DNA of 64,000 nucleotides from Caloramator sp. E03 (GTDB lineage: Bacteria; Bacillota; Clostridia; Clostridiales; Caloramatoraceae). Below the pieces are notes generated by a model. That model was not told where the DNA came from, made no database searches, and saw only the letters and a program-made list of their open reading frames with translations. Where the stretch lies: the NCBI RefSeq assembly GCF_006016075.1, contig NZ_CP040093.1, forward strand, positions 2,583,501-2,647,500, given 5' to 3'. Of the stretch, positions 1 to 64,000 are shown piece after piece (the first letter of the stretch is position 1; every line of letters starts with the position of its first letter). The position numbers were made by a program, and so were the translations under genes.

Positions 1-2
1 GA

Positions 3-2177
3 AAAATATATGAGCTTGGAATAGAAACAATACCTTCAGAGTCAACCTGCTATCCTGCAAAGATAAGCCATGGCCATATTATGAGCCTTGTAAATAAAGG
101 AATTAAGAACATATTTTATCCCTGTGTTCCTTACGAAAGAAAGGAATTTGAAGAAGCAGATAATCATTATAACTGCCCTATTGTTTCAACTTATGCTGAA
201 GTTATAAGAAATAACATGGATATATTAAAAGAAAAGAATATAAACTTTATTAGCCCATTCCTTTCTCTTGATGATGAAAAGAAATTAAAAATAAGGCTTT
301 ATGAGGAATTTAAAGATTTTGGAATATCAAAAGATGAGATAAATGATGCAGTTGATGAGGCATTAACTGAAGTAGAAAGGGTAAATAATGATATAAGGAA
401 AAAAGGTGAAGAAGCACTTAAATATATAAAAGAGAATAATATTAAAGCTATTGTCCTTGCAGGGCGTCCCTATCATATAGATCCTGAAATAAACCATGGA
501 ATTCATGAAATGATAAACAGCCTTGGAATGGCGGTTTTAACTGAAGATTCTATTTGTCATTTAGGAAATGTTGAAAGACCTTTGAGAGTTGTTGACCAGT
601 GGATGTATCATTCAAGGTTATATGCAGCTGCAAGCTTTGTAGCAAAGCAAGACAATATTGAGCTTGTACAGTTAAATTCCTTTGGCTGTGGGCTTGATGC
701 AATAACTACAGAGCAGGTTCAGGAAATACTTGAAGGTAACAATAAAATATATACTCTTTTAAAGATAGATGAAGTTAATAACCTTGCTGCAGCCAGGATA
801 AGGATGCGCTCATTAAAGGCAGCTATGGAGGAGAGGGAAAAACAAAATATAAGACCTAAAAAAATAAATAATTCTTATAAAAGAGTAATATTTACAAAAG
901 AGATGAAGGATAAACATACTATTATTGCACCACAGATGTCCCCAATACATTTTGATTTGCTTGTACATGCTTTTAGGGCAAGCGGATATAAACTTGAAGT
1001 ATTGCCTTCAGTTGATAAGGATGCTGTTGAAGAAGGATTAAAATATGTAAATAATGATGCATGTTATCCTTCAATTATAGTTGTAGGTCAGATTATTGAA
1101 GCTTTAAAGTCAGGAAGGTATGATATTAATAATACTTCTGTTATGATAACCCAAACTGGTGGAGGATGCAGGGCAACAAACTATATAGGATTTTTAAGAA
1201 AGGCTTTAAAAGATTCAGGTTTTGGACATGTTCCTGTAGTATCTTTGAACCCAGGAGGGCTTGAAACAAACCCAGGTTTTAAAATTACCCCTTCACTTAT
1301 TAATAAAAGTATGATAGCACTTGTGTATGGTGATCTTTTTCTAAACGTTTTACTTAGAGTTAGGCCTTATGAAAAAATTGCAGGTTCAGCAAACCTTTTA
1401 TATGAAAAATGGAAAACTAAATGTATTGAGAATATTATATCAGGGAATTATTTTACTTTTACTAAAAATATAAAGGATATTGTAGATGATTTTGAAAATA
1501 TAGAAATCAGAGATATTAAAAAACCAAGGGTTGGAATTGTAGGAGAGATACTTGTAAAGTATCATCCAACAGCCAATAATGAAGTGGTAAAGATAGTTGA
1601 AAGTGAAGGAGCAGAAGCAGTTGTTCCAGGACTAATTGATTTTCTTTTATATTCTGCTTATGATTTTAATTTTAAATATAGATATTTGTCAGGAACTAGG
1701 AAAGAGATGATATTATTTAATTCTCTTATTTTAGGAGCAGAGTTCTATAGAAAACCTATGAAGGAGGCACTGAAAAAAAGTACAAGATTTGAACCTCCAA
1801 AAAGAATTGATGAACTTGCAAAAAAAGCCTCTGAAATTCTTTCAATTGGAAACATGTGTGGAGAAGGATGGCTTCTTACGGCTGAAATGATTGAGCTTAT
1901 TGAAAGTGGCGTGCCTAATATAATATGTATGCAGCCTTTTGCCTGTCTTCCAAACCATGTAACGGGTAAAGGAATGATAAAAGAAATTAAAAGAAGGTAT
2001 AATAAGGCAAATATTGTGGCTGTTGATTATGATCCAGGAGCAAGTGAAGTAAATCAATTAAATAGAATAAAACTTATGCTTTCAGTTGCCTTTAAGAACA
2101 TACATAAGGATGCAGAAATAGAAAAAAATAACGATATTAAAATTATAAATTATAATACCATACCTTTAGAAAGGTAG
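3..2177 (+). CDS. 2-hydroxyacyl-CoA dehydratase/activase-like large protein, 5' end missing
   Basis: The reading frame is open to the left edge, so this is the C-terminal ~725 residues of a longer protein whose start lies outside the window. The first visible residues contain ESTCYPAK, typical of the DUF2229 region that follows the two ASKHA ATPase (BcrAD/BadFG) domains in the giant CoA-substrate-specific enzyme activase family. [14 protein letters not shown] and the [12 protein letters not shown] segment are also typical of that family, and later Cys-containing segments ([25 protein letters not shown]) may bind an FeS cluster. Family proteins of about 1400 residues fuse activase and dehydratase-like modules; their substrate is mostly unknown. 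It is followed 21 bp later by the HutD-like gene, probably in one transcript. A specific 2-hydroxyglutaryl-CoA role is not supported. Confidence 0.8.
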
Positions 2178-2198
2178 GAATTCAGAGGGGGACTAAGT

Positions 2199-2816
2199 TT
2201 GGGTTTTGAAGTTAAAATAATAAAAAGGGAAAATCAAATTACAGCAAAATCAAATGGTGGAATAACAAAGGAGATCTATATTTACCCTGAAAGCAGTAAA
2301 TACAGTAATAGGGATTTTGTATGGAGCCTTAGTATATTTACTTTAGAAGAGGAAGAATTTATTTTTGAAGATCTTCCTAATTATGAAAGATATATAATGC
2401 CTATTAATGGACAGTTAAAGCTTGAACATAAAGGATATTATAGAACTAAATTAATGCCCTTTGAAAGTGATTGGTCTTTAGGAGAATGGATAACATACGG
2501 CAAGGGTAAATCTGTAAATTTTAGCCTTGTTCTTGCAAAGGGATTAAAAGGATGCATTGATTCTTTAAAGATAAAAGATGGTATTTATGTAGATGATATG
2601 ATTTGGAATGGAGATAAAGAATTTAAAAGGGAAGCTAAAGCATTATATTGCTGTAATGAAGGATTTTCAGTTGAATTTAATAACTATCAGTATTCACTTA
2701 ATGCTGGAGAGATGCTTTTGATTATAGGGGATAGTGTGAAAGGAAAAGAGCAGATTAAACTGTTTAGCTCTTGTGATGAGGTAATGATTGTAAAGGCAGA
2801 GGTGCTATTCAATTAA
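2199..2816 (+). CDS. HutD/Ves-family cupin-like protein
   Basis: A 205-residue protein resembling the HutD (Ves) family: the N-terminal block with NRDFVWSLSIFTLEEE, then LPNYERYIMPINGQLKLEH, matches the usual layout of this bicupin fold. HutD proteins accompany histidine-utilisation genes in proteobacteria but have no settled biochemical role, and there are no hut genes here. The start is TTG at 2199, preceded by a strong GAGGGGGA ribosome site. It lies 21 bp after the activase-like gene and is followed by a hairpin terminator, so the two genes probably end one operon. Family call moderate; function unknown. Confidence 0.6.
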   Translation: MGFEVKIIKRENQITAKSNGGITKEIYIYPESSKYSNRDFVWSLSIFTLEEEEFIFEDLPNYERYIMPINGQLKLEHKGYYRTKLMPFESDWSLGEWITYGKGKSVNFSLVLAKGLKGCIDSLKIKDGIYVDDMIWNGDKEFKREAKALYCCNEGFSVEFNNYQYSLNAGEMLLIIGDSVKGKEQIKLFSSCDEVMIVKAEVLFN

Positions 2817-2834
2817 GTTTGTTACCAATATTGG

Positions 2835-2866
2835 CAGGCATTTTTAGAGTGCCTGTTCTTTTTTTG
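2835..2866 (+). terminator. Intrinsic terminator after the HutD-like gene
   Basis: A six-base-pair stem CAGGCA / TGCCTG with a nine-base loop, followed by TTCTTTTTTT. It ends the upstream operon. Confidence 0.8.
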
Positions 2867-2892
2867 CAAAATATATATTTATAATCTATAAA

Positions 2893-2910
2893 TTGGCATA
2901 AAAATTGCAT
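2893..2910 (+). promoter_or_regulatory. Candidate sigma-54 (-24/-12) promoter
   Basis: TTGGCATA at 2893-2900 and TTGCAT at 2905-2910 place the invariant GG and GC dinucleotides exactly 10 bases apart, the spacing required by sigma-54 RNA polymerase. It is the only such match noticed in the island's intergenic regions, and a sigma-54 activator is encoded at 16938-18362. The predicted start lies about 300 bases before the PhlG-like gene, so the leader would be long. Confidence 0.5.
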
Positions 2911-2939
2911 TATTATTTGTGTTAGCAAATAAGACTAAA

Positions 2940-3219
2940 TTGTTTTATAAAATAATTTTATTCTTCAAAGATTATAAATTTATACATTTTATTATCTACA
3001 AGATTTTGATATTCTATTAATTAATGGTTTATTATAATAGAAAAAATATATTGAATAATAAATTATGCCAAAAACTTGTTCCTTTATTTTATGGATATAG
3101 CATAATTGTTTGCCATAAAAATGGGAACATGTTATATAAAAAAATTATAATTATTAATGGTTTATGTTAAAAGTATATTTAAACTTTTGACACTACTAAA
3201 TATAAAAGGAGGAGTTATA
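2940..3219 (+). promoter_or_regulatory. AT-rich leader with dyads before the PhlG-like gene
   Basis: This stretch has no convincing gene. It holds TGTTCC at 3077-3082 facing GGAACA at 3124-3129, an inner dyad TTATGG (3089-3094) / CCATAA (3113-3118), and the 10-mer AATTGTTTGC (3104-3113), which recurs in front of the MDR gene. ATTAATGGTTTAT occurs twice (about 3018 and 3152). These are plausible regulator sites; no protein can be assigned to them from sequence alone. Confidence 0.3.
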
Positions 3220-3840
3220 GTGAAAACAAAATTAGTACAAGATGCAATGGGAACACACTTGGATTGGGAGCATGAAGGAATCACTCCTAAGATGATTGAT
3301 TGGTTTTGGAGCAATATGGAAAAGGGTTTTCTTTTATGGCATCCAGACCAGCATGAACCATTAACCTGGGCAGTACCACCAAAGCATGGTAACCCAATAG
3401 GCTCAATACATATAGCACCTCAAACATGGTCTGATGGTACAAGGCAAAATCTTTATATAAGATTTGAGGATCTTGCCAATATACCAGCAGAAGTTAAGGA
3501 ATATATAGTATATGAACACTGTGTTGTTGTAGCTGGCCTTGGATTTGGTCCTGAAAGCATGAAAAATACAGAACCTATGGGATATCGTATACATCAGTGG
3601 CAGAAAACTGATTATGGTGTTGTTGGAAGATCATCAGCGATTGGTATGAAAAAGAAAGAAAAACCAGAAGAGGGCCTTATATGGGCAAAACATTGTGAGG
3701 AAGAGATAGGAAATTGGGGAGTGTTTTTACCACAGCTATATAATTTATATAAAGTTGTTAAAAATACTGACTATAACCCTTTTGCAGATCTCACAGTTGA
3801 AGGTAAAGGAAAGGATTTGAGATATAAATATATTAAATAA
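3220..3840 (+). CDS. DAPG/phloretin hydrolase-family C-C hydrolase (PhlG-like)
   Basis: Resembles the zinc-dependent hydrolases PhlG (2,4-diacetylphloroglucinol hydrolase) and Phy (phloretin hydrolase), which cut a C-C bond next to a ring-bound ketone. Family hallmarks visible are DWFWSNMEKGF and LLWHPDQH at residues 27-45, a histidine in RIHQW near 125, and HCEEEIGNWGVFLPQLY from about 157, whose Glu matches the family's C-terminal zinc-ligand region. At 206 residues it is shorter than PhlG or Phy (about 290-310). The start is GTG at 3220, eight bases after AGGAGG; an upstream in-frame start at 3157 lacks a good site. It sits alone, convergent with the PucR-type gene, in an island with a chalcone-isomerase homologue, which points to polyphenol cleavage. 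Substrate inferred. Confidence 0.7.
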   Translation: MKTKLVQDAMGTHLDWEHEGITPKMIDWFWSNMEKGFLLWHPDQHEPLTWAVPPKHGNPIGSIHIAPQTWSDGTRQNLYIRFEDLANIPAEVKEYIVYEHCVVVAGLGFGPESMKNTEPMGYRIHQWQKTDYGVVGRSSAIGMKKKEKPEEGLIWAKHCEEEIGNWGVFLPQLYNLYKVVKNTDYNPFADLTVEGKGKDLRYKYIK

Positions 3841-3886
3841 AAATAGTTATAGTATTACAATAGAGTTTTTTAACCTAATTAGCGAA

Positions 3887-3902
3887 AGAAGTTGCAACTT
3901 CT
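3887..3902. repeat. 16-bp perfect palindrome
   Basis: AGAAGTTGCAACTTCT reads the same on both strands. It lies between the convergent PhlG-like and regulator genes, upstream of a separate terminator hairpin. Its role is unknown; an operator or the remnant of a mobile-element end are both possible. Confidence 0.5.
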
Positions 3903-3942
3903 ATATGCGGGGTCAGTGCACAGGTAAGAGTTAATATTAAAA

Positions 3943-3982
3943 TTGGGTAGGTAACAGAATATATTACCTACCCAAAATTTTC
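3943..3982. terminator. Bidirectional terminator between convergent genes
   Basis: A 12-bp perfect stem, TTGGGTAGGTAA at 3943-3954 and TTACCTACCCAA at 3964-3975, flanked by A- and T-rich tracts on each side, serves both the PhlG-like gene and the regulator gene on the other strand. Confidence 0.75.
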
Positions 3983-4021
3983 AAAAGGATATATTTAATA
4001 ATAAATAGTTTTTTTATCATC

Positions 4022-5569
4022 CTAATCTATTGACTGGAACTCACCAAGATATTCTAAAACTTTAAATGAATTATATAAAAGAGAAATTGTCTTTCCATCA
4101 TCTAAATTGATATTTAACATGTTTTGAATTTTTTCAATACGAAATCTCATAGTATTGTGGTGTATGAATAGTTTTTTAGCAGACAAACACATATTTAATC
4201 CAGATTCTAAATAAGTAAATAAAGTTAATGTATATTTTGTGTGATTTTTATTATCAAATTCAATTAAGTTTAATAAAGGCGGATAGCAAAGTTCTTTTAT
4301 GTCGATTTCATTAATACATAAACTTAAAGCATGATAAATTGCATATTCTTCGTATAAATAAACTGAATTTTTTCTTTTTAAGTGTTCCGCAGAATCAATT
4401 GCAGCTAAACATTGCCTTAAGTATTTTTTTAAATTATCAATTTTGTTAAAATTTATGCTTATACCACACTTTAGCATATATTTAGAAGCAATTGCTTCAA
4501 GACTTTCAATAAATTTTTTATTTATCACTTCTTCGTTATTAGATTCAATAATTAAAGCTATGCCATCGTTAAATATAACCGATTTTGAATTGCAAATCTC
4601 TGCATCCAAAACGTTTTTAATATAAACAAGAGGAATATTAAAATTATCTTTTTGATTATATACAAAATATAGCAATCTAAGATTCTTTTTTGGAAGCCAG
4701 CCTAATGTTTTTAACTTTTCTTCAATAGTTAAAGGATCATTAAGCTCGTTATTCAATAATCTAATTATAAAATGTTCATGTAGTTCTCCCTTTGTATTAT
4801 GAAAGAAATTGTTTTTGTTTAATTCATAAGAGATAATTTTACCTAAATATTCTGTAAGTTCAAGGTCTGAATCTAAAAATGGCCTGACTCCCTCATTTAA
4901 AGCTACATGTCCAACTATTTTTCCATCTATATAAATGTTTGTCATAAGTATCCTGTTTTTATAGAATGAAGGATGAATAATAATTGGGCTGGAACTTTTA
5001 AATACTTTTTCAATATATTTTCCTACTTTAAGCTGTGCAATATTTTTATAAGTATTAAATCCTTGTTTTATATGATCGGTCCATTCGGGATCGTCTACTT
5101 CAGGCCCATTTGTATAGGCAATTAAGGTAAAAATAGTATCTATGACATGGATTGGATTGGTTAATAATTTTTGACCAATATTTAGTATTTCCAATATTCC
5201 TTTATTATCAAATAATGCTTGAAGTAGTTGAACAGACCATTCAATATAAATATTTATTATGTTATTAATTGTATTATAGATTTTAAATATATCATCATTG
5301 CTTATAAGAAAAATTATTGTTCCACAAATATCAAAATCCGGAAGTTCATCTTGGCATTCAGGCAAAACAATTATGAAATTTCCCTGAGGTTTTAATAAAA
5401 TTATATCTTTAAAATCAGAAAAATTCCCAATATATAAACAATCAGATTCAAATACTGATTGCTTTTTTTCTATTAATTTAGCAAATTTTATTGAAGTATT
5501 ATTTAGCTTTTTAATAACAAAATTATAATCGCTTAGTTTATCTAATATCATTTGAATACTTATATTCAT
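4022..5569 (-). CDS. PucR/CdaR-type transcriptional regulator
   Basis: A 515-residue protein with the PucR layout: an N-terminal purine-catabolism-like sensor region, a central GGDEF-like/GAF-like segment, and a C-terminal helix-turn-helix of the HTH_30 type, seen as LFIHHNTMRFRIEKIQNMLNI near residues 460-485. PucR proteins usually activate adjacent catabolic genes in response to the substrate. The gene is transcribed divergently from the MDR gene and convergently with the PhlG-like gene, so it is the natural local regulator of the island. The ATG is preceded by AGAGGTAAT. The ligand cannot be read from sequence. Confidence 0.75.
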   Translation of the reverse strand: MNISIQMILDKLSDYNFVIKKLNNTSIKFAKLIEKKQSVFESDCLYIGNFSDFKDIILLKPQGNFIIVLPECQDELPDFDICGTIIFLISNDDIFKIYNTINNIINIYIEWSVQLLQALFDNKGILEILNIGQKLLTNPIHVIDTIFTLIAYTNGPEVDDPEWTDHIKQGFNTYKNIAQLKVGKYIEKVFKSSSPIIIHPSFYKNRILMTNIYIDGKIVGHVALNEGVRPFLDSDLELTEYLGKIISYELNKNNFFHNTKGELHEHFIIRLLNNELNDPLTIEEKLKTLGWLPKKNLRLLYFVYNQKDNFNIPLVYIKNVLDAEICNSKSVIFNDGIALIIESNNEEVINKKFIESLEAIASKYMLKCGISINFNKIDNLKKYLRQCLAAIDSAEHLKRKNSVYLYEEYAIYHALSLCINEIDIKELCYPPLLNLIEFDNKNHTKYTLTLFTYLESGLNMCLSAKKLFIHHNTMRFRIEKIQNMLNINLDDGKTISLLYNSFKVLEYLGEFQSID

Positions 5570-5644
5570 TGATATTACCTCTATTAAAATTAATAAAATA
5601 AAACATTAGTATAGCCTAATTTTATAATTTTATATTATACATGT

Positions 5645-5660
5645 CAATTGTTTGCAATTG
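5645..5660. promoter_or_regulatory. Candidate regulator operator in the divergent promoter region
   Basis: The dyad CAATTG-TTTG-CAATTG lies in the 215-bp gap between the PucR-type gene and the MDR gene. Part of it, AATTGTTTGC, also occurs at 3104-3113 before the PhlG-like gene, as expected of a shared PucR site. Confidence 0.35.
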
Positions 5661-5784
5661 TGAAAATATAAAAATATTAATGAAAAAAATTAATTTTTAT
5701 AACAATGATATTATAATTGCGTTGTGATAAATTAAGATTAATTCAGACAATTTTGAAATTTATAATGGAAAAGGAGATGAAAAT

Positions 5785-6828
5785 GTGAATACTCTGTATG
5801 CTGTTGCAGAATATGGGAAGGTAGTTTTGAAAGAAAAAGAAATCCCAGATCCAGGACCGGGACAGTTATTGCTTGAGGCTGAATTTAGTTCTTTAAGTCC
5901 AGGAACTGAACATGATTTAATGGCTGGACATATTCTACCTTTACCACAAAACATTGGCTATAGTATGGCTGCACGTGTAATAAAGGTTGGAGAAGGCGTT
6001 ACTGATTATAAAGTAGGTGACCAAGTTGTAACTACTGGTCAACATGCTCAGTATTTGTTAATGGATGCACATAATGTTACTCCAGCACCTAAAGGGGTTG
6101 ATATGGAACAGGCTGCATTTTTTAACTTAGCACATACAGGTATGTATGCCGTAAGAAGAACAAAAATCCAGTTAGGTGAGCCAGTTGTTGTTATGGGACA
6201 AGGGTTAGTTGGTGCTATAGCTGCTCAATTGGCAAAGCTTGCTGGTGCATTACCTGTCATTGTTACTGATTTAGATGACAGGCGCCTTGAAATTGCAAAA
6301 AAGATGGGTGTTCATTATGCTATCAATCCTAAAACTAATCCTAACGATTTAAAAAATGTTATTGATAGTTTAGGGACAAATGGTGTTCCAGTAGTCATTG
6401 AAGCAACAGGTGCTCGTCAACCATTAGAAGAGGCTTTTGAAATTGTTTCAGAACGAGGAAGGGTAATGATGTTGTCGCAAGCACACGGTAATGATGCACC
6501 TAAATATGATCATAACCTTATGATGAAGGGGGCTACACTAATTGGTGGATATATCAATTCTAAGCCTTTTGCTTTAAGACGTTATGATTTAATGATAAAG
6601 GAACAATGGCCGCCAGTAATATCAGATAATTCATCACGATACGTAAATTCTGATGTTTGGACAAGTGATGAGGATATAAGGGTAATATTGAACTTAATAA
6701 AATATGGTTCACTAAATTTGAAACCATTGATAACTCATCGTTTTAGTGTTGAACAAATTTCAGAAGCTTATGATTTGGTATGGAGAAAAGATACAAGCTT
6801 AATAGGCGGTGTAATTTGTTGGAAATAA
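5785..6828 (+). CDS. MDR-family NAD(P)-dependent dehydrogenase/reductase
   Basis: A 347-residue medium-chain dehydrogenase/reductase. The N-terminal GroES-like domain carries DPGPGQLLLEAEFSSLSPGTE; the usual catalytic-zinc Cys position is replaced by the SPGTE pattern of a non-classical subgroup. The Rossmann motif GQGLVGAIAAQLAK is near residues 138-151, with VTDLDDRRLEIAKKMG following. It could oxidise an alcohol or reduce an enone; in this island, reduction of the chalcone double bond is an attractive but untested idea. GTG start with AAGGAG eight bases upstream. It heads a cluster with the SnoaL-like, VOC and MFS genes. Confidence 0.75.
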   Translation: MNTLYAVAEYGKVVLKEKEIPDPGPGQLLLEAEFSSLSPGTEHDLMAGHILPLPQNIGYSMAARVIKVGEGVTDYKVGDQVVTTGQHAQYLLMDAHNVTPAPKGVDMEQAAFFNLAHTGMYAVRRTKIQLGEPVVVMGQGLVGAIAAQLAKLAGALPVIVTDLDDRRLEIAKKMGVHYAINPKTNPNDLKNVIDSLGTNGVPVVIEATGARQPLEEAFEIVSERGRVMMLSQAHGNDAPKYDHNLMMKGATLIGGYINSKPFALRRYDLMIKEQWPPVISDNSSRYVNSDVWTSDEDIRVILNLIKYGSLNLKPLITHRFSVEQISEAYDLVWRKDTSLIGGVICWK

Positions 6829-6872
6829 AAAATTATGAATTAAACATTAACTGTTTAGGAGGAGGATTATAA

Positions 6873-7514
6873 ATGGATATAAAATCGCTTGAGTTAAAAG
6901 TTTTAAAAAGTGAAGCATATCAAAAAATACAAAATGTTATGGGAAGATATGCTTATATGCTTACAGCATGTAAATATGATGATATATGTGAGCTTTTTAC
7001 TAAGAGAGAAGATGTAAGAGTTGAAATGAACTGGGGCGTATATGAGGGATATGAAGGGGTAATAAGATGTTACGCCAAATATCATAAAAATGAAGTTGTA
7101 GGACCTGGAACAATGGCTGTACATGCTTTATCAACTCCTGTTATTGAAATTGCCGATGATTTGCAGACAGCAAAAGCTGTTTGGATATCACCAGGTCATA
7201 TTACAGGAGGAATGTTTTCTAAAGATAAAAAGATAAAGGCTCACTGGGCTTGGATGAGATATGGCTGTGATTTTGTAAATGAAGATGGTGAATGGAAAAT
7301 ATGGCATCTTCATGTATATGGATTATTCATGACTCCATTTGATAAAAGTTGGGTAGAAATTGGAGATGCTCATGAAATAGAAGAATTTCCACCGGAGTAT
7401 GCTCCAGACAGGCCGCCGACATATTCATGGGCATATAGTCCAACAAGGACAACAGAATATGTCCCTGCACCTCCAAAACCATATTCAACCTTTGACCCTA
7501 ATGATGCATATTGA
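6873..7514 (+). CDS. SnoaL/NTF2-like fold protein
   Basis: A 213-residue protein. Residues 15-150 look like the NTF2/SnoaL cone fold: an N-terminal helix with IQNVMGRYAYMLTACKYDDICELF, then VYEGYEGVIRCYAKYHKN, and the C-terminal strand region GEWKIWHLHVYGLF. The tail is rich in Pro, Tyr and Thr. Such proteins include polyketide cyclases, dehydratases and aromatic-ring isomerases, so a role in isomerising or dehydrating a polyphenol intermediate fits the neighbours but is inference. It has a near-ideal AGGAGGAGG ribosome site and lies 44 bp after the MDR gene. Confidence 0.65.
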   Translation: MDIKSLELKVLKSEAYQKIQNVMGRYAYMLTACKYDDICELFTKREDVRVEMNWGVYEGYEGVIRCYAKYHKNEVVGPGTMAVHALSTPVIEIADDLQTAKAVWISPGHITGGMFSKDKKIKAHWAWMRYGCDFVNEDGEWKIWHLHVYGLFMTPFDKSWVEIGDAHEIEEFPPEYAPDRPPTYSWAYSPTRTTEYVPAPPKPYSTFDPNDAY

Positions 7515-7559
7515 TAAATTCTGTTTGCATTAAAAAATGAATAAGAAAGAGTGAAGAAG

Positions 7560-7967
7560 ATGAAGAAAATATACAAACCATTACATGTTGGTATAAGTGT
7601 TTATGACATAGATGAAGCAATAAAGTGGTATGAAAAAAATCTGGATTTTGAGGTTGTTAAGGATTTCTATGTTCCGGTGCTTAAAGCTCGTATTGCATTT
7701 ATTAGAAATGGAAATTTTGAAATTGAACTCTTTGAATATGATAAGCCAAAACCTATTCCACAGGAGAGGTTAATCCCAGATTTGGATTTACAAACAGTTG
7801 GAACTAAGCATATAGCTTTAGAAGTAGATGACATGAAATGCGTAAAAGAAAAATTTTTAGCAAATAACGTGGATATTGTTCATGAAGTAATAATGGAAGG
7901 CGATTTAGTAATGTTTATTAGAGATAATTCTGGAGTTTTAATTGAGCTTATTCAAAAGAAACAGTAA
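7560..7967 (+). CDS. VOC-family (glyoxalase/dioxygenase fold) protein
   Basis: About 135 residues with the classical VOC half-domain pair: HVGISVYDIDEAIKWYEKNLDFEVV at the start, FIRNGNFEIELFEY, then GTKHIALEVDDMKCVKEKF and a C-terminal MFIRDNSGVLIELIQ. Candidate metal ligands are the His of HVG, Glu of IELFE, His of KHIALEV and Glu of LIELIQ, the standard HEHE pattern. Members include methylmalonyl-CoA epimerase, glyoxalase I and ring-cleavage enzymes; the substrate here is unknown. ATG at 7560 is preferred over an in-frame GTG at 7551 because of spacing to AAAGAG. Confidence 0.75.
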   Translation: MKKIYKPLHVGISVYDIDEAIKWYEKNLDFEVVKDFYVPVLKARIAFIRNGNFEIELFEYDKPKPIPQERLIPDLDLQTVGTKHIALEVDDMKCVKEKFLANNVDIVHEVIMEGDLVMFIRDNSGVLIELIQKKQ

Positions 7968-8093
7968 TAATTAAGGTATTTTGAGGCAAGAATATTTTTC
8001 AAACTTGTAGTGCAATTTTATTATCTTCAATAATTGTAAATATATAAAAACACTTGATTTAAAAAATTAAATTTTAAAAATGAGGGTGAAAAA

Positions 8094-9401
8094 ATGTTTA
8101 AAAATAAAAAGTTTGCACGTTATTCAATTATATTTATGATTTTAGGTGTAATTTACATGTTTTTCTACTCAGGCTTGCAGAATGACCATATAAATATTTT
8201 GCAGCCATATTTAAAAAGTACTTATGGCTGGACAGATTTGCAAATTACAAACCCTGTAACTTATGGAAGCATTGTTGTTATAGTATTTTATTTACTTTGT
8301 GGAACTGCATTTGTTAAATTTGGAGTTAGGAAATTCATGGTTCCATGTATGATAGTTTTAGGTTTAGCATGTATTGGTTTAGCTTTGGCAGGAGATAACT
8401 ATATTGTTTATGCAATTAGTTTATTTGTAGTTCGTGTTTTAGTTGTTCCACTACAAATGGGTGGCTTTATGTTATGCGCTAACTGGTTTATAAAATATCG
8501 TGGTCGTGTTATGGGAGTAATTACAGCAGGAAGCCCACTATTTTCTGTTGTTGGTATTAATGTTTTAACAAGACTTGCAAACAGCGTTGGAATTAGATCT
8601 TCATATATTGTTATAGGTATAATTATTTGTTTAATAGCTGTTTTAACTGCAGTATTTATGAAGGATAAGCCAGAAGATGCCGGACTCTATCCAGATGGTT
8701 CAGACACTCCTCCAGTTTCTGAAGGAGCTGAAGAATCTGAAGATGTTACATTTAAAGAAATTATTACTGATAAACGTGCATGGCAGTTAATAATTTCTTA
8801 TGGAATATTGCAATTCGTAATTAATGCTATGATGGCTTATATGGCGGTACGTTATATTTCTCTAAGTACTGAAAATGATATTCCTAATCTTTTTGTATCA
8901 AAAGCAATTGTGTATTTATCAATAGGCGCTATTCTTGGTATACCAATGAGCTATGTTTTAGGGTGGATTGATGATAAGTTAGGTTCAATGAAAGCTTCTT
9001 TAATATTGAATATATTATTCCTTTTTGCAGTTGTTCCTTTGGCAATTATGCCAAAAGGAGGTAATACAGTATTAATGCTTATATGGGCCTTTGGAGTTGC
9101 TTGTATGACTGGTGGATTACCAACAATGCATCCTTGTGTTACATCTTATGTTTATGGCCGTAAGAAGTATCAAGCTGCTAACAGGTGGATTATGACAATT
9201 CAGGCAATACCATTTGCATTCTCTGTTGCTTACATGGCTGCAATGAACCAGATTGGAAAGCTTACAGAGGCATATTATGGATTATTAATACTACTTGCAA
9301 TATCCTTTATTACGATTTTAACTATGTTAAAGATTCCAGATGCTAATGAAGCAGACCGTGACTATATCAAGGAAAATAAGACTTCTTCTTATCAAGCTTA
9401 G
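8094..9401 (+). CDS. MFS transporter, probable importer of the island's substrate
   Basis: A 435-residue membrane protein with about 12 hydrophobic segments, a first cytoplasmic loop containing FVKFGVRKFM, and KYRGRVMGVITAGSPLF as the conserved segment before helix 5. The central loop is acidic (GAEESEDVTF). The pattern resembles the OFA/monocarboxylate branch of the major facilitator superfamily. Its position between degradation genes suggests uptake of an aromatic acid or polyphenol, or export of a product. GAGGGTG ribosome site before the ATG. Confidence 0.8.
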   Translation: MFKNKKFARYSIIFMILGVIYMFFYSGLQNDHINILQPYLKSTYGWTDLQITNPVTYGSIVVIVFYLLCGTAFVKFGVRKFMVPCMIVLGLACIGLALAGDNYIVYAISLFVVRVLVVPLQMGGFMLCANWFIKYRGRVMGVITAGSPLFSVVGINVLTRLANSVGIRSSYIVIGIIICLIAVLTAVFMKDKPEDAGLYPDGSDTPPVSEGAEESEDVTFKEIITDKRAWQLIISYGILQFVINAMMAYMAVRYISLSTENDIPNLFVSKAIVYLSIGAILGIPMSYVLGWIDDKLGSMKASLILNILFLFAVVPLAIMPKGGNTVLMLIWAFGVACMTGGLPTMHPCVTSYVYGRKKYQAANRWIMTIQAIPFAFSVAYMAAMNQIGKLTEAYYGLLILLAISFITILTMLKIPDANEADRDYIKENKTSSYQA

Positions 9402-9481
9402 TAGAAAAACTGACATAATAAGTTTTAAGGTTATTTAAACAAAGCAACTTAAAAGCCTCAAAATACCTTTTTATTTAAAAA

Positions 9482-9528
9482 AACGGTAGTTAATGGAGGT
9501 TAGTGATATATTCCAATTAACTGCCGTT
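9482..9528 (+). other. Long hairpin after the MFS gene
   Basis: AACGGTAGTTAAT pairs with ATTAACTGCCGTT as a 13-bp stem (one G-U pair) around a 21-base loop. No clear T-run follows, so it is a weak terminator or an mRNA-stabilising structure rather than a classical terminator. Confidence 0.5.
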
Positions 9529-9630
9529 GAATTATTGTATTTTAAGACAAAGAATAATTTATTATGTTAGTAAAATGCACATTGAAAATTAAAAATATAA
9601 ATTTTAAAATATTAAAAAAGATTGATACAA

Positions 9631-9674
9631 AATCGATTCTTGCTGATACAATATTGTATCAGCAAGAATCGATT
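9631..9674. promoter_or_regulatory. 44-bp perfect palindrome, candidate operator 1
   Basis: Positions 9631-9652 are the exact reverse complement of 9653-9674. The core is GCTGATAC-N6-GTATCAGC. It lies about 160 bp before the chalcone-isomerase-like gene in a gap with no convincing gene, and shares its core with the dyad at 9704-9727. Confidence 0.75.
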
Positions 9675-9703
9675 AAATTCAAATCTTTTTATAGGATCGA
9701 ATT

Positions 9704-9727
9704 AGCTGATACGATTTCGTATCAGCT
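9704..9727. promoter_or_regulatory. Second dyad with the same core, candidate operator 2
   Basis: AGCTGATACGA at 9704-9714 and TCGTATCAGCT at 9717-9727 form an 11-bp perfect inverted repeat with a 2-bp spacer. The core GCTGATAC-N6-GTATCAGC is identical to that of the first dyad; the dyad centres are 63 bp apart, six turns of B-DNA. Confidence 0.75.
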
Positions 9728-9836
9728 CAAGCTAATAAGCTATAGCTTAATAGTTATAATATCAGAAAATTCATCATTTACTTTTGGCATGTAAATTGCT
9801 TAATTTATAGGCATAAATGTAGAAGGAGGATTAATC

Positions 9837-10658
9837 ATGCAAGTTAATCTGATGAGAAGTATCATACTCAATTGTGTGAGGGAAGAGAATGATTTACCAG
9901 CTGCATACCGTTGGCTTTATAAGTATCATGTTGCAGACAGCATATCACAATTTGCACCCTATGTATCTAAATATGCAACTTATAGAGCTTTACCTGTTCC
10001 ACCAGATGGAGAAGATTTTGGCACATACAATTGGATTATGACAGAACATTATTGGCTTATTAATCCTTTTGAGAATATAGCATCAAACATGCCAAGAGGA
10101 CTTGCTTTTTCAGAATATTATACTCCAGAATTCTTAGAAATAACAAATCAGCCACCACAAGCTGAATTAAGATCAAGGGAATGGGTTGGAAGCAGAAATG
10201 GATATCATCCTATAGTATTTAGTTTTATACCTTTGTTTTGGGAAAATGATTTTAAAGGAAGTCAAAGAACAATAGAGGATGGTCCAAACTATAGATGGCT
10301 TATCGTATTTAAGTATCCAGAATGCATTACAAGAGAAGAAGGAGATGACTGGTTCATAAATGTACTTGCTCCACAAATTGCAGAGCTTAAAGAGGTAAAC
10401 AGGTTTGTTAGCAGTGCAGTTTTAAAAGAACCTCAAACCTCACCATTCCATAGAGTTGCTGAGATATGGTTTGATGATAGTAAAGCATGGCATAGGGCTA
10501 TTGTGGAAAATAAACATAAGTTTACAAAACCAGGCTGGGCACAATATGGACAGTTCCCATTCATGGAGCCCTATAAAGATTTTGTAGGGATTTTCTTGCT
10601 TGATAGACCTGAATCTGATCACCTACAACAATTTAGAGGCTACATAACAACAAGATAA
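9837..10658 (+). CDS. Bacterial chalcone isomerase homologue (Eubacterium ramulus CHI type)
   Basis: A 273-residue protein resembling the chalcone isomerase of Eubacterium ramulus, an enzyme of two ferredoxin-like (dimeric alpha/beta barrel) domains unrelated to the plant fold. Shared landmarks I recall are the N-terminal MRS block, KYHVADSISQFAPYVSKY (catalytic-region His at residue 31), MTEHYWL (His71), GSQRTIEDGPNYR, AEIWFDD and the C-terminal RGYIT-R. In the known enzyme the reaction interconverts flavanone and chalcone, the entry to dihydrochalcone and phloretin-type cleavage. The segment between the domains looks shorter than the lid loop of the E. ramulus enzyme. AGGAGG lies seven bases before the ATG. 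Homology confident; substrate unproven. Confidence 0.8.
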   Translation: MQVNLMRSIILNCVREENDLPAAYRWLYKYHVADSISQFAPYVSKYATYRALPVPPDGEDFGTYNWIMTEHYWLINPFENIASNMPRGLAFSEYYTPEFLEITNQPPQAELRSREWVGSRNGYHPIVFSFIPLFWENDFKGSQRTIEDGPNYRWLIVFKYPECITREEGDDWFINVLAPQIAELKEVNRFVSSAVLKEPQTSPFHRVAEIWFDDSKAWHRAIVENKHKFTKPGWAQYGQFPFMEPYKDFVGIFLLDRPESDHLQQFRGYITTR

Positions 10659-10704
10659 AAATTATATTAAAATAAATAAAATTTAAAGATTGGGGGATTT
10701 TTTT

Positions 10705-11667
10705 ATGAAAATTTTAGGAATATCATGTGGAAGAAGAATGGGCAACACAGAAATACTTGTAAAAGAGGCATTAATGGGTGCCCAGGAACTTGGTGCAGAG
10801 GTTGAATTTATACGCCTTGGAGACTTAAATCTTAAGCCTTGTACAGGATGTAATGCTTGTGTTGTAAACCTCTTTGAAAAGGCTGGAACTGGAGAATGCG
10901 TAATAAAAGATGACGATTTTGCATTTATTGACGAAAAAATATTAGAATGTGATGGATTAATACTTGGTTCACCAATTTATGAAAAAAGCCCAAGTGGTCA
11001 GTTAAAGATATTAAATGACAGAATGGGGCCATCACATGATTATGCATTTAGATTGATTGCTAAAAAAATTCGTGAAGAGAAAAATATAACTACTGGTAAA
11101 GGTCCAGATGAAAGATCATTTAAGATAAGAGCAGCTTCTTTAATAGCAGTTGGAGGAAGTGAATGGGATAACTTTGCACTTCCAATGCTTCATTTGTTTA
11201 CACTCTCATGGCAGATGGAAGTTGTTGATAAATTTCTTGTTAATTGGGTAGCACTTCCTGGAATGGTTGCATTAAAGGAAGATATATTAAAAAGAGCAAG
11301 GATGTCTGGAAGACATGTAGCTGAAACATTAATGAAACCAATAACTGAAGCAAAATATATTGGTGAAGAAGGCGTATGCCCAATATGCCATTCTAAGCTA
11401 TTTGAAATAAGAAATTCTAAAGATAATTATCCTGTTGTTTGTGGAATTTGTGGAGTAAAAGGAACACTTAACGTTATAGATGGTAAGGTTAAATTTGAAA
11501 TAAGTGAAGAAGAAAAATCTAATTCTCATGTTACTTTATCAGGAAAGTTCAAACATGCTGATGAGCTTAACAATATATCATTAAAGCCAGCTCCAAATGC
11601 TCATGAATTGCCACAAAGATTAGAAAAATATAGAACATATTTAACTTACTCAAAACCTCAGCGTTAG
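10705..11667 (+). CDS. Flavodoxin-fold NAD(P)H:FMN oxidoreductase with C-terminal zinc ribbon
   Basis: About 320 residues. The N-terminal half is a flavodoxin-like fold of the NADPH-dependent FMN reductase/iron-sulfur flavoprotein type: MKILGISCGRRMGNTE (phosphate loop), CTGCNAC and LGSPIYEKSPSGQLK. The last third carries CPICH and CGICG (about residues 225-249), a rubredoxin-like zinc or iron site. It may pass electrons to, or directly reduce, an unsaturated aromatic intermediate. It follows the chalcone-isomerase gene by 46 bp, so the two are likely co-transcribed. ATG at 10705 follows GGGGGA; an upstream TTG overlaps that site. Confidence 0.75.
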   Translation: MKILGISCGRRMGNTEILVKEALMGAQELGAEVEFIRLGDLNLKPCTGCNACVVNLFEKAGTGECVIKDDDFAFIDEKILECDGLILGSPIYEKSPSGQLKILNDRMGPSHDYAFRLIAKKIREEKNITTGKGPDERSFKIRAASLIAVGGSEWDNFALPMLHLFTLSWQMEVVDKFLVNWVALPGMVALKEDILKRARMSGRHVAETLMKPITEAKYIGEEGVCPICHSKLFEIRNSKDNYPVVCGICGVKGTLNVIDGKVKFEISEEEKSNSHVTLSGKFKHADELNNISLKPAPNAHELPQRLEKYRTYLTYSKPQR

Positions 11668-11771
11668 TTAGAGGAGTAAAAGAGGGAATATAAACTTTGA
11701 AAATAAATTAATATACGAAAACTATAAAAGCAACAAATTCAGATTTAATTATAGTTGAGAAGGGATGAACA

Positions 11772-12677
11772 ATGGAGTTTAGAAATTTTAATGAATTGAT
11801 AAATAAAGTTCAAAATTCAAACAAAAAAAAGAAAGTAGCTGTAGTTGCTGCCCATGATGAACATACTTTAGAGGCTGTAATTAAGGCAATGAATGATAAC
11901 ATTGTTGAATCTGTTCTAATTGGGGACAAGCATAGAATAGAAGAAATATTAACTAAACTAAATTTTAATATTAATGATAGTAATATTATTGATATACATG
12001 ATGACAAAGAGGCAGCAATGAAAGCTGTAGAGCTGATAAGGGAAAATAAGGTCGATTTTATAATGAAAGGAAAAATTCAAACTGCAGACCTGTTGAAGGC
12101 TGTAGTTAATAAAGAAAAAGGGTTAAGAACAGGAAATATAATGTCCCATATTGCAATACATGAGATTCCTAACTATCACAAGCTTCTTGCTGTTACAGAT
12201 GGTGGAATGATGATGTATCCAAATTTAGATGAAAAGAAACAAATAATTGAGAATGCTGTTAATACATTTTTAGCAATGGGATATGAGAAACCAAAGGTTG
12301 CAGTTTTGGCAGCAGTTGAGAATGTAAATCCAAAGATGCCAGAAACATTAGATGCTCAAAATTTAAAGCTTATGAATCTAAATGGAGAAATTAATAATTG
12401 TATTGTAGAGGGACCAATTTCTTATGATATAGTTATGAGTAAAGAATCTGCAAAAATTAAGGGATTTGAAAGCCCTGTTGTTGGGGATGCAGATATATTA
12501 GTGGTTCCTAATATTACAGCAGGTAATATTTTAGGGAAGTCCCTGGTTTATTCTGGAGGAGCTAAGATGGCAGGGTTTATTGTAGGTGCTAGTGTACCTA
12601 TCGTATTAACTTCAAGAGGTTCATCTTCTGAAGAAAAATATCTTTCTTTAGTGTTATCTGCATCGCTGAATCAATAA
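11772..12677 (+). CDS. ptb: Phosphate butyryltransferase-like acyltransferase
   Basis: A 301-residue enzyme of the phosphate acetyl/butyryltransferase family, converting an acyl-CoA and phosphate into an acyl phosphate. Landmarks are VAVVAAHDEHTLEAV, VDFIMKGKIQTADLLKAV, GNIMSHIAIHEI and the C-terminal KMAGFIVGASVPIVLTSRGSS. It precedes iorA by 26 bp and works with the butyrate-kinase-like enzyme at 15770. The acyl group may be butyryl, branched-chain or arylacetyl; the iorAB neighbours favour the last, by inference. Confidence 0.9.
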   Translation: MEFRNFNELINKVQNSNKKKKVAVVAAHDEHTLEAVIKAMNDNIVESVLIGDKHRIEEILTKLNFNINDSNIIDIHDDKEAAMKAVELIRENKVDFIMKGKIQTADLLKAVVNKEKGLRTGNIMSHIAIHEIPNYHKLLAVTDGGMMMYPNLDEKKQIIENAVNTFLAMGYEKPKVAVLAAVENVNPKMPETLDAQNLKLMNLNGEINNCIVEGPISYDIVMSKESAKIKGFESPVVGDADILVVPNITAGNILGKSLVYSGGAKMAGFIVGASVPIVLTSRGSSSEEKYLSLVLSASLNQ

Positions 12678-12703
12678 ACTTAAAATTGATTGGAGGAATA
12701 GTT

Positions 12704-14482
12704 ATGAAGGAATTGCTAACAGGAAATGAAGCAGTTGCACGTGGTGCCTATGAGGCTGGAGTTGTTTATGCCTCTGCCTATCCAGGAACTCCAAGCACTG
12801 AGATAATGGAGACTATTGCAACATATAAAGGAGATATTATTGCAGAATGGGCTCCTAATGAAAAAGTTGCCCTTGAGTCTGCAATAGGAGCATCTATAGC
12901 AGGTGCAAGAACTCTTGCTTCAATGAAGCATGTTGGTTTAAATGTAGCTGCAGATCCTCTATTTACATTTGCATATACAGGAGTAAATGGAGGAATGGTA
13001 ATAATTAGTGCAGATGATCCAGGTGTTCATTCATCTCAGAATGAGCAGGATAATAGAAATTATGCAAAGTTTGCAAAGATACCAATGCTTGAACCAAGTG
13101 ACAGCCAAGAGGCAAAGGATATGGTAAGATATGCTTTGGAAATCAGCGAAAAATATGATACACCAGTTTTAATGAGGATGACTACGAGAGTATGTCATAG
13201 CAAATCATTGGTTGAACTTGCTGAAAGAAATAATGTACCTAAAAAACCTTATGTAAAAAATCTTCAAAAATATGATGCGGTACCTGCAGTTGCCAAGATA
13301 CTTCGCGAGAAGATAGAAGAGAGATTAAAAAAGCTTGAGGATTTTTCAAATGAAACTGAGCTTAATTTTATAGAGATGAATGATAGTAAAATAGGCGTTA
13401 TAGCTTCAGGGGTAGCTTATCAGTATGCTAAGGAAGTTTTTAAAGATGGTGCTTCATATTTAAAAATAGGCTTTAGTTATCCACTGCCTATGAAAAAAAT
13501 AAAAGAATTTGCAAGTAAGGTTGAAACGCTATATGTAATAGAAGAACTTGATCCTTTTATGGAAGAACAGATTAAGGCGGCAGGTATAAAATGTATAGGT
13601 AAGGAAAAAATTCCTGCTATGGGGGAATTAAATCCTGATATAATAGCAAAAAATTTACTTGGAAAAGAGAATAGAGTAATTGAGTATGACCGCTCAATTG
13701 TTGCTAAAAGGCCTCCTGTGCTTTGTGCAGGGTGTCCACATAGAGGTTTCTTTTATGATCTTACAAAGAGAAAGGATATAGTTATTACAAGTGATATAGG
13801 ATGCTATGGTTTAAGCAGCCAGCCTCCACTTAATGCAAAAGATACAAGTATATGTATGGGGGCAGGTTTTAGTATGGCCCATGGTGCACAAAAGGTATTC
13901 AATAAGTTCAATGAAAAAATGAAAACTGTTGCAGTACTTGGGGATTCAACATTTTTTCATTCAGGAATAACAAGCCTTCTTAATGCTGTATATAATAAAA
14001 GCAATGCTGTATTTTGTATCTTAGATAATAGAATAACAGGAATGACAGGACATCAGGAGAATCCTGGAACAGGATTTACTCTTCAAGGGGATCCAACAGT
14101 AATAACTGATATTGAAAAAGTTGTAAGGGCATTAGGGGTTGAAAATGTTAGAACTGTAAATCCTTTAGAAATCTCAGAGATGAAGGATGCAATGGATTGG
14201 GCATTATCTAATGAAGAGTTAACTGTTATAATAACTAAATGGCCTTGTGTACTTAAAAAACTTTCCCAAAAGGACAAAGATGATTTTGGTGATTATAAAG
14301 GTTTATGTTATGTTGATGATAACAAGTGTATTGGCTGTAAGATATGCATAAAGACAGGATGTCCAGCCCTTAAATATGATAAGAAGTTGAATAAGGTTTC
14401 AATTGATAAAACTCAGTGCGTAGGTTGTAAACTTTGTGTACAAGTATGTCCCAAAAAGGCTATTAGTAAGGTAGGTGAATAA
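12704..14482 (+). CDS. iorA: Indolepyruvate:ferredoxin oxidoreductase, alpha subunit
   Basis: A 592-residue thiamine-diphosphate enzyme that oxidatively decarboxylates arylpyruvates to aryl-acetyl-CoA and reduces ferredoxin. N-terminal pyrimidine-binding region GNEAVARGAYEAGVVYASAYPGTPSTE; VLGDSTFFHSGI and NRITGMTGHQ form the ThDP/Mg segment; the tail holds two 4Fe-4S motifs, CIGCKICIKTGCP and CVGCKLCVQVCP. ATG at 12704 lies after GGAGG; an in-frame TTG at 12686 overlaps that site. iorB follows immediately. Its presence between ptb and buk suggests substrate-level ATP formation from 2-oxo acids. Confidence 0.93.
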   Translation: MKELLTGNEAVARGAYEAGVVYASAYPGTPSTEIMETIATYKGDIIAEWAPNEKVALESAIGASIAGARTLASMKHVGLNVAADPLFTFAYTGVNGGMVIISADDPGVHSSQNEQDNRNYAKFAKIPMLEPSDSQEAKDMVRYALEISEKYDTPVLMRMTTRVCHSKSLVELAERNNVPKKPYVKNLQKYDAVPAVAKILREKIEERLKKLEDFSNETELNFIEMNDSKIGVIASGVAYQYAKEVFKDGASYLKIGFSYPLPMKKIKEFASKVETLYVIEELDPFMEEQIKAAGIKCIGKEKIPAMGELNPDIIAKNLLGKENRVIEYDRSIVAKRPPVLCAGCPHRGFFYDLTKRKDIVITSDIGCYGLSSQPPLNAKDTSICMGAGFSMAHGAQKVFNKFNEKMKTVAVLGDSTFFHSGITSLLNAVYNKSNAVFCILDNRITGMTGHQENPGTGFTLQGDPTVITDIEKVVRALGVENVRTVNPLEISEMKDAMDWALSNEELTVIITKWPCVLKKLSQKDKDDFGDYKGLCYVDDNKCIGCKICIKTGCPALKYDKKLNKVSIDKTQCVGCKLCVQVCPKKAISKVGE

Positions 14483-14483
14483 T

Positions 14484-15059
14484 ATGTGTGATGTAAAAAA
14501 CATACTATTATGTGGAGTTGGTGGACAGGGTACTATTCTTGCAAGTAAGATATTATCAACTTGCCTTGTTGATGCAGGATATGATGTAAAGATGTCCGAA
14601 ATACACGGAATGGCTCAAAGGGGTGGAAGTGTTACAACTCAGGTGCGTTACGGGAAAAAGGTATATTCACCAATTATAGGACGTGGTTCAGCAGATATAC
14701 TTGTTTCCTTTGAAGCAATGGAAGGCTTAAGATACCTTGACCAATTAAAACCAGAAGGTGTTGTTGTAGTAAATGACTATAAAATACCTTCATCAACAAT
14801 ACTTGCAGGATTAGAAGAATATCCTGAAGATGCTATAGAAATTTTAAAGGCAAAGGCAAAAACAAAAGTAATAGACGCAGGTGAAATTGCAAGCAGTTTA
14901 GGAAATCCAAAGGCAATGAATATTGTATTGCTTGGATCACTTGTAAAGCTTATGGGACTTGAAAGTTTAAATTGGAAGTCAGCAATAGAAAAATGTGTAA
15001 AGCCAGCCTTTGTTGAATTAAATATTAAAGCATTAGAAGAAGGAATGAATGCAGTATAA
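14484..15059 (+). CDS. iorB: Indolepyruvate:ferredoxin oxidoreductase, beta subunit
   Basis: A 191-residue gamma/beta-type subunit of the 2-oxoacid:ferredoxin oxidoreductase family, with NILLCGVGGQGTILASKIL at the N terminus and MSEIHGMAQRGGSVTTQVRYG, the signature of IorB. It forms the working enzyme with IorA. The start chosen is the ATG two bases after the iorA stop; an in-frame GTG nine bases earlier overlaps iorA. Confidence 0.92.
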   Translation: MCDVKNILLCGVGGQGTILASKILSTCLVDAGYDVKMSEIHGMAQRGGSVTTQVRYGKKVYSPIIGRGSADILVSFEAMEGLRYLDQLKPEGVVVVNDYKIPSSTILAGLEEYPEDAIEILKAKAKTKVIDAGEIASSLGNPKAMNIVLLGSLVKLMGLESLNWKSAIEKCVKPAFVELNIKALEEGMNAV

Positions 15060-15064
15060 TTTTT

Positions 15065-15099
15065 AAATTTGACACCACTTTTTAGTGGTGTCAAAATTT
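15065..15099 (+). other. Intercistronic hairpin between iorB and the membrane-protein gene
   Basis: GACACCACT / AGTGGTGTC with a four-base loop, extended by AT-rich arms, sits in a 61-bp gap inside the ptb-iorAB-buk cluster. There is no terminal T-run, so partial attenuation or mRNA processing is more likely than full termination. Confidence 0.55.
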
Positions 15100-15120
15100 A
15101 AATTTAAGGAGAGATAACGT

Positions 15121-15780
15121 ATGAAAAAAGGAGATTTTTTGTGGATATTTTTATTGTTAATTTGGGTAGCGATTTTAGTTATTCCATCATCAAGAGAAGT
15201 ATTTATTTTATCTACTAATGCCCACCCTTATATAGGTGGATTTATTAAATTTGCAATATTAGCTTCAATGGGAGATTTACTTGGTTTAAGGATTAAAAAG
15301 GGAGAATGGATTATTCCAAAAGGTTTTATTTTTAGAGCCATAATATGGGGTATTATAGGTATGATGGTTACACTTGTATTTACGGTGTTTATGGGCGGAG
15401 CAGCTGCAGCACAAGCTTCAAATAAACTTCCATTTAAAGGTTCACAGCTGGCACAGGCCTTTTTTGGAAGTGCAATTATGAATTTAACCTTTGGACCAAT
15501 GATGATGGCATTTCATAGATTTACTGATTTGTATATTGATGTTAAATACGAGAAAAAAGGAGAAAAGGTAACAATACATGAGCTGGTAGATAAAAATGAT
15601 TGGCACACTTTAGTGGAATTCAGCTGGCTTAAAACATGTCCTTTTTTTTGGATACCTGCACATACTATAGTGTTCTTGTTGCCTTCTGAATATAGAGTAT
15701 TAGTTTCTGCATTTTTATCAATAGCATTAGGACTTTTATTAGCAATAGCAAAAAAAGGAGGAGTAAAAAATGAAGTATAA
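15121..15780 (+). CDS. Mpv17/PMP22-like membrane protein
   Basis: A 219-residue protein with about five hydrophobic segments and a C-terminal pattern WLKTCPFFWIPAHTIVFLLP followed by YRVLVSAFLSIALG. This recalls the Mpv17/PMP22 signature (WPxxxxxNFxxxPxxxRV...W). Its function is unknown; possible roles are export of the acid product or a membrane-stress role. AAGGAGAG precedes the ATG, and its end overlaps the start of buk by 11 bp, so translation is probably coupled. Confidence 0.55.
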   Translation: MKKGDFLWIFLLLIWVAILVIPSSREVFILSTNAHPYIGGFIKFAILASMGDLLGLRIKKGEWIIPKGFIFRAIIWGIIGMMVTLVFTVFMGGAAAAQASNKLPFKGSQLAQAFFGSAIMNLTFGPMMMAFHRFTDLYIDVKYEKKGEKVTIHELVDKNDWHTLVEFSWLKTCPFFWIPAHTIVFLLPSEYRVLVSAFLSIALGLLLAIAKKGGVKNEV

Positions 15781-16837
15781 AATATTATCCATTAATCCTG
15801 GTTCAACATCAACAAAAATTGCTCTATATGAAGATGAAAAGGAGATTCTTTGCAAGACACTAAATCATTCAGCTGATGAAATTGAAAAATATGAAAAAAT
15901 TCAAGATCAATTTGAAATGAGAAAAGAGGCAGTACTTTCATTTTTAAAAGAAAGTGGATATGATATCAACGAATTATCTGCTGTCGTTGGAAGAGGAGGT
16001 ATGCTTCCAAAAGTAAAGGCTGGAGCATATTTAGTTAATGAGATAATGGTAAATAGATTAAAAAATAATCCTGTAATTGAACATGCTTCTAATTTAGGTG
16101 CAATTATTGCTTATGAAATAGCAAACTTAATTGGAGTAAATGCATATATATATGATTCAGTAAGGGTAGATGAACTAAATGACATAGCACGTATTTCAGG
16201 AATGCCTGATATACCAAGGGAAAGTACAAGCCATGTTCTAAATTCAAGAGCAATGGCTATGAAAGTTGCAAAAAAATATGGTAAAAAATATAATGAAATG
16301 AATTTTGTAGTTGCCCACTTAGGAGGAGGAATATCTTTAAGTATTCATGAAAAAGGGCGTATAGTTGATATTATTGCCGATGATGAAGGACCCTTTTCAC
16401 CTGAAAGAGCAGGGAGGGTTCCATGTAAGGCTCTTATAGACCTTTGCTATTCAGGAAAGTATGATAAAAATACAATGAATAAAAAATTAAGAGGTAATGG
16501 AGGATTAAAAGCATATCTTAATACTGTTGATGTAAGGGAAGTAATTCAAAGAATAAATAATGGAGATGAATATGCAAAATTAATTCTTGAGGCTATGGCA
16601 TATCAAGTAGCAAAAGGTATTGGTGAACTTTCAACAGTAGTAGAAGGCAATGTAGATGCAATTATTATTACTGGTGGAATTGCTTATTCTGATATGATTA
16701 CATCATGGATTAAAAAGCGTGTAAGTTTTATTGCCCCCGTGGAAATTATGCCAGGAGAAAATGAGATGGAATCCCTTTCTTTAGGTATTCTTAGAGTTTT
16801 AAGAGGAGAAGAAGGATATAATGTGTATAATGAGTAA
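15770..16837 (+). CDS. buk: Butyrate kinase or related acyl kinase
   Basis: A 355-residue acetokinase-family enzyme: INPGSTSTKIALYEDE at the N terminus, GRGGMLPKVKAGAY, STSHVLNSRAMA, FVVAHLGGGISLSIHEKGRIVDI and IIITGGIAYSD. It converts acyl phosphate and ADP into the acid and ATP, completing the Ptb step. AAAGGAGG precedes the ATG, which overlaps the upstream gene. With iorAB in the same cluster the physiological acids may be arylacetates or branched-chain acids rather than butyrate. Confidence 0.92.
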   Translation: MKYKILSINPGSTSTKIALYEDEKEILCKTLNHSADEIEKYEKIQDQFEMRKEAVLSFLKESGYDINELSAVVGRGGMLPKVKAGAYLVNEIMVNRLKNNPVIEHASNLGAIIAYEIANLIGVNAYIYDSVRVDELNDIARISGMPDIPRESTSHVLNSRAMAMKVAKKYGKKYNEMNFVVAHLGGGISLSIHEKGRIVDIIADDEGPFSPERAGRVPCKALIDLCYSGKYDKNTMNKKLRGNGGLKAYLNTVDVREVIQRINNGDEYAKLILEAMAYQVAKGIGELSTVVEGNVDAIIITGGIAYSDMITSWIKKRVSFIAPVEIMPGENEMESLSLGILRVLRGEEGYNVYNE

Positions 16838-16937
16838 TAAAAAAATTACACAGTATATTTGATTTTTATGGCTAAGATTTGTTAAAATTAAATTAAAATT
16901 TAAACTTTTACTGCAAAGGGGGGCATATATAAAATAT

Positions 16938-18362
16938 ATGGATATTGATTTTTTTGAAATCAGCAATGCAATACCAGATGGTATATGTTTAACTGATAAT
17001 AAAGGTATTATACTTAAAGTAAACAAGAGATTTTCTGAGATAACAGGAATTGATTTTAAAGAGGCTGTTGGGAGAAGTATAGATAAGCTTCCATCACAGC
17101 CTTTTCTTGGGAAAATAAATGAAGAGAGCCAAGAAATTACATTAAGTGAAACTAACTTTAAAAATGTAATATCAATTATGTTTGCAAAACAAAAAAAGAG
17201 TATGTCCTCCTTATTTTATATTAAAAAGACAAATAAGCAGGTGCTTCTTACAATAAATCTATTAATGGATAGAGAAGGGAAGCTAAATCAAGTTTTGCAT
17301 GTGTTAAGGGATATGTCTGAAATAATAGAATTAAAAGAGAAGCTTGAAGATATAGAAAAGGAAAGAAACAGATATATAAATGAAATAAACTATCTTAGAA
17401 ATAATATAGTTGAAACAAAAAATTTAATTACAAATAGCAGCTCAATGAAAAAGGTAAAGGAAATAATAGATTATGTTGCAAAAACAGATGCCACTATTCT
17501 TATTACAGGAGAAACAGGATGTGGTAAGGAAGTTGTTGCAAATGAGATTCAATCTAAAAGCAATAGGAAAATGGAACCTTTTATAAAAGTTAATTGTGCA
17601 GCTATACCTGAAAGCTTAATAGAAGCTGAGCTCTTTGGCTATGAAAAAGGTGCTTTTACAGGTGCAGCACCAAAAACAAAAATTGGAATGTTTGAGATGG
17701 CTAATAATGGAACTATATTTTTGGATGAAATTGGTGAGCTTTCATTGAGTACTCAGACAAAATTATTGAGAGTGCTTCAGGAAAAAGAAATAATTAGAAT
17801 AGGTGGAACTAAAAGTATTAAGCTTGATGTCAGGGTTTTAGCGGCTACAAATCAGGATTTGCTTGAACTTATAAAACAAAGAAAATTTAGAGAAGATTTA
17901 TATTTTCGCCTTAACGTTGTACCAATAAAACTTCCACCTTTAAGAGAAAGAAGGGAAGATATACCTATTTTAGCATATCATTTTTTAAAAGAGTTTAATT
18001 TAAAGTATAATAAGGAAAAAGTATTTCACAATTCGGCAATAGTAGCTTTGGAATCATATAATTGGCCGGGGAATGTAAGAGAGTTAAAAAACATAGTTGA
18101 AAGACTTATAATCATTGATGATGATTGCCAGATAACAGCTGAAAAGATAAAGAACATAATAAATCAATATACAGTTACATCAAGTATTTCAAAGGGATTT
18201 ACATTGAAAGAAACTTTAAATATGGTTGAAAAGGAAATGATAGAGAATGCATTAAAAATATATGGAAGTACTCATAAGGCTGCGAAAGCTCTTGGAATAA
18301 CCCAGCCTACGGTATTTAGAAAAGCAAAGGCATTAAATATAAAGTTAAATGGTAAATATTAA
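16938..18362 (+). CDS. PAS-containing sigma-54-dependent activator
   Basis: A 474-residue enhancer-binding protein. An N-terminal PAS domain (DGICLTDNKGIILKVNKRF, residues about 10-115) is followed by a coiled linker, then an AAA+ domain with Walker A GETGCGKE near 191 and the sigma-54 contact loop GAFTGA near 238. The C terminus has a Fis-type HTH (GSTHKAAKALGITQPTVFRKA). Such proteins activate -24/-12 promoters. It lies downstream of buk and probably controls this locus; a candidate -24/-12 site is at 2893. The G-rich ribosome site is 14 bases from the ATG, an unusually long gap. Confidence 0.88.
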   Translation: MDIDFFEISNAIPDGICLTDNKGIILKVNKRFSEITGIDFKEAVGRSIDKLPSQPFLGKINEESQEITLSETNFKNVISIMFAKQKKSMSSLFYIKKTNKQVLLTINLLMDREGKLNQVLHVLRDMSEIIELKEKLEDIEKERNRYINEINYLRNNIVETKNLITNSSSMKKVKEIIDYVAKTDATILITGETGCGKEVVANEIQSKSNRKMEPFIKVNCAAIPESLIEAELFGYEKGAFTGAAPKTKIGMFEMANNGTIFLDEIGELSLSTQTKLLRVLQEKEIIRIGGTKSIKLDVRVLAATNQDLLELIKQRKFREDLYFRLNVVPIKLPPLRERREDIPILAYHFLKEFNLKYNKEKVFHNSAIVALESYNWPGNVRELKNIVERLIIIDDDCQITAEKIKNIINQYTVTSSISKGFTLKETLNMVEKEMIENALKIYGSTHKAAKALGITQPTVFRKAKALNIKLNGKY

Positions 18363-18382
18363 TGAATTAAATAAGTTTTTAC

Positions 18383-18421
18383 CTCTTCCTTGGAAGAAAA
18401 AATAAGGAAGAGATTTTTTTA
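18383..18421 (+). terminator. Intrinsic terminator after the sigma-54 activator
   Basis: CTCTTCCTT (18383-18391) pairs with AAGGAAGAG (18404-18412), followed by ATTTTTTT. Confidence 0.85.
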
Positions 18422-18687
18422 TGCATTTATTATAGTTTTTACAGCAATAAATTTGTTGTTTTGACAATAATTTGTTGCAATAGATTACACAAATTATAAC
18501 AATTGGAAATAATAGTTAAATAATATCAAAATATAATCATATTATGTCATTTAATAGGAAAAAATAATTGAAGTTTGCTGTCATAAATCAACAAAATAAT
18601 TTTTAATAGAATGATAAAATAAGCTAAAAACATATACATATATTTATGTATTTCAAATTTTTACTGTATAAAAACAAAGGGGGATTT
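18422..18687 (+). other. AT-rich intergenic region with a possible promoter
   Basis: No gene is supported. It contains TTGACA at 18461-18466, with only a poor -10 match 17 bases later, and repeated TTTGTTG words. It probably holds the promoter of the next gene. Confidence 0.3.
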
Positions 18688-19062
18688 ATGATGCTTAATA
18701 AAAATCAAGTAGCTTTTTATAAGACAAGCATTGATGATAGGGAATATATTTATAAGTATTATGTACTGGAAACAAGTAAAGAGATGGCAATTAATAATAA
18801 AAAATACATTATACCCTGTTATGGAATTTGTATTGTAAGTGAAGTATATGAAAACGGAAATATGTGTTTTTCCTTTGAAGATTCAATTGAACATTTAACA
18901 CCTTTATTAAGTAAAGTTTTAAATTTAGTTGAGTATCTTAAAAATAATGGAGTATCACCAGTTCATCTTATTGATATTGCAGGTGAATTTGTTGATGAGT
19001 GGGTTAATGATTTTGATGAAAAAGCTTATAATATGATTGGAGAGATTTCTGTTGCAATATAG
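18688..19062 (+). CDS. Small conserved clostridial protein, DUF6514-like
   Basis: A protein of about 124 residues with no membrane segment or known catalytic motif. Internal landmarks are YYVLETSKEMAINNKKYIIPCYGICIVSE and LTPLLSKVLNLVEYLKNNGVSPVHLIDIAGEF. The layout recalls small clostridial proteins grouped as DUF6514, but this is from memory and uncertain. GGGGGA precedes ATG 18688; an upstream in-frame ATG at 18646 has no site. It is monocistronic between terminators. Confidence 0.55.
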   Translation: MMLNKNQVAFYKTSIDDREYIYKYYVLETSKEMAINNKKYIIPCYGICIVSEVYENGNMCFSFEDSIEHLTPLLSKVLNLVEYLKNNGVSPVHLIDIAGEFVDEWVNDFDEKAYNMIGEISVAI

Positions 19063-19087
19063 AGACATTTTGTCTCTTATTTTTTTG
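19061..19087 (+). terminator. Intrinsic terminator before acpS
   Basis: AGAGACA / TGTCTCT hairpin with a three-base loop followed by TATTTTTTT. It overlaps the stop codon of the preceding gene. Confidence 0.85.
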
Positions 19088-19131
19088 AACTTAAATGTAT
19101 ATTGAAGTATAATTATATAGAGGGATTAAAA

Positions 19132-19491
19132 ATGATTAAAGGTGTAGGTACAGATATAATAGAAATAAATAGATTTGAAAAGTTAGTTAATAATGCACAC
19201 TTTATGGAACGGTTTTTTACTCAAGGGGAGAGGGAATACCTTAAAACTAAAAGGATTGAAAGTACTGCGGGATATTTTAGTGCAAAGGAAGCTGTAGTTA
19301 AGGCTCTTGGTACAGGCTTTAAAGGTATTAAGTTTACTGATGTTGAAATTATAAAAGTAAATTCTGTTCCTAAGGTTGTACTTCATGGTAATGCTTTAAA
19401 GATAGCAGAAGATATGGGAATAAAAACGATTCATCTTTCAATTTCCCATTGTAGAGATTATGCTATATCTTATGCAGTTGCGGAGGGATGA
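19132..19491 (+). CDS. acpS: Holo-[acyl-carrier-protein] synthase
   Basis: A 119-residue phosphopantetheinyl transferase. The N-terminal GVGTDIIEINRFEK and FSAKEAVVKALGTGF motifs carry the magnesium-binding Asp and Glu. It attaches 4'-phosphopantetheine to the acyl carrier protein. ATG at 19132 follows AGAGGGA; an upstream in-frame ATG at 19102 adds non-conserved residues. The stop overlaps the next gene (ATGA). Confidence 0.95.
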   Translation: MIKGVGTDIIEINRFEKLVNNAHFMERFFTQGEREYLKTKRIESTAGYFSAKEAVVKALGTGFKGIKFTDVEIIKVNSVPKVVLHGNALKIAEDMGIKTIHLSISHCRDYAISYAVAEG

Positions 19492-20996
19492 AAATGTTTG
19501 TTGCTGATTCAAAACAGATGAAGGAAATAGATAAAAGAGCTGTTAGTACTTATGGGATACCATCTATTATCCTTATGGAAAATGCAGCAATGTCGGTATT
19601 TAAATATATTAAAGAATGCGGAGCCAAAAAAGTTTTGGTAGTCTGCGGTACTGGAAATAATGGAGGAGATGGCTTTGCAATAGCAAGGCTTTTATATGTT
19701 AATGGATATGATGTTAGCGTATATTGTTTCGGTAATTTAAATAAAATCTCTATGGATGCTAAGGTTAACTTTGAAATATTAAAAAATCTTTATATTAATA
19801 TAAAAAGCGATTTAAAAGAGTTTGAGTACGAAATAAAATGTTGCGATGCCGTTGTAGATGCTATATTTGGAACAGGATTTAAAGGGGAAATATCAGGTGA
19901 CTATTATAAGGCAATAAAATGTATTAATGAGAGTGGAAAATATGTTATTTCTGTTGATATTCCTTCAGGGATAGAAAGTGATACAGGAAAGGCATCAAAT
20001 ATTTGTATAAAGGCTGGTACTACTGTAACTTTTGGATGTTTAAAATATGGTCATTTATTAAATGAGGGAAGATGCTACAGCGGTAGAGTTTATGTTGAAA
20101 ACATATCAATACCTTTAAGCTGTGTACATGATGAGGGAATAAAGTCAAGGACAAATTATGGAGATTATCCTTTATGCCTTATAAAAGGTCGTGAAATTGA
20201 TACGAATAAATCTGACTATGGAAGGATTTTTATAATAGGTGGAAATGTAAATATGTCAGGGGCAGTATCTTTATGTGCAAAGGCTTCATTAAGAACTGGA
20301 AGCGGACTTGTAAGCTGTGTTATACCCAAAAGTATTGTTGAACGTGTAGGAATACTTGTGCCCGAAGCGACTTATGTTTTATGTGATGAAAGGGATGGAT
20401 GTATAGATATTAAAAAAGAGCAGCTTGATAATATTATAAAAAGTGCTGATGTTATTGCCTTTGGGATAGGAATTGGAAGGGCTAATCATATTATAGAATT
20501 GTTAGAATATATAATTAAAAATTCTACAAAGCCTATTGTTATAGATGCAGATGGTCTTAATGCATTATGTAAAGATAAAGATATTTTAAAAAATGCAAAA
20601 TCCAAGATAGTAATAACTCCACATCCAGGAGAAATGTCAAGGCTTACAGGATTCACAACAAAGTATATAAATGAAAACAGGGTAAAAGTTGCATCTGATT
20701 TTTCAAGAGAATATAACTGTGTTACTCTGTTAAAAGGATCGAGTACTGTTGTTGCATATAAAGATGAAATTTATATAAATACAACAGGGAATCCAGGAAT
20801 GGCAACAGGAGGAAGTGGAGATGTTTTAACTGGTATTATAGCATCTTTTATAGGTCAAGGATATGATGAATATGAAGCATGTATTTTAGGTTCATATATA
20901 CATGGCCTTGCAGGAGATGATGCATACGATGATTATGGATACGGTTTTACTTCCTTGGATATGATAGATTATATAGGTAAAAATTTAAAGATGTAA
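19488..20996 (+). CDS. nnr: Bifunctional NAD(P)HX epimerase/dehydratase
   Basis: A 502-residue repair enzyme. The N-terminal YjeF_N epimerase domain has GIPSIILMENAA and VVCGTGNNGGDGFAIARLL; the C-terminal ADP-dependent dehydratase domain shows GRIFIIGGNVNMSGA, KIVITPHPGEMSRL and GNPGMATGGSGDVLTG, the ATP/ADP-binding loop. It recycles hydrated NADH and NADPH. The acpS-nnr order is common in Firmicutes. An ATG two codons downstream is an equally possible start. Confidence 0.94.
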   Translation: MKMFVADSKQMKEIDKRAVSTYGIPSIILMENAAMSVFKYIKECGAKKVLVVCGTGNNGGDGFAIARLLYVNGYDVSVYCFGNLNKISMDAKVNFEILKNLYINIKSDLKEFEYEIKCCDAVVDAIFGTGFKGEISGDYYKAIKCINESGKYVISVDIPSGIESDTGKASNICIKAGTTVTFGCLKYGHLLNEGRCYSGRVYVENISIPLSCVHDEGIKSRTNYGDYPLCLIKGREIDTNKSDYGRIFIIGGNVNMSGAVSLCAKASLRTGSGLVSCVIPKSIVERVGILVPEATYVLCDERDGCIDIKKEQLDNIIKSADVIAFGIGIGRANHIIELLEYIIKNSTKPIVIDADGLNALCKDKDILKNAKSKIVITPHPGEMSRLTGFTTKYINENRVKVASDFSREYNCVTLLKGSSTVVAYKDEIYINTTGNPGMATGGSGDVLTGIIASFIGQGYDEYEACILGSYIHGLAGDDAYDDYGYGFTSLDMIDYIGKNLKM

Positions 20997-21051
20997 TATA
21001 AGTCTATATTTTAGAATAAATATTATTGATAGTTTGTTATATGGTGATAAT

Positions 21052-21663
21052 TTGAAAAAATATATAACCTTTTCACTTTTTATATTGATTTTGTTATGTG
21101 CTTGTAACAAAAAGGATAATAATGATTTTATTAAGGCTAAAAACAAACTTAACAATATGAAAAGCTACTCTTCACTTGCAAACATTACTGTATATGGTAA
21201 TAAAGGAATATCGGAATATAAAGTTAAACAGTACTGCGTTCTGACAGATAAAATAAGGATTGAAACTATTGAACCTTCTTTTTTAAAAGGAAAGATAACA
21301 GTATATAGTGATGGTAAATGGAAAGTATTTCATCCTTTAATTAATAAGACCTTTTATATTGATAATCTCAGAAATATTGATCAAATTGTATATCTTGGTG
21401 TTATTCAAAGAGATTTGTTTGTTGATAAAGGTGCAAAATACAGGCTTGTAAAGAAGGATGATAAAGAGTTAATAGAAATAACTAAGGATATACCTAAAGA
21501 GAGTGAATATGGTAAAGAAGCAGCTTTATATATTGAAATGGATAATTATAGTCCAATAGTTATGGAAATTATAGATAGCTTACAAAGAGTAAAGGTCAGG
21601 GTTAAGTATGAGAACTTTAAGTATAATGAAGAATTGGATAATTCCATATTTGTACTGGAGTAA
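21052..21663 (+). CDS. gerS: GerS/LolA-like lipoprotein
   Basis: A lipoprotein of about 203 residues with signal sequence MKKYITFSLFILILLCACNK, lipobox LLCAC, and a LolA-like beta region (ITVYSDGKWKVFHPLINKTFY). In Clostridioides difficile GerS, encoded beside an alanine racemase, is needed with CwlD for spore-cortex modification and germination; the same neighbour is present here. The start is a TTG at 21052 after GGTGA; a TTG six codons upstream is less likely. The symbol rests on context and fold rather than close identity. Confidence 0.65.
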   Translation: MKKYITFSLFILILLCACNKKDNNDFIKAKNKLNNMKSYSSLANITVYGNKGISEYKVKQYCVLTDKIRIETIEPSFLKGKITVYSDGKWKVFHPLINKTFYIDNLRNIDQIVYLGVIQRDLFVDKGAKYRLVKKDDKELIEITKDIPKESEYGKEAALYIEMDNYSPIVMEIIDSLQRVKVRVKYENFKYNEELDNSIFVLE

Positions 21664-21687
21664 TTCTTTTACAAGGGGGGATAAAGT

Positions 21688-22848
21688 ATGTTTAATTGCT
21701 TTAGGCCTTACTATGCGGAAATAAACCTTGATAATTTTCGCCATAATATAAGAGAAGTAAAGAGAATTATTAATGGGAAAAAAATCATTGGAGTTATTAA
21801 GGCAGACGCTTATGGTCATGGTGCACTTGAGATTTCAAGGGTTCTGAAAGAAGAAGGAGCCGACTATCTGGCTGTTGCAGTTATAAGTGAAGCTTTAGAG
21901 CTTAGAAAATATGGATATGACAAGCCTATATTAATTCTTGGTTATACTCCCCCTAACTTTGCAAAGGAAGTAGTTGAAAATGATATTACTCAGACAGTTT
22001 TTTCTTATGAGATGGCACATATTATATCAATTGAGGCAAAAAAAAGAAATAAGATTGCAAAAATACATATAAAGCTTGACACGGGAATGGGAAGGGTAGG
22101 TTTTATTTCTAATGATGATTCTGTTGATAAGATAATTAATATATCAAAGCTTGATAATCTTTATATTGAAGGAATATTTACACACTTTGCATCTGCAGAT
22201 GAAGAAGACAAGAATTTTACGATTGGCCAGGCTGAAAAATTCAATTATATAATAAACAAACTAAAGCAAAAAGGCATAGAATTTGAAATTAAACATGCAG
22301 CAAATAGTGCAGCAATCATAGATTTGCCAAACACATATTACGATGCTGTAAGGCCAGGGATTATGCTTTATGGATATTATCCCTCTGATGAGGTTAATAA
22401 GGAAAAAGTAACTTTAAAACCAGTTATGTCTTTAAAGGCAAGCGTAGTTAATATAAAAGAGGTGCCTGTGAACACTCCAATAAGCTATGGAAGAAAATTT
22501 TATACTAAGAGGAAAAGTAAAATTGCAACGCTTCCCTTCGGATATGCTGATGGATTTACAAGGCTTTTGTTTGGAAAAGCTTCTGTTATAGTAAATGGGA
22601 AGTTTGCTCCAGTTGTTGGAAGAATATGTATGGATCAGTGTATGGTTGATATAACTGATTGTGGTGAAGTTAATATAGGTGATGAAGTTATAGTTATGGG
22701 GGAAATGGATGGAATAAGAAACAGTGCTGACGACATTGCAAAAATGCTTGGAACAATAAGCTATGAGATTTTATGTGGGGTTTCAAAGAGAGTTCCAAGG
22801 GTTTATATAGAAAACGGTAATATAATTAAAGTAAAAAATTATATATAG
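21688..22848 (+). CDS. alr: Alanine racemase
   Basis: A 386-residue PLP enzyme that interconverts L- and D-alanine for peptidoglycan. The PLP lysine is in VIKADAYGHGALE (about residue 38); HIKLDTGMGRVGF and the C-terminal VGRICMDQCMVDIT are also standard, with the second-domain catalytic Tyr in SYGRKF. The AAGGGGGG site is strong. In spore-formers it may also supply D-Ala for spore dormancy. Common neighbour of gerS and the ndoA toxin pair. Confidence 0.96.
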   Translation: MFNCFRPYYAEINLDNFRHNIREVKRIINGKKIIGVIKADAYGHGALEISRVLKEEGADYLAVAVISEALELRKYGYDKPILILGYTPPNFAKEVVENDITQTVFSYEMAHIISIEAKKRNKIAKIHIKLDTGMGRVGFISNDDSVDKIINISKLDNLYIEGIFTHFASADEEDKNFTIGQAEKFNYIINKLKQKGIEFEIKHAANSAAIIDLPNTYYDAVRPGIMLYGYYPSDEVNKEKVTLKPVMSLKASVVNIKEVPVNTPISYGRKFYTKRKSKIATLPFGYADGFTRLLFGKASVIVNGKFAPVVGRICMDQCMVDITDCGEVNIGDEVIVMGEMDGIRNSADDIAKMLGTISYEILCGVSKRVPRVYIENGNIIKVKNYI

Positions 22849-22918
22849 ACATATTTTTGAGATTAATGGAAATAATGTTATAAGAAGAGTTTTTATATAT
22901 TTAATGTTGGAATTATAA

Positions 22919-22947
22919 TTGCACCTTTATGTATAGTAGGGTATAAT
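22919..22947 (+). promoter_or_regulatory. Candidate promoter for the ndoAI-ndoA pair
   Basis: TTGCAC at 22919-22924, a 17-base spacer and a perfect TATAAT at 22942-22947. The word TGTATAGTA occurs on either side of the -10 and could be an operator half-site pair. Confidence 0.5.
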
Positions 22948-23012
22948 TATGGTACGGTAATTTATCTGTATAGTAAAGGCGGAATACATAGGTTAATTTA
23001 GGGGGTAAGAAA

Positions 23013-23336
23013 ATGACTGATAGTAAAAAAATAGTTGTTAGCCTCCCGCGAAATTTATTAGATGAATTTGATGAACTTGTTAAGTGTAAATCTGGTAAAA
23101 ATAGAAGTCAATTTATAAGGGAAGCTGTCATATTATATATTAAAGAGCGTAAGAAGAGCAATATGATAGAACTTATGAAGAAGGGCTATGAAGATATGGC
23201 CACAATCAATAGCGAATTGAGTGAAATTGGTCTCGGAGTTGATTGTGTTGAACTTGCTAAATATGAAGCAGGATTAGCGGAGAGTGATAGTATAGATGGC
23301 ACAGGCGGTGAAAAGAGGAGATATATTTTATGCTGA
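23013..23336 (+). CDS. ndoAI: Ribbon-helix-helix antitoxin of the NdoA/MazF pair
   Basis: A 107-residue CopG/MetJ-like antitoxin: the RHH strand [19 protein letters not shown], the helix [16 protein letters not shown], and the C-terminal toxin-binding tail ending [12 protein letters not shown], as in B. subtilis NdoAI (EndoAI). It overlaps the toxin gene by 41 bp in another frame, and its tail of about 13 residues after LAESD looks non-conserved. It neutralises the endoribonuclease and probably autoregulates. Confidence 0.88.
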
Positions 23337-23643
23337 TTTAAGCCCAGTCATAGGTTCTGAACAGGGTGGCATAAGACCAGTCCTTATAATACAAAATGAT
23401 GTAGGCAATAAGTATAGTCCTACGGTTATAATTGCAGCTATAACCTCTCAAATCAATAAAGCCAAGCTTCCAACTCATGTTGAGATAAGCTCTGAAGAAT
23501 ATGGGCTTAGTAAGGATTCGGTTATACTTTTAGAGCAGTTAAGAACTATTGATAAAAGAAGGCTTAAAGATAAGATTGGTCATGTTAGCGATAAAACTAT
23601 GGATGAAGTTAATGAGGCGTTAAGGATTAGCCTTGATATATAA
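23296..23643 (+). CDS. ndoA: NdoA/MazF-family mRNA interferase toxin
   Basis: A 115-residue sequence-specific endoribonuclease: [28 protein letters not shown] at the start and [19 protein letters not shown] further on, all hallmarks of EndoA/MazF. Translation starts inside the antitoxin gene. In clostridia this pair is usually chromosomal beside alr and is a stress module rather than a mobile addiction system. Confidence 0.94.
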
Positions 23644-23656
23644 TTAAAACATTATT

Positions 23657-23683
23657 AAAAGGCCATTTAAGGCCTTTTAATTT
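23657..23683. terminator. Bidirectional terminator between ndoA and argD
   Basis: AAAAGGCC / GGCCTTTT stem with a six-base loop ATTTAA, followed by AATTTT on the + strand. Confidence 0.8.
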
Positions 23684-23721
23684 TACATATATTAAATGAG
23701 TTTGTTGATAAATTTAAATTT

Positions 23722-24888
23722 TTAATAAGAGCTAATAGTTTTTTCAATTATATCTATTGCACAGTCAATGTCATCAAAGCTGATATTAAGGGGTGGCAAG
23801 AGCCTTACAGTATTTGAACCAGCACTAACTAATAAAAGCCCATTTTCGAAGCATTTATTAACAAAATTTTTAACATCTACTTTAAGGCTTATTCCTAATA
23901 AAAGCCCAATTCCTTTAATCTCATCAATTAAACCGTATTTATTCTTAATATTATATAGCTTGTCTACTAAATATTTACTAAGTGTATTTACATTTTCAAT
24001 TATCTTGCTACTTATTAATTCGTTTAAAACTGAAAGAGAAACTGCACAAGCAAGTGGATTGCCTCCAAAGGTGCTTCCATGATCGCCTTTTACAAAGGCA
24101 ACATCAGCCTTTTCGTTTGCTATAATTGCTCCTATTGGGAATCCGCCTCCAAGTCCCTTTGCAAGACATACTACATCAGGGATTACTCCAAAATTTTCAT
24201 AAGCAAAAAATTTACCAGTTCTGCCGATGCCACATTGAACTTCATCAAAAATTAAAAGGGCGTCAAATTTATCACAAAGTTCTCTTACTTTAATAAGATA
24301 ATCCTTATTTGCAGATATAATTCCACCTTCACCCTGTATTGGTTCAAGTATAACTGCACAGGTATTTTCATTCATTACTTTTTCTATTTCATCAATATCG
24401 TTAAAGGATACAGGTATAACTTCAGGAATAAGCGGCATAAAGTCCATTTGATATTTTAGCTGGCCTGTAACAGAAAGTGCACCAAGGGTTCTTCCATGAA
24501 AAGAGTTTTTCATGTATATTATTTTATTCTTAGAGTTTCCTCCTTTAAGTTTTCCGTATTTTCTTGCAAGCTTTAGTGCAGCTTCAGTGGCTTCTGTACC
24601 GCTGTTGCAAAAAAATACGCTTTTGTGATTGCTTAAGCTAATGATTTTTTCTGCAAGCTCTATTTGGGGTTTGTTGTAGTACAGATTTGAAATATGAATT
24701 AGCTTTTGGCTTTGCTCTTTTAATGCATTTACAATTACAGGATGGCAGTGCCCAAGGCAGTTTACTGCCACTCCAGAAACAAAATCTATATATTCTTTTC
24801 CATTTACATCATAAACTCTACAGCCAAATCCTTTTTCAAAGACAACATCAAATCTGTTGTAAGTATTCATTATATGGCACTCTGACAT
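23722..24888 (-). CDS. argD: Acetylornithine aminotransferase
   Basis: A 388-residue class III aminotransferase. NSGTEATEAALKLARKYG, YMKNSFHGRTLGALSVTGQ, LIFDEVQCGIGRTGKFFAYE and the PLP lysine in CLAKGLGGGFPIGA are all present. It makes acetylornithine in arginine synthesis and in many bacteria also serves in lysine synthesis. AGGAGG precedes the ATG, which overlaps the end of argB, so the two are translated as one unit. Confidence 0.95.
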   Translation of the reverse strand: MSECHIMNTYNRFDVVFEKGFGCRVYDVNGKEYIDFVSGVAVNCLGHCHPVIVNALKEQSQKLIHISNLYYNKPQIELAEKIISLSNHKSVFFCNSGTEATEAALKLARKYGKLKGGNSKNKIIYMKNSFHGRTLGALSVTGQLKYQMDFMPLIPEVIPVSFNDIDEIEKVMNENTCAVILEPIQGEGGIISANKDYLIKVRELCDKFDALLIFDEVQCGIGRTGKFFAYENFGVIPDVVCLAKGLGGGFPIGAIIANEKADVAFVKGDHGSTFGGNPLACAVSLSVLNELISSKIIENVNTLSKYLVDKLYNIKNKYGLIDEIKGIGLLLGISLKVDVKNFVNKCFENGLLLVSAGSNTVRLLPPLNISFDDIDCAIDIIEKTISSY

Positions 24889-25754
24889 ATATAATCCTCC
24901 TTTACAATATTTGTACCTGTATTTTGAATTATTCCATTTATTATGCTATGCTCATATTTTCCATTTAATATTTGTATGCACTTTGCACCATTTTCTATTG
25001 CGTAGATTCCACATTCAACTTTAGGAATCATTCCTCCACTTATTATTCCATCCTTTATTAATTTTTCAATTTCGCTTTTAGTAATAGAAGATATTAAGGT
25101 GTTTTTATCATTAACATCTGTACAAATTCCATCAACGTCTGTTAAAAGAATTAGTCTTTCTGCTGAAAGAGAAGCAGCAATATATGATGCAGCATAGTCA
25201 GCATTTATATTATAAGAATTTTCTTCATCATCACATCCAATAGGAGATATTATAGGAACGTAGTCTTTTCCTATTAAATCTAATAAAAATCCTTTGTTGA
25301 TTTTGACGATATCCCCTACAAAACCTATATCTATTTTTTTACCATCATTATATATATATTTTTTCTTTGCACGTATAAGCCTTGCATCCTTACCACTAAT
25401 ACCAATAGCTTTTATTCCGCTTTTGCAAAGGTTCATAGTAATCCTTTTATTTATAGTACCTGATAGAACCATTTCAGCAACTTCCATAACTTCCTTACTT
25501 GTGAATCTAAATCCATTTACGAATCTACTTTCAATACCAAGCTTCTTTAACATTGCTGATATTTCAGGCCCTCCACCGTGAACTATTACAATGTCAATTC
25601 CAATGTTCTTAAGAAAGAGAATATCCTCTACAAAAGATTTGTTAACGGAAGGGCTTTCCATAATGCTTCCACCATATTTTATAACGATAATCTTGTTTTT
25701 AAATTTTTTTAGCTGCGATATTTCTTCTGATTCTTTTTCATTAAAAAATTTCAT
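24870..25754 (-). CDS. argB: Acetylglutamate kinase
   Basis: A 294-residue amino-acid kinase: VIKYGGSIM, DIVIVHGGGPEISAMLKKLG, GISGKDARLI and ILLTDVDGICTD. It phosphorylates N-acetylglutamate and is the usual feedback-controlled step of arginine synthesis. The N-terminal extension (MKFFNEKESEEISQLKKF) resembles the helix found in arginine-inhibited hexameric forms, an inference. First gene of the leftward argBD unit. Confidence 0.95.
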   Translation of the reverse strand: MKFFNEKESEEISQLKKFKNKIIVIKYGGSIMESPSVNKSFVEDILFLKNIGIDIVIVHGGGPEISAMLKKLGIESRFVNGFRFTSKEVMEVAEMVLSGTINKRITMNLCKSGIKAIGISGKDARLIRAKKKYIYNDGKKIDIGFVGDIVKINKGFLLDLIGKDYVPIISPIGCDDEENSYNINADYAASYIAASLSAERLILLTDVDGICTDVNDKNTLISSITKSEIEKLIKDGIISGGMIPKVECGIYAIENGAKCIQILNGKYEHSIINGIIQNTGTNIVKEDYICQSAI

Positions 25755-25807
25755 TTAACATCTCCCCTTTATATTAGATGCTTATAATTATACTTTATTA
25801 TTAAAAA

Positions 25808-25855
25808 TTATTCAATAATGTATTGAAGTTTTTTGCATAATTATATATAATTCAT
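25808..25855. promoter_or_regulatory. argC promoter with overlapping ARG-box-like sites
   Basis: TTGAAG at 25823-25828, a 17-base spacer and TATAAT at 25846-25851 form a good promoter for argC. Two imperfect palindromes of ARG-box type overlap it: around 25808-25828 (ATTCAATAATGTATTGAA) and around 25834-25855 (GCATAATTATATATAATTCAT-like). Arginine-dependent repression by ArgR of both divergent units is likely. Confidence 0.5.
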
Positions 25856-25882
25856 TTATAAATATAATAAAGGGGTGATAAG

Positions 25883-26920
25883 GTGGTTAAAGTTGGCATA
25901 ATAGGTGCAACAGGCTATGCAGGCGAGAACCTGGTATATTTAATAAATATGCACCCAGAGGCAAAAATAGAATTTATGACATCTCATAATTATTCAGGGA
26001 TGATGTATTCTGATGTTTATAAAAATTACAACAGCTTTATACAGGATGTGTGTTTAAATGAAGATGACATTAAGGAAAAAATTAAATCAGTAGATGTTAT
26101 TTTTACAGCTCTTCCTCATGGTAAAAGCTTTGATATAGTTAAAATGGCTGTGGAAAATAATGTTAAAGTAATTGATTTAGGTGCAGATTTTAGGATTAAA
26201 GATGCATTTGTTTATGAAAAATGGTATAGAGTTGAGCATAAGTTACAGGAATATTTAAAACATGCAGTTTATGGGCTTCCAGAAGCTAATAAGGATAAAA
26301 TAAAGTCAGCAAAAGTTATTGCAAATCCAGGATGTTACCCAACCTCAATACTTCTTGGGCTTATGCCATCTTTAAAAGAAAAGATAATTGATGAGAATCT
26401 AATAATAATCGATTCAAAGTCAGGGGTTTCTGGTGCAGGTAGGTCAGCAAATATAGGAACACTCTTTTGTGAGTGTAGTGAATCAATTAAGGCTTATAAC
26501 GTTTTAGGGCACAGGCATACACCAGAGATAGAACAGGAACTTTCAAGTTTTGCTAATACAAGTGTAAATGTTATATTTACCCCGCATCTTGTTCCTATGA
26601 TAAGAGGAATATTATCAGTTTGCTATTGCAGGCTGAAAGAGGATATAAATGAGGAAAAAATCTATAGCTTGTATGAAAAGTATTATGAAAAAGAACCCTT
26701 TGTAAGGGTAGTTACATATCTTCCTGAAACAAGATATGTAAAAGGTTCAAATTTTTGTGATATTGCTATAAGAGTAGATGAAAGAACAAAAAGTTTAATT
26801 ATAATATCAGCCATAGATAATCTTATGAAGGGGGCAGCTGGGCAGGCTCTACAGAATATGAACCTTATGTTTGGGTTTGATGAGACGTTAGGATTAAAAT
26901 TTCCATCTATGGTGCCATAA
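25883..26920 (+). CDS. argC: N-acetyl-gamma-glutamyl-phosphate reductase
   Basis: A 345-residue enzyme: the N-terminal Rossmann loop VGIIGATGYAGENLV, the active-site cysteine in VIANPGCYPTS near residue 150, and FTPHLVPMIRGIL. It reduces acetylglutamyl phosphate, the step after ArgB. It is the first gene of the rightward unit and starts at GTG after AAGGGGTGATAAG. Confidence 0.95.
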   Translation: MVKVGIIGATGYAGENLVYLINMHPEAKIEFMTSHNYSGMMYSDVYKNYNSFIQDVCLNEDDIKEKIKSVDVIFTALPHGKSFDIVKMAVENNVKVIDLGADFRIKDAFVYEKWYRVEHKLQEYLKHAVYGLPEANKDKIKSAKVIANPGCYPTSILLGLMPSLKEKIIDENLIIIDSKSGVSGAGRSANIGTLFCECSESIKAYNVLGHRHTPEIEQELSSFANTSVNVIFTPHLVPMIRGILSVCYCRLKEDINEEKIYSLYEKYYEKEPFVRVVTYLPETRYVKGSNFCDIAIRVDERTKSLIIISAIDNLMKGAAGQALQNMNLMFGFDETLGLKFPSMVP

Positions 26921-26942
26921 AAATTAAGGAAAGGATGATAAT

Positions 26943-28160
26943 ATGAAAGTTTTAAATAATGCAACAATAACTGACGTACCAGGATTTTTGGCAGCAGGTA
27001 TACATTGCGGGATTAAAAAGAGTGGAAAAAAAGATTTGTGCATAATATACAGTGAGTACCCTTCTGTAGCTGCTGCAACTTTTACTACAAATAAGGTAAA
27101 GGCAGCCCCTATCTTGGTAAATATGGAGCATATAAAATCTGAATATATACGTGCAGTTGTTGTAAACAGTGGCGTTGCAAATGCATGTACAGGGGAAAAA
27201 GGAATAGATGATGCTTATGAAATGGCACAGATAACTTCAAAGGAATTTAATGTTAAAAAGAATGAAGTAATTGTTGCTTCAACAGGGGTTATAGGAACAT
27301 ATCTACCAATGGATATTATAAAAAGTGGAATTAAAAAAGCTTCAGCATGTATCTCAAAGAATGGAGGATTAGATGCAGCTGAGGCTATAATGACTACAGA
27401 TACTTTTATAAAAAAATGTACAGTTGAAATTGAAATCGATAATAAAAAGGTATTAATAAGCGGTATTGCAAAGGGATCAGGGATGATACATCCTAATATG
27501 GCTACTATGCTTTCTTTTGTTGTTACTAATGCTAACATATCAAAATCCATGCTTACAAAAGCGTTGAAAGAAAGCGTCAATGATTCATATAATATGATAT
27601 CTGTAGATGGAGATACAAGCACAAATGATATGGTTCTTGTACTTGCAAACGGACAGGCAGGTAATGAAATTATAGATAGTCAAGACAAAAATTATATAGA
27701 ATTTAAAAAGGCTCTTCATTATGTAAATTGTGAATTAGCAAAACAAATTGCAAAGGATGGGGAAGGAGCTACAAAACTTATAGAGGTTTGTGTTAATAAT
27801 GCAAAGACAATTGAAGATGCTAAGGTACTTGCAAAATCTGTTATAAAATCAAGCCTTGTAAAAGCTGCTTTCTTTGGAAGCGATGCAAATTGGGGAAGGA
27901 TAATATGCTCTCTTGGGTATTCAGGAGCTGATTTTAAACCTGAAAATGTCAGCATAAGTTTTAAGGGGCAAAAGGATGAGATTTGTATTGTTGAAAATGG
28001 AATGGGTACTGTCTTTGATGAAGGTGAGGCAAAAAAAATACTTGATGAAAATTATATTAAGGTAATAATTAATCTAAAGGATGGGGAATATAATGCAAAG
28101 GCCTGGGGCTGTGATTTATCTTATGATTATGTAAAAATAAACGGAAGCTATAGAAGCTAG
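26943..28160 (+). CDS. argJ: Glutamate/ornithine acetyltransferase
   Basis: A 405-residue Ntn-type hydrolase. The self-cleavage site is HPNMATMLSF (cleaved before Thr), and the N-terminal PGFLAAGIHCGIKKSGKKDL and VVVNSGVANACTGEKG are typical. It transfers acetyl from acetylornithine to glutamate, recycling the acetyl group; whether it is bifunctional cannot be read with certainty. No argF, argG or argH is in view, so the end of the pathway is elsewhere. Confidence 0.95.
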   Translation: MKVLNNATITDVPGFLAAGIHCGIKKSGKKDLCIIYSEYPSVAAATFTTNKVKAAPILVNMEHIKSEYIRAVVVNSGVANACTGEKGIDDAYEMAQITSKEFNVKKNEVIVASTGVIGTYLPMDIIKSGIKKASACISKNGGLDAAEAIMTTDTFIKKCTVEIEIDNKKVLISGIAKGSGMIHPNMATMLSFVVTNANISKSMLTKALKESVNDSYNMISVDGDTSTNDMVLVLANGQAGNEIIDSQDKNYIEFKKALHYVNCELAKQIAKDGEGATKLIEVCVNNAKTIEDAKVLAKSVIKSSLVKAAFFGSDANWGRIICSLGYSGADFKPENVSISFKGQKDEICIVENGMGTVFDEGEAKKILDENYIKVIINLKDGEYNAKAWGCDLSYDYVKINGSYRS

Positions 28161-28170
28161 AATAAATATG

Positions 28171-28212
28171 TCCTTATCAGCAAAGTTAATTGTTTGATAA
28201 GGACTTTTTATA
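28171..28212 (+). terminator. Terminator after argJ
   Basis: TCCTTATCA / TGATAAGGA stem followed by CTTTTTATAT. Confidence 0.75.
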
Positions 28213-28324
28213 TAATTGTATTTTGCATTGTTACTTTAAAAGTGTTTATAGTAAAATATGTAATAAGGTTTTTTATAATTTATAGGTAAGAGCAAAAATT
28301 ATAAAGATAAAAGGAGTGATGATT

Positions 28325-28981
28325 TTGTTATTAGAGCAGCAGAGAAAAAAGATAATAGAAATTGCATTAAGAGCACAAAATGAAAAACTTATAGTTTTAA
28401 CATTTGGTAATTTTAGTATAAGGGATAAGGAAACAGGTTATATATGTGTAACTCCAAGTGGTATGAATTATAAGGAGCTTGTACCTGAAGACATTGTTGT
28501 AGTTGATGAAAATTGTAATATAATTGATGGTAAAAGAAAGCCATCAATTGAAACACCTATGCATTGTGCTGTTTATAGGAAGAGAAAAGATGTAAACGGA
28601 ATAGTTCATACTCATTCAAGCTTTGCAACAGCTTGGGCATGTTGTGAACAGGATATTCCTTGCGTTGTTGCAGAAGTTGCGGCATTAATTGGAGGGGATA
28701 TTAAGTGTGCTCCATATAGGCCAATGGGGACAAATGAACTTGCAGATATTGTAGCTGAAACAATAGGAGATAATGATGCAGTTTTATTGGCAAAGCATGG
28801 AGCACTTGCAGTTGGACCAGATATAGAGATAGCTTTTACAAATGCAGTTGTTGTAGAAGAAGGGGCGAAAGTTGCTTATTATGCGAAAAGCATAGGAAAA
28901 CTTGAACCAATTCCACAAGAAGAATGCAGAGCATTAAGAAAAGCTACGATAGAAAAATACGGTCAAAAATATAATAAATAA
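28325..28981 (+). CDS. Class II aldolase (fuculose-/ribulose-phosphate aldolase or epimerase family)
   Basis: About 219 residues with zinc-ligand histidines in GIVHTHSSFATAW and LLAKHGALAVG, the N-terminal TFGNFSIRD and VTPSGMNYKEL phosphate-binding motif. The fold is shared by L-fuculose-1-phosphate aldolase, ribulose-5-phosphate 4-epimerase and MtnB. The exact substrate is unclear; it stands alone, with no sugar kinase nearby. The start is probably TTG at 28325, eight bases after AGGAG; ATG 28319 and GTG 28316 crowd that site. Confidence 0.85.
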   Translation: MLLEQQRKKIIEIALRAQNEKLIVLTFGNFSIRDKETGYICVTPSGMNYKELVPEDIVVVDENCNIIDGKRKPSIETPMHCAVYRKRKDVNGIVHTHSSFATAWACCEQDIPCVVAEVAALIGGDIKCAPYRPMGTNELADIVAETIGDNDAVLLAKHGALAVGPDIEIAFTNAVVVEEGAKVAYYAKSIGKLEPIPQEECRALRKATIEKYGQKYNK

Positions 28982-29010
28982 TATAATAAAAAAGTATAAT
29001 TATAATTAAA

Positions 29011-29041
29011 GCCCCTATCTAAAAGATTAGGGGCCTTAATT
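29011..29041 (+). terminator. Terminator after the class II aldolase
   Basis: GCCCCTA / TAGGGGC stem with an A-rich loop, followed by CTTAATT. Confidence 0.7.
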
Positions 29042-29091
29042 AAGTGAACTATCCCAATTATAGAAGTGGGCGACTTCTGTCATTGATTATG

Positions 29092-30612
29092 TTAAAATAG
29101 TTTAACTGTGTCTTCATATTTTTTGAGGAAATTATTTATTTTTTCTTTAATAATGTCGCATCCACCGATAACATCAGATTCAATATTTAATACCAATAGT
29201 GGTTCGTGTAAAGACATTCTTAAAAGGAACCAACCTTTTTCTTCATCACAGTTCACTCTAATTCCTTCATAGTTTTTAGGCACTATATTCCATCCATTGA
29301 TTGTATTACAATATTCCTTTAAATCATCAATAATCATTTTGCCAATTACTTTAAAATCTTCTGAAAGAATCTGTGATCTGAATTCTTTTGATTCTAAAGG
29401 CTGTTTAAGGTTTTTTATAAGATCATAAAGTAACTTGTTCTCTTTTTTAAGTTTAATGTATTTAGAAATTATCTTACAAACAAGATATGCACCATCATCG
29501 AGGAAATAGTTCTCCTTAAGTGCAGCATGACCTGATGTTTCTATTGCTAAACAACATTCTTCACCGCTTTCGTTTAGCCTTATAGCTTCGTTAATAACGT
29601 TTCTATATCCTCTTTTAAATCTGTGATGCTTTCCTTTTAAATCCTCTTCAATAAACTTTGTAAGCCCGTTTGATGTTACTGAATCAGTTACAATTGTTGA
29701 ATTTGGGTTTTCTTCAAGTACAATTGCAGATAGTAAAGCAATAAGGTTATTTCTATTTATTTCATTTCCTCTTTCATCTATTATTGCGGCTCTATCAACA
29801 TCTGTATCGAATATAATCCCTAAATCAGCTTTGCTTTTTAAAACAGCTTCTTTAATTGATGCAATAGCTTCTTTTGATTCTGGATTTGGTATATGCCCAG
29901 GAAAATTTCCATCGGGCTCTAAATATTGACTTCCTTCAATATCTGCTCCTAATCTTTTTAGTACTTTATGAGCAAAAAATCCTCCTACTCCATTTCCTGC
30001 ATCTACTATTATTTTTGAACCCTTAAGCAACTGGGCTTTGTTTAAATCATCCTTAAAGTCTTTTATAATTACATTATATAAATGATCACTATATATATCT
30101 AATAAATCCTTTGCAACAACATTTTTGCTGTATGTAATATTTTCGAATTTTTTATTGTTATATATATCTGTTGCAATTTCAATGATTTTTTCTAAATCTT
30201 CTTTATTAATACCTCCATCTATTGTAAAAAACTTCATTCCATTATACATATATGGCAAATGGCTCGCAGTAATCATTATTGATCCGTCACATTTAAATTC
30301 GTCAAATATTGTTGTCATAAACATTGAAGGAGTAGAACTTAATCCACAATCATAAACTAAAGCGTTTGTTTTACAAAGACCATCTATTGCTGCATCTTTT
30401 AAATCGGGACCTGATAGTCTTGAGTCCATTCCTACAGCAATTTTAAGTTCATCAGTATTTTTATTGCATTTTTCAGATACCCATACTGAAAAAGCAGTTG
30501 ATAAAAGATTAACAATATCCTTGTCTAATGTTACATTTATTCCTTCTTTATTTGTAAGTGCAACTCCCCTGATATCAGTACCATTCATTAATTTTCTTAA
30601 GTCCTGATTCAT
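29092..30612 (-). CDS. Phosphoglucomutase/phosphomannomutase
   Basis: A 506-residue alpha-D-phosphohexomutase. The catalytic phosphoserine lies in ITASHLPYMYNGMKFF, the metal loop is FDTDVDRAAI, and the sugar-specificity region has AIETSGHAALKENY. It interconverts hexose-1- and 6-phosphates for surface sugars or glycogen; PGM versus PMM choice cannot be made. AGGAGG precedes the ATG. Confidence 0.88.
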   Translation of the reverse strand: MNQDLRKLMNGTDIRGVALTNKEGINVTLDKDIVNLLSTAFSVWVSEKCNKNTDELKIAVGMDSRLSGPDLKDAAIDGLCKTNALVYDCGLSSTPSMFMTTIFDEFKCDGSIMITASHLPYMYNGMKFFTIDGGINKEDLEKIIEIATDIYNNKKFENITYSKNVVAKDLLDIYSDHLYNVIIKDFKDDLNKAQLLKGSKIIVDAGNGVGGFFAHKVLKRLGADIEGSQYLEPDGNFPGHIPNPESKEAIASIKEAVLKSKADLGIIFDTDVDRAAIIDERGNEINRNNLIALLSAIVLEENPNSTIVTDSVTSNGLTKFIEEDLKGKHHRFKRGYRNVINEAIRLNESGEECCLAIETSGHAALKENYFLDDGAYLVCKIISKYIKLKKENKLLYDLIKNLKQPLESKEFRSQILSEDFKVIGKMIIDDLKEYCNTINGWNIVPKNYEGIRVNCDEEKGWFLLRMSLHEPLLVLNIESDVIGGCDIIKEKINNFLKKYEDTVKLF

Positions 30613-30988
30613 AAATATAACCTCCTAAATATCAGTAATTATTATAAAATCCTGCTGAACAAATTAATTATAACATAAAATTTATCTATCAAAAATCTTT
30701 TAAATATAATAAAGTTAAAAAAAAATTTAAATTTATAAATTTCTTTATTTTGTTATTGTTTTTACAAATTAATATAATAGAATAAAGTGAGAATAATAGA
30801 TATTTTATGAATATATTATCATACTTTGAGAAATATAATATAAGATATTTTATTAAAATCTATATGAAAAACAGTTTTAATTACTTTATTAGTCTTTATG
30901 TCATTTATAGCAAGACTTTTATAATTTAGATTTTACTGCTATAATATAAATGATTGTCTAAATAATATTTATACAAAGGAGGTTTAAC
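30613..30988 (+). other. AT-rich gap with probable transketolase promoter
   Basis: About 375 bases without a gene between the divergent phosphohexomutase and transketolase genes. TATAAT near 30940 (in GCTATAATATAAATG) is a likely -10 for the transketolase operon; its -35 is weak. No riboswitch-like conserved core was recognised. Confidence 0.35.
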
Positions 30989-31819
30989 ATGGCAAGGGAC
31001 ATCGAAAATCTGAAGAAAACCGCAAACACAATAAGGCAGGATATAATCAAGATGCTTGCTGAATCAGCATCAGGGCATCCAGGTGGTTCACTTTCAGCAG
31101 TTGAAATTTTAACAGCACTTTATTTTAGTGAAATGAAAATTGATCCTAAAAACCCAGGATGGGAAGAAAGGGATAGATTCGTTCTTTCAAAAGGTCATGC
31201 TGCTCCTGTTCTTTATGCATCTCTTGCAGAGAGAGGATACTTTGAAAAAAGTCATCTCGTAACTTTAAGAAAGATTGGTTCAATGCTTCAAGGTCACCCA
31301 AATATGAATGATACTCCCGGTGTTGATATGTCAACTGGCTCATTAGGTCAAGGCCTTTCAGTGGCAAATGGTATGGCGCTTTCTGGAAAGCTTGACAAAA
31401 AAGATTATAGAGTATATGTACTCCTTGGAGATGGGGAAATTGAGGAAGGTCAAGTATGGGAAGCTGCAATGACTTCAGCTCATTATAAACTTGACAATTT
31501 AACAGCTTTTGTTGATTTTAACGGATTACAAATTGATGGACCAGTAAATGAAGTTATGAATCCAACACCAATTGGAGATAAATTTAAAGCCTTTGGATGG
31601 CATGTAATAGAAATAGATGGACATGATTTTAATCAAATTTTCAATGCAATAGATGAAGCAAAGAATACAAAGGAAAAGCCAACTGTAATAGTAGCAAAGA
31701 CAGTTAAGGGAAAAGGAGTAAGTTTTATGGAAAATGTTGCTTCATGGCATGGAACTGCTCCAAGCAAGGAACAGGCAGAAAAGGCTTTAGAAGAGTTAGG
31801 AGGTGCGATAAATGGCTAA
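30989..31819 (+). CDS. Transketolase, N-terminal subunit
   Basis: A 276-residue ThDP-binding subunit: SASGHPGGSLSAVEIL, FVLSKGHAAPVLYA, STGSLGQGLSVANGMAL and the ThDP motif LLGDGEIEEGQVWEA...VDFNGLQIDG. In clostridia and archaea transketolase is split into two proteins. It moves two-carbon units in the pentose phosphate pathway. It overlaps the C-terminal subunit gene by eight bases. AAAGGAGG precedes the ATG. Confidence 0.95.
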   Translation: MARDIENLKKTANTIRQDIIKMLAESASGHPGGSLSAVEILTALYFSEMKIDPKNPGWEERDRFVLSKGHAAPVLYASLAERGYFEKSHLVTLRKIGSMLQGHPNMNDTPGVDMSTGSLGQGLSVANGMALSGKLDKKDYRVYVLLGDGEIEEGQVWEAAMTSAHYKLDNLTAFVDFNGLQIDGPVNEVMNPTPIGDKFKAFGWHVIEIDGHDFNQIFNAIDEAKNTKEKPTVIVAKTVKGKGVSFMENVASWHGTAPSKEQAEKALEELGGAING

Positions 31820-32753
31820 TCTTGCAACAAGAGAGGCTTATGGTAAGGCTCTTGTAGAGCTTGGTAAGGAAAACAAAGATGTTGTTGTATTAGATGCAGA
31901 CCTTTCAAAATCAACAAAGACTGCTGATTTTGCAAAGGCTTTTCCAGATAGATTTTTCAATATGGGTATAGCAGAAGGAGACATGATGGCAACAGCAGCA
32001 GGATTTGCAACTTGTGGTAAAATTCCTTTTGCAAGTACCTTTGCAATATTTGCATCAGGTAGAGCCTTTGAACAGATAAGAAATTCAATATGTTATCCTG
32101 AACTTAATGTAAAGGTTGTAGCAACCCACGCAGGACTTACTGTTGGAGAAGATGGTGCAACTCATCAATCTGTTGAGGATTTAGCTATAATGAGGGCAAT
32201 CCCAAATATGACAGTAATTTGTCCTTGTGATGATGTTGAAACTATGGCTGCAATTAAAGAAGTTGCTGCAATGAAAGGGCCTGTATATATAAGGCTTGGT
32301 CGTTCATCGGTTCCTACTTTAAATAATGAGGCTGATTATAAATTTGAAATAGGAAAAGCTGTAACATTAAGAGAGGGAAAAGATGTAACAATATTTGCAA
32401 CAGGTATTATGGTAAGCGAGGCTCTAAAGGCTGCTGATTTACTTGAAAAACAAGGAATAGATGCTCAAGTAATTAACATACATACTATAAAACCAATAGA
32501 TGAAAAGGCAGTAATTGAAGCAGCTAAAAAGACTGGTGCTGTTGTAACTTGTGAAGAGCACAGCGTGGTAGGAGGACTTGGAAGTGCAGTATGCGAGGTG
32601 CTATCTGAATACTGTCCTGTACCAGTAAAAAGAGTTGGAGTTATGGATATGTTTGGTGAATCAGGAAAACCAGCTGAGCTTTTAAAGGAATATGGACTTA
32701 CAGCAGAGAATATAGTTGAAGCTGCAAAGGCTGTTGTAGAAAACAAAAAGTGA
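31812..32753 (+). CDS. Transketolase, C-terminal subunit
   Basis: A 313-residue partner subunit: ATREAYGKALVELG, RFFNMGIAEGDMMATAAGFATCGKIPF, and VVATHAGLTVGEDGATHQSVEDLAIMR of the pyrimidine-binding domain, then the C-terminal transketolase domain. With the N-terminal subunit it forms the complete enzyme. Confidence 0.95.
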   Translation: MANLATREAYGKALVELGKENKDVVVLDADLSKSTKTADFAKAFPDRFFNMGIAEGDMMATAAGFATCGKIPFASTFAIFASGRAFEQIRNSICYPELNVKVVATHAGLTVGEDGATHQSVEDLAIMRAIPNMTVICPCDDVETMAAIKEVAAMKGPVYIRLGRSSVPTLNNEADYKFEIGKAVTLREGKDVTIFATGIMVSEALKAADLLEKQGIDAQVINIHTIKPIDEKAVIEAAKKTGAVVTCEEHSVVGGLGSAVCEVLSEYCPVPVKRVGVMDMFGESGKPAELLKEYGLTAENIVEAAKAVVENKK

Positions 32754-32774
32754 TATAATTAACCTATTTAATAG

Positions 32775-32811
32775 GCAGATAGCTTTAATGCTGTCTGCTT
32801 AATTTTTTTAT
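32775..32811 (+). terminator. Terminator after split transketolase
   Basis: GCAGATAGC pairs with GCTGTCTGC (one G-U), followed by TTAATTTTTTTA. Confidence 0.8.
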
Positions 32812-32890
32812 TATCCTTTCTCCTTGTAATTAACTATCTTTTATGATATATGTATATATACAGGTATAATGCATAAAAGTAGGTGATACT

Positions 32891-33745
32891 GTGAAAAAAG
32901 CTTTTAAGGAATATATTTTAATAACTTTTGGAATTATTTTAGTTGCAATAGGAATATATTATTTTCTTGTGCCAAACAACCTTGCTGCTGGTGGAGTTAG
33001 TGGTCTTGCAATAGTTATAAATAACTTTGTACCTGCTATACCAGTAGGACTTTTGATGCTTGTAATGAATATTATACTTTTTATTGTAGCCTTTATTTTC
33101 ATAGGTGCAAATTTTGGAGCTAAAACAATTTACTCAAGCTTAGGTCTATCAGGAATAATATGGTTTTTAGAAAAGTTCTATCCAATTAAAAATCCTGTTA
33201 CAGATGATATTTTTTTAAATTTAATATTTGGAATTTTAATAGGTGGAGTTGGAATGGGAATAGTATTCAATCAAAATGCTTCTACCGGTGGAACGGATAT
33301 AATAGCAAAGATAATAAATAAGTTTTTCCATGTAAATATAGGTAAAGCTCTTTTAATGTCAGATTTTTTGATTACACTTATGGCAGGGTATGCATTTGGA
33401 ATTAAAGTTGCTATGTATGCTCTTCTTGGTGTTATAATAAATGGCTTTGTAATTGATGAGGTAATCCAGGGTATATCTATTTGTAAACAGGTTATGATTA
33501 TAAGCTCAAAGGGTGAAGAAATTAAAAACTATATAATGAATGAGCTTGGCAGAGGAGTAACTCTTTATGAGGCAAAAGGTGGATATACTAAGGAGAAAAA
33601 AGAGGTTATAATGACAATAGTCAGCAGAAGAGAATTTATTAAGATTAGAGAGTTTATTATGGATGTAGATAAGAGGGCATTCATTTCTGTTAATAATGTG
33701 CATGAAGTTTTAGGTGAAGGATTTAAAGAAATAGATGAAATATGA
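32891..33745 (+). CDS. YitT-family membrane protein (DUF161 + DUF2179)
   Basis: A 284-residue protein with about five or six transmembrane helices in the first 200 residues, including NNLAAGGVSGLAIVINN and QNASTGGTDIIAKIINK, then a soluble DUF2179 domain (YIMNELGRGVTLYEAKGGYTKEKKEVIMTI). Function unsettled. In Bacillus the homologue YvjA also sits just before ftsEX, so the gene order is ancient. GTG start after AGTAGGTGA. Confidence 0.85.
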   Translation: MKKAFKEYILITFGIILVAIGIYYFLVPNNLAAGGVSGLAIVINNFVPAIPVGLLMLVMNIILFIVAFIFIGANFGAKTIYSSLGLSGIIWFLEKFYPIKNPVTDDIFLNLIFGILIGGVGMGIVFNQNASTGGTDIIAKIINKFFHVNIGKALLMSDFLITLMAGYAFGIKVAMYALLGVIINGFVIDEVIQGISICKQVMIISSKGEEIKNYIMNELGRGVTLYEAKGGYTKEKKEVIMTIVSRREFIKIREFIMDVDKRAFISVNNVHEVLGEGFKEIDEI

Positions 33746-33746
33746 T

Positions 33747-33782
33747 AAAACCTGATAAAATTTGTCAGGTTTTAATTTTTTA
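33747..33782 (+). terminator. Terminator between the YitT-like gene and ftsE
   Basis: AAAACCTGA / TCAGGTTTT stem followed by TAATTTTTTATT. Confidence 0.75.
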
Positions 33783-33890
33783 TTAAAAAATAGTCAAAAA
33801 GAATAATTTTATGTTATTATATTAAATATAAGCAGAAGCATGTTGAAATATTATATGCTATATAAATTTTCATTAGGGGAGTTGTTCTTA

Positions 33891-34577
33891 ATGATAGAAT
33901 TTAAAAATGTTTCCAAGGTCTATAAAAATAATCATATAGCTATATCGAATGTTTCGATAAATATACATAAAGGAGAATTTGTTTTTTTGGTTGGGCCAAG
34001 TGGTGCAGGAAAGTCAACATTTGTTAAATTACTTTTAAAAGAGATAGAACCAACAAGCGGGGATATATTCGTTAATGAAATAAAAGTTAATGGATTGAAA
34101 AGAAGAGAAGTTCCATTCTACAGAAGGAATATAGGTATAGTATTTCAAGACTTTAGACTTTTACAGGATATGACTGTGTTTGAAAATGTTGCTTTTGCAA
34201 TGCAGGTTGTAGAAGCTGGACACAGGGAGATTAAAAAGAGGGTTCCACATATGTTGTCTATTGTTGGGCTTCATGGTAAAGCTAATTTATATCCTCATCA
34301 GCTTTCAGGAGGAGAACAGCAAAGAGTTGCTCTTGCAAGAGCTCTTGCAAATAATCCAGGGATACTTATTTGTGATGAGCCTACAGGAAATCTTGACCCT
34401 GATACAGCATGGGGAATAATGGAGCTATTAAATGATATAAATAAATCAGGGACAACCATAGTTATGGCTACACATGCAAAAGAAATAGTTGATAAAATGA
34501 AAAAAAGGGTTGTAGCTATTGAAAAGGGAGTAATAATAAGAGATCAACAAAGAGGTGTTTATGGCTATGAAGATTAG
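33891..34577 (+). CDS. ftsE: Cell-division ATP-binding protein FtsE
   Basis: A 228-residue ABC ATPase: Walker A GPSGAGKST, signature LSGGEQQRVALARAL, Walker B ILICDEPTGNLD and the switch ATHAKEI. With FtsX it regulates peptidoglycan hydrolases from the membrane. ATG 33891 lies after AGGGGAG; an in-frame start at 33840 lacks a site. It overlaps ftsX. Confidence 0.95.
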   Translation: MIEFKNVSKVYKNNHIAISNVSINIHKGEFVFLVGPSGAGKSTFVKLLLKEIEPTSGDIFVNEIKVNGLKRREVPFYRRNIGIVFQDFRLLQDMTVFENVAFAMQVVEAGHREIKKRVPHMLSIVGLHGKANLYPHQLSGGEQQRVALARALANNPGILICDEPTGNLDPDTAWGIMELLNDINKSGTTIVMATHAKEIVDKMKKRVVAIEKGVIIRDQQRGVYGYED

Positions 34578-35454
34578 AACTGTTGGTTATTTTTTAAAAG
34601 AAAGTTTAAAAAGCATACGAAGAAATAGGGTAATGAGTTTTGCATCGGTTACTACGGTTGCAGCGGCATTGTTTATTTTTGGTATATTTATGATAATTAT
34701 AACTAATGTGAATAGTATTGTTGATACAGTTGAAAATAAAGTTGAAATAAAGGCTTTTTTAAAGGAAGATGTAACTACTTTAAAAGCTCAAAAGATTGAA
34801 AAGCAAATAAAGGAAATCAATGGTGTTAAAAGTGTTACTTTTGAATCTAAGGAGGAAGCCTTGAAAAAGGTGTCACAAGAGCTTGGAGAAAATAAAGATT
34901 TAGTAGAAGGGCTTGAAGAGGATAATCCATTTCCAGCGTCTTTTGTAATAAAAGTAAACAAGCCTTCTGATGTATCTGATGTTTCAAAAGAACTTTCAAA
35001 GATAGAGGAGTTTGAAAAGATAAACGATGCACAAGAGGTAGTTAATCAGATAATTAGAATAACAAACTTTATTAAAGTATTAAGTCTTGTTTTAATGATT
35101 ATACTAGGTATTATAGCAATTTCACTTATTTCAAATACAATAAAGCTTACGGTGTATGCAAGAAAAAGAGAGATAGGAATAATGAAATATATAGGTGCAA
35201 CGGACTGGTTTGTAAGATGGCCTTTTATACTTGAGGGAGTTTTCCTTGGATTATTAGGAGCATTGATTGCATTAGGCTTACTTGCAGCAGGATATTCTTA
35301 TGGGCTTAATAAGATTGCATCTAACTTGTTATTTTTCTCCTTCGTACCTTTAAATAAAATAATGGATATTTTGTTTTGGAAATTTAGTTTTGTAGGTATG
35401 CTAATTGGTGGTTTTGGCAGTCTTATATCAATAAGAAAATTCCTTGTTATGTAA
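34567..35454 (+). CDS. ftsX: Cell-division protein FtsX
   Basis: About 295 residues: N-terminal helix with MKIRTVGYFLKESLKSIRRNRVMS, a large extracellular loop rich in Lys and Glu, then three C-terminal helices, with VYARKREIGIMKYIGATDWFVRWPFI before the third. It partners FtsE to switch on a murein hydrolase. The exact start is uncertain between in-frame starts at 34555, 34561 and 34567; the last gives the family-typical N terminus. Confidence 0.94.
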   Translation: MKIRTVGYFLKESLKSIRRNRVMSFASVTTVAAALFIFGIFMIIITNVNSIVDTVENKVEIKAFLKEDVTTLKAQKIEKQIKEINGVKSVTFESKEEALKKVSQELGENKDLVEGLEEDNPFPASFVIKVNKPSDVSDVSKELSKIEEFEKINDAQEVVNQIIRITNFIKVLSLVLMIILGIIAISLISNTIKLTVYARKREIGIMKYIGATDWFVRWPFILEGVFLGLLGALIALGLLAAGYSYGLNKIASNLLFFSFVPLNKIMDILFWKFSFVGMLIGGFGSLISIRKFLVM

Positions 35455-35642
35455 AGTAAAAGCTTAGAGCTATTTTGCTTTTTTAAGGTTATAGTATTAA
35501 AATTAAAATAACTATAAATAATAATATAGCTTTTGTTTTGCTTAAGCTTAAAATTTTATTAAAATAATAAGCTTTAAATGTTATAATGTACAAAGAATTA
35601 CAGTAAAATAACAAGAGATGAATTTTGATTTGGGGTGTTAGT

Positions 35643-36836
35643 GTGAAAAAAAATGTATCGCTAAAAAATGCTGTCATAGCAATTATTGTAACAAACCTTA
35701 TAACTGTGTCCTTATTAGTATTTGCACCTATTCCTATGATTGGAGGAATGAAGCTAGTAACTGGACAGGAATATGACTTTTTGAAAAAGTTTGGAAAAAT
35801 GATAACAGTTAAGAACTTAGTTATGGATAGATATGTTGATAAAATTGACATGCAGAAAATGGTTGATGGGGCTTTAAGGGGAATGGTTTCAAATGCAACT
35901 GACATATACACAGAATATATGGATGAGAAGGAATTTAAAGAGTGGACTACACAAACTAAAGGCTCTTATGCAGGAATAGGAGTTTATATAGAGCCAAAGG
36001 ACGGAAGGATAATGGTTGTATCTCCTATAGAAGATGGACCAGCTCAAAGAGCTGGTATAAAGTCAGGGGATATTATATTAAAAATAAATGGGCAAGAAAT
36101 GACTGCTGATGATATGAATAAGGCAGTATCTATGATGACAGGCAAGGAAGGGAAGAAAATAAATTTAATTATATATAGAAGTGGTGTTGGAAATAAAGAA
36201 TTTAATCTTATAACTGAGAAGATAGTATTTAAAACTGTAAAGAGCAAGATTTTAAATAATAATATAGGCTATATCAGGATTACACAATTTACAGAAACTA
36301 CAGGAAATGATTTTAATAAAGCACTTGATTCACTTTTAGATAAAAAGATTAAAGGATTAGTACTTGATCTTAGGGATAATCCAGGAGGTCTTCTAACAGA
36401 GTGCGTTAAAGTTGCTGATAGGTTAGTTGGAGAAGGCACAATAGTTTATACTATAGATAACAAAAATCAAAGAGAAGAGTGGACATCAGATGAGAATAAG
36501 ATAAATATACCACTTGCATTACTTGTAAATGAAGGAACAGCAAGTGCATCGGAGATAGTATCTGGTGCTGTAAGGGATTATAAGGCAGGGACTTTAATTG
36601 GTACAAAGACTTTTGGTAAGGGGCTTGTTCAGGATTTAATTGATTTGCGTGATGGAACAGGAATTAAGATAACTATTGCAAGATACTATACTCCTTCAGG
36701 AGAGTGTATACAAGGCAAAGGCATTACTCCCGATATAATACTTACATTACCTGAGAAGGATAAATATAAGGAATTAAAGTTGGAAGAGGATATTCAGCTA
36801 CAAAAGGCTATACAAGTTATAAAATCGAAGATGTAG
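35643..36836 (+). CDS. ctpB: S41 carboxy-terminal processing protease
   Basis: About 397 residues: one N-terminal membrane anchor, a PDZ domain (GSYAGIGVYIEPKDGRIMVVSPIEDGPAQRAG), and the S41 catalytic core with LRDNPGGLL, NEGTASASEIVSGAV (Ser) and GTKTFGKGLVQ (Lys). In Bacillus CtpB acts in sporulation signalling and lies beside the same ftsEX-minJ genes; the name is by synteny. GTG start after GGGG. Confidence 0.85.
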   Translation: MKKNVSLKNAVIAIIVTNLITVSLLVFAPIPMIGGMKLVTGQEYDFLKKFGKMITVKNLVMDRYVDKIDMQKMVDGALRGMVSNATDIYTEYMDEKEFKEWTTQTKGSYAGIGVYIEPKDGRIMVVSPIEDGPAQRAGIKSGDIILKINGQEMTADDMNKAVSMMTGKEGKKINLIIYRSGVGNKEFNLITEKIVFKTVKSKILNNNIGYIRITQFTETTGNDFNKALDSLLDKKIKGLVLDLRDNPGGLLTECVKVADRLVGEGTIVYTIDNKNQREEWTSDENKINIPLALLVNEGTASASEIVSGAVRDYKAGTLIGTKTFGKGLVQDLIDLRDGTGIKITIARYYTPSGECIQGKGITPDIILTLPEKDKYKELKLEEDIQLQKAIQVIKSKM

Positions 36837-36871
36837 GGAGGTTTATTTAAAGTCCTTAAAGGGAGGTTATT

Positions 36872-38178
36872 ATGGATATTTTTAAACTAATATACTTTGC
36901 CTTTAAAAGTTATGCAAATGCTGTTTTGACTTTTCTTTTAGATCCTATTTCATGGATATTTCTTTTTATAATTATAGGGCAATATAAAAAGTTTATTACT
37001 CTTCAACAGAATATATATGGTGGTAAAACTAAACAGGATACTAAAGAACTTGTTACTACGTCTGTTCTTTTTGGCATTATAGCAGGGCTTGTTGGCTCGA
37101 TTATTATGACAACCTTTGGAGTTACGTTTTATAAGGCAAATGGGTTAAACTATTTAATACTTTTATCCCTTTTATTGATGCTTATAAGCCCAAGATATGT
37201 TTGCCTGTCCTATTCAGGAGGGATATTAAGCATAATTGTTTTAATTCTTTCTGCACTTTCATCAAAGGGGATAATTGTAGAAGGTAGCCTTGTTAGCAAT
37301 ATATATAATGCTTTGAATTTTGATGTTCCTGCTCTTATGGCAATTGTTGCAATAATGCATTTTATGGAGTCTATATTAATGTGGCTTGATGGTAATAGAG
37401 GGGCTACTCCTGTTTTTATGAAGCAGGATGATGAAATAGTAGGGGCATTTATTATGCAAAGGTTTTGGATTATACCAATTATCTTGTATTTTTTCATGGG
37501 TAGCGGTATATCGAATCTATCTGATGTTTTAGCAACCCTAATTGGTGGCCTCTTATAAAATCACCTCAACTTGGTGATTTAGCAAAAGATGCTATTTTCA
37601 TGGCAACTCCGCTTATTGCAATGCTTGGTTATTCTGATTTTGCAGTTACAACAACTGTTGAAAATAAGGTAAAAAGAACATCGATTGGTCTTTCAGCTTT
37701 TAGTTTAATACTTCTTGTACTTTCTTATTTGGCAACAAAGTTTTATATTTTTAACTATGTTGCAGCATTATTTGCTCCTCTTGCTCATGAAGGGCTTATA
37801 CTATTTGAAAGGTATAGGGAAAAAAATGGAGAGCCTCTTTACAAAAAAAGTGATGAGGGTATAGTAGTTCTTGATACTATTCCTTTATCTCCAGCAGAGA
37901 GTATGGGAATAAGACCAGGGGAAATAATAATAAAAGTAAACAATAAAATAGTAAAAAAGATTGATGATGCTGATGAAATATTTAATGAATATCCAAGCTT
38001 TTTATGGGTAGAAGTTATAGGTATTGATGGTAAAAGAAAGATATTAGAGTTTAGAGACTATAAGAATTCAATAAGGGAGCTTGGAATAATAACAATTCCT
38101 GAAAATATGTATGATATTCCTTATATTGAAGATAAAAACATATCACTGTTTGATAGAATAAGAAGAAGGTATAGATAA
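36872..38178 (+). pseudogene. MinJ-like PDZ membrane protein split by a one-base frameshift
   Basis: The first reading frame (36872-37558, 228 residues) is a polytopic membrane protein; the second (37600-38178, 192 residues, extendable upstream to about 37546) begins with PLIKSPQLGDLAKDAIF, two more helices, then a C-terminal PDZ domain (GIVVLDTIPLSPAESMGIRPGEIIIKVN). Together they form a protein of about 430 residues like the PDZ protein MinJ of Bacillus, also next to ctpB. A single missing base near 37548-37552 (GGTGGCCTC) puts them out of frame. No slippery heptamer was seen, so programmed frameshifting is unlikely; a mutation or sequencing error fits. Whether the halves work separately is unknown. 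Confidence 0.75.
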
Positions 38179-38204
38179 TGCATTAGCATTATCTATACCT
38201 TCTT
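38163..38204. terminator. Strong bidirectional terminator hairpin
   Basis: A 19-bp perfect stem with a four-base loop ATTA overlaps the stop of the MinJ-like gene and the last bases of proA on the other strand. Arms are AAGAAGGTATAGATAATGC and its complement. Confidence 0.85.
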
Positions 38205-39457
38205 TATCTTATCTGACCATCCCCATAGATTATATATTTTGTTGTTGTAAGCTCATTAAGCCCCATAGGACCTCTTGCATGCATCTTTTGTGTGCTGATT
38301 CCTATTTCTGCACCAAATCCAAATTCATATCCATCAGTAAAGCGGGTTGATGCATTAACATATACAGCAGCAGCATCAACTTCTTTTAAAAAGCTCTGGG
38401 CGTTGAAATAGTTTTTAGTAACTATTGCTTCTGAATGTTTAGTTCCATATTTATATATATGTTCTATAGCTTCATCTAATGAATCAACAACCTTAATGGC
38501 AAGTATAAGGTCTAAGAATTCAGTAAAGTAATCTTCTTCAGTAGCTTCTAAGGCATAAGGAACTATTTCTTTAGTTTTTTTGCAACCTCTAATTTCAACC
38601 CCAAGTGAATTTAGTTTTTTACAAAGATCTGGAAGGATTTTATCAGCTATATCTTTATGAACAAGTAAGGTTTCCATAGCATTGCAAACTCCTGGCCTTT
38701 GGGTTTTGGCATTTATAACTATATCCTCTGCCATTTTAATGTCAGCTTCGTTATCTATATATACATGGCAATTTCCAACACCTGTTTCAATAACAGGTAC
38801 AGTTGAATTTTCTATAACTGTTTTAATTAGGCCAGCACCTCCCCTTGGAATTAAAAGATCAAGGTATTTATTCATTTTCATCATTATTCTTGTAGCTTCC
38901 CTATCAGTTGTTTCAATAAGCTGTATACATCCTTTTGGAAGACCTGCCTCAAAAGCTGCACTTGAAATTATATCAGTAATAGCTTTGTTTGAATTAATTG
39001 CTTCTGATCCTCCTCTTAAAATAACAGCATTCCCTGATTTTATGCACAAAGCTGCTGCATCTACGGTAACATTTGGCCTTGCTTCGTATATTATGCCTAT
39101 AACTCCTATAGGAACCCTAATTTGTCCAATTTGAAGGCCATTTGGCCTTTTCCACATTCTTAAAATTTCACCAACAGGATCAGGTAAAGCTGCAACTTGA
39201 AGTAATCCTTCTGCCATGTCGTTTATTCTCTTTTCATTCAAAAGTAGCCTGTCAAGAAGGGAACTTGAAAGGTTTTTATTTTTTCCTTCAGCCATATCTA
39301 ATTCATTTGCAGTTAATATTTTATCAATATTATTTTTTAATGCTTGAGCCATATTTATAAGAGCTTTATTTTTAATATTTGTCTGCATATTATTAAGCTC
39401 TTTAGATGCCTTTTTTGCCAAATAACCTTTTTCTTCAACATAGCTATATATATCCAT
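38204..39457 (-). CDS. proA: Gamma-glutamyl phosphate reductase
   Basis: A 417-residue aldehyde-dehydrogenase-superfamily enzyme of proline synthesis: IGVIGIIYEARPNVTVDAAALCIKSGNA, LLIPRGGAGLI, and the active-site cysteine in KTQRPGVCNAMETLLV. It reduces glutamyl phosphate made by ProB to the semialdehyde. Transcribed after proB with an 11-bp gap. Confidence 0.95.
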   Translation of the reverse strand: MDIYSYVEEKGYLAKKASKELNNMQTNIKNKALINMAQALKNNIDKILTANELDMAEGKNKNLSSSLLDRLLLNEKRINDMAEGLLQVAALPDPVGEILRMWKRPNGLQIGQIRVPIGVIGIIYEARPNVTVDAAALCIKSGNAVILRGGSEAINSNKAITDIISSAAFEAGLPKGCIQLIETTDREATRIMMKMNKYLDLLIPRGGAGLIKTVIENSTVPVIETGVGNCHVYIDNEADIKMAEDIVINAKTQRPGVCNAMETLLVHKDIADKILPDLCKKLNSLGVEIRGCKKTKEIVPYALEATEEDYFTEFLDLILAIKVVDSLDEAIEHIYKYGTKHSEAIVTKNYFNAQSFLKEVDAAAVYVNASTRFTDGYEFGFGAEIGISTQKMHARGPMGLNELTTTKYIIYGDGQIR

Positions 39458-39468
39458 TTTTATCCTCC

Positions 39469-40605
39469 TTATAGACTTAAAATAACCATATTATCCTTGT
39501 GTATTACCTCGTCGTAGTTTTTATGTCCTAAAATGTTTTCAATTTGGGAAGAATTTAATCCTTTAATCTGTTCAATCTCATTAGAGCTGTAATTTACAAT
39601 ACCCTTTGCTATTTCTTTATCCTTGCTATTTAAAATAGAAACTACCTGGCCTTCACTGAACTTACCAGATATTTTAGTTATTCCACTTGGAAGTAAGCTT
39701 TTCTTATTAACAATTATTGCTTTTTCAGCACCATCATCAACATAAATTTTACCTTTTATCTTTGTACTGTAAGCAATCCACCTTTGCCTTGCATGAAGTG
39801 GCTTTTCCTTTGGTTTAAACCATGTTCCTATATTTTTGCCGGTAATAATATCAGTAATTATTTTTGGGTTTGAGCCGTTTGCAATAACCATTGAAGTGCC
39901 CGCAGAAACAGCAATTTTAGCAGCTTTTATTTTAGTTGCCATACCTCCTGTCCCAAGGTGGCTTCCTGCACCTCCTGCTGCTGCTTCTATTTCCGGGGTA
40001 ATTTTATCTATCCAGCTAATAAGTTTTGCATTGGGATTAATATGTGGGTCAGAATCATAAAAGCCATCAATGTCAGATAACAAAATTAGAAGATCTGCTT
40101 CTACAAGGCTTGCAACACATGCTGATAATGTGTCATTGTCTCCAAATTTAATTTCCTCAGTTACAATAGCATCATTTTCATTAATTATAGGTATTACGTT
40201 ATTATCAAGCAATGCAAATAAAGTATTCCTTGCATTTAAAAATCTAATTCTATGGGACATATCTTCTCGTGTTAAAAGTACCTGAGCAACTATTTGACCA
40301 TATTCTGCAAAAAGCTTTTCATATATATGCATAAGTATTCCTTGGCCAACTGCTGCTGCAGCTTGTTTTTCGGGTATTGTTTTAGGTTTTGTTTTTAAAC
40401 CTAATCTTCCTATTCCAGCACCAATAGCACCAGAGGTTACAAGTATTACTTCTTTTCCTCTATTAATAAGATCTGCAATTTGCCTTACAATGCTTTCTAT
40501 GCTGCTTATATTAAGTCTTCCATTTTCGTGTGTTAAAGTTGAGGTGCCTACTTTTATAACAATTCTGTTTATTGAGTCTATATATTCTGCTCTTTTATTA
40601 TCCAT
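39469..40605 (-). CDS. proB: Glutamate 5-kinase with PUA domain
   Basis: About 378 residues: amino-acid-kinase domain with [59 protein letters not shown], then a C-terminal PUA domain. First step of proline synthesis, normally feedback-inhibited by proline. The start is the ATG at 40605 after AGGAGG; the reading frame runs further upstream but without a ribosome site. Confidence 0.95.
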
Positions 40606-40845
40606 TAATATCCTCCTAGAATATAAGATATTAAAAAATGATTTTGTAAATATACTTATGATTTTGATAATTATACCATAATATGAATAAAAGAACAACA
40701 AAATTATAAATTGGGCTCTTGCAAAGTTCTTAACACAAAAAGGTTTGTCGTCAATCTGAAATATTTTTATGAGATATGTTATAGTTAAAAGTGATATAAT
40801 AATTCTTTTATATACAAATAATATAATTAATAAGGAGGTTAAAAT

Positions 40846-42429
40846 ATGGAGAAAATGTTTGATGATTTAGGTTTATCTAAGGAAATATTAAAAGCTGTTG
40901 AAGATATGGGATTTGAAGAACCATCTCCTATACAAAAACAAGCTATACCAGTAATTTTAAGTGGTAAAGATGTTATAGGGCAAGCACAAACAGGCACAGG
41001 GAAAACAGCAGCCTTTGGAATGCCTGTGATAGATATTATTAATACTCAGGATAAATATCTTCAAGCTGTAATTTTATGCCCTACAAGAGAACTTGCGATT
41101 CAGGTTGCAGAAGAAATAAAAAAGCTGTCAAAATACAAAAAGGGAATTCAAATACTTCCTGTGTATGGTGGTCAATCAATAGAGAGGCAAATAAAAGCTT
41201 TAAAAAAGGGAGTACAAATAATAGTTGGAACACCAGGCCGTGTTATGGACCATATAAATAGAAAAACAATTAGCCTTGATAAAGTTAAGATATTTGTTCT
41301 TGATGAAGCCGATGAAATGCTGGACATGGGTTTTAGAGATGACATAGAGTTTATTTTAAAAAATGCTCCCAAAGAGAGGCAGACGCTGTTATTTTCAGCT
41401 ACTATGCCAAAGGCAATTCTTGAACTTACAGAAAAATATCAAAAAAATCCTGAGCTAGTTAAAGTAATCCACAAGGAACTTACAGTACCAAATATTGAGC
41501 AATATTATTTTGAAGTTAAGGAGAAAAATAAAATCGATGCTTTATCAAGGATTATAGATGTATATAATCCATATCAGGCTATAATATTTTGTAATACAAA
41601 GAGAAAGGTAGATGAGCTTGTAGAGGAATTGCAATCAAGAGGATATGCAGCTGATGGACTTCATGGTGATATGAAGCAATCTCAAAGAGATAAGGTTATG
41701 TCAAAGCTTAGAAAGGGTATAACTGAAATACTTGTCGCGACTGATGTGGCAGCAAGAGGGATTGATGTTGAGAATATTGACATGGTTTTTAATTTTGATA
41801 TGCCACAGGATGAAGAGTATTATGTTCATAGAATAGGAAGAACTGCAAGAGCTGGTAAAACAGGTAGGGCTTTTACATTTGTATCTGGAAAGGATTTTTA
41901 TAAATTAAAGGATATACAAAGGTATACTAAAACAAAAATTATGAGAAAGGAAATACCTACAATAGGAGATGTAGAGGAGATTAAAAATAATGCTCTAATA
42001 GAAAAAATAAAAGCTACTATAGAAGAAGGCGGAATAGAGAAATATACAAATATAGCTGAAAAGCTTCTTGATGAAGAATATAATTCTTTAGATGTATGTG
42101 CTGCACTTTTAAAGATGCTTGTAAAAAAAGATGAAAGGCCTTTAAATGATGAAGATGATTTTGATTTTGAAAACACAGGAGGAGCACCTGGAATGGCAAG
42201 GCTTTTTATTAATGTGGGCAGAAGAAATAATATAACTCCAAAGAATATAGTTGGAGCAATTGCTGGTGAAACAGGACTTCCAGGTAAACTCATTGGAACT
42301 ATTGATGTATATGATAAATATACTTTTGTTGAGGTTCCAAAGGAATATGCAAGGGAAGTAATAAGAATAATGAAGGATAATGAAATAAATGGAAACAAGA
42401 TAAATATAGAACCTGCAAATGCAAGATAG
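40846..42429 (+). CDS. DEAD-box RNA helicase with DbpA-like RNA-binding domain
   Basis: A 527-residue helicase: Q-motif region [31 protein letters not shown] in [18 protein letters not shown], and [13 protein letters not shown]. The C-terminal RRM-like DbpA domain ([27 protein letters not shown]) suggests ribosome or cold-shock-related RNA remodelling, like CshA or DeaD. AAGGAGG precedes the ATG. Confidence 0.94.
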
Positions 42430-42439
42430 AATAAAATAT

Positions 42440-42508
42440 AAAGCCTGTAAATATGTTAAAGCCGTTTTTTTATATTGGATTTAACATATTTTCAGGCTTT
42501 TAATTTAA
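42440..42508 (+). terminator. Long terminator hairpin after the helicase gene
   Basis: AAGCCTG-AAATATGTTAAA pairs with TTTAACATATTT-CAGGCTT around a loop holding a T-run, followed by TTAATTT. Confidence 0.7.
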
Positions 42509-42584
42509 ATAAGCATAATATTCCTTAATTTATAATTATTGCACTACTAATATTAATATCTTAAAATGATAAAGAGGTGATGAT

Positions 42585-44297
42585 ATGATAAAAAAGTTTA
42601 TTAGCTATTATAGGACTCATACGGGACTTTTTATACTTGATATGGTCTGTGCAGTTTTAATATCCGCAACTGATTTAATATATCCTATGATTACAAGACA
42701 GCTTATAAACAATATTATTCCTTCTAAAAATGTACTACTTATTTTTAAAATAGGACTTATCTTGCTCATATTATATATTTTTAGAATGATTTTTGAGTAT
42801 GTAGTAGGATATTATGGCCATGTTTTAGGGGTTAGAATGGAATATGATATGAGAAAGGATATGTTTACCCATATTCAAACATTACCTATAAGATATTTTG
42901 ATAATACAAAAACCGGGCAAATAATGTCAAGGATAGTAAATGATTTAAATGAGATATCAGAACTTGCTCATCATGGGCCAGAGGATATTTTTATTTCAAC
43001 ACTGATGATTTTAGGTTCTTTTTTTCTGCTTTTAAATATTAATATAAAATTAACTTTAATAGTCTTTACTATTATACCTTTTATGGTCTACTTTACAGTA
43101 ATATATAATTCAAAAATGAGAAAAAATTTCAGAAAAATTAGAGAAAGCATTGCAAATGTAAACAGCAGATTGGAGGACACGCTCTCGGGAATAAGAGTTG
43201 TGAAATCCTTTACAAACGAAGAATATGAAATAGACAGGTTTGATGAAAACAACAATGAGTTTAAATGCCTTAGGACAAAATCAGTAAAATATATAGGAAT
43301 ACTTCATGGAGGAATAAACTTTTTTTCAAATTTATCAACACTCCTTGCACTTATAGCGGGAGGATATTTTGTTGCTAAAGGTGAGATAAAAGTAGGGGAT
43401 TTAGTTGCCTATCTTATATATATAGGTCAGTTTCTTCAGCCAGTAAAAAGGTTAGCACAATTTGTTGAGGAGTATCAAAGAGGTATGGCTGGATTTAAAA
43501 GGTTTTATGAAATAATTAACATAAAGCCAGATATATTTGATAAAGAAGATGCAATTGAATTAAAGGATGTTAAAGGAAAAGTTGAGTTTAAAAATGTAAG
43601 TTTTAGCTATAACAATAAAACCACTGTACTTAGGGATATAAATTTGACTGTTAATGAAGGAGAAAGCATTGCAATAGTTGGCCCATCAGGAGTTGGAAAA
43701 ACTACTCTTTGCAGCCTAATCCCAAGGTTTTATGATGTAGATAGTGGCAATATATATATTGATGGTATTGATATAAAAGATATAAAAATAAAATCTTTAA
43801 GGCAAAATATCGGTATAGTACAGCAGGATGTTTTTTTATTTGCAGGAACAATAAGAGATAATATAGCCTATGGTAAACTTAACGCAACAGAGGAGGAGAT
43901 TATTTGGGCTGCAAAGGCTGCAAATGCCCATGAGTTTATTATGGAACTTGAAGATGATTATGATACATATATTGGGGAGAGAGGGGTTAAACTTTCAGGA
44001 GGGCAGAAGCAGAGAATTTCAATAGCAAGAATGTTTTTGAAAAACCCACCTATATTAATACTTGATGAAGCAACATCATCCCTTGATAACCAGAGTGAGC
44101 TTATAATTCAAAAATCTATAGAGCAGCTGTCAAAGGGACGTACAACTTTTATTATTGCCCATAGGCTTGCAACAATAAAAAATGCAAAGAGGATAATAGT
44201 TCTAACTGAAAATGGAATAGAAGAGGAAGGTACACATACTGAGCTTATGGCAAGAAAAGGTATATACTATGAATTATATAAAACACAATTTGAATAG
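42585..44297 (+). CDS. ABC exporter, fused permease and ATPase
   Basis: A 570-residue half-transporter. Six helices occupy residues 1-310; the nucleotide-binding domain has Walker A GPSGVGKTT, signature LSGGQKQRISIARM, Walker B ILILDEATSSLD and the His switch IIAHRLAT. It resembles MsbA/LmrA-type lipid or drug exporters working as a homodimer. No dedicated partner is adjacent, so the substrate is unknown. Confidence 0.92.
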   Translation: MIKKFISYYRTHTGLFILDMVCAVLISATDLIYPMITRQLINNIIPSKNVLLIFKIGLILLILYIFRMIFEYVVGYYGHVLGVRMEYDMRKDMFTHIQTLPIRYFDNTKTGQIMSRIVNDLNEISELAHHGPEDIFISTLMILGSFFLLLNINIKLTLIVFTIIPFMVYFTVIYNSKMRKNFRKIRESIANVNSRLEDTLSGIRVVKSFTNEEYEIDRFDENNNEFKCLRTKSVKYIGILHGGINFFSNLSTLLALIAGGYFVAKGEIKVGDLVAYLIYIGQFLQPVKRLAQFVEEYQRGMAGFKRFYEIINIKPDIFDKEDAIELKDVKGKVEFKNVSFSYNNKTTVLRDINLTVNEGESIAIVGPSGVGKTTLCSLIPRFYDVDSGNIYIDGIDIKDIKIKSLRQNIGIVQQDVFLFAGTIRDNIAYGKLNATEEEIIWAAKAANAHEFIMELEDDYDTYIGERGVKLSGGQKQRISIARMFLKNPPILILDEATSSLDNQSELIIQKSIEQLSKGRTTFIIAHRLATIKNAKRIIVLTENGIEEEGTHTELMARKGIYYELYKTQFE

Positions 44298-44306
44298 ATT
44301 TTGTTT

Positions 44307-44346
44307 AGAGGCGGATTTTAATTAAGATCTAAGCCTCTTTATTTTA
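44307..44346 (+). terminator. Terminator after the ABC exporter
   Basis: AGAGGC (44307-44312) and GCCTCT (44333-44338) form a stem around a 20-base loop, followed by TTATTTTA. Confidence 0.55.
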
Positions 44347-44686
44347 TGCTTATAAGGGAATTATTATTTAAATTTAAGATAGGCTTATAGTGTTTCGACT
44401 ATATAGAAAAGATAAATATATTGAAAGAAAATTATTTATATTATGAATAATTAAACGCAGTATAAAAATTATATAATTTAATTATGAAATATTTATTGAT
44501 TGTGTTAAGTAAATATGAAAAAATAGCGTAGCTACACGTATAATTACACAAAATTACACAGTTTTTTTATGTAATCTGAATTAATAAAATTTGATAATAC
44601 TGGATTTATCAAAAAAAGGCATGCCGAAGGCACCTACTTAAAACTTAAAATGTAGGTATGTTATGAATATATGGTTTATTTGAGAA

Positions 44687-45727
44687 TTAAGCAGACAGAA
44701 GCCAGTTATTAATATTTTTTTCATCAACTAAAATACCAGCAACTTGTGCAGGAGTTAGATTGTTTAAAGAATAGTGAGGTCTTAAAAAATTATAATGGAA
44801 AATAAACATTGCTATTAGAGTGTTTGCACTTTCAAATGATTTAAAACCTCTTTTACGTTTATACCAGTCTTTAAATGTATCATTAAAAGCTTCTAGCAAG
44901 TTGTTGGATATATCATCTTTAAATGATTGAACTTTTATGTGTTTTGAAGTGTTAAAAATAGTTTTAGTAGCAAGATTATATGAGCCTAATCTATCGGTCA
45001 CAATAGCCGATGGACATCCAAACTTACTTGCAGATTTAAACAAGGAAAAAGCTTGAGAAGCATCTCTTGAAGGAGATAAATTAAAACCAAGAACCATTCT
45101 GGTTTCTGAATCGATAATTAACCATAGATAATGTTTTTTACCATTAATAAAAACGACAGTTTCGTCGGCATGCCATTCATCAGATGTACTTAAATCAAGA
45201 TTTTCAGTAAGTCTATTAGCTATACTTAGAAAAATTGGAGCAAATTTTTTGCACCAAGATGCAATAGTTACATGAGAAACTTTGACATTGTAGGTTAGTT
45301 TAAAAAATTGAGATATTCTTCTTGTTGAAGAACCATTTAGATAATAGAGGTTAAGTGCAGTAAGAATTAAAAATAATGGAAATCTCATTCTTTTAAAATC
45401 TGTCTTTCCTTTAATTAATTCACAAGATGCAGAGGGTATATTAATAGGTTTTGCAACATAAATAGAATGACCACATTTTTTAGAGTTGCAAGTATAATGG
45501 GAATAGTACTCATAATCATGGTGCAAATAAGTACCACTACCACAAACAGGACAACGAGGATACCCTCTCAATACACGATTTTTCTTACCCTTATAATCTT
45601 CAAGAGTAAACTGACGTCTACAGTCTTTACATTGATATTTTTGATTACCTGCTTTGTCTTTCCCAAAGCGATAGAGATTTTGACTATGGCATCTTGGACA
45701 TGAAATTTTATTCAATGACTTGCACAT
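44687..45727 (-). CDS. DDE transposase with N-terminal zinc ribbons (IS6/IS240-like or unclassified)
   Basis: A 346-residue transposase. Two Cys4 zinc ribbons (CPRCHSQNLYRFG...CKDC; CPVCGSG...CNSKKCG) precede a DDE catalytic domain: first Asp in SDEWHADETVVFING, second in IVTDRLGSYN, Glu in NLLEAFNDTFKDW. The C-terminal RPHYSLNNLTPAQVAGI is typical of IS6/IS240-like elements. It looks intact. The gene is preceded by a hairpin that buries its ribosome site (45728-45798). Confidence 0.88.
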   Translation of the reverse strand: MCKSLNKISCPRCHSQNLYRFGKDKAGNQKYQCKDCRRQFTLEDYKGKKNRVLRGYPRCPVCGSGTYLHHDYEYYSHYTCNSKKCGHSIYVAKPINIPSASCELIKGKTDFKRMRFPLFLILTALNLYYLNGSSTRRISQFFKLTYNVKVSHVTIASWCKKFAPIFLSIANRLTENLDLSTSDEWHADETVVFINGKKHYLWLIIDSETRMVLGFNLSPSRDASQAFSLFKSASKFGCPSAIVTDRLGSYNLATKTIFNTSKHIKVQSFKDDISNNLLEAFNDTFKDWYKRKRGFKSFESANTLIAMFIFHYNFLRPHYSLNNLTPAQVAGILVDEKNINNWLLSA

Positions 45728-45798
45728 AATTTCATCTCTCCTTCGGAGGTATTTTGTTTTTCGCTATATATAAGATAACTCAAAGGAGAGATGAAATT
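45728..45798 (-). promoter_or_regulatory. Hairpin sequestering the transposase ribosome site
   Basis: A 16-bp perfect inverted repeat, AATTTCATCTCTCCTT at 45728-45743 and its complement at 45783-45798. On the transposase mRNA the arm next to the ATG contains GGAGAG. Read-through transcripts would fold and hide the start, limiting transposase made from outside promoters; a transcript starting inside the loop would escape. Confidence 0.65.
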
Positions 45799-45850
45799 CA
45801 AATATCATATAACTTAACAAAACTTATTTATTTATTAGGAGGATGAAAAT

Positions 45851-46951
45851 ATGGGGGAGAAAAAATGGATTATCATTAATGGAATCATAGTAGGCCTTAT
45901 TTCTGTAATGCTTGTTTACTTTGGCAATCCCGTAAACATGGGAATTTGTATTGTGTGCTTTATTAGGGATATTGCCGGTGGATTAGGACTACACAGAGCA
46001 GAAGTAGTTCAGTATGTAAGGCCAGAAATCATTGGTATAGTTCTTGGTGCGTTTTTAATGGCCCTTGGGAAAAAAGAGTATAATGCAAGGGGTGGTTCAT
46101 CACCATTTACAAGATTTGTTCTTGGATTTATAGTTATCATCGGTGCTTTAATGTTTTTAGGCTGTCCTCTTAGAATGGTTTTAAGACTCGCAGGGGGAGA
46201 TCTTAATGCATTGTTTGGTCTTTTCGGGTTTATTGCTGGAATTGCACTTGGAATCGTTTTTTTAAACAAGGGGTTTACTTTAAAGAGAACCTATTCATTG
46301 AACAGATATGAAGGGTATCTTTTGCCTTTTGTAAATGTAGTATTGCTTATACTTGTTATTGCAGGAACTGCAACTGGAATTTTATTCTTTAGCAAAACTG
46401 GACCTGGTTCTCAGCATGCTCCAATTATTATTGCTTTAGTTGCAGGACTTATTGTAGGTGGATTTGCTCAAAGAACAAGGCTTTGCATGGTTGGAGGAAT
46501 AAGAGATCTTATAATGTTTAAGGATTGGTATCTTATTTCAGGATTTATTGCTATATTTGTTACAGCATTTATTGGGAATGCAGCTTTTGGATATTTTAAG
46601 TTTGGATTTGCAGGGCAGCCTGTAGCACATACTGATGGATTATGGAATTTTCTTGGAATGGCTCTTGCTGGATTTGGATCTGTTCTTCTTGGTGGATGCC
46701 CATTAAGACAGTTAATACTCTCTGGAGAAGGGAACATTGATTCAGTAATTACAGTAATGGGAATGGTAGTTGGTGCTGCTTTTGCTCATAATTTTAAACT
46801 TGCTGCATCAGCAAAGGGACCAACACCAAATGGAAAGATTGCAGTAATTCTTGGCTTTATAATTGCCTTTGCAATTGCATATTTGAATATTGATAAATCA
46901 GTCAATATCAAAATGAAAGGGGATGGAAAAATTGAAACTTATGGAAATTGA
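45851..46951 (+). CDS. yedE: YedE-family putative selenium transporter
   Basis: A 366-residue membrane protein with about 10 hydrophobic segments and paired motifs FLGCPLRMVLRLAGGD and LLGGCPLRQLILSGEGN, as in YeeE/YedE sulfur- and selenium-linked transporters. With yedF and a DUF3343 gene directly after it, it matches the selenium-metabolism triad of many clostridia. It starts 32 bp after the likely end of an insertion sequence, after AGGAGG. Confidence 0.88.
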   Translation: MGEKKWIIINGIIVGLISVMLVYFGNPVNMGICIVCFIRDIAGGLGLHRAEVVQYVRPEIIGIVLGAFLMALGKKEYNARGGSSPFTRFVLGFIVIIGALMFLGCPLRMVLRLAGGDLNALFGLFGFIAGIALGIVFLNKGFTLKRTYSLNRYEGYLLPFVNVVLLILVIAGTATGILFFSKTGPGSQHAPIIIALVAGLIVGGFAQRTRLCMVGGIRDLIMFKDWYLISGFIAIFVTAFIGNAAFGYFKFGFAGQPVAHTDGLWNFLGMALAGFGSVLLGGCPLRQLILSGEGNIDSVITVMGMVVGAAFAHNFKLAASAKGPTPNGKIAVILGFIIAFAIAYLNIDKSVNIKMKGDGKIETYGN

Positions 46952-47144
46952 CGCAAGAGGTAGGGCTTGCCCAGAGCCAGTTCTTCTTACTAAAAAAGGG
47001 GTTGAAAATAGTCCTCAGGGCGTAAAGGTTATTGTAGATAATGTAACTGCAAGAGAAAATGTAAAAAGGTTTGGAAAGAATGCAGGTTATAAAGTTGAAG
47101 TTGAAGAAAAAAATGGAGAATACATTTTAACATTAAGTAAGTAG
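46923..47144 (+). CDS. yedF: YedF/TusA-like sulfurtransferase domain protein
   Basis: A 73-residue TusA-like protein with DARGRACPEPVLLTKKG, the CPxP motif carrying the conserved Cys. YedF in selenium clusters is thought to handle selenium or sulfur. It overlaps the yedE end by 29 bp. Full-length YedF proteins often have an extra C-terminal domain absent here. Confidence 0.85.
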   Translation: MEKLKLMEIDARGRACPEPVLLTKKGVENSPQGVKVIVDNVTARENVKRFGKNAGYKVEVEEKNGEYILTLSK

Positions 47145-47153
47145 GTAGTTAAT

Positions 47154-47393
47154 ATGGAGTACATTGCAACTTTTTTTACTCAATCCGGTGCTATAAAATA
47201 TCAAAGATTTTTACTTGAAAAGAACATAAAGGCTGAAATCATGCCTGTTCCGAGAAAATTCAGCTCAAGCTGTGGGATTAGTGTCAGATTTTTATTAGAT
47301 GATGATGTATTAAAGTATGTAAGCGATGATATTGAAAAAATATATGAAATGAGCAGTATAGAGGGAAGGCTTGTATATAAGGCAGATATGTAA
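47154..47393 (+). CDS. DUF3343 putative selenium/sulfur carrier-like protein
   Basis: A 79-residue protein: FFTQSGAIKYQRFLLEKNIKAEIMPVPRKFSSSCGISVRF. It has the DUF3343 layout with a single conserved Cys in SSSCGISV, often found beside yedE-yedF. It starts 9 bp after yedF and closes the unit before a terminator. Confidence 0.8.
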   Translation: MEYIATFFTQSGAIKYQRFLLEKNIKAEIMPVPRKFSSSCGISVRFLLDDDVLKYVSDDIEKIYEMSSIEGRLVYKADM

Positions 47394-47405
47394 TCTTAAG
47401 GACAA

Positions 47406-47438
47406 AAAACCTACGGATTAAAAATTCGTAGGTTTTAT
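47406..47438 (+). terminator. Terminator after the yedE-yedF-DUF3343 unit
   Basis: AAAACCTACG / CGTAGGTTTT stem with an 11-base loop. Confidence 0.8.
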
Positions 47439-47566
47439 ACGTTAGTTTCGGTTAGAGAATTTTTATAGGTAATTTATACCATGATAAAATATGTAGTTTA
47501 CAGATGTAATATATCACTATTTATATTATAATATTTATGTAAATAATATAAGAAATGAGGTTGCCT

Positions 47567-48232
47567 ATGAAAAATGTTGGAGTATTTGATATTTTAGGAC
47601 CTGTTATGATAGGGCCATCAAGTTCTCATACAGCTGGAGCAGTTAGGCTTGGAAGAGCGGCAAGGTGTATTATGGGTGAAGATTTTAAAAAAGTAAATTT
47701 TTATCTTCATGGTTCCTTTGCAAAAACATATAAAGGACATGGTACTGATAGAGCATTAGTTGCAGGAATACTTGGAATGGATACTGATGATGAGAGGATA
47801 AGAAAGTCCTTTGATATTGCTAAGGAAAGGGATATAGAAATTAATTTTATTGAGTCGGATTTGGGAGAGGTACATCCTAATACAGTAAAAATTGAGTTTA
47901 TTAATAGTAATATAACAAGCTATATTATTGGTTCATCTATTGGTGGTGGAAGTATAGCCGTTGTGAATATAGACGGTGAAAAAGTTTATTTTACAGGTGA
48001 GTATCCAACACTTTTAGTAAAATACAAGGATAAAAAGGGAATGATAAGTAAAATTAGCTTTGCTATTGCTCTTGGGGATATTAATATTGCTACACTTAAA
48101 GTTGATAGGGAAAGTAAAGGAGAAATAGCAACAGCTGTAATAGAAACAGATAATAAGGTGAATTATAATATAATAGATGAAATATCAAAACTTGAAGGAG
48201 TTTTTTCAGTTAAATTTATTGATGCTATATAA
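47567..48232 (+). CDS. sdaAB: L-serine dehydratase, beta subunit
   Basis: About 221 residues. DILGPVMIGPSSSHTAGAVRLG at the N terminus and the C-terminal ACT domain (SFAIALGDINIATLKVDRES) match the beta subunit of iron-sulfur L-serine dehydratase. It works with SdaAA to turn serine into pyruvate and ammonia. ATG 47567 is chosen because GAGG lies six bases upstream; an in-frame ATG at 47555 overlaps the site. Confidence 0.94.
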   Translation: MKNVGVFDILGPVMIGPSSSHTAGAVRLGRAARCIMGEDFKKVNFYLHGSFAKTYKGHGTDRALVAGILGMDTDDERIRKSFDIAKERDIEINFIESDLGEVHPNTVKIEFINSNITSYIIGSSIGGGSIAVVNIDGEKVYFTGEYPTLLVKYKDKKGMISKISFAIALGDINIATLKVDRESKGEIATAVIETDNKVNYNIIDEISKLEGVFSVKFIDAI

Positions 48233-48264
48233 TAAAGCACTTTTGCTTTTTAATGGAGGTTAGT

Positions 48265-49137
48265 ATGTTTAAATCGGCTGTGGATGTAATTGAATTAACA
48301 GAAAAATATAGCTGTAGGATATGTGATATTGTATTAATGAAAGAAAGTAAGATTTCTGAAAAAAGTAAGGATGAAATAAGAAATAAAGTTAAATATACTT
48401 TAGAGGTAATGAAGCAATCAGCAGAATCAGGTATAGATGTACCTATAAAATCTGTAAGTGGGATTATAGGTGGCAATGCAAAGAAAATTGAGGATTATAG
48501 GAAAAAAGGAAGTACAGTGTGCGGAGATATAATAAACAAAGCTATTGCAAGGGCACTATCCTGTTCTGAAGTTAATGCTGCCATGGGCAAAATAGTAGCA
48601 TGCCCTACTGCAGGATCCTGTGGTATTGTTCCAGCTGCTATAATTACATCAGGTGAAATTATTAATGCCGATGAAGAAACTTTAATTGATGCTCTTTTAA
48701 CTGCATCGGGTGTTGGGCAGATTATTGCAAAAAATGCCACATTATCTGGTGCTGAAGGAGGATGCCAAGCTGAATGTGGTTCTGCCTCTGCGATGGCAGC
48801 AGCTGCAATTGTTGAAATGTTTGGAGGTACTCCTAAAATGGCTTTTAATGCTGCAGCGATTGCTTTAAAGAACATATTAGGACTTGTTTGTGATCCAGTA
48901 GCAGGGCTTGTAGAGGTGCCTTGTTCTAAAAGAAATGCAATGGGTGTTGTAAATGCTATGAGTAGTGCTGATATGGCTCTTGCTGAGATTGAAAGCGTAA
49001 TACCATTTGATGAGGTAGTTAGTGCTATGTATAAAGTTGGGAAAATGCTTCCAAGTGAGCTTAGAGAAACAGCCCTTGGAGGGCTTGCAGCAACCCCAAC
49101 GGCAATAAAAATTGCAAAAGAGATTAATAAGGTATAA
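48265..49137 (+). CDS. sdaAA: L-serine dehydratase, alpha subunit
   Basis: About 290 residues with the 4Fe-4S-ligand cysteines in KIVACPTAGSCGIVPAA and SGAEGGCQAECGSASAMAA, and NILGLVCDPVAGLVEVPC, typical of the alpha subunit. Start ATG 48265 lies six bases after GGAGG. Forms the enzyme with the upstream beta subunit. Confidence 0.94.
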   Translation: MFKSAVDVIELTEKYSCRICDIVLMKESKISEKSKDEIRNKVKYTLEVMKQSAESGIDVPIKSVSGIIGGNAKKIEDYRKKGSTVCGDIINKAIARALSCSEVNAAMGKIVACPTAGSCGIVPAAIITSGEIINADEETLIDALLTASGVGQIIAKNATLSGAEGGCQAECGSASAMAAAAIVEMFGGTPKMAFNAAAIALKNILGLVCDPVAGLVEVPCSKRNAMGVVNAMSSADMALAEIESVIPFDEVVSAMYKVGKMLPSELRETALGGLAATPTAIKIAKEINKV

Positions 49138-49138
49138 A

Positions 49139-49170
49139 AAGGGACGGCTTTGCCGTCCCTTAAAAGTTTT
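49139..49170. terminator. Terminator after sdaAA
   Basis: AAGGGACGGC / GCCGTCCCTT with a three-base loop, followed by AAAAGTTTTT. It also faces the leftward small gene and may serve both strands. Confidence 0.85.
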
Positions 49171-49409
49171 TAGTTATTTATAAGAGCTATAATGCCTCCA
49201 ATTAAAATACACATTAATAATATTATTAAAATTACGGTATCATAATGCTCAACTTTATATGCTTTATATATATATTTTGAACAAAATATCAAAGTAATTC
49301 CAATGAATAAAGTATAATATCCCCAAATACCTATGACACTTATTATTGATTTTGCAATAAACCTGAATACAGTAAACTTAGGTATTACTTTAGGTAAAGG
49401 TATTTGCAA
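49170..49409 (-). CDS. Small two-helix membrane protein downstream of brnQ
   Basis: A 79-residue protein with two hydrophobic segments (about residues 17-42 and 58-77) and a short polar loop KAYKVEHYD. Not recognised. It starts at TTG nine bases after AAGGAG, 23 bp after the brnQ stop, and ends at the convergent terminator, so it is probably the second gene of a brnQ operon. A role assisting the transporter is conjecture. Confidence 0.45.
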   Translation of the reverse strand: MQIPLPKVIPKFTVFRFIAKSIISVIGIWGYYTLFIGITLIFCSKYIYKAYKVEHYDTVILIILLMCILIGGIIALINN

Positions 49410-49432
49410 CTTTTACAACTCCTTAATATTTA

Positions 49433-50722
49433 CTATTCAGTTTGACCACTATGCTTTTTACCAAATAATAATGGAATTAAAACACCTATTAAAGCAGGAA
49501 GTATCCAGGCAAAGTTTGATTTTGCAAAAGGAAGTTTGCTAATTAGTGCTTGTACGCCTTTTAAATTTATTCCTATTGCTGAAAGTCCATCAACTATGCT
49601 TATAATTAAAGTTAAATATACTGCATAAAGATAAGAATTCTTGTTTTTTATAAATTCATCAAATATATTTAATATAATTAGTACTATAACAACAGGATAA
49701 ACAGTAACTAAAAGAGGCACTGCCAATTTAACGATAGTTTCAACTCCAAAATTTGAAACTACTGCACTAAATAAAGTAACAATTATTACAACAGTCTTAT
49801 AACTAATTTTGTTGTTTGTAAGGTTAGAAAAGAATTCTCCAGCAGTAGCAGTTAAACCTACAGAAGTAGTAAGGCATGCAAAACCTACTGCTATACCTAA
49901 AGCTATTTTGCCGAAATTACCTAAAAGATTTTGTGTTATTGCAATAGTAAGCTGAGTTTTTGATATATCGCTACTAAAAATACCTGATGCAGTAGCACCT
50001 AAATACATAAGCCCTCCATAAACCATAAGAAGTCCACAAGCTGCAATAACACCTGATAATAGTGTAAGTTTTATTTGATCTTTAGTATTACTATATCCCT
50101 TTGCAACAACGCTGCTTATTATAATACCGGCAAAAACAGTTGACGCTAAAGCATCCATAGTTTGATAACCTTCCGCAAAGGCCTTTGAGAATGGGTTTGT
50201 TATATTTGTTATAACAGGCTGTCCAATAGGAGAAATTATGCCTTTAGCTATTATTATTGCAAGCATTGCTAAAAGCACAGGAGTTAATATTTTTCCTATC
50301 TTATCAATAACTGATGAAGGATTTATTACGAGATATAAATTGATTGCGAAATAAACTGCAGTAACTATTATAGGACTTACGTTTGGGAAAAGAGGCTTTA
50401 TTGCCATTTCATAAGTAGTTGCACCTGTTCTTGGTATTGCAAGTAGTGGTCCTATTGCAAGCATTATAACTATTCCTAAAACTTTGCTAAAGTTTGTTCC
50501 AACCTTTCCAGCGAAATTTTCAAATTTACCATCATTTTTTGACATTACAATAATTCCGATAAGGGGAAGGCCTATACCTGTTAACAAAAATCCAAAAAGT
50601 GACATGTACCATTTTGAACCTGATAAAATACCAATATAGGGAGGAAAAATAAGGTTTCCAGCTCCAAAGAACATTGCAAAAAGTGCTAATCCAATTACTA
50701 AAACGTCCTTAAATTGTTTCAT
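49433..50722 (-). CDS. brnQ: Branched-chain amino acid transporter BrnQ
   Basis: About 429 residues with 12 predicted helices. KDVLVIGLALFAMFFGAGNLIFPPYIG is the family's N-terminal signature, with AIGPLLAIPRTGATTYEMA and TTSVGLTATAGEFFSNL later. It imports Leu, Ile and Val with sodium. The ATG at 50722 follows AGGAGGTAAC; the frame extends upstream without a site. Confidence 0.94.
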   Translation of the reverse strand: MKQFKDVLVIGLALFAMFFGAGNLIFPPYIGILSGSKWYMSLFGFLLTGIGLPLIGIIVMSKNDGKFENFAGKVGTNFSKVLGIVIMLAIGPLLAIPRTGATTYEMAIKPLFPNVSPIIVTAVYFAINLYLVINPSSVIDKIGKILTPVLLAMLAIIIAKGIISPIGQPVITNITNPFSKAFAEGYQTMDALASTVFAGIIISSVVAKGYSNTKDQIKLTLLSGVIAACGLLMVYGGLMYLGATASGIFSSDISKTQLTIAITQNLLGNFGKIALGIAVGFACLTTSVGLTATAGEFFSNLTNNKISYKTVVIIVTLFSAVVSNFGVETIVKLAVPLLVTVYPVVIVLIILNIFDEFIKNKNSYLYAVYLTLIISIVDGLSAIGINLKGVQALISKLPFAKSNFAWILPALIGVLIPLLFGKKHSGQTE

Positions 50723-51000
50723 TTTGTTACCTCCTAAATTGTTATTAAAAAAAGTTAAAAAAGTAGAAAAATTAAAAAAAATAATGACAAATATAATTAT
50801 AATAGCACAATGAAATGATTTCAATAGAAAAAATATGTGTATTTTGCTAAATTGTATATGTTATATATTTAACAATGATGCAAATTTTAAATATTAAAGT
50901 TACATTATAATAAAAAATATATAAAATTGAAAAAATTTTTGTGTATCAAAATATATTTATTTTAATATTATGATAATAGACTAATTCTTGGAGGATAAAT

Positions 51001-52080
51001 ATGGCAATTAAAAAATGCTATTTTGCTTCAGCAAATACTTGTAAAGGATTTGTATCATTTTTTGATTATGTCATTAATGATGCAAAAAGGGTCTACATTA
51101 TAAAAGGAGGACCAGGATGTGGAAAGTCAACTTTTATTAAGAAGATGGGGGAAGAACTTCTTGAATTTGGCTTTGATATTGATTTTATATACTCTCCTTC
51201 TGATATGAATTCCATTGACGGTATTTTCATACATGGAGTTGATTTTGCTGTAGTCGATGGAACTTCACCTCATGTTATAGATCCTAAATATCCTGGAGCG
51301 GTTGAAAGAATATTAAACTTTGGGGATTATTGGGATATTGATTATTTAAGGGAAAAGATGGATGAAATAAAGTATTATTTTGATGAAATAGAAAAACATT
51401 ATGAGGTATTTTTTAATTATATGCTTGGGGCAAAGCAGATACACGATAGGTGGGAGAAAGAATATTTAAAAGGAATGGATTTTAAAAAGGCAGATGAAAT
51501 AACTGAAAAGTTGATAAGTAGCATAATTTTGAAAAATAATAATAAAGCACCTAAGGAGTGGCATAGATTTGCAGGAGCTATGACTCCACAGGGGCAATTA
51601 TCCTTTTATGATGTATTGGTAAAGCAGATTAAAAACAGATATATAATAAAAGGAAGACCGGGTACTGGTAAATCAACTATGACTAAAAAGGTGGCTAAAG
51701 CAGCACTAAAAAGCGGCTATGATGTTGAATACTATCATTGCAGTTTTGATCCTGATAGCATAGATATGATAATAATACCTGAGCTTAGCTTTGCAATGCT
51801 TGATGGGACTGCTCCACACGAATTTGAGCCTGAGAATAAAGACAAAGTAATTGATATGTTTGAATGTATAGATAAGGATATAGTACATGAAGATGAAGAT
51901 CCTATTAAATCAATAGAACTTGAATATATAAAAGAACTTGAAAAAGCAAAATTTATATATAGAAAGATTTATGAGCTTAATAATGAGCTTGAAAAATATT
52001 ATATTGATGCAATAGATTTTAATGACGTAAATGCCCTAAGGATAAGAATTACAGATACAATTAAGGCTCTAAAAAAATAG
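51001..52080 (+). CDS. Double P-loop ATPase, PRK06851-like, uncharacterised
   Basis: A 359-residue soluble protein made of two similar halves. Walker A motifs are GGPGCGKST (about 36-44) and GRPGTGKST (about 218-226); matching downstream segments DFAVVDGTSPHVIDP and SFAMLDGTAPHEFEP show an internal duplication. Such proteins are widespread in Clostridia and related spore-formers with no known job. It is monocistronic, with a GGAGG site. Confidence 0.8.
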   Translation: MAIKKCYFASANTCKGFVSFFDYVINDAKRVYIIKGGPGCGKSTFIKKMGEELLEFGFDIDFIYSPSDMNSIDGIFIHGVDFAVVDGTSPHVIDPKYPGAVERILNFGDYWDIDYLREKMDEIKYYFDEIEKHYEVFFNYMLGAKQIHDRWEKEYLKGMDFKKADEITEKLISSIILKNNNKAPKEWHRFAGAMTPQGQLSFYDVLVKQIKNRYIIKGRPGTGKSTMTKKVAKAALKSGYDVEYYHCSFDPDSIDMIIIPELSFAMLDGTAPHEFEPENKDKVIDMFECIDKDIVHEDEDPIKSIELEYIKELEKAKFIYRKIYELNNELEKYYIDAIDFNDVNALRIRITDTIKALKK

Positions 52081-52101
52081 TTTTGAATCTTGGTGAATTT
52101 T

Positions 52102-52367
52102 GGGACAGTTACTTATTTTCTATATATCTACATCAATTCAATGTAGGTTTCTCCTCTTGTTTTCTTGGGGGTTACTTGAGGTGTTTTGCGGTTTCCCCGG
52201 CCTTTTCCAGTCTTTCCGGGACGGTTAGTGTGAAAATGTCCATTTACAAAAAAGGAAAAAAGTTCAAGACAAGGGACGGTTACTTATTTCATACACAATA
52301 TCTGCAAAATCAGGGGGACATGTATAAAATATTATGTCTATTATTTAATATAATAAGTAACCGTCCC
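52102..52367. repeat. REP-like 15-bp repeat cluster upstream of the RAYT gene
   Basis: Copies of GGGACGGTTACTTAT: 52102-52116 (one change), 52218-52227 (ten bases only) and 52273-52287 on the + strand, and 52353-52367 inverted. The region between is locally GC-richer than its surroundings and has no convincing gene. The copies at 52273 and 52353 face each other as a long inverted repeat. Confidence 0.75.
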
Positions 52368-52479
52368 TTCTGTTACCTTTGAAAAACCACAAACTTTTTC
52401 ATTCCGTCGTTGTGGCTACTTTTAGTTATGACCTGTTACTCATTTAAGGTACATTCACACCAATTCTATGAATAAACAA

Positions 52480-52536
52480 ACCTCCAACTTGGAAAAATAA
52501 TACTAAAAATATATTCCAAGTTGGAGGTGTTTTTTT
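52480..52536 (+). promoter_or_regulatory. Terminator-like hairpin that buries the RAYT ribosome site
   Basis: A 15-bp perfect stem, ACCTCCAACTTGGAA at 52480-52494 and its complement at 52514-52528, followed by GTTTTTTT. The right arm contains GGAGGT, the ribosome site of the transposase ATG at 52537. It would both stop incoming transcripts and mask translation. Confidence 0.75.
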
Positions 52537-53445
52537 ATGCCAAGAATGGCAAGGCAAAAAAGCTATGACTCTATTTATCATGTTATGGTTAAAAGTATAT
52601 CCGAAGTTCCCCTCTATAAAGATGATAAAGATAAGATAAAATACCTTGACTACATGAAAAAAGCCCAAGAACAGTTCGAATTTAGAGTTTATTCCTATTG
52701 CCTTATGGATAATCATGCTCATTTTATTATAGATGCAAACGGTGCAGATATCTCAAAAATAATGCACTTTGTAAACTATAAATATGCCATGTATTTTAAT
52801 AAAAGGTATGAAAGAAGTGGCCATCTCTTTCAAGACAGGTTCAAAAGCTTAATCGTAAAGGATGATAGATACCTCTTTGCCTTAACAGCCTACGTTCACT
52901 TTAACGCAACAGACCTAAAAGGCTACGATAAAAATCCACAGGATTATCGCTTTTCATCTTTAGGCATATTCTTAGGGCAAAAGACAGATGAATTTGAGCT
53001 TATAGATGACAAATTTATATTATCCATGTTTAGCCTAAAGGAAGCTACAGCAAGGGCTATATACAAAGACTTTGTATTTAAAGTAAAAAGTATTGTTGAT
53101 GCGCAAAGAGAAGAATTTAAGAAAGAAGGAACAGAGTATAGGAGCATGAGAACCATTCTTGTAAGGGATCTATCCCCTGATAAAATAATAGAATTAATAT
53201 CACAAAAATTCAACGTAGATAAGCTAATGCTAAGGATAAAGCGGGCAAAGGAGGCAAAGGAAGCGAAGGCAATACTATGCTTTGTGTTAAGAAAGTTTTG
53301 TGATTTAAGATGTGCCGATATATGCAGGATACTTGGGAATATGGGGCAATCTAACGTTTCAAAGCTATGTTCCCTTGGGAGGGAGCTTGTAAAGGAAGAG
53401 AAATATAAAAATATAGTAAATGATATATTAACACAAGGGGCATAG
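52537..53445 (+). CDS. REP-associated tyrosine transposase (RAYT, Y1_Tnp/IS200-like)
   Basis: A 302-residue HUH endonuclease. MPRMARQKSYDSIYHVMVKSI, the HUH pair in MDNHAHFII (His60/His62) and catalytic-Tyr region NYKYAMYFNKRYERSGHLFQDRFKS are visible. A C-terminal helical extension (ADICRILGNMGQSNVSKL) resembles a DnaA-type HTH. RAYTs process REP sequences, and REP-like repeats flank it on both sides. Intact, domesticated or mobile status unknown. Confidence 0.88.
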   Translation: MPRMARQKSYDSIYHVMVKSISEVPLYKDDKDKIKYLDYMKKAQEQFEFRVYSYCLMDNHAHFIIDANGADISKIMHFVNYKYAMYFNKRYERSGHLFQDRFKSLIVKDDRYLFALTAYVHFNATDLKGYDKNPQDYRFSSLGIFLGQKTDEFELIDDKFILSMFSLKEATARAIYKDFVFKVKSIVDAQREEFKKEGTEYRSMRTILVRDLSPDKIIELISQKFNVDKLMLRIKRAKEAKEAKAILCFVLRKFCDLRCADICRILGNMGQSNVSKLCSLGRELVKEEKYKNIVNDILTQGA

Positions 53446-53785
53446 ATAATTTTATAATGTAGGTTATATATTAAGTATCTTGGTATAAGTTGATAAAATA
53501 TTTATGCAAATTGTAATAAAAAATTTAAAGTTTTTATACATAAAGATAAAAATAAGGATAAAATATGGACAAGCTATCTTTACAAAATTATTAAAAAAGC
53601 AAAAACTTAAAAATATATTAAAAACTAAAATGCAAATAGGTAAAAGGAAGGATTAGATTCAAAAAAATTTTAGAAATTTTAACATGAAAAAATTAATAAG
53701 TAACCGTCACCAAACCTAATAAGTAACCGTCATGAAAAATCTAAAAACCCAAAAACATAAGTAACCGTCCCAAAAAACATAAGCA
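53446..53785 (+). other. AT-rich gap between the RAYT and uvrB genes
   Basis: No gene is supported. The left 240 bases are A-rich without clear structure; the right end has three REP-like repeats (listed separately). Confidence 0.6.
53696..53771. repeat. Three REP-like repeats downstream of the RAYT gene
   Basis: ATAAGTAACCGTC occurs at 53696-53709, 53719-53732 and 53757-53771, all in one orientation, opposite to most copies upstream of the transposase; the third has the full CCC end. Spacing is 23 and 38 bases. They lie just before the uvrB promoter. Confidence 0.75.
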
Positions 53786-53814
53786 TTGACTGTAAATGTT
53801 AAAAGATATATAAT
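53786..53814 (+). promoter_or_regulatory. uvrB promoter
   Basis: TTGACT at 53786-53791, a 17-base spacer and TATAAT at 53809-53814: an excellent vegetative promoter, with the LexA-type box just downstream. Confidence 0.8.
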
Positions 53815-53823
53815 CATAGTAAT

Positions 53824-53836
53824 CGAACTAATGTTC
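53824..53836. promoter_or_regulatory. LexA/DinR box before uvrB
   Basis: CGAAC-TAAT-GTTC matches the Gram-positive SOS consensus CGAACRNRYGTTYG at both half-sites. It lies 10-22 bases after the -10, where a bound repressor would block transcription of uvrBA. Confidence 0.75.
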
Positions 53837-53850
53837 AAAAGGTGATGACT

Positions 53851-55812
53851 ATGGGAGAGTTTAAAATAAAATCGATTTTTAAGCCAACTGGAGATCAGCC
53901 TGAGGCAATAGAAAGGCTTGCAGAGGGAATAATAAGAGGAGACAGGTTTCAAACGTTACTTGGTGTTACAGGTTCTGGTAAAACATTTACTATGGCTAAT
54001 GTAATAGAGAGGGTACAAAAGCCAACCCTTGTAATAGCCCATAATAAAACTCTTGCAGCGCAGCTTTGTAATGAATTTAAAGAATTTTTCCCTGATAGTG
54101 CTGTGGAATATTTTGTAAGTTACTACGACTATTATCAGCCGGAGGCTTATGTACCTCAAACAGATACTTATATAGAAAAGGATGCAGCTATAAACGATGA
54201 GATTGATAAACTAAGACATTCTGCAACTTCTGCACTTTTTGAGAGGAGAGACGTTATAATAGTTGCTAGTGTATCTTGCATATATGGATTAGGAGATCCA
54301 TTTGAGTATAGGAATCTAATGCTTTCATTAAGAAGGGGAATGGAAAGAGATAGGGACGAGATATTAAGGAAACTTGTTGATATACAATATGAAAGAAATG
54401 ATATTAACTTTACAAGAGGTACCTTTAGAGTAAGAGGAGACGTTGTTGAGATATTTCCTGCTTCTTCATCAGACAAAGCTATACGAATAGAAATGTTTGG
54501 AGATGAAATCGACAGAATATGTGAAATTGATACTTTAACAGGAGAGATATTGGCAGAGAGAAATCACGTATCAATCTTTCCTGCATCTCATTATGCTGCA
54601 TCAAGAGAAAAAATAGAAGAGGCAATAATAAAGATAGAAAAGGAGCTTGATATAAGATACAGGGAACTTAAAGATCAAGGCAAATTACTTGAAGCACAAA
54701 GGCTAATGCAAAGAACTAATTATGATATAGAGATGCTTCGTGAAGTTGGATATTGTACGGGGATTGAGAATTATTCGAGGCACTTTGATGGTAGAAAGCC
54801 AGGAGAGCCTCCTTATACACTACTGGACTTTTTTCCAAAGGATTTTCTTTTGTTTATAGATGAGTCCCATGTTACATTGCCTCAGATTAGGGCAATGTAC
54901 GGTGGAGATAAATCAAGAAAAGATAACCTTGTTGAATATGGATTTAGGCTTCCCTGTGCTTATGATAACAGGCCTTTAAAGTTTGAAGAATTTGAGAAAA
55001 AAATAAATCAATGCATTTTTGTTAGTGCAACTCCAGCAGAATATGAATTGAAACATTCAACACAAATTGTAGAACAGATTATAAGACCAACAGGTCTTGT
55101 AGATCCTGAAATAATAGTACGTCCGATTAAGGGACAAATAGATGATTTGATTTCTGAAATTAAATCAACTGTTAACAATGGATATAGAGTACTTGTAACA
55201 ACTCTTACGAAGAAGATGGCTGAAGATTTAACGGATTATTTAAAAGAAGTAGATATTAAAGTTAGATATTTACATTCTGATATTGACACTATAGAGAGAA
55301 TGAAAATAATAAGAGATTTAAGGCTTGGAGTTTTTGATGTCTTAATAGGCATAAACCTATTAAGAGAAGGCCTTGATATACCAGAAGTTGCGCTTGTAGC
55401 AATACTTGATGCTGATAAGGAAGGATTTTTGCGTTCAACAACTTCCTTAATTCAAACCATAGGTAGAGCTGCAAGAAATTCTAATAGCAGGGTAATAATG
55501 TATGCAGATAGTGTTACTGATTCTATGAAAAAGGCAATTGATGAAACTAATAGAAGGCGAAAAATACAAATGGAATATAACATTAAGAACAACATAACTC
55601 CTAAAACTATAATAAAGCCTGTACATGATGTAATAGAAGCTACTAAAGTAGCAGAGGATAGGGCAGAGTATATTGAGAGTGTAGAGAGTTTAGAAAAGCT
55701 TTTAGAGTCCCTTGAAAAGGAGATGAAACAAGCAGCTAAAAACCTTGAATTTGAAAAAGCTGCACAAATAAGGGATAAGATTATTGAACTAAAAAAACAT
55801 ACGAAAAAGTAA
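53851..55812 (+). CDS. uvrB: Excinuclease ABC subunit B
   Basis: About 653 residues: [16 protein letters not shown] (Walker A), [20 protein letters not shown] (beta-hairpin), [16 protein letters not shown] and a C-terminal UVR motif ([21 protein letters not shown]) that binds UvrC. A DNA-damage-verifying helicase of nucleotide-excision repair. ATG 53851 lies six bases after AGGTG. First gene of uvrBA. Confidence 0.97.
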
Positions 55813-55868
55813 TATAAAAATTCATTGCTATTTGTAGCATAAGCATAGCTATAAATGAGGAGGTTAAT

Positions 55869-58694
55869 ATGTCTTTAGATAAAATAATTATAAAAGGAGC
55901 GAGAGAGCATAATCTAAAAAATATAGATCTTGAAATACCTCGAAATAAGCTAATTGTATTTACAGGCCTTTCGGGCTCTGGTAAATCATCCCTTGCATTT
56001 GACACTATATATGCAGAAGGTCAAAGAAGGTATGTTGAGTCTCTTTCAGCTTATGCGAGGCAGTTTTTGGGCCAAATGGATAAACCAGATGTTGATTATA
56101 TAGAAGGGTTGTCACCTGCAATTTCAATAGATCAAAAAACTACAAGTAAAAATCCCCGTTCAACTGTAGGGACGGTAACGGAAATTTATGATTACTTAAG
56201 GCTTCTTTATGCAAGGATAGGAGTGCCACACTGCCCTAAATGTGGCCGTGAGATAAAGCAGCAAAGCCTTGATCAGATAGTTGATAAGGTTATGGAGTTT
56301 GGAGAAAAAACAAAAATACAAGTTTTATCTCCAGTTGTTCGTGGAAGAAAAGGAGAACATACAAAGCTTCTTGAAAATATTAAGAAGAATGGATTCGTAA
56401 GAGTAAGAATAGATGGTGAAATATTAGATATAAATGAAGACATTAAACTTGAAAAAAACATAAAGCACAATATAGAAGTTGTTGTTGATAGAATAGTTAT
56501 TAAAGAAGGAATAGAAGCAAGGCTTTCTGATTCAATAGAAACAGCATTAAAGCTATCAGAGGGGCTTGTAATAATCGATATAGTAGGAGAAGAAGAGATA
56601 CTTTTTAGTGAAAACTTTGCTTGCCCAGAATGTGGAATAAGCATAGGAGAACTTGCACCAAGGATGTTCTCTTTTAATAACCCTTATGGCAAATGTCCAG
56701 TATGTGATGGATTAGGATCTCTTATGGAGCTTTCTCCAGACCTTATAATACCTGACAAGAAAAAATCTATAAACGAAGGAGCTTTAAAGCCTTATAATGG
56801 CTTTAAGGAAGATTCATGGGGATACTCTATAATATCTGGTCTTGCAAAACATTATAATTTTAGCCTTGATGAACCTGTTGAAAATTTGCCTGAGGATATT
56901 ATTAACATACTGCTATATGGAAATAATGGTGAGAAATTTAAAATAGAATATAATACTGAGTTTAGAAGAGGGGAGATACTTCATACCTTTGAGGGAATCA
57001 TACCAAATCTGGAGAGAAGATATAAGGAAACAAATTCAGATTATATTAGAAGCGAAATTGAAAATTACATGACGGTTAGAAAGTGTCCTAAATGTAATGG
57101 TGCAAGATTAAGAGAAGAAAGCCTTGCAGTTACTGTTGCAGGGCTTCCTATTAACAAGGTATGTGATATGGCTGTAAGAGATAGCCTTGAATTTTTCAAA
57201 AACCTTAAACTTACAGATAGGGAGTATACTATTTCCAAACAGATAATTAAGGAGATTAAAGCAAGACTTCAGTTTATGGTTGATGTTGGGCTTGATTATC
57301 TTACTCTTTCAAGGGCTGCTTCAACTTTATCAGGAGGAGAATCCCAAAGGATTAGGCTTGCAACCCAGATAGGATCAAGTCTTGTTGGAGTTTTATATAT
57401 ACTTGATGAACCAAGCATAGGGCTTCATCAAAAAGACAATGATAAGCTAATATCAACCCTAAAGCATATGAGAGATCTTGGGAATACAGTTATAGTTGTT
57501 GAACATGATGAGGATACAATAAGAGAAGCAGACTACGTTGTAGATATTGGCCCTGGAGCAGGTTCCCATGGCGGTAAAATAGTTGCCCATGGAACACCAG
57601 AGGAAATTGCAGCCTGTGAAGATTCTATTACTGGTCAATACCTATCAGGAAGGAAGAAAATTGAGATACCCTCTAAAAGAAGAGTACCTAACGGCAATTG
57701 GATAAATATAAAAGGTGCAAGGGAAAACAATCTAAAAAATATAGATGTTAATATTCCCCTTGGGGTTATGACAGTTGTAACTGGAGTTTCTGGTTCTGGA
57801 AAAAGTACATTAGTAAATGAAATACTATATAAAGGGATTGCTAAAAAAGTTATGGGAACAAAGGCTTATCCAGGTGAGCATGATGATATACTTGGAATTG
57901 AAAACATAGATAAGATAATCGATATTGATCAATCTCCAATTGGTAGAACCCCTCGCTCAAATCCTGCAACCTATACGGGAGTTTTTGACTATATAAGAGA
58001 AATATTTGCTCAAACTCCTGAAGCAAAGATGAGAGGATATAAGACAGGGCGTTTTAGCTTTAATGTTAAAGGAGGAAGATGTGAAGCCTGCAGTGGAGAT
58101 GGAATTATTAAAATAGAAATGCAGTTTTTACCAGATGTTTATATACCCTGTGAAGTATGCAAAGGAAAAAGGTACAACAGAGAAACTCTTGAGATTAAAT
58201 ATAAAGGAAAAAATATTTCAGATGTACTTGATATGACTGTAGAAGAAGCCCTTGAATTTTTTGAAAACATACCAAGGATTAAAAATAAACTTCAAACGCT
58301 ATATGACGTAGGGCTATCATATATAAAGCTTGGTCAACCCTCAACTCAGCTATCAGGGGGAGAGGCACAGAGAGTAAAGCTTGCAACTGAACTTTCAAAA
58401 AGGAGTACTGGTAAAACACTATATATACTTGATGAGCCTACAACAGGCCTTCATATTGAAGATGTTAGAAGGCTTATTGATATACTTCAAAGGCTTGTTG
58501 AGAGTGGAAATACAGTAGTTGTAATTGAGCATAATTTAGATGTTATTAAATGTGCAGATTATATAATAGACTTAGGTCCAGATGGGGGAGATAGAGGAGG
58601 GAAAATTGTAGTATCAGGAACGCCTGAAGAAGTAGCAAATTGTAAGGAATCATATACAGGGCTATATTTAAAAAAGATACTGAAGCAGATATAA
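55869..58694 (+). CDS. uvrA: Excinuclease ABC subunit A
   Basis: A 941-residue double ABC ATPase. Walker [15 protein letters not shown] and [13 protein letters not shown]; signatures LSGGESQRI and LSGGEAQRV; zinc-binding cysteines CPKCGREI and [13 protein letters not shown]...CEVCKGKRY. It detects lesions and loads UvrB. AGGAGG precedes the ATG; full family length. Confidence 0.97.
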
Positions 58695-58716
58695 TCTGCA
58701 ACAGTATCTTTTTTGT
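58676..58716 (+). terminator. Terminator at the end of uvrA
   Basis: GATACTG..GCAGAT pairs with ATCTGC..CAGTATC (a two-base AA/AA bulge inside), followed by TTTTTTG; it overlaps the uvrA stop. Confidence 0.85.
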
Positions 58717-58753
58717 GCTATAATTTACTTAGATTTTTGCAAAGGGTGATTGT

Positions 58754-59179
58754 ATGATAGGGTATTTAGGTTTTGTTTTGAAGTTTGTTATAATTGCTAT
58801 AATATATATTATTTTATTTAGGATAATAAAGATAATGTATATGGATCTTAAAAGTATTAAAACGAAGGAAGAATTAAAAAACTTTGCCTTTGAAGTTAAA
58901 GATGCACCTGATAGCTTAGACATAAGAAAAGGAAGTGTATTTCCATTGCATGTTATAACCAATATTGGAAGAAAAGATGATAATCATATTATAATAAACG
59001 ATCCTTTTATATCTTCAAAGCATGCTACAGTTTTTATAAAGGACGGAAGATTATTTATAAAGGACTTAAATAGCACAAATGGTACATTTAAAAATGGAAA
59101 TAGAATTAATGATGTAGAAGAACTTTTTGATGGTGACATAATTGAAATAGGAAGGGTCATATTTAAAGTTATAGGATAG
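58754..59179 (+). CDS. Membrane-anchored FHA-domain protein
   Basis: A 141-residue protein: one N-terminal helix (residues 5-27), then an FHA domain with ITNIGRKDDNHIIINDPFISSKHATVFIKDG and LNSTNGTFKNGNRI, keeping the phosphothreonine-binding Arg, Ser-His and Asn. It probably links Ser/Thr kinase signalling to the FtsW/PBP pair directly downstream (9 bp). Confidence 0.9.
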   Translation: MIGYLGFVLKFVIIAIIYIILFRIIKIMYMDLKSIKTKEELKNFAFEVKDAPDSLDIRKGSVFPLHVITNIGRKDDNHIIINDPFISSKHATVFIKDGRLFIKDLNSTNGTFKNGNRINDVEELFDGDIIEIGRVIFKVIG

Positions 59180-59188
59180 AGGGATATT

Positions 59189-60406
59189 ATGAGTGAGGAA
59201 AAGTCAATAATAAAAAGTATATGTCTTGTTACAATGCTCATGTTTATACTTCTTTCATTTTCCCTTGGGAAGATTGATTTTCTTCCGATAATATTTGGAA
59301 TATCTTCATGTATATTAATTGCATACTCAAACTTTATTATTAAAAGGTTTTTTCCCAATGGAGATAAATATATTTTGATATTATCATCTTTTATAACTCA
59401 GTTTGGACTTGTTATGATATATAGATTAAATAGCCAAAACCCAGTAAGAGCTATTAAACAGATATCCTATTTTACAGTAGGCATAGCGGTTTATATATTT
59501 CTTGTTATATTTCTTCCTGAAATAAAAAAGTTTGAAAGATTTAAAAACACATACATAGTTATAGCAATTTTGCTTCTAGCTTCTACTTTGTTTTTAGGAA
59601 GGGAGATAAAAGGCTCAAGGAATTGGATACAAATAGGTTCCTTTAGTATGCAGCCATCAGAAATTGCTAAGCTTTTTCTAATCTTTTATCTTGCATCTTC
59701 AATAAAGTATATAAAAGGATTTAAAGATGTTTTAAAATTATCGATACCTGTATTTATATGTATTGGTCTTTTAGTTATAGAAAAGGATTTAGGAGCAGGG
59801 CTTATATTTTTTGGTATTTTCATTACTATGCTTTATATTGGTACTTCTAACTTTAAATATGTACTTATAGGTATGCTTTTATTTTCAGTTGGGGTAATAG
59901 CAAGCTATTTTATATTTCCACATGTTAGAGTCAGGATAGATATATGGCTTGATCCTTTTGCATATAAGACAGGGAAAGGATATCAAATATGCCAATCCCT
60001 TTTTGCAATAGCTTCAGGAGGGCTTTTTGGTACAGGCCTTGGGCTTGGGCATCCAGAGTTTATACCAGAGGTTCATAATGATTTTATATTTTCTGCAATA
60101 TGTGAGGAATTTGGACTTTTAGGAGCTATTGCACTGATAATTTTATATCTTTTATTGATATATAGAGGTCTTAGGAATGCAGTTTATGCTAAAGATGACT
60201 ATTCAAGGCTTGTGTCTGTTGGGATATCAAGTATGCTTGCTTTTCAAATATTTGTTGTAATAGGTGGCGTTACAAAGATGATACCAATGACGGGAATTAC
60301 CCTTCCATTTGTAAGTTATGGGGGGAGTTCTATGCTGCTAAATTTTATATGCCTTGGTATACTTCAAAGGATATCAGAAAACAGGTGGGATGTAGATGAA
60401 CAATAG
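59189..60406 (+). CDS. FtsW/RodA/SpoVE-family peptidoglycan polymerase
   Basis: A 405-residue SEDS glycosyltransferase with ten hydrophobic segments. GSRNWIQIGSFSMQPSEIAKLFLI, LIFFGIFITMLYIG and PEVHNDFIFSAICEEFGLLGA are family hallmarks, ending ITLPFVSYGGSSM. It polymerises lipid II; the partner transpeptidase gene overlaps its end by 11 bp. Whether it serves division, elongation or spore cortex cannot be decided. Confidence 0.92.
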   Translation: MSEEKSIIKSICLVTMLMFILLSFSLGKIDFLPIIFGISSCILIAYSNFIIKRFFPNGDKYILILSSFITQFGLVMIYRLNSQNPVRAIKQISYFTVGIAVYIFLVIFLPEIKKFERFKNTYIVIAILLLASTLFLGREIKGSRNWIQIGSFSMQPSEIAKLFLIFYLASSIKYIKGFKDVLKLSIPVFICIGLLVIEKDLGAGLIFFGIFITMLYIGTSNFKYVLIGMLLFSVGVIASYFIFPHVRVRIDIWLDPFAYKTGKGYQICQSLFAIASGGLFGTGLGLGHPEFIPEVHNDFIFSAICEEFGLLGAIALIILYLLLIYRGLRNAVYAKDDYSRLVSVGISSMLAFQIFVVIGGVTKMIPMTGITLPFVSYGGSSMLLNFICLGILQRISENRWDVDEQ

Positions 60407-61841
60407 AAAGCTTATTAAAAATATTAAAATTCTCCTTATATTTTTTTGCCTTTGTTTTTTTGGGATAATAATGTATCTTACATATTTTAATATTTATATA
60501 TCCCCAAAGATAGTATATGACGTTTCAAATCCAAGGCTTAGGGTAGAGGAGGAAAAGATATTAAGAGGGCTTATACTTGATAGAAATGGGAATGTAATAG
60601 CACAAAGTAAAAGGCTTGATAATGGAAAGCAAAAAAGGATATATAACTATGGGGAAATCTATGCACATATTACAGGATATAATAGCATAATCTATGGAAA
60701 AACTGGGTTAGAGCTTGCATATAATGATATACTTTCAGGCAAAACATTAGAATATAGCACTCCAATTAGTATTTTTAAAGGTTTTTTAAATTCATTGTTA
60801 AATAAGCAGAAGAAAGGATATAACCTATATCTTACAGTAGATGATACTTTGCAAAAAAAAGCATACAAATTATTAGGTGATGACAAAGGGGCAGTGGTTG
60901 CAATAAACCCTAAAAGTGGAGAGATACTATCTATGGTGTCAAAGCCTTCATTCGATCCAAATCAAATAGATGAAAAATTTAAGGAATATAACAGCGATAG
61001 TACAGGGGTACCGTTTTTAAACAGGGCTGCTTTAGGATACTATCCTCCAGGTTCAACCTTTAAAATAATTACGGCTTCTGCAGCACTTAAATATATAGAT
61101 GATATAGAAGGACAGAGTTTTAATTGTAATGGAAAACTTAAAATAGGAGATTATATATTGAAGGACTACAATAAAGAAGCCCATGGAAGGATAAAGCTTG
61201 AAGATGCTTTTAAAGAATCCTGTAACTATACTTTTGGAACTTTGGGAATGAAGCTTGGATATGAAAAATTAAAGGAAACAGCAGAAGGTTTTATGTTTAA
61301 TAAAGATATTCCTCTAAACGATGAATATGATTCTATACATATAAAAGAGGGTAAAATAACAACTGAGAATATAAAAAGTCCTGCTTTGACAGCTCAGGAT
61401 GCAATTGGTCAGCACGGAGTAACTTCCAATCCTATGCATATGGCTCTTGTTGTTAGTGCAATTGCAAATGATGGTATTATGATGAAGCCCTATATTGTAA
61501 AAAAGATAAGTGATAGCTATAACAATGTTGTATATGAAGCTAAGCCGAGGGAATTAAATAAGGCAGTAGATAAGGTTATTTCAAATAAAATAAAGGATTA
61601 CATGATTAAAGTAGTAAAAAGTGGTACGGGGACTAATGCAAAAATAAATGGAATAACTGTTGCAGGTAAAACTGGTACAGCAGAAATAGAAGGGAACAAT
61701 CAAACTCATTCATGGTTTGTTGCCTTTGCACCAGCAGATAATCCACAGATTGCTTTGGCTGTTATTGTTGAAAATGGAGGAGTTGGAGGAGGACGTGCTG
61801 CAATGATTGCAAGGGAGATAATTAAAGCATATTTAAAATAA
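60396..61841 (+). CDS. Class B penicillin-binding protein (transpeptidase)
   Basis: A 481-residue protein with one N-terminal helix and a transpeptidase domain: SxxK in YPPGSTFKIITASAAL, SxN in ESCNYTFGTLG, KTGT in VAGKTGTAEIEG. The short N-terminal region resembles the PbpA type paired with FtsW/RodA and FHA in Actinobacteria and Clostridia. It cross-links the glycan made by the upstream SEDS protein. Confidence 0.93.
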   Translation: MNNRKLIKNIKILLIFFCLCFFGIIMYLTYFNIYISPKIVYDVSNPRLRVEEEKILRGLILDRNGNVIAQSKRLDNGKQKRIYNYGEIYAHITGYNSIIYGKTGLELAYNDILSGKTLEYSTPISIFKGFLNSLLNKQKKGYNLYLTVDDTLQKKAYKLLGDDKGAVVAINPKSGEILSMVSKPSFDPNQIDEKFKEYNSDSTGVPFLNRAALGYYPPGSTFKIITASAALKYIDDIEGQSFNCNGKLKIGDYILKDYNKEAHGRIKLEDAFKESCNYTFGTLGMKLGYEKLKETAEGFMFNKDIPLNDEYDSIHIKEGKITTENIKSPALTAQDAIGQHGVTSNPMHMALVVSAIANDGIMMKPYIVKKISDSYNNVVYEAKPRELNKAVDKVISNKIKDYMIKVVKSGTGTNAKINGITVAGKTGTAEIEGNNQTHSWFVAFAPADNPQIALAVIVENGGVGGGRAAMIAREIIKAYLK

Positions 61842-61849
61842 TAGTATTT

Positions 61850-61863
61850 CAAACAGTTGTTCG
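61850..61863. promoter_or_regulatory. LexA/DinR-like box before the YdjM-like gene and uvrC
   Basis: CAAACAGTTGTTCG differs from the SOS consensus at only one half-site base and one central base. TATAAT follows at 61885-61890. Confidence 0.55.
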
Positions 61864-61919
61864 AAAATAAAAAGTGGTATATACTATAATAAAGTAGTTT
61901 ACATAAAAGGAGTAAAGTC

Positions 61920-62534
61920 ATGACAGGAAAGACTCACGTTGGTATTGGTGTAATGTCTACAATAATTTTATCTCAGTATATACCTATAGATTTAACTGTT
62001 TCTGCTCTTGGAATAAGTGCAGTAGCTTCCCTTTTGCCAGACATTGATCATCCAAAGGGGATTATAAATAAATATTTACTTCCTTTTAGAAGCAAAGGTG
62101 CAAAGATTGCATTTTATTTTGCTCTTGGTATTTTTGTGATATTAATTAATAATTTTTATTTTTCATATAGTTATTTAACAGCTCTTGGGGTTTTTTTTGT
62201 TTTTATTGGTGTTTCAAATCATAGAAATGGTACTACTCACAGCCTTACGGGTTTTTTATGCTTTTTATTTACACTTGGATATATCGCTACAAAGCTTAAA
62301 TATAAAAATTTCATTATTCCCTTTTCAATAGGATATTTGTCCCACCTATCTGCAGATATGTTTACATCAAGGGGAATACCTCTTTTTTATCCCTTTGTAA
62401 AAAAGAAGATAAAAATGCCTTTAACAATTACGGTTGGTTCATTTTGGGGTAATTTAATAGAAGGTATAATAACAATTGGTGGGCTAATTTATTTAACTTG
62501 GAAACTTCCTATTATAATGATGAGGCTAAGATAG
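61920..62534 (+). CDS. YdjM-like membrane metal-dependent hydrolase (DUF457)
   Basis: A 204-residue integral membrane protein with about four helices. MTGKTHVGIGV, LLPDIDHPKGIIN, HRNGTTHSLTGF and YLSHLSADMFTSRGIPLFYPF are the four His/Asp motifs of the LexA-regulated YdjM family. Function is unknown. It carries a LexA-like box upstream and is followed 15 bp later by uvrC, so the two are likely co-expressed after DNA damage. Confidence 0.88.
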   Translation: MTGKTHVGIGVMSTIILSQYIPIDLTVSALGISAVASLLPDIDHPKGIINKYLLPFRSKGAKIAFYFALGIFVILINNFYFSYSYLTALGVFFVFIGVSNHRNGTTHSLTGFLCFLFTLGYIATKLKYKNFIIPFSIGYLSHLSADMFTSRGIPLFYPFVKKKIKMPLTITVGSFWGNLIEGIITIGGLIYLTWKLPIIMMRLR

Positions 62535-62549
62535 GAGGGTTATGATATA

Positions 62550-64000
62550 ATGTTTAACTTAGAAGAAGCACTTAAAAATCTACCAGATCATCCTGGGGTT
62601 TATATTATGAAAAATTCAGAAGGGGAAATAATCTATATAGGTAAGGCTGTATCTCTTAAAAACAGGGTAAGGCAGTATTTTCAAAACTCCAAGAATAATT
62701 CTCCAAAGGTTGCTGCAATGGTAAGCCACATTGCTGAGTTTGAATATATACTTACCGATTCTGAAATAGAGGCGTTAATCCTTGAATGTAATCTAATTAA
62801 AAAAAATAAGCCAAGATACAATATACTTTTAAAGGATGATAAGCACTATCCATATATTAAAGTAACAACAAATGAAGAATATCCACGAATATTCATTACA
62901 AGGAAAATAGAAAAGGATGGTGCTAAATATTTTGGGCCCTATACAGATACTAATGCAGTTAGAGAAACTATACAGATAATTAAAAAACTTTATCCTATAA
63001 GAAGCTGTAAAAAGTTAATTTCTTATGGTAAAGACCTTGGAAGGCCATGTTTAAATTATCATATAAAAAGATGCCTTGCACCATGTACTGGAAAGGTAAG
63101 CAAAGATGATTACATGTCTATGGTAAATAATGTATTATTGTTTCTTTCAGGAAAACAAGATGATCTTATAAGAGATCTTACTCAAAGGATGGAGGAAGCT
63201 GCAGAAAAACTTGATTTTGAGAAGGCAGCACAGATACGGGATGAAATTAATTCAATACGAAAAATACAAGAAAAACAAAAGATTATATCTTCTGCCCTTG
63301 AAGATGAAGATGTTATAGCCTTTGCTAAAAATGATGAAAAGACGTGTATTGAGGTTTTTTTCATAAGAGGAGGAAAGCTTCTTGGAAGACAAGATTTTTA
63401 TTTTGATACTATAGAAGATGATGAAAACCTTCTAAGCCAGTTTATTATGCAATTTTATTCTGAAAGGGAGTATACGCCAAAGAATATAATACTTCAAAGT
63501 GAAATAGACGAGATTCAAATTTTAGAGTCATATTTATCAAGAAAAAGGGGAAGTAAAGTTCATATAAAAGTTCCAGAGAGGGGAAGTAAAAAAGAAATTA
63601 TAGAGCTTGCTAAAAAGAATGCATCAGCAGCTTTAGAACAGTTAAAGTATAAGACTTTAAAGGAAAAGGATGCTACGGAAAACGCTTTAAAAGAAATTTG
63701 TACAATACTTGAGCTTGATGAAATCCCCTATAGAATTGAAGCTTTTGATATATCAAACATTAAGGGGACGGATTCTGTAGGCTCTATGGTTGTATTTGAA
63801 GGTGGTAAGCCTAAAAACAAAGATTATAGAAGGTTTAAAATAAAGACAGTTGAAGGTCCTGATGATTATAAATCTATGGAGGAGATATTAAAAAGAAGAT
63901 TTGAAAGAGGATTTTTAGAAATAAAAGAGCTTGAAAAACTAAATAAAAGTGCTGATGAAGGTAAATTTTCGATTTTTCCTAATCTTATAATGATGGACGG
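62550..64000 (+). CDS. uvrC: Excinuclease ABC subunit C, 3' end beyond the window
   Basis: The first 483 or so residues of UvrC: the N-terminal GIY-YIG nuclease (LPDHPGVYIMKNSEGEIIYIGKA), a UVR motif ([20 protein letters not shown]) that meets UvrB, and the start of the C-terminal RNase-H-like nuclease (EAFDISNIKGTDSVGSMVVF), cut off by the window edge at MMDG. It makes both incisions in excision repair. ATG 62550 after AGGAGGG. Confidence 0.96.
   Translation, partial: MFNLEEALKNLPDHPGVYIMKNSEGEIIYIGKAVSLKNRVRQYFQNSKNNSPKVAAMVSHIAEFEYILTDSEIEALILECNLIKKNKPRYNILLKDDKHYPYIKVTTNEEYPRIFITRKIEKDGAKYFGPYTDTNAVRETIQIIKKLYPIRSCKKLISYGKDLGRPCLNYHIKRCLAPCTGKVSKDDYMSMVNNVLLFLSGKQDDLIRDLTQRMEEAAEKLDFEKAAQIRDEINSIRKIQEKQKIISSALEDEDVIAFAKNDEKTCIEVFFIRGGKLLGRQDFYFDTIEDDENLLSQFIMQFYSEREYTPKNIILQSEIDEIQILESYLSRKRGSKVHIKVPERGSKKEIIELAKKNASAALEQLKYKTLKEKDATENALKEICTILELDEIPYRIEAFDISNIKGTDSVGSMVVFEGGKPKNKDYRRFKIKTVEGPDDYKSMEEILKRRFERGFLEIKELEKLNKSADEGKFSIFPNLIMMD

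Follow-up and report, generated by a model that had tools for sequence, protein, structure and literature searches.

A predicted gene cluster for flavonol/flavanonol catabolism in Caloramator sp. E03 with a short PhlG-like hydrolase and an energy-conserving module

Quercetin is a major dietary flavonoid. The flavonoid route of Eubacterium ramulus and Flavonifractor uses a flavone/flavonol reductase (FLR; structures 7D38, 7D39, 7D3A and 7D3B), chalcone isomerase (CHI), an Fcr/enoate reductase and phloretin hydrolase (Phy). CHI turns taxifolin into alphitonin by means of the catalytic His33 via a diketone tautomer, with roles assigned to an acidic residue at position 36 and to His73 next to the substrate (PMC9694015). 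C. decagia converts quercetin, taxifolin and alphitonin to 3,4-dihydroxyphenylacetic acid, as described for E. ramulus, and a phenylpyruvate intermediate has been proposed from the products (both PMC11170127). The origin of this acid from quercetin has been attributed to alphitonin cleavage; the responsible enzyme is still described as unknown in a 2025 paper (PMC12203004). Phloroglucinol is degraded anaerobically in C. scatologenes by PGR, DPGC, a dehydrogenase and TAL (PMC10470551).

We compared these systems with a 64-kb stretch of the Caloramator sp. E03 genome, hereafter the window. All eight open reading frames (ORFs) that an earlier note had placed between 3220 and 11667 were present at about those coordinates on inspection. 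The note had ended the cluster at 11667, and thereby left out a ptb-iorAB-buk module; the cluster continues to about 18362 with ptb, iorA, iorB, a membrane protein gene, buk and a sigma54 activator gene. The window yielded no tRNA and no Rfam match. The features are as follows.

2893..2910, + strand: sigma54 (-24/-12) promoter element before the PhlG-like gene; perfect TTGGCAYN5TTGCWT match
3220..3840, + strand: PhlG-like C-C hydrolase of a short (206 aa) subfamily, proposed auronol/alpha-diketone hydrolase (profile and fold match, kept residues, linkage)
4022..5569, - strand: PucR-type transcription regulator, divergent to the MDR gene (Pfam HTH_30, 47.4 bits)
5785..6828, + strand: MDR oxidoreductase, threonine-dehydrogenase-related, in a separate unit (Pfam ADH_zinc_N/ADH_N; best PDB matches are threonine dehydrogenases)
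6873..7514, + strand: SnoaL_4/NTF2-like protein (Pfam SnoaL_4)
7551..7967, + strand: VOC protein, methylmalonyl-CoA-epimerase-like (TIGR03081, 49.5 bits, under the cut-off of 115)
8094..9401, + strand: MFS transporter (Pfam MFS_1, 110 bits)
9784..9801, + strand: sigma54 (-24/-12) promoter element some 35 bp upstream of the CHI gene; perfect match to the same motif
9837..10658, + strand: CHI homologue of a divergent clade, proposed flavanonol ring-contracting isomerase (Pfam, 3zph match, kept His33/Asp36)
10690..11667, + strand: FLR homologue, likely ATG at 10705 (PDB 7d38 match)
11772..12677, + strand: phosphotransbutyrylase-type acyltransferase, Ptb (Pfam PTA_PTB; TIGR02706, 350.6 bits, under the equivalog cut-off of 410.5)
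12686..14482, + strand: indolepyruvate:ferredoxin oxidoreductase alpha, IorA (TIGR03336, 732.8 bits, cut-off 650.9)
14475..15059, + strand: indolepyruvate:ferredoxin oxidoreductase beta, IorB (NF005325, 268.7 bits, cut-off 230)
15121..15780, + strand: conserved membrane protein, part of the ior-ptb-buk module (homologues in ior modules L012, L036, L042, L056, L061 and L067; no Pfam or NCBIfam match at the thresholds used)
15770..16837, + strand: butyrate kinase family acyl kinase, Buk (TIGR02707, 491.9 bits, cut-off 289.1)
16938..18362, + strand: sigma54-dependent activator with a PAS domain (Pfam Sigma54_activat, 237.7 bits; PAS_9)

Like the E. ramulus/Flavonifractor route, the window has FLR and CHI homologues and phloroglucinol as a predicted product, but a short PhlG-like hydrolase and a predicted ATP-forming arylpyruvate oxidation module stand in place of Phy and the Oxidored_FMN reductase. 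With moderate confidence, we read it as a cluster for flavonol/flavanonol catabolism that ends in an energy-conserving module of its own. The sequence of reactions, which we think somewhat more likely than not, would begin with FLR, which would reduce a flavonol such as quercetin to the flavanonol taxifolin; the His of the CHI homologue would then take the C3 proton, giving the open alpha-diketone/auronol (alphitonin), and the PhlG-like protein would cleave the C-C bond that joins the carbonyl to the phloroglucinol ring, by hydrolysis of the kind used by PhlG and phloretin hydrolase. As the substrate would be an alpha-diketone and not a dihydrochalcone, its cleavage would release an arylpyruvate (3,4-dihydroxyphenylpyruvate) instead of an arylpropionate (mass balance, C15H12O7 + H2O = C6H6O3 + C9H8O5). 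Oxidation of the arylpyruvate by IorAB would give reduced ferredoxin, CO2 and arylacetyl-CoA, from which Ptb and Buk would form arylacetate (DOPAC) and ATP, and phloroglucinol would enter a pathway apparently encoded at another locus, L015. The presence of the arylpyruvate module points to the flavonol/auronol branch. The substrates and products named here are predictions for every cluster enzyme, set beside observed homologies, kept residues, gene linkage and promoter motifs.

The assignment of 9837-10658 to the CHI family stands: the protein scores 102.5 bits with Pfam Chalcone_N (cut-off 25) and aligns over nearly its full length (6-273) with E. ramulus CHI 3zph (E 2e-56). His33 and an acidic residue at 36 (Asp in the window protein) are kept in 32/32 aligned sequences, and His73 in 30/32, the window included; Thr occupies the Gln101 position, and the protein falls in a clade separate from canonical CHI. 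We propose that it is a flavanonol ring-contracting isomerase. The neighbouring "flavodoxin-type reductase" of the earlier note is an FLR homologue, which the note had not recognised: it matches PDB 7d38 with E 1.1e-60 (6-324/1-308), full length including the C-terminal tail. Among the cofactor and substrate residues of FLR, Glu91, Lys92, Asp103, Ser147, Trp149 and His271 align with identical residues, and Met10, Ser14, Asn15 and Ile275 are altered.

The PhlG-like gene has a GTG start with AGGAGG upstream. Its product scores 19.4 bits with Pfam DAPG_hydrolase (PF18089), under the cut-off of 22.7, and a single-sequence search against PDB gave no match. An alignment profile, which took in four longer relatives, matched the M. 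abscessus phloretin hydrolase 5xe5 (1.5e-24) and PhlG 3hwp (1.8e-19), and Foldseek on the predicted structure (pLDDT 89.1) returned phloretin hydrolase and PhlG as top entries (5xe5, 5xey, 3hwp). VIA-align gave Z 12.9 for 3hwp, equal to PR-10 proteins, and so did not separate the PhlG fold from that of plant PR-10. PhlG has four zinc ligands: His, Glu, His and Glu. The H45, H158 and E162 columns are kept in 17/17 sequences (13 PhlG-like and the four longer relatives); the remaining Glu column is Gln68 in 13/13 PhlG-like proteins and Glu in 4/4 longer relatives, leaving the four-ligand set incomplete in the former. PhlG and phloretin hydrolase, of about 270-300 aa, share the catalytic-domain fold with the 206-aa protein, which is without their N-terminal part. 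The PhlG-like proteins form a short subfamily that is sister to phloretin hydrolase. The earlier placing of 3220-3840 in the PhlG/Phy family is borne out and, with true relatives of both CHI and PhlG/Phy present, so is the description of the region as a polyphenol (flavonoid) degradation cluster with an unusual gene set. As the alphitonin-cleaving enzyme is still called unknown in the 2025 paper, the PhlG-like protein is a testable candidate for it.

The earlier note had cast these genes in the dihydrochalcone (E. ramulus Phy) route. This we set aside as the main reading of the window: the same genome carries canonical CHI and canonical phloretin hydrolase at two loci apart from this one, and neither the genome's own Phy nor its Oxidored_FMN reductase, which are neighbours at L015, has a tblastn match in the window (E 1e-3). 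The canonical Phy scores 264 bits, and PF18089 exceeds its cut-off only at L015. Genes labelled by analogy with the C. scatologenes phloroglucinol pathway occur at L015 and inside or beside clusters L012, L036 and L039; the window itself gave no match to PGR-, DPGC-, TAL- or dehydrogenase-like genes, and in this genome the pathway sits at another locus than the cluster.

In a related alternative, which we consider unlikely, the PhlG-like protein would be another phloretin (dihydrochalcone) hydrolase, and the ptb-iorAB-buk module would serve aromatic amino acid (Stickland-type) metabolism on its own and be a neighbour by chance. This alternative draws on the fold and profile common to PhlG-like proteins and phloretin hydrolase, yet would add a second such enzyme to a genome that already encodes canonical Phy; three other PhlG-like genomes also have relatives of that Phy (36-72%; G127, G116 and G100). 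By model scores, ptb, iorA, iorB and buk are predicted to form the usual module from arylpyruvate to arylacetate and ATP, with the same enzymes as in Stickland-type oxidation (IorA, IorB and Buk above their cut-offs). The window module differs in sitting with CHI, FLR and the PhlG-like gene, and by eye no aminotransferase was recognised between 3220 and 18362 or in the L012, L036 and L056 clusters, which argues against the amino acid role. In favour of that role, the module also occurs, whole or in part, without CHI nearby (L060, L061, L064, L066, L067), with an aminotransferase beside it in L066 and, judged by eye, also in L064. In L041 (G038), two ORFs that look aminotransferase-like by eye directly precede CHI and iorA, making an amino acid role possible there. 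IorA matches occur in 76/225 genomes of the order; given this frequency and the CHI-free occurrences, the module alone is not specific, and IorA was rejected as a pathway marker. On the side of the flavonol reading, the Caloramator genome has a second IorA (59%) elsewhere. Linkage also speaks against the alternative: in G605 a PhlG-like gene (48%) lies 43 bp upstream of iorA-iorB-ptb-buk (its CHI is on another contig), and PhlG-like and ior-ptb-buk genes were within 25 kb in 6/11 PhlG-like loci first seen.

Across genomes, CHI, PhlG-like and FLR genes showed conserved co-occurrence, the absence of which the earlier note had named as refuting its reading; tblastn with SnoaL and MDR (E 1e-5) matched none of the 121 other loci compared. 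Full-length PhlG-like proteins were found in 6/225 genomes of the order, all among the ten with CHI (hypergeometric 1.2e-9, relatedness ignored). The initial tally was 8/225; G040 and G055 were dropped as their only matches (E about 5e-12) lie in 274-276 aa ORFs, taken as canonical Phy; in the same search G116 has a second weak match in a 263-aa protein (28% identity, Glu retained). The class sample yielded 3/391 (one search at a stricter cut-off of 1e-20), with G000 counted in both samples. In all eight PhlG-like genomes of the two samples, PhlG-like and CHI genes share a contig, 0.6-29 kb apart, and on this linkage chance clustering was rejected. PhlG-like proteins occurred only in CHI-bearing genomes of these samples, often also with FLR, ior, ptb, buk and phloroglucinol genes. 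Gene order varies: CtfAB-cupin-PGR-DPGC-TAL-s54-HAD-MCP-PhlG-like-s54-FLR-CHI-ptb-iorAB-membrane-buk in 18 kb at L036; buk-membrane-iorBA-ptb-s54-PhlG-like-LysR-CHI-FLR at L056, from outside the window's order; FLR-PhlG-like-CHI-buk-iorAB-ptb-membrane-phloroglucinol genes at L012; and FLR-buk-CHI-PhlG-like-ptb at L010. A 2-oxoacid:ferredoxin oxidoreductase and ptb lie within about 11 kb of CHI in 9/14 CHI genomes; G127 has PhlG-like and CHI genes with no IorA match at 1e-30. A search of 55 genomes gave matches at 0.001 in 21, full length only in G605, G941, G945, G946 and G947. A search with the CHI of E. ramulus, the species in which the chemistry is known, covered the G382 family (6 genomes) and the G563 family (349 genomes); the best identity was 77%, and E. 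ramulus itself was not found.

PhlG-like proteins are absent from 6/14 CHI genomes, all of which have an LVIVD protein, and full-length ones occur in only 1/47 CHI genomes of family f4; they therefore cannot be the sole solution. One could suppose that the LVIVD beta-propeller protein cleaves the auronol and that the PhlG-like protein acts elsewhere on a phloroglucinol-bearing intermediate. An LVIVD gene is present in 26/30 short f4 stretches around CHI (covering 30 of the 47 genomes), and G110, G111, G113 and G135 combine LVIVD with an oxidoreductase-ptb module without PhlG-like. Yet five of the eight PhlG-like genomes (G036, G100, G127, G382, G442), as well as G945 and G947, which carry L010 and L012, have CHI and no LVIVD match at 1e-10, and the known chemistry of the PhlG/Phy family is C-C hydrolysis next to a phloroglucinol ring; we judge this explanation quite unlikely. 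The two proteins may instead be alternatives, since each of the 14 CHI genomes in the two samples has at least one. We tentatively propose, at slightly under an even chance, that the short PhlG-like proteins are the missing enzymes that cleave auronols (alphitonin/maesopsin). They would be PhlG-type zinc hydrolases with Gln in place of Glu, active on an alpha-diketone, and would link flavonol breakdown to Ior-Ptb-Buk, making the dietary flavonol side chain an energy source; in many genomes an unrelated LVIVD protein with the same function would take their place.

The two perfect TTGGCAYN5TTGCWT matches are the only ones in the window, with 0.02 expected by chance, and on this motif evidence the PhlG-like and CHI-FLR genes are headed by predicted sigma54-type promoters. 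Nine control ior stretches (L065 and L066 being from genomes with CHI elsewhere) carried eight sigma54 sites, six of them at iorA or ptb; sites in CHI-free ior stretches weaken their use as proof of a flavonoid-only regulon.

Between the PhlG-like and CHI-FLR genes, MDR, SnoaL, VOC and MFS probably form a separate unit controlled by the PucR-type regulator, all five family assignments holding by Pfam. A 32% homologue of the regulator lies near CHI in L040, where a 308-aa ORF beside FLR has no Pfam match. We think it improbable that these four genes encode steps of the core path: they adjoin the divergently oriented PucR gene, neither sigma54-headed unit includes them, and SnoaL and MDR are without match in the 121 other loci. 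The earlier note had taken SnoaL and VOC, as members outside the described route, for possible signs of a variant pathway or of a different polyphenol substrate; we favour another (flavonol/auronol) branch, with these proteins probably not among its core steps. VOC homologues (50% and 45%) adjoin CHI homologues in L006 and L011, and speculatively the VOC protein could be a flavanonol C3 epimerase. The usual zinc ligands were not seen by eye in the MDR protein. The nearest solved relative of the SnoaL protein is the diarylpropane lyase LdpA (8ABV; PMC11476836), also of SnoaL_4 type (E 2.7e-11 over 4-162), but similarity is low and the partner genes are not alike. This kinship, the divergent CHI clade and the position of the four genes between core genes would suit an island whose substrate is a different C6-C3-C6 compound (isoflavonoid, flavan-3-ol or lignin-type diarylpropane), attacked by MDR and the LdpA-like SnoaL protein, with CHI, FLR and PhlG-like as later steps; we regard it as very improbable, as SnoaL and MDR are unmatched in the other loci and lie outside both sigma54-headed units.

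The cluster offers one candidate for the long-missing alphitonin-cleaving enzyme, and fits the intermediate that others proposed (PMC11170127). A PhlG-like protein with Gln68, or LVIVD beside CHI, may serve as a marker for the flavonol/auronol branch in genomes. The proposed pathway would explain arylacetate as the product and suggests a way for the cell to obtain ATP and reduced ferredoxin from it.

All eight open reading frames (ORFs) named in an earlier note were found at the coordinates it gave, in a cluster that extends downstream as follows.

3220-3840, plus strand: short (206-aa) hydrolase-family protein, here PhlG-like
4022-5569, minus strand: PucR-type regulator (Pfam HTH_30)
5785-9401: MDR, SnoaL, VOC and MFS genes (Pfam ADH domains, SnoaL_4, Glyoxalase and MFS_1)
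9837-10658, plus strand: chalcone isomerase (CHI) homologue (Pfam Chalcone_N, 102.5 bits)
10690-11667: flavone/flavonol reductase (FLR) homologue (Pfam FMN_red)
11772-18362, plus strand, downstream of FLR and all on the same strand, in this order:
PTA_PTB protein (Ptb), 350.6 bits, under the equivalog cut-off of 410.5
IorA, TIGR03336 at 732.8 bits (cut-off 650.9)
IorB, NF005325 at 268.7 bits (cut-off 230)
membrane protein (15121-15780), no Pfam or NCBIfam match
butyrate kinase (Buk), TIGR02707 at 491.9 bits (cut-off 289.1)
sigma54 activator, at the end of the cluster

Upstream, genes for a DUF2229 CoA-enzyme-activase-type protein and a HutD protein (81-2816) are followed by a terminator-like hairpin (2833-2857). 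The window also holds two transposase genes, at 44687-45727 (Pfam DDE_Tnp_IS240; a near-identical stretch ends L014, another locus of this genome) and 52537-53445 (Y1_Tnp, with a DnaA-C-like tail).

The product of 10690-11667, earlier called a flavodoxin-type reductase, does carry an FMN_red domain and is more specifically an FLR homologue, aligning over its full length with PDB 7d38 (E 1.1e-60), one of the flavone reductase structures 7D38, 7D39, 7D3A and 7D3B (PMC7862272). In this alignment Glu91, Lys92, Asp103, Ser147, Trp149 and His271 were conserved, and Met10, Ser14, Asn15 and Ile275 were altered. Breakdown of flavones and flavonols begins with FLR. The CHI homologues all retained His33 (32/32), and the tree split a group holding the window CHI and Desulfobacteraceae, Fusibacter, Oscillospiraceae, Lachnospiraceae and proteobacterial sequences from 18 canonical CHI (support 100/100). 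The proteobacterial homologues on the window's side (Halotalea, Vibrio salinus and Rhizobiales; L007, L008, L009) have, by eye, an apparent signal peptide and adjoining LysR-type genes.

Canonical counterparts lie elsewhere in the same genome (2.98 Mb, one contig), with a second CHI at 1.507 Mb (199 bits) and a canonical PhlG/Phy at 1.210 Mb (264 bits; locus L015). The Phy gene neighbours an Oxidored_FMN reductase, a hydroxyacyl-dehydrogenase-like gene, TAL-, DPGC- and PGR-like genes and CoA transferases, where the phloroglucinol labels were given by position and by analogy with the C. scatologenes pathway (PMC10470551) rather than by direct protein comparison. A tblastn search of the window (E 1e-3) with the Phy, the reductase and the PGR-, DPGC-, TAL- and dehydrogenase-like proteins returned nothing. 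An LVIVD beta-propeller gene lies at L014:10010-11389 (~1.508 Mb; Pfam LVIVD, 31.7 bits).

The PhlG-like protein scored 19.4 bits against DAPG_hydrolase, under the 22.7 cut-off, and a single-sequence search of the PDB gave no match. A profile built from 11 PhlG-like proteins and four longer relatives matched phloretin hydrolase of M. abscessus (5xe5, 1.5e-24) and PhlG (3hwp, 1.8e-19). The top three Foldseek matches of its AlphaFold model (pLDDT 89.1) were 5xe5, 5xey and 3hwp (E 1e-6 to 3e-6). VIA-align gave 3hwp a Z of 12.9, level with folds of the Bet v 1/PR-10 type, so structural similarity by itself is no proof of membership in the PhlG family; the assignment leans mostly on the sequence profile. 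Unlike PhlG/Phy, the PhlG-like proteins are ~206 aa long and lack the N-terminal part; at the alignment column of an expected zinc-ligand Glu, all 13 carry Gln, whereas the four longer relatives carry Glu (Gln in 0/4). Because of this shortness, the absent N-terminal part and the Gln, we regard them as a subfamily rather than plain PhlG members, probably with PhlG-type action.

In the two genome samples, PhlG-like genes occurred only together with CHI. Full-length PhlG-like was found in 6 and CHI in 10 of 225 genomes of the order sample, and in 3 (E up to 1e-20) and 6 of 391 genomes of the class sample, G000 being counted in both; every PhlG-like genome (6/6 and 3/3) was among the CHI genomes (hypergeometric 1.2e-9 for the order and 1.3e-4 for the class without G000, both with the caveat that the genomes are related). 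CHI was on the same contig in 8/8 PhlG-like genomes, with matches 0.6-29 kb apart. One 18-kb stretch (L036) combines phloroglucinol genes, PhlG-like, FLR, CHI, ptb, iorAB, the membrane protein and buk; L056, from outside the window's order, reads buk-membrane-iorB-iorA-ptb-s54-PhlG-like-LysR-CHI-FLR, and the neighbourhoods in L012 and L010 resemble these. Among the initial set of 11 PhlG-like loci (the eight genomes plus L006, L010 and L012), ior lay within 25 kb in six and ptb plus buk in seven. Most telling is G605, from another family, where PhlG-like (48% identity) lies 43 bp upstream of iorA-iorB-ptb-buk and CHI is on a separate contig. Pairs of DUF1097 membrane-protein genes adjoin CHI (L044:8463-9053 and 6781-7296, with similar genes at other CHI) and perhaps transport a phenolic substrate or product.

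A 2-oxoacid:ferredoxin oxidoreductase and ptb lay at most ~11 kb from CHI in 9 of the 14 CHI genomes of both samples. The other five were G116 (28-kb contig, IorA on a different contig), G127 (no IorA match), G442 (contig ends), and G512 and G563, with no such pair within 20 kb of CHI. Four order genomes with CHI and without PhlG-like (G110, G111, G113, G135) carry CHI, FLR (37-39%), LVIVD, ptb and a multi-subunit 2-oxoacid:ferredoxin oxidoreductase, its POR_N, TPP and POR domains confirmed in L047 and L046.

The 14 CHI genomes comprised eight with PhlG-like, nine with LVIVD, three with both and none with neither. In the family of G563 (f4), CHI occurred in 47 of 349 genomes, only one of the 47 having full-length PhlG-like, and LVIVD in 26 of the 30 CHI genomes represented as short loci; neither was found in Vibrio salinus (G943). 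PhlG-like and LVIVD may be alternatives, and the LVIVD beta-propeller, near CHI also in Clostridia without PhlG-like, is a possible auronol-cleaving protein.

Ior, Ptb and Buk form the usual route from arylpyruvate to arylacetate, with ATP. The module is a general arylpyruvate tool, since whole or partial ior modules exist without CHI near (L060, L061, L064, L066, L067; that in L066 adjoins an aminotransferase), two aminotransferase-like ORFs (by eye) directly precede CHI and iorA in L041 (G038), and IorA matches occur in 76 of 225 order genomes. This genome has a second IorA elsewhere (59% identity). It is the module's position beside CHI and PhlG-like that speaks for an arylpyruvate product. 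The membrane-protein gene stays with ior even where CHI is not near (L061, L067), and its product is maybe an arylacetate exporter; a terminator-like hairpin before it, after iorB (15068-15095), may lower expression of the unit's end.

The sigma54 core TTGGCAYN5TTGCWT had two perfect matches in the window against 0.02 expected, one ~310 bp ahead of the start of PhlG-like, the other ~35 bp ahead of CHI. A set of 22 related stretches (386 kb) held 25, against 1.0 in a first-order random model; 23 lay at ptb, iorA, FLR, CHI, Phy, phloroglucinol or neighbouring transporter genes (two of these fall slightly inside ORFs whose start was taken at an early codon) and two at unlabelled ORFs. Nine ior control stretches held eight sites, six at iorA or ptb, so the sites link the gene set yet are not specific to it.

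No perfect site was found upstream of MDR-SnoaL-VOC-MFS, which adjoins the divergent PucR gene and which we read as a separate unit. A PucR homologue (32% identity) is close to CHI and FLR in L040 (G127), where it and a 308-aa ORF without a Pfam match together occupy 4353-7000, between CHI-FLR and a second PGR-like set. The nearest solved relative of SnoaL is 8abv (E 2.7e-11), named LdpA, a lyase on a C6-C3-C6 compound (PMC11476836). Across the 121 loci compared, copies of the window region aside, SnoaL and MDR had no tblastn match at 1e-5. VOC homologues adjoin CHI homologues in L006 and L011; by analogy with dihydrodaidzein racemase, we would guess at an epimerase. Beside both pairs is a second, short CHI-related protein (252-253 aa; L006:2340-3098, with Chalcone_N at 24.5 bits, slightly under cut-off, and L011:8758-9519).

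E. ramulus CHI converts taxifolin to alphitonin by His33 via a chalcone/diketone tautomer (PMC9694015). PhlG-type hydrolysis of the diketone would yield phloroglucinol and 3,4-dihydroxyphenylpyruvate, an intermediate proposed earlier on the grounds that C. decagia yields 3,4-DPA and C. scindens 3,4-dihydroxyphenyllactate (PMC11170127). The earlier note's observation of the genes holds and its route is partly right, but the set most likely encodes the flavonol-auronol branch, ending in ATP formation, rather than the E. ramulus-type dihydrochalcone steps. The cleaving enzyme is termed unknown in PMC12203004, and among the open-access papers listed in our searches none was seen to name an enzyme that cleaves alphitonin/auronol. 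The interest of the cluster is that it supplies a testable candidate for this enzyme, which is still reported as missing.
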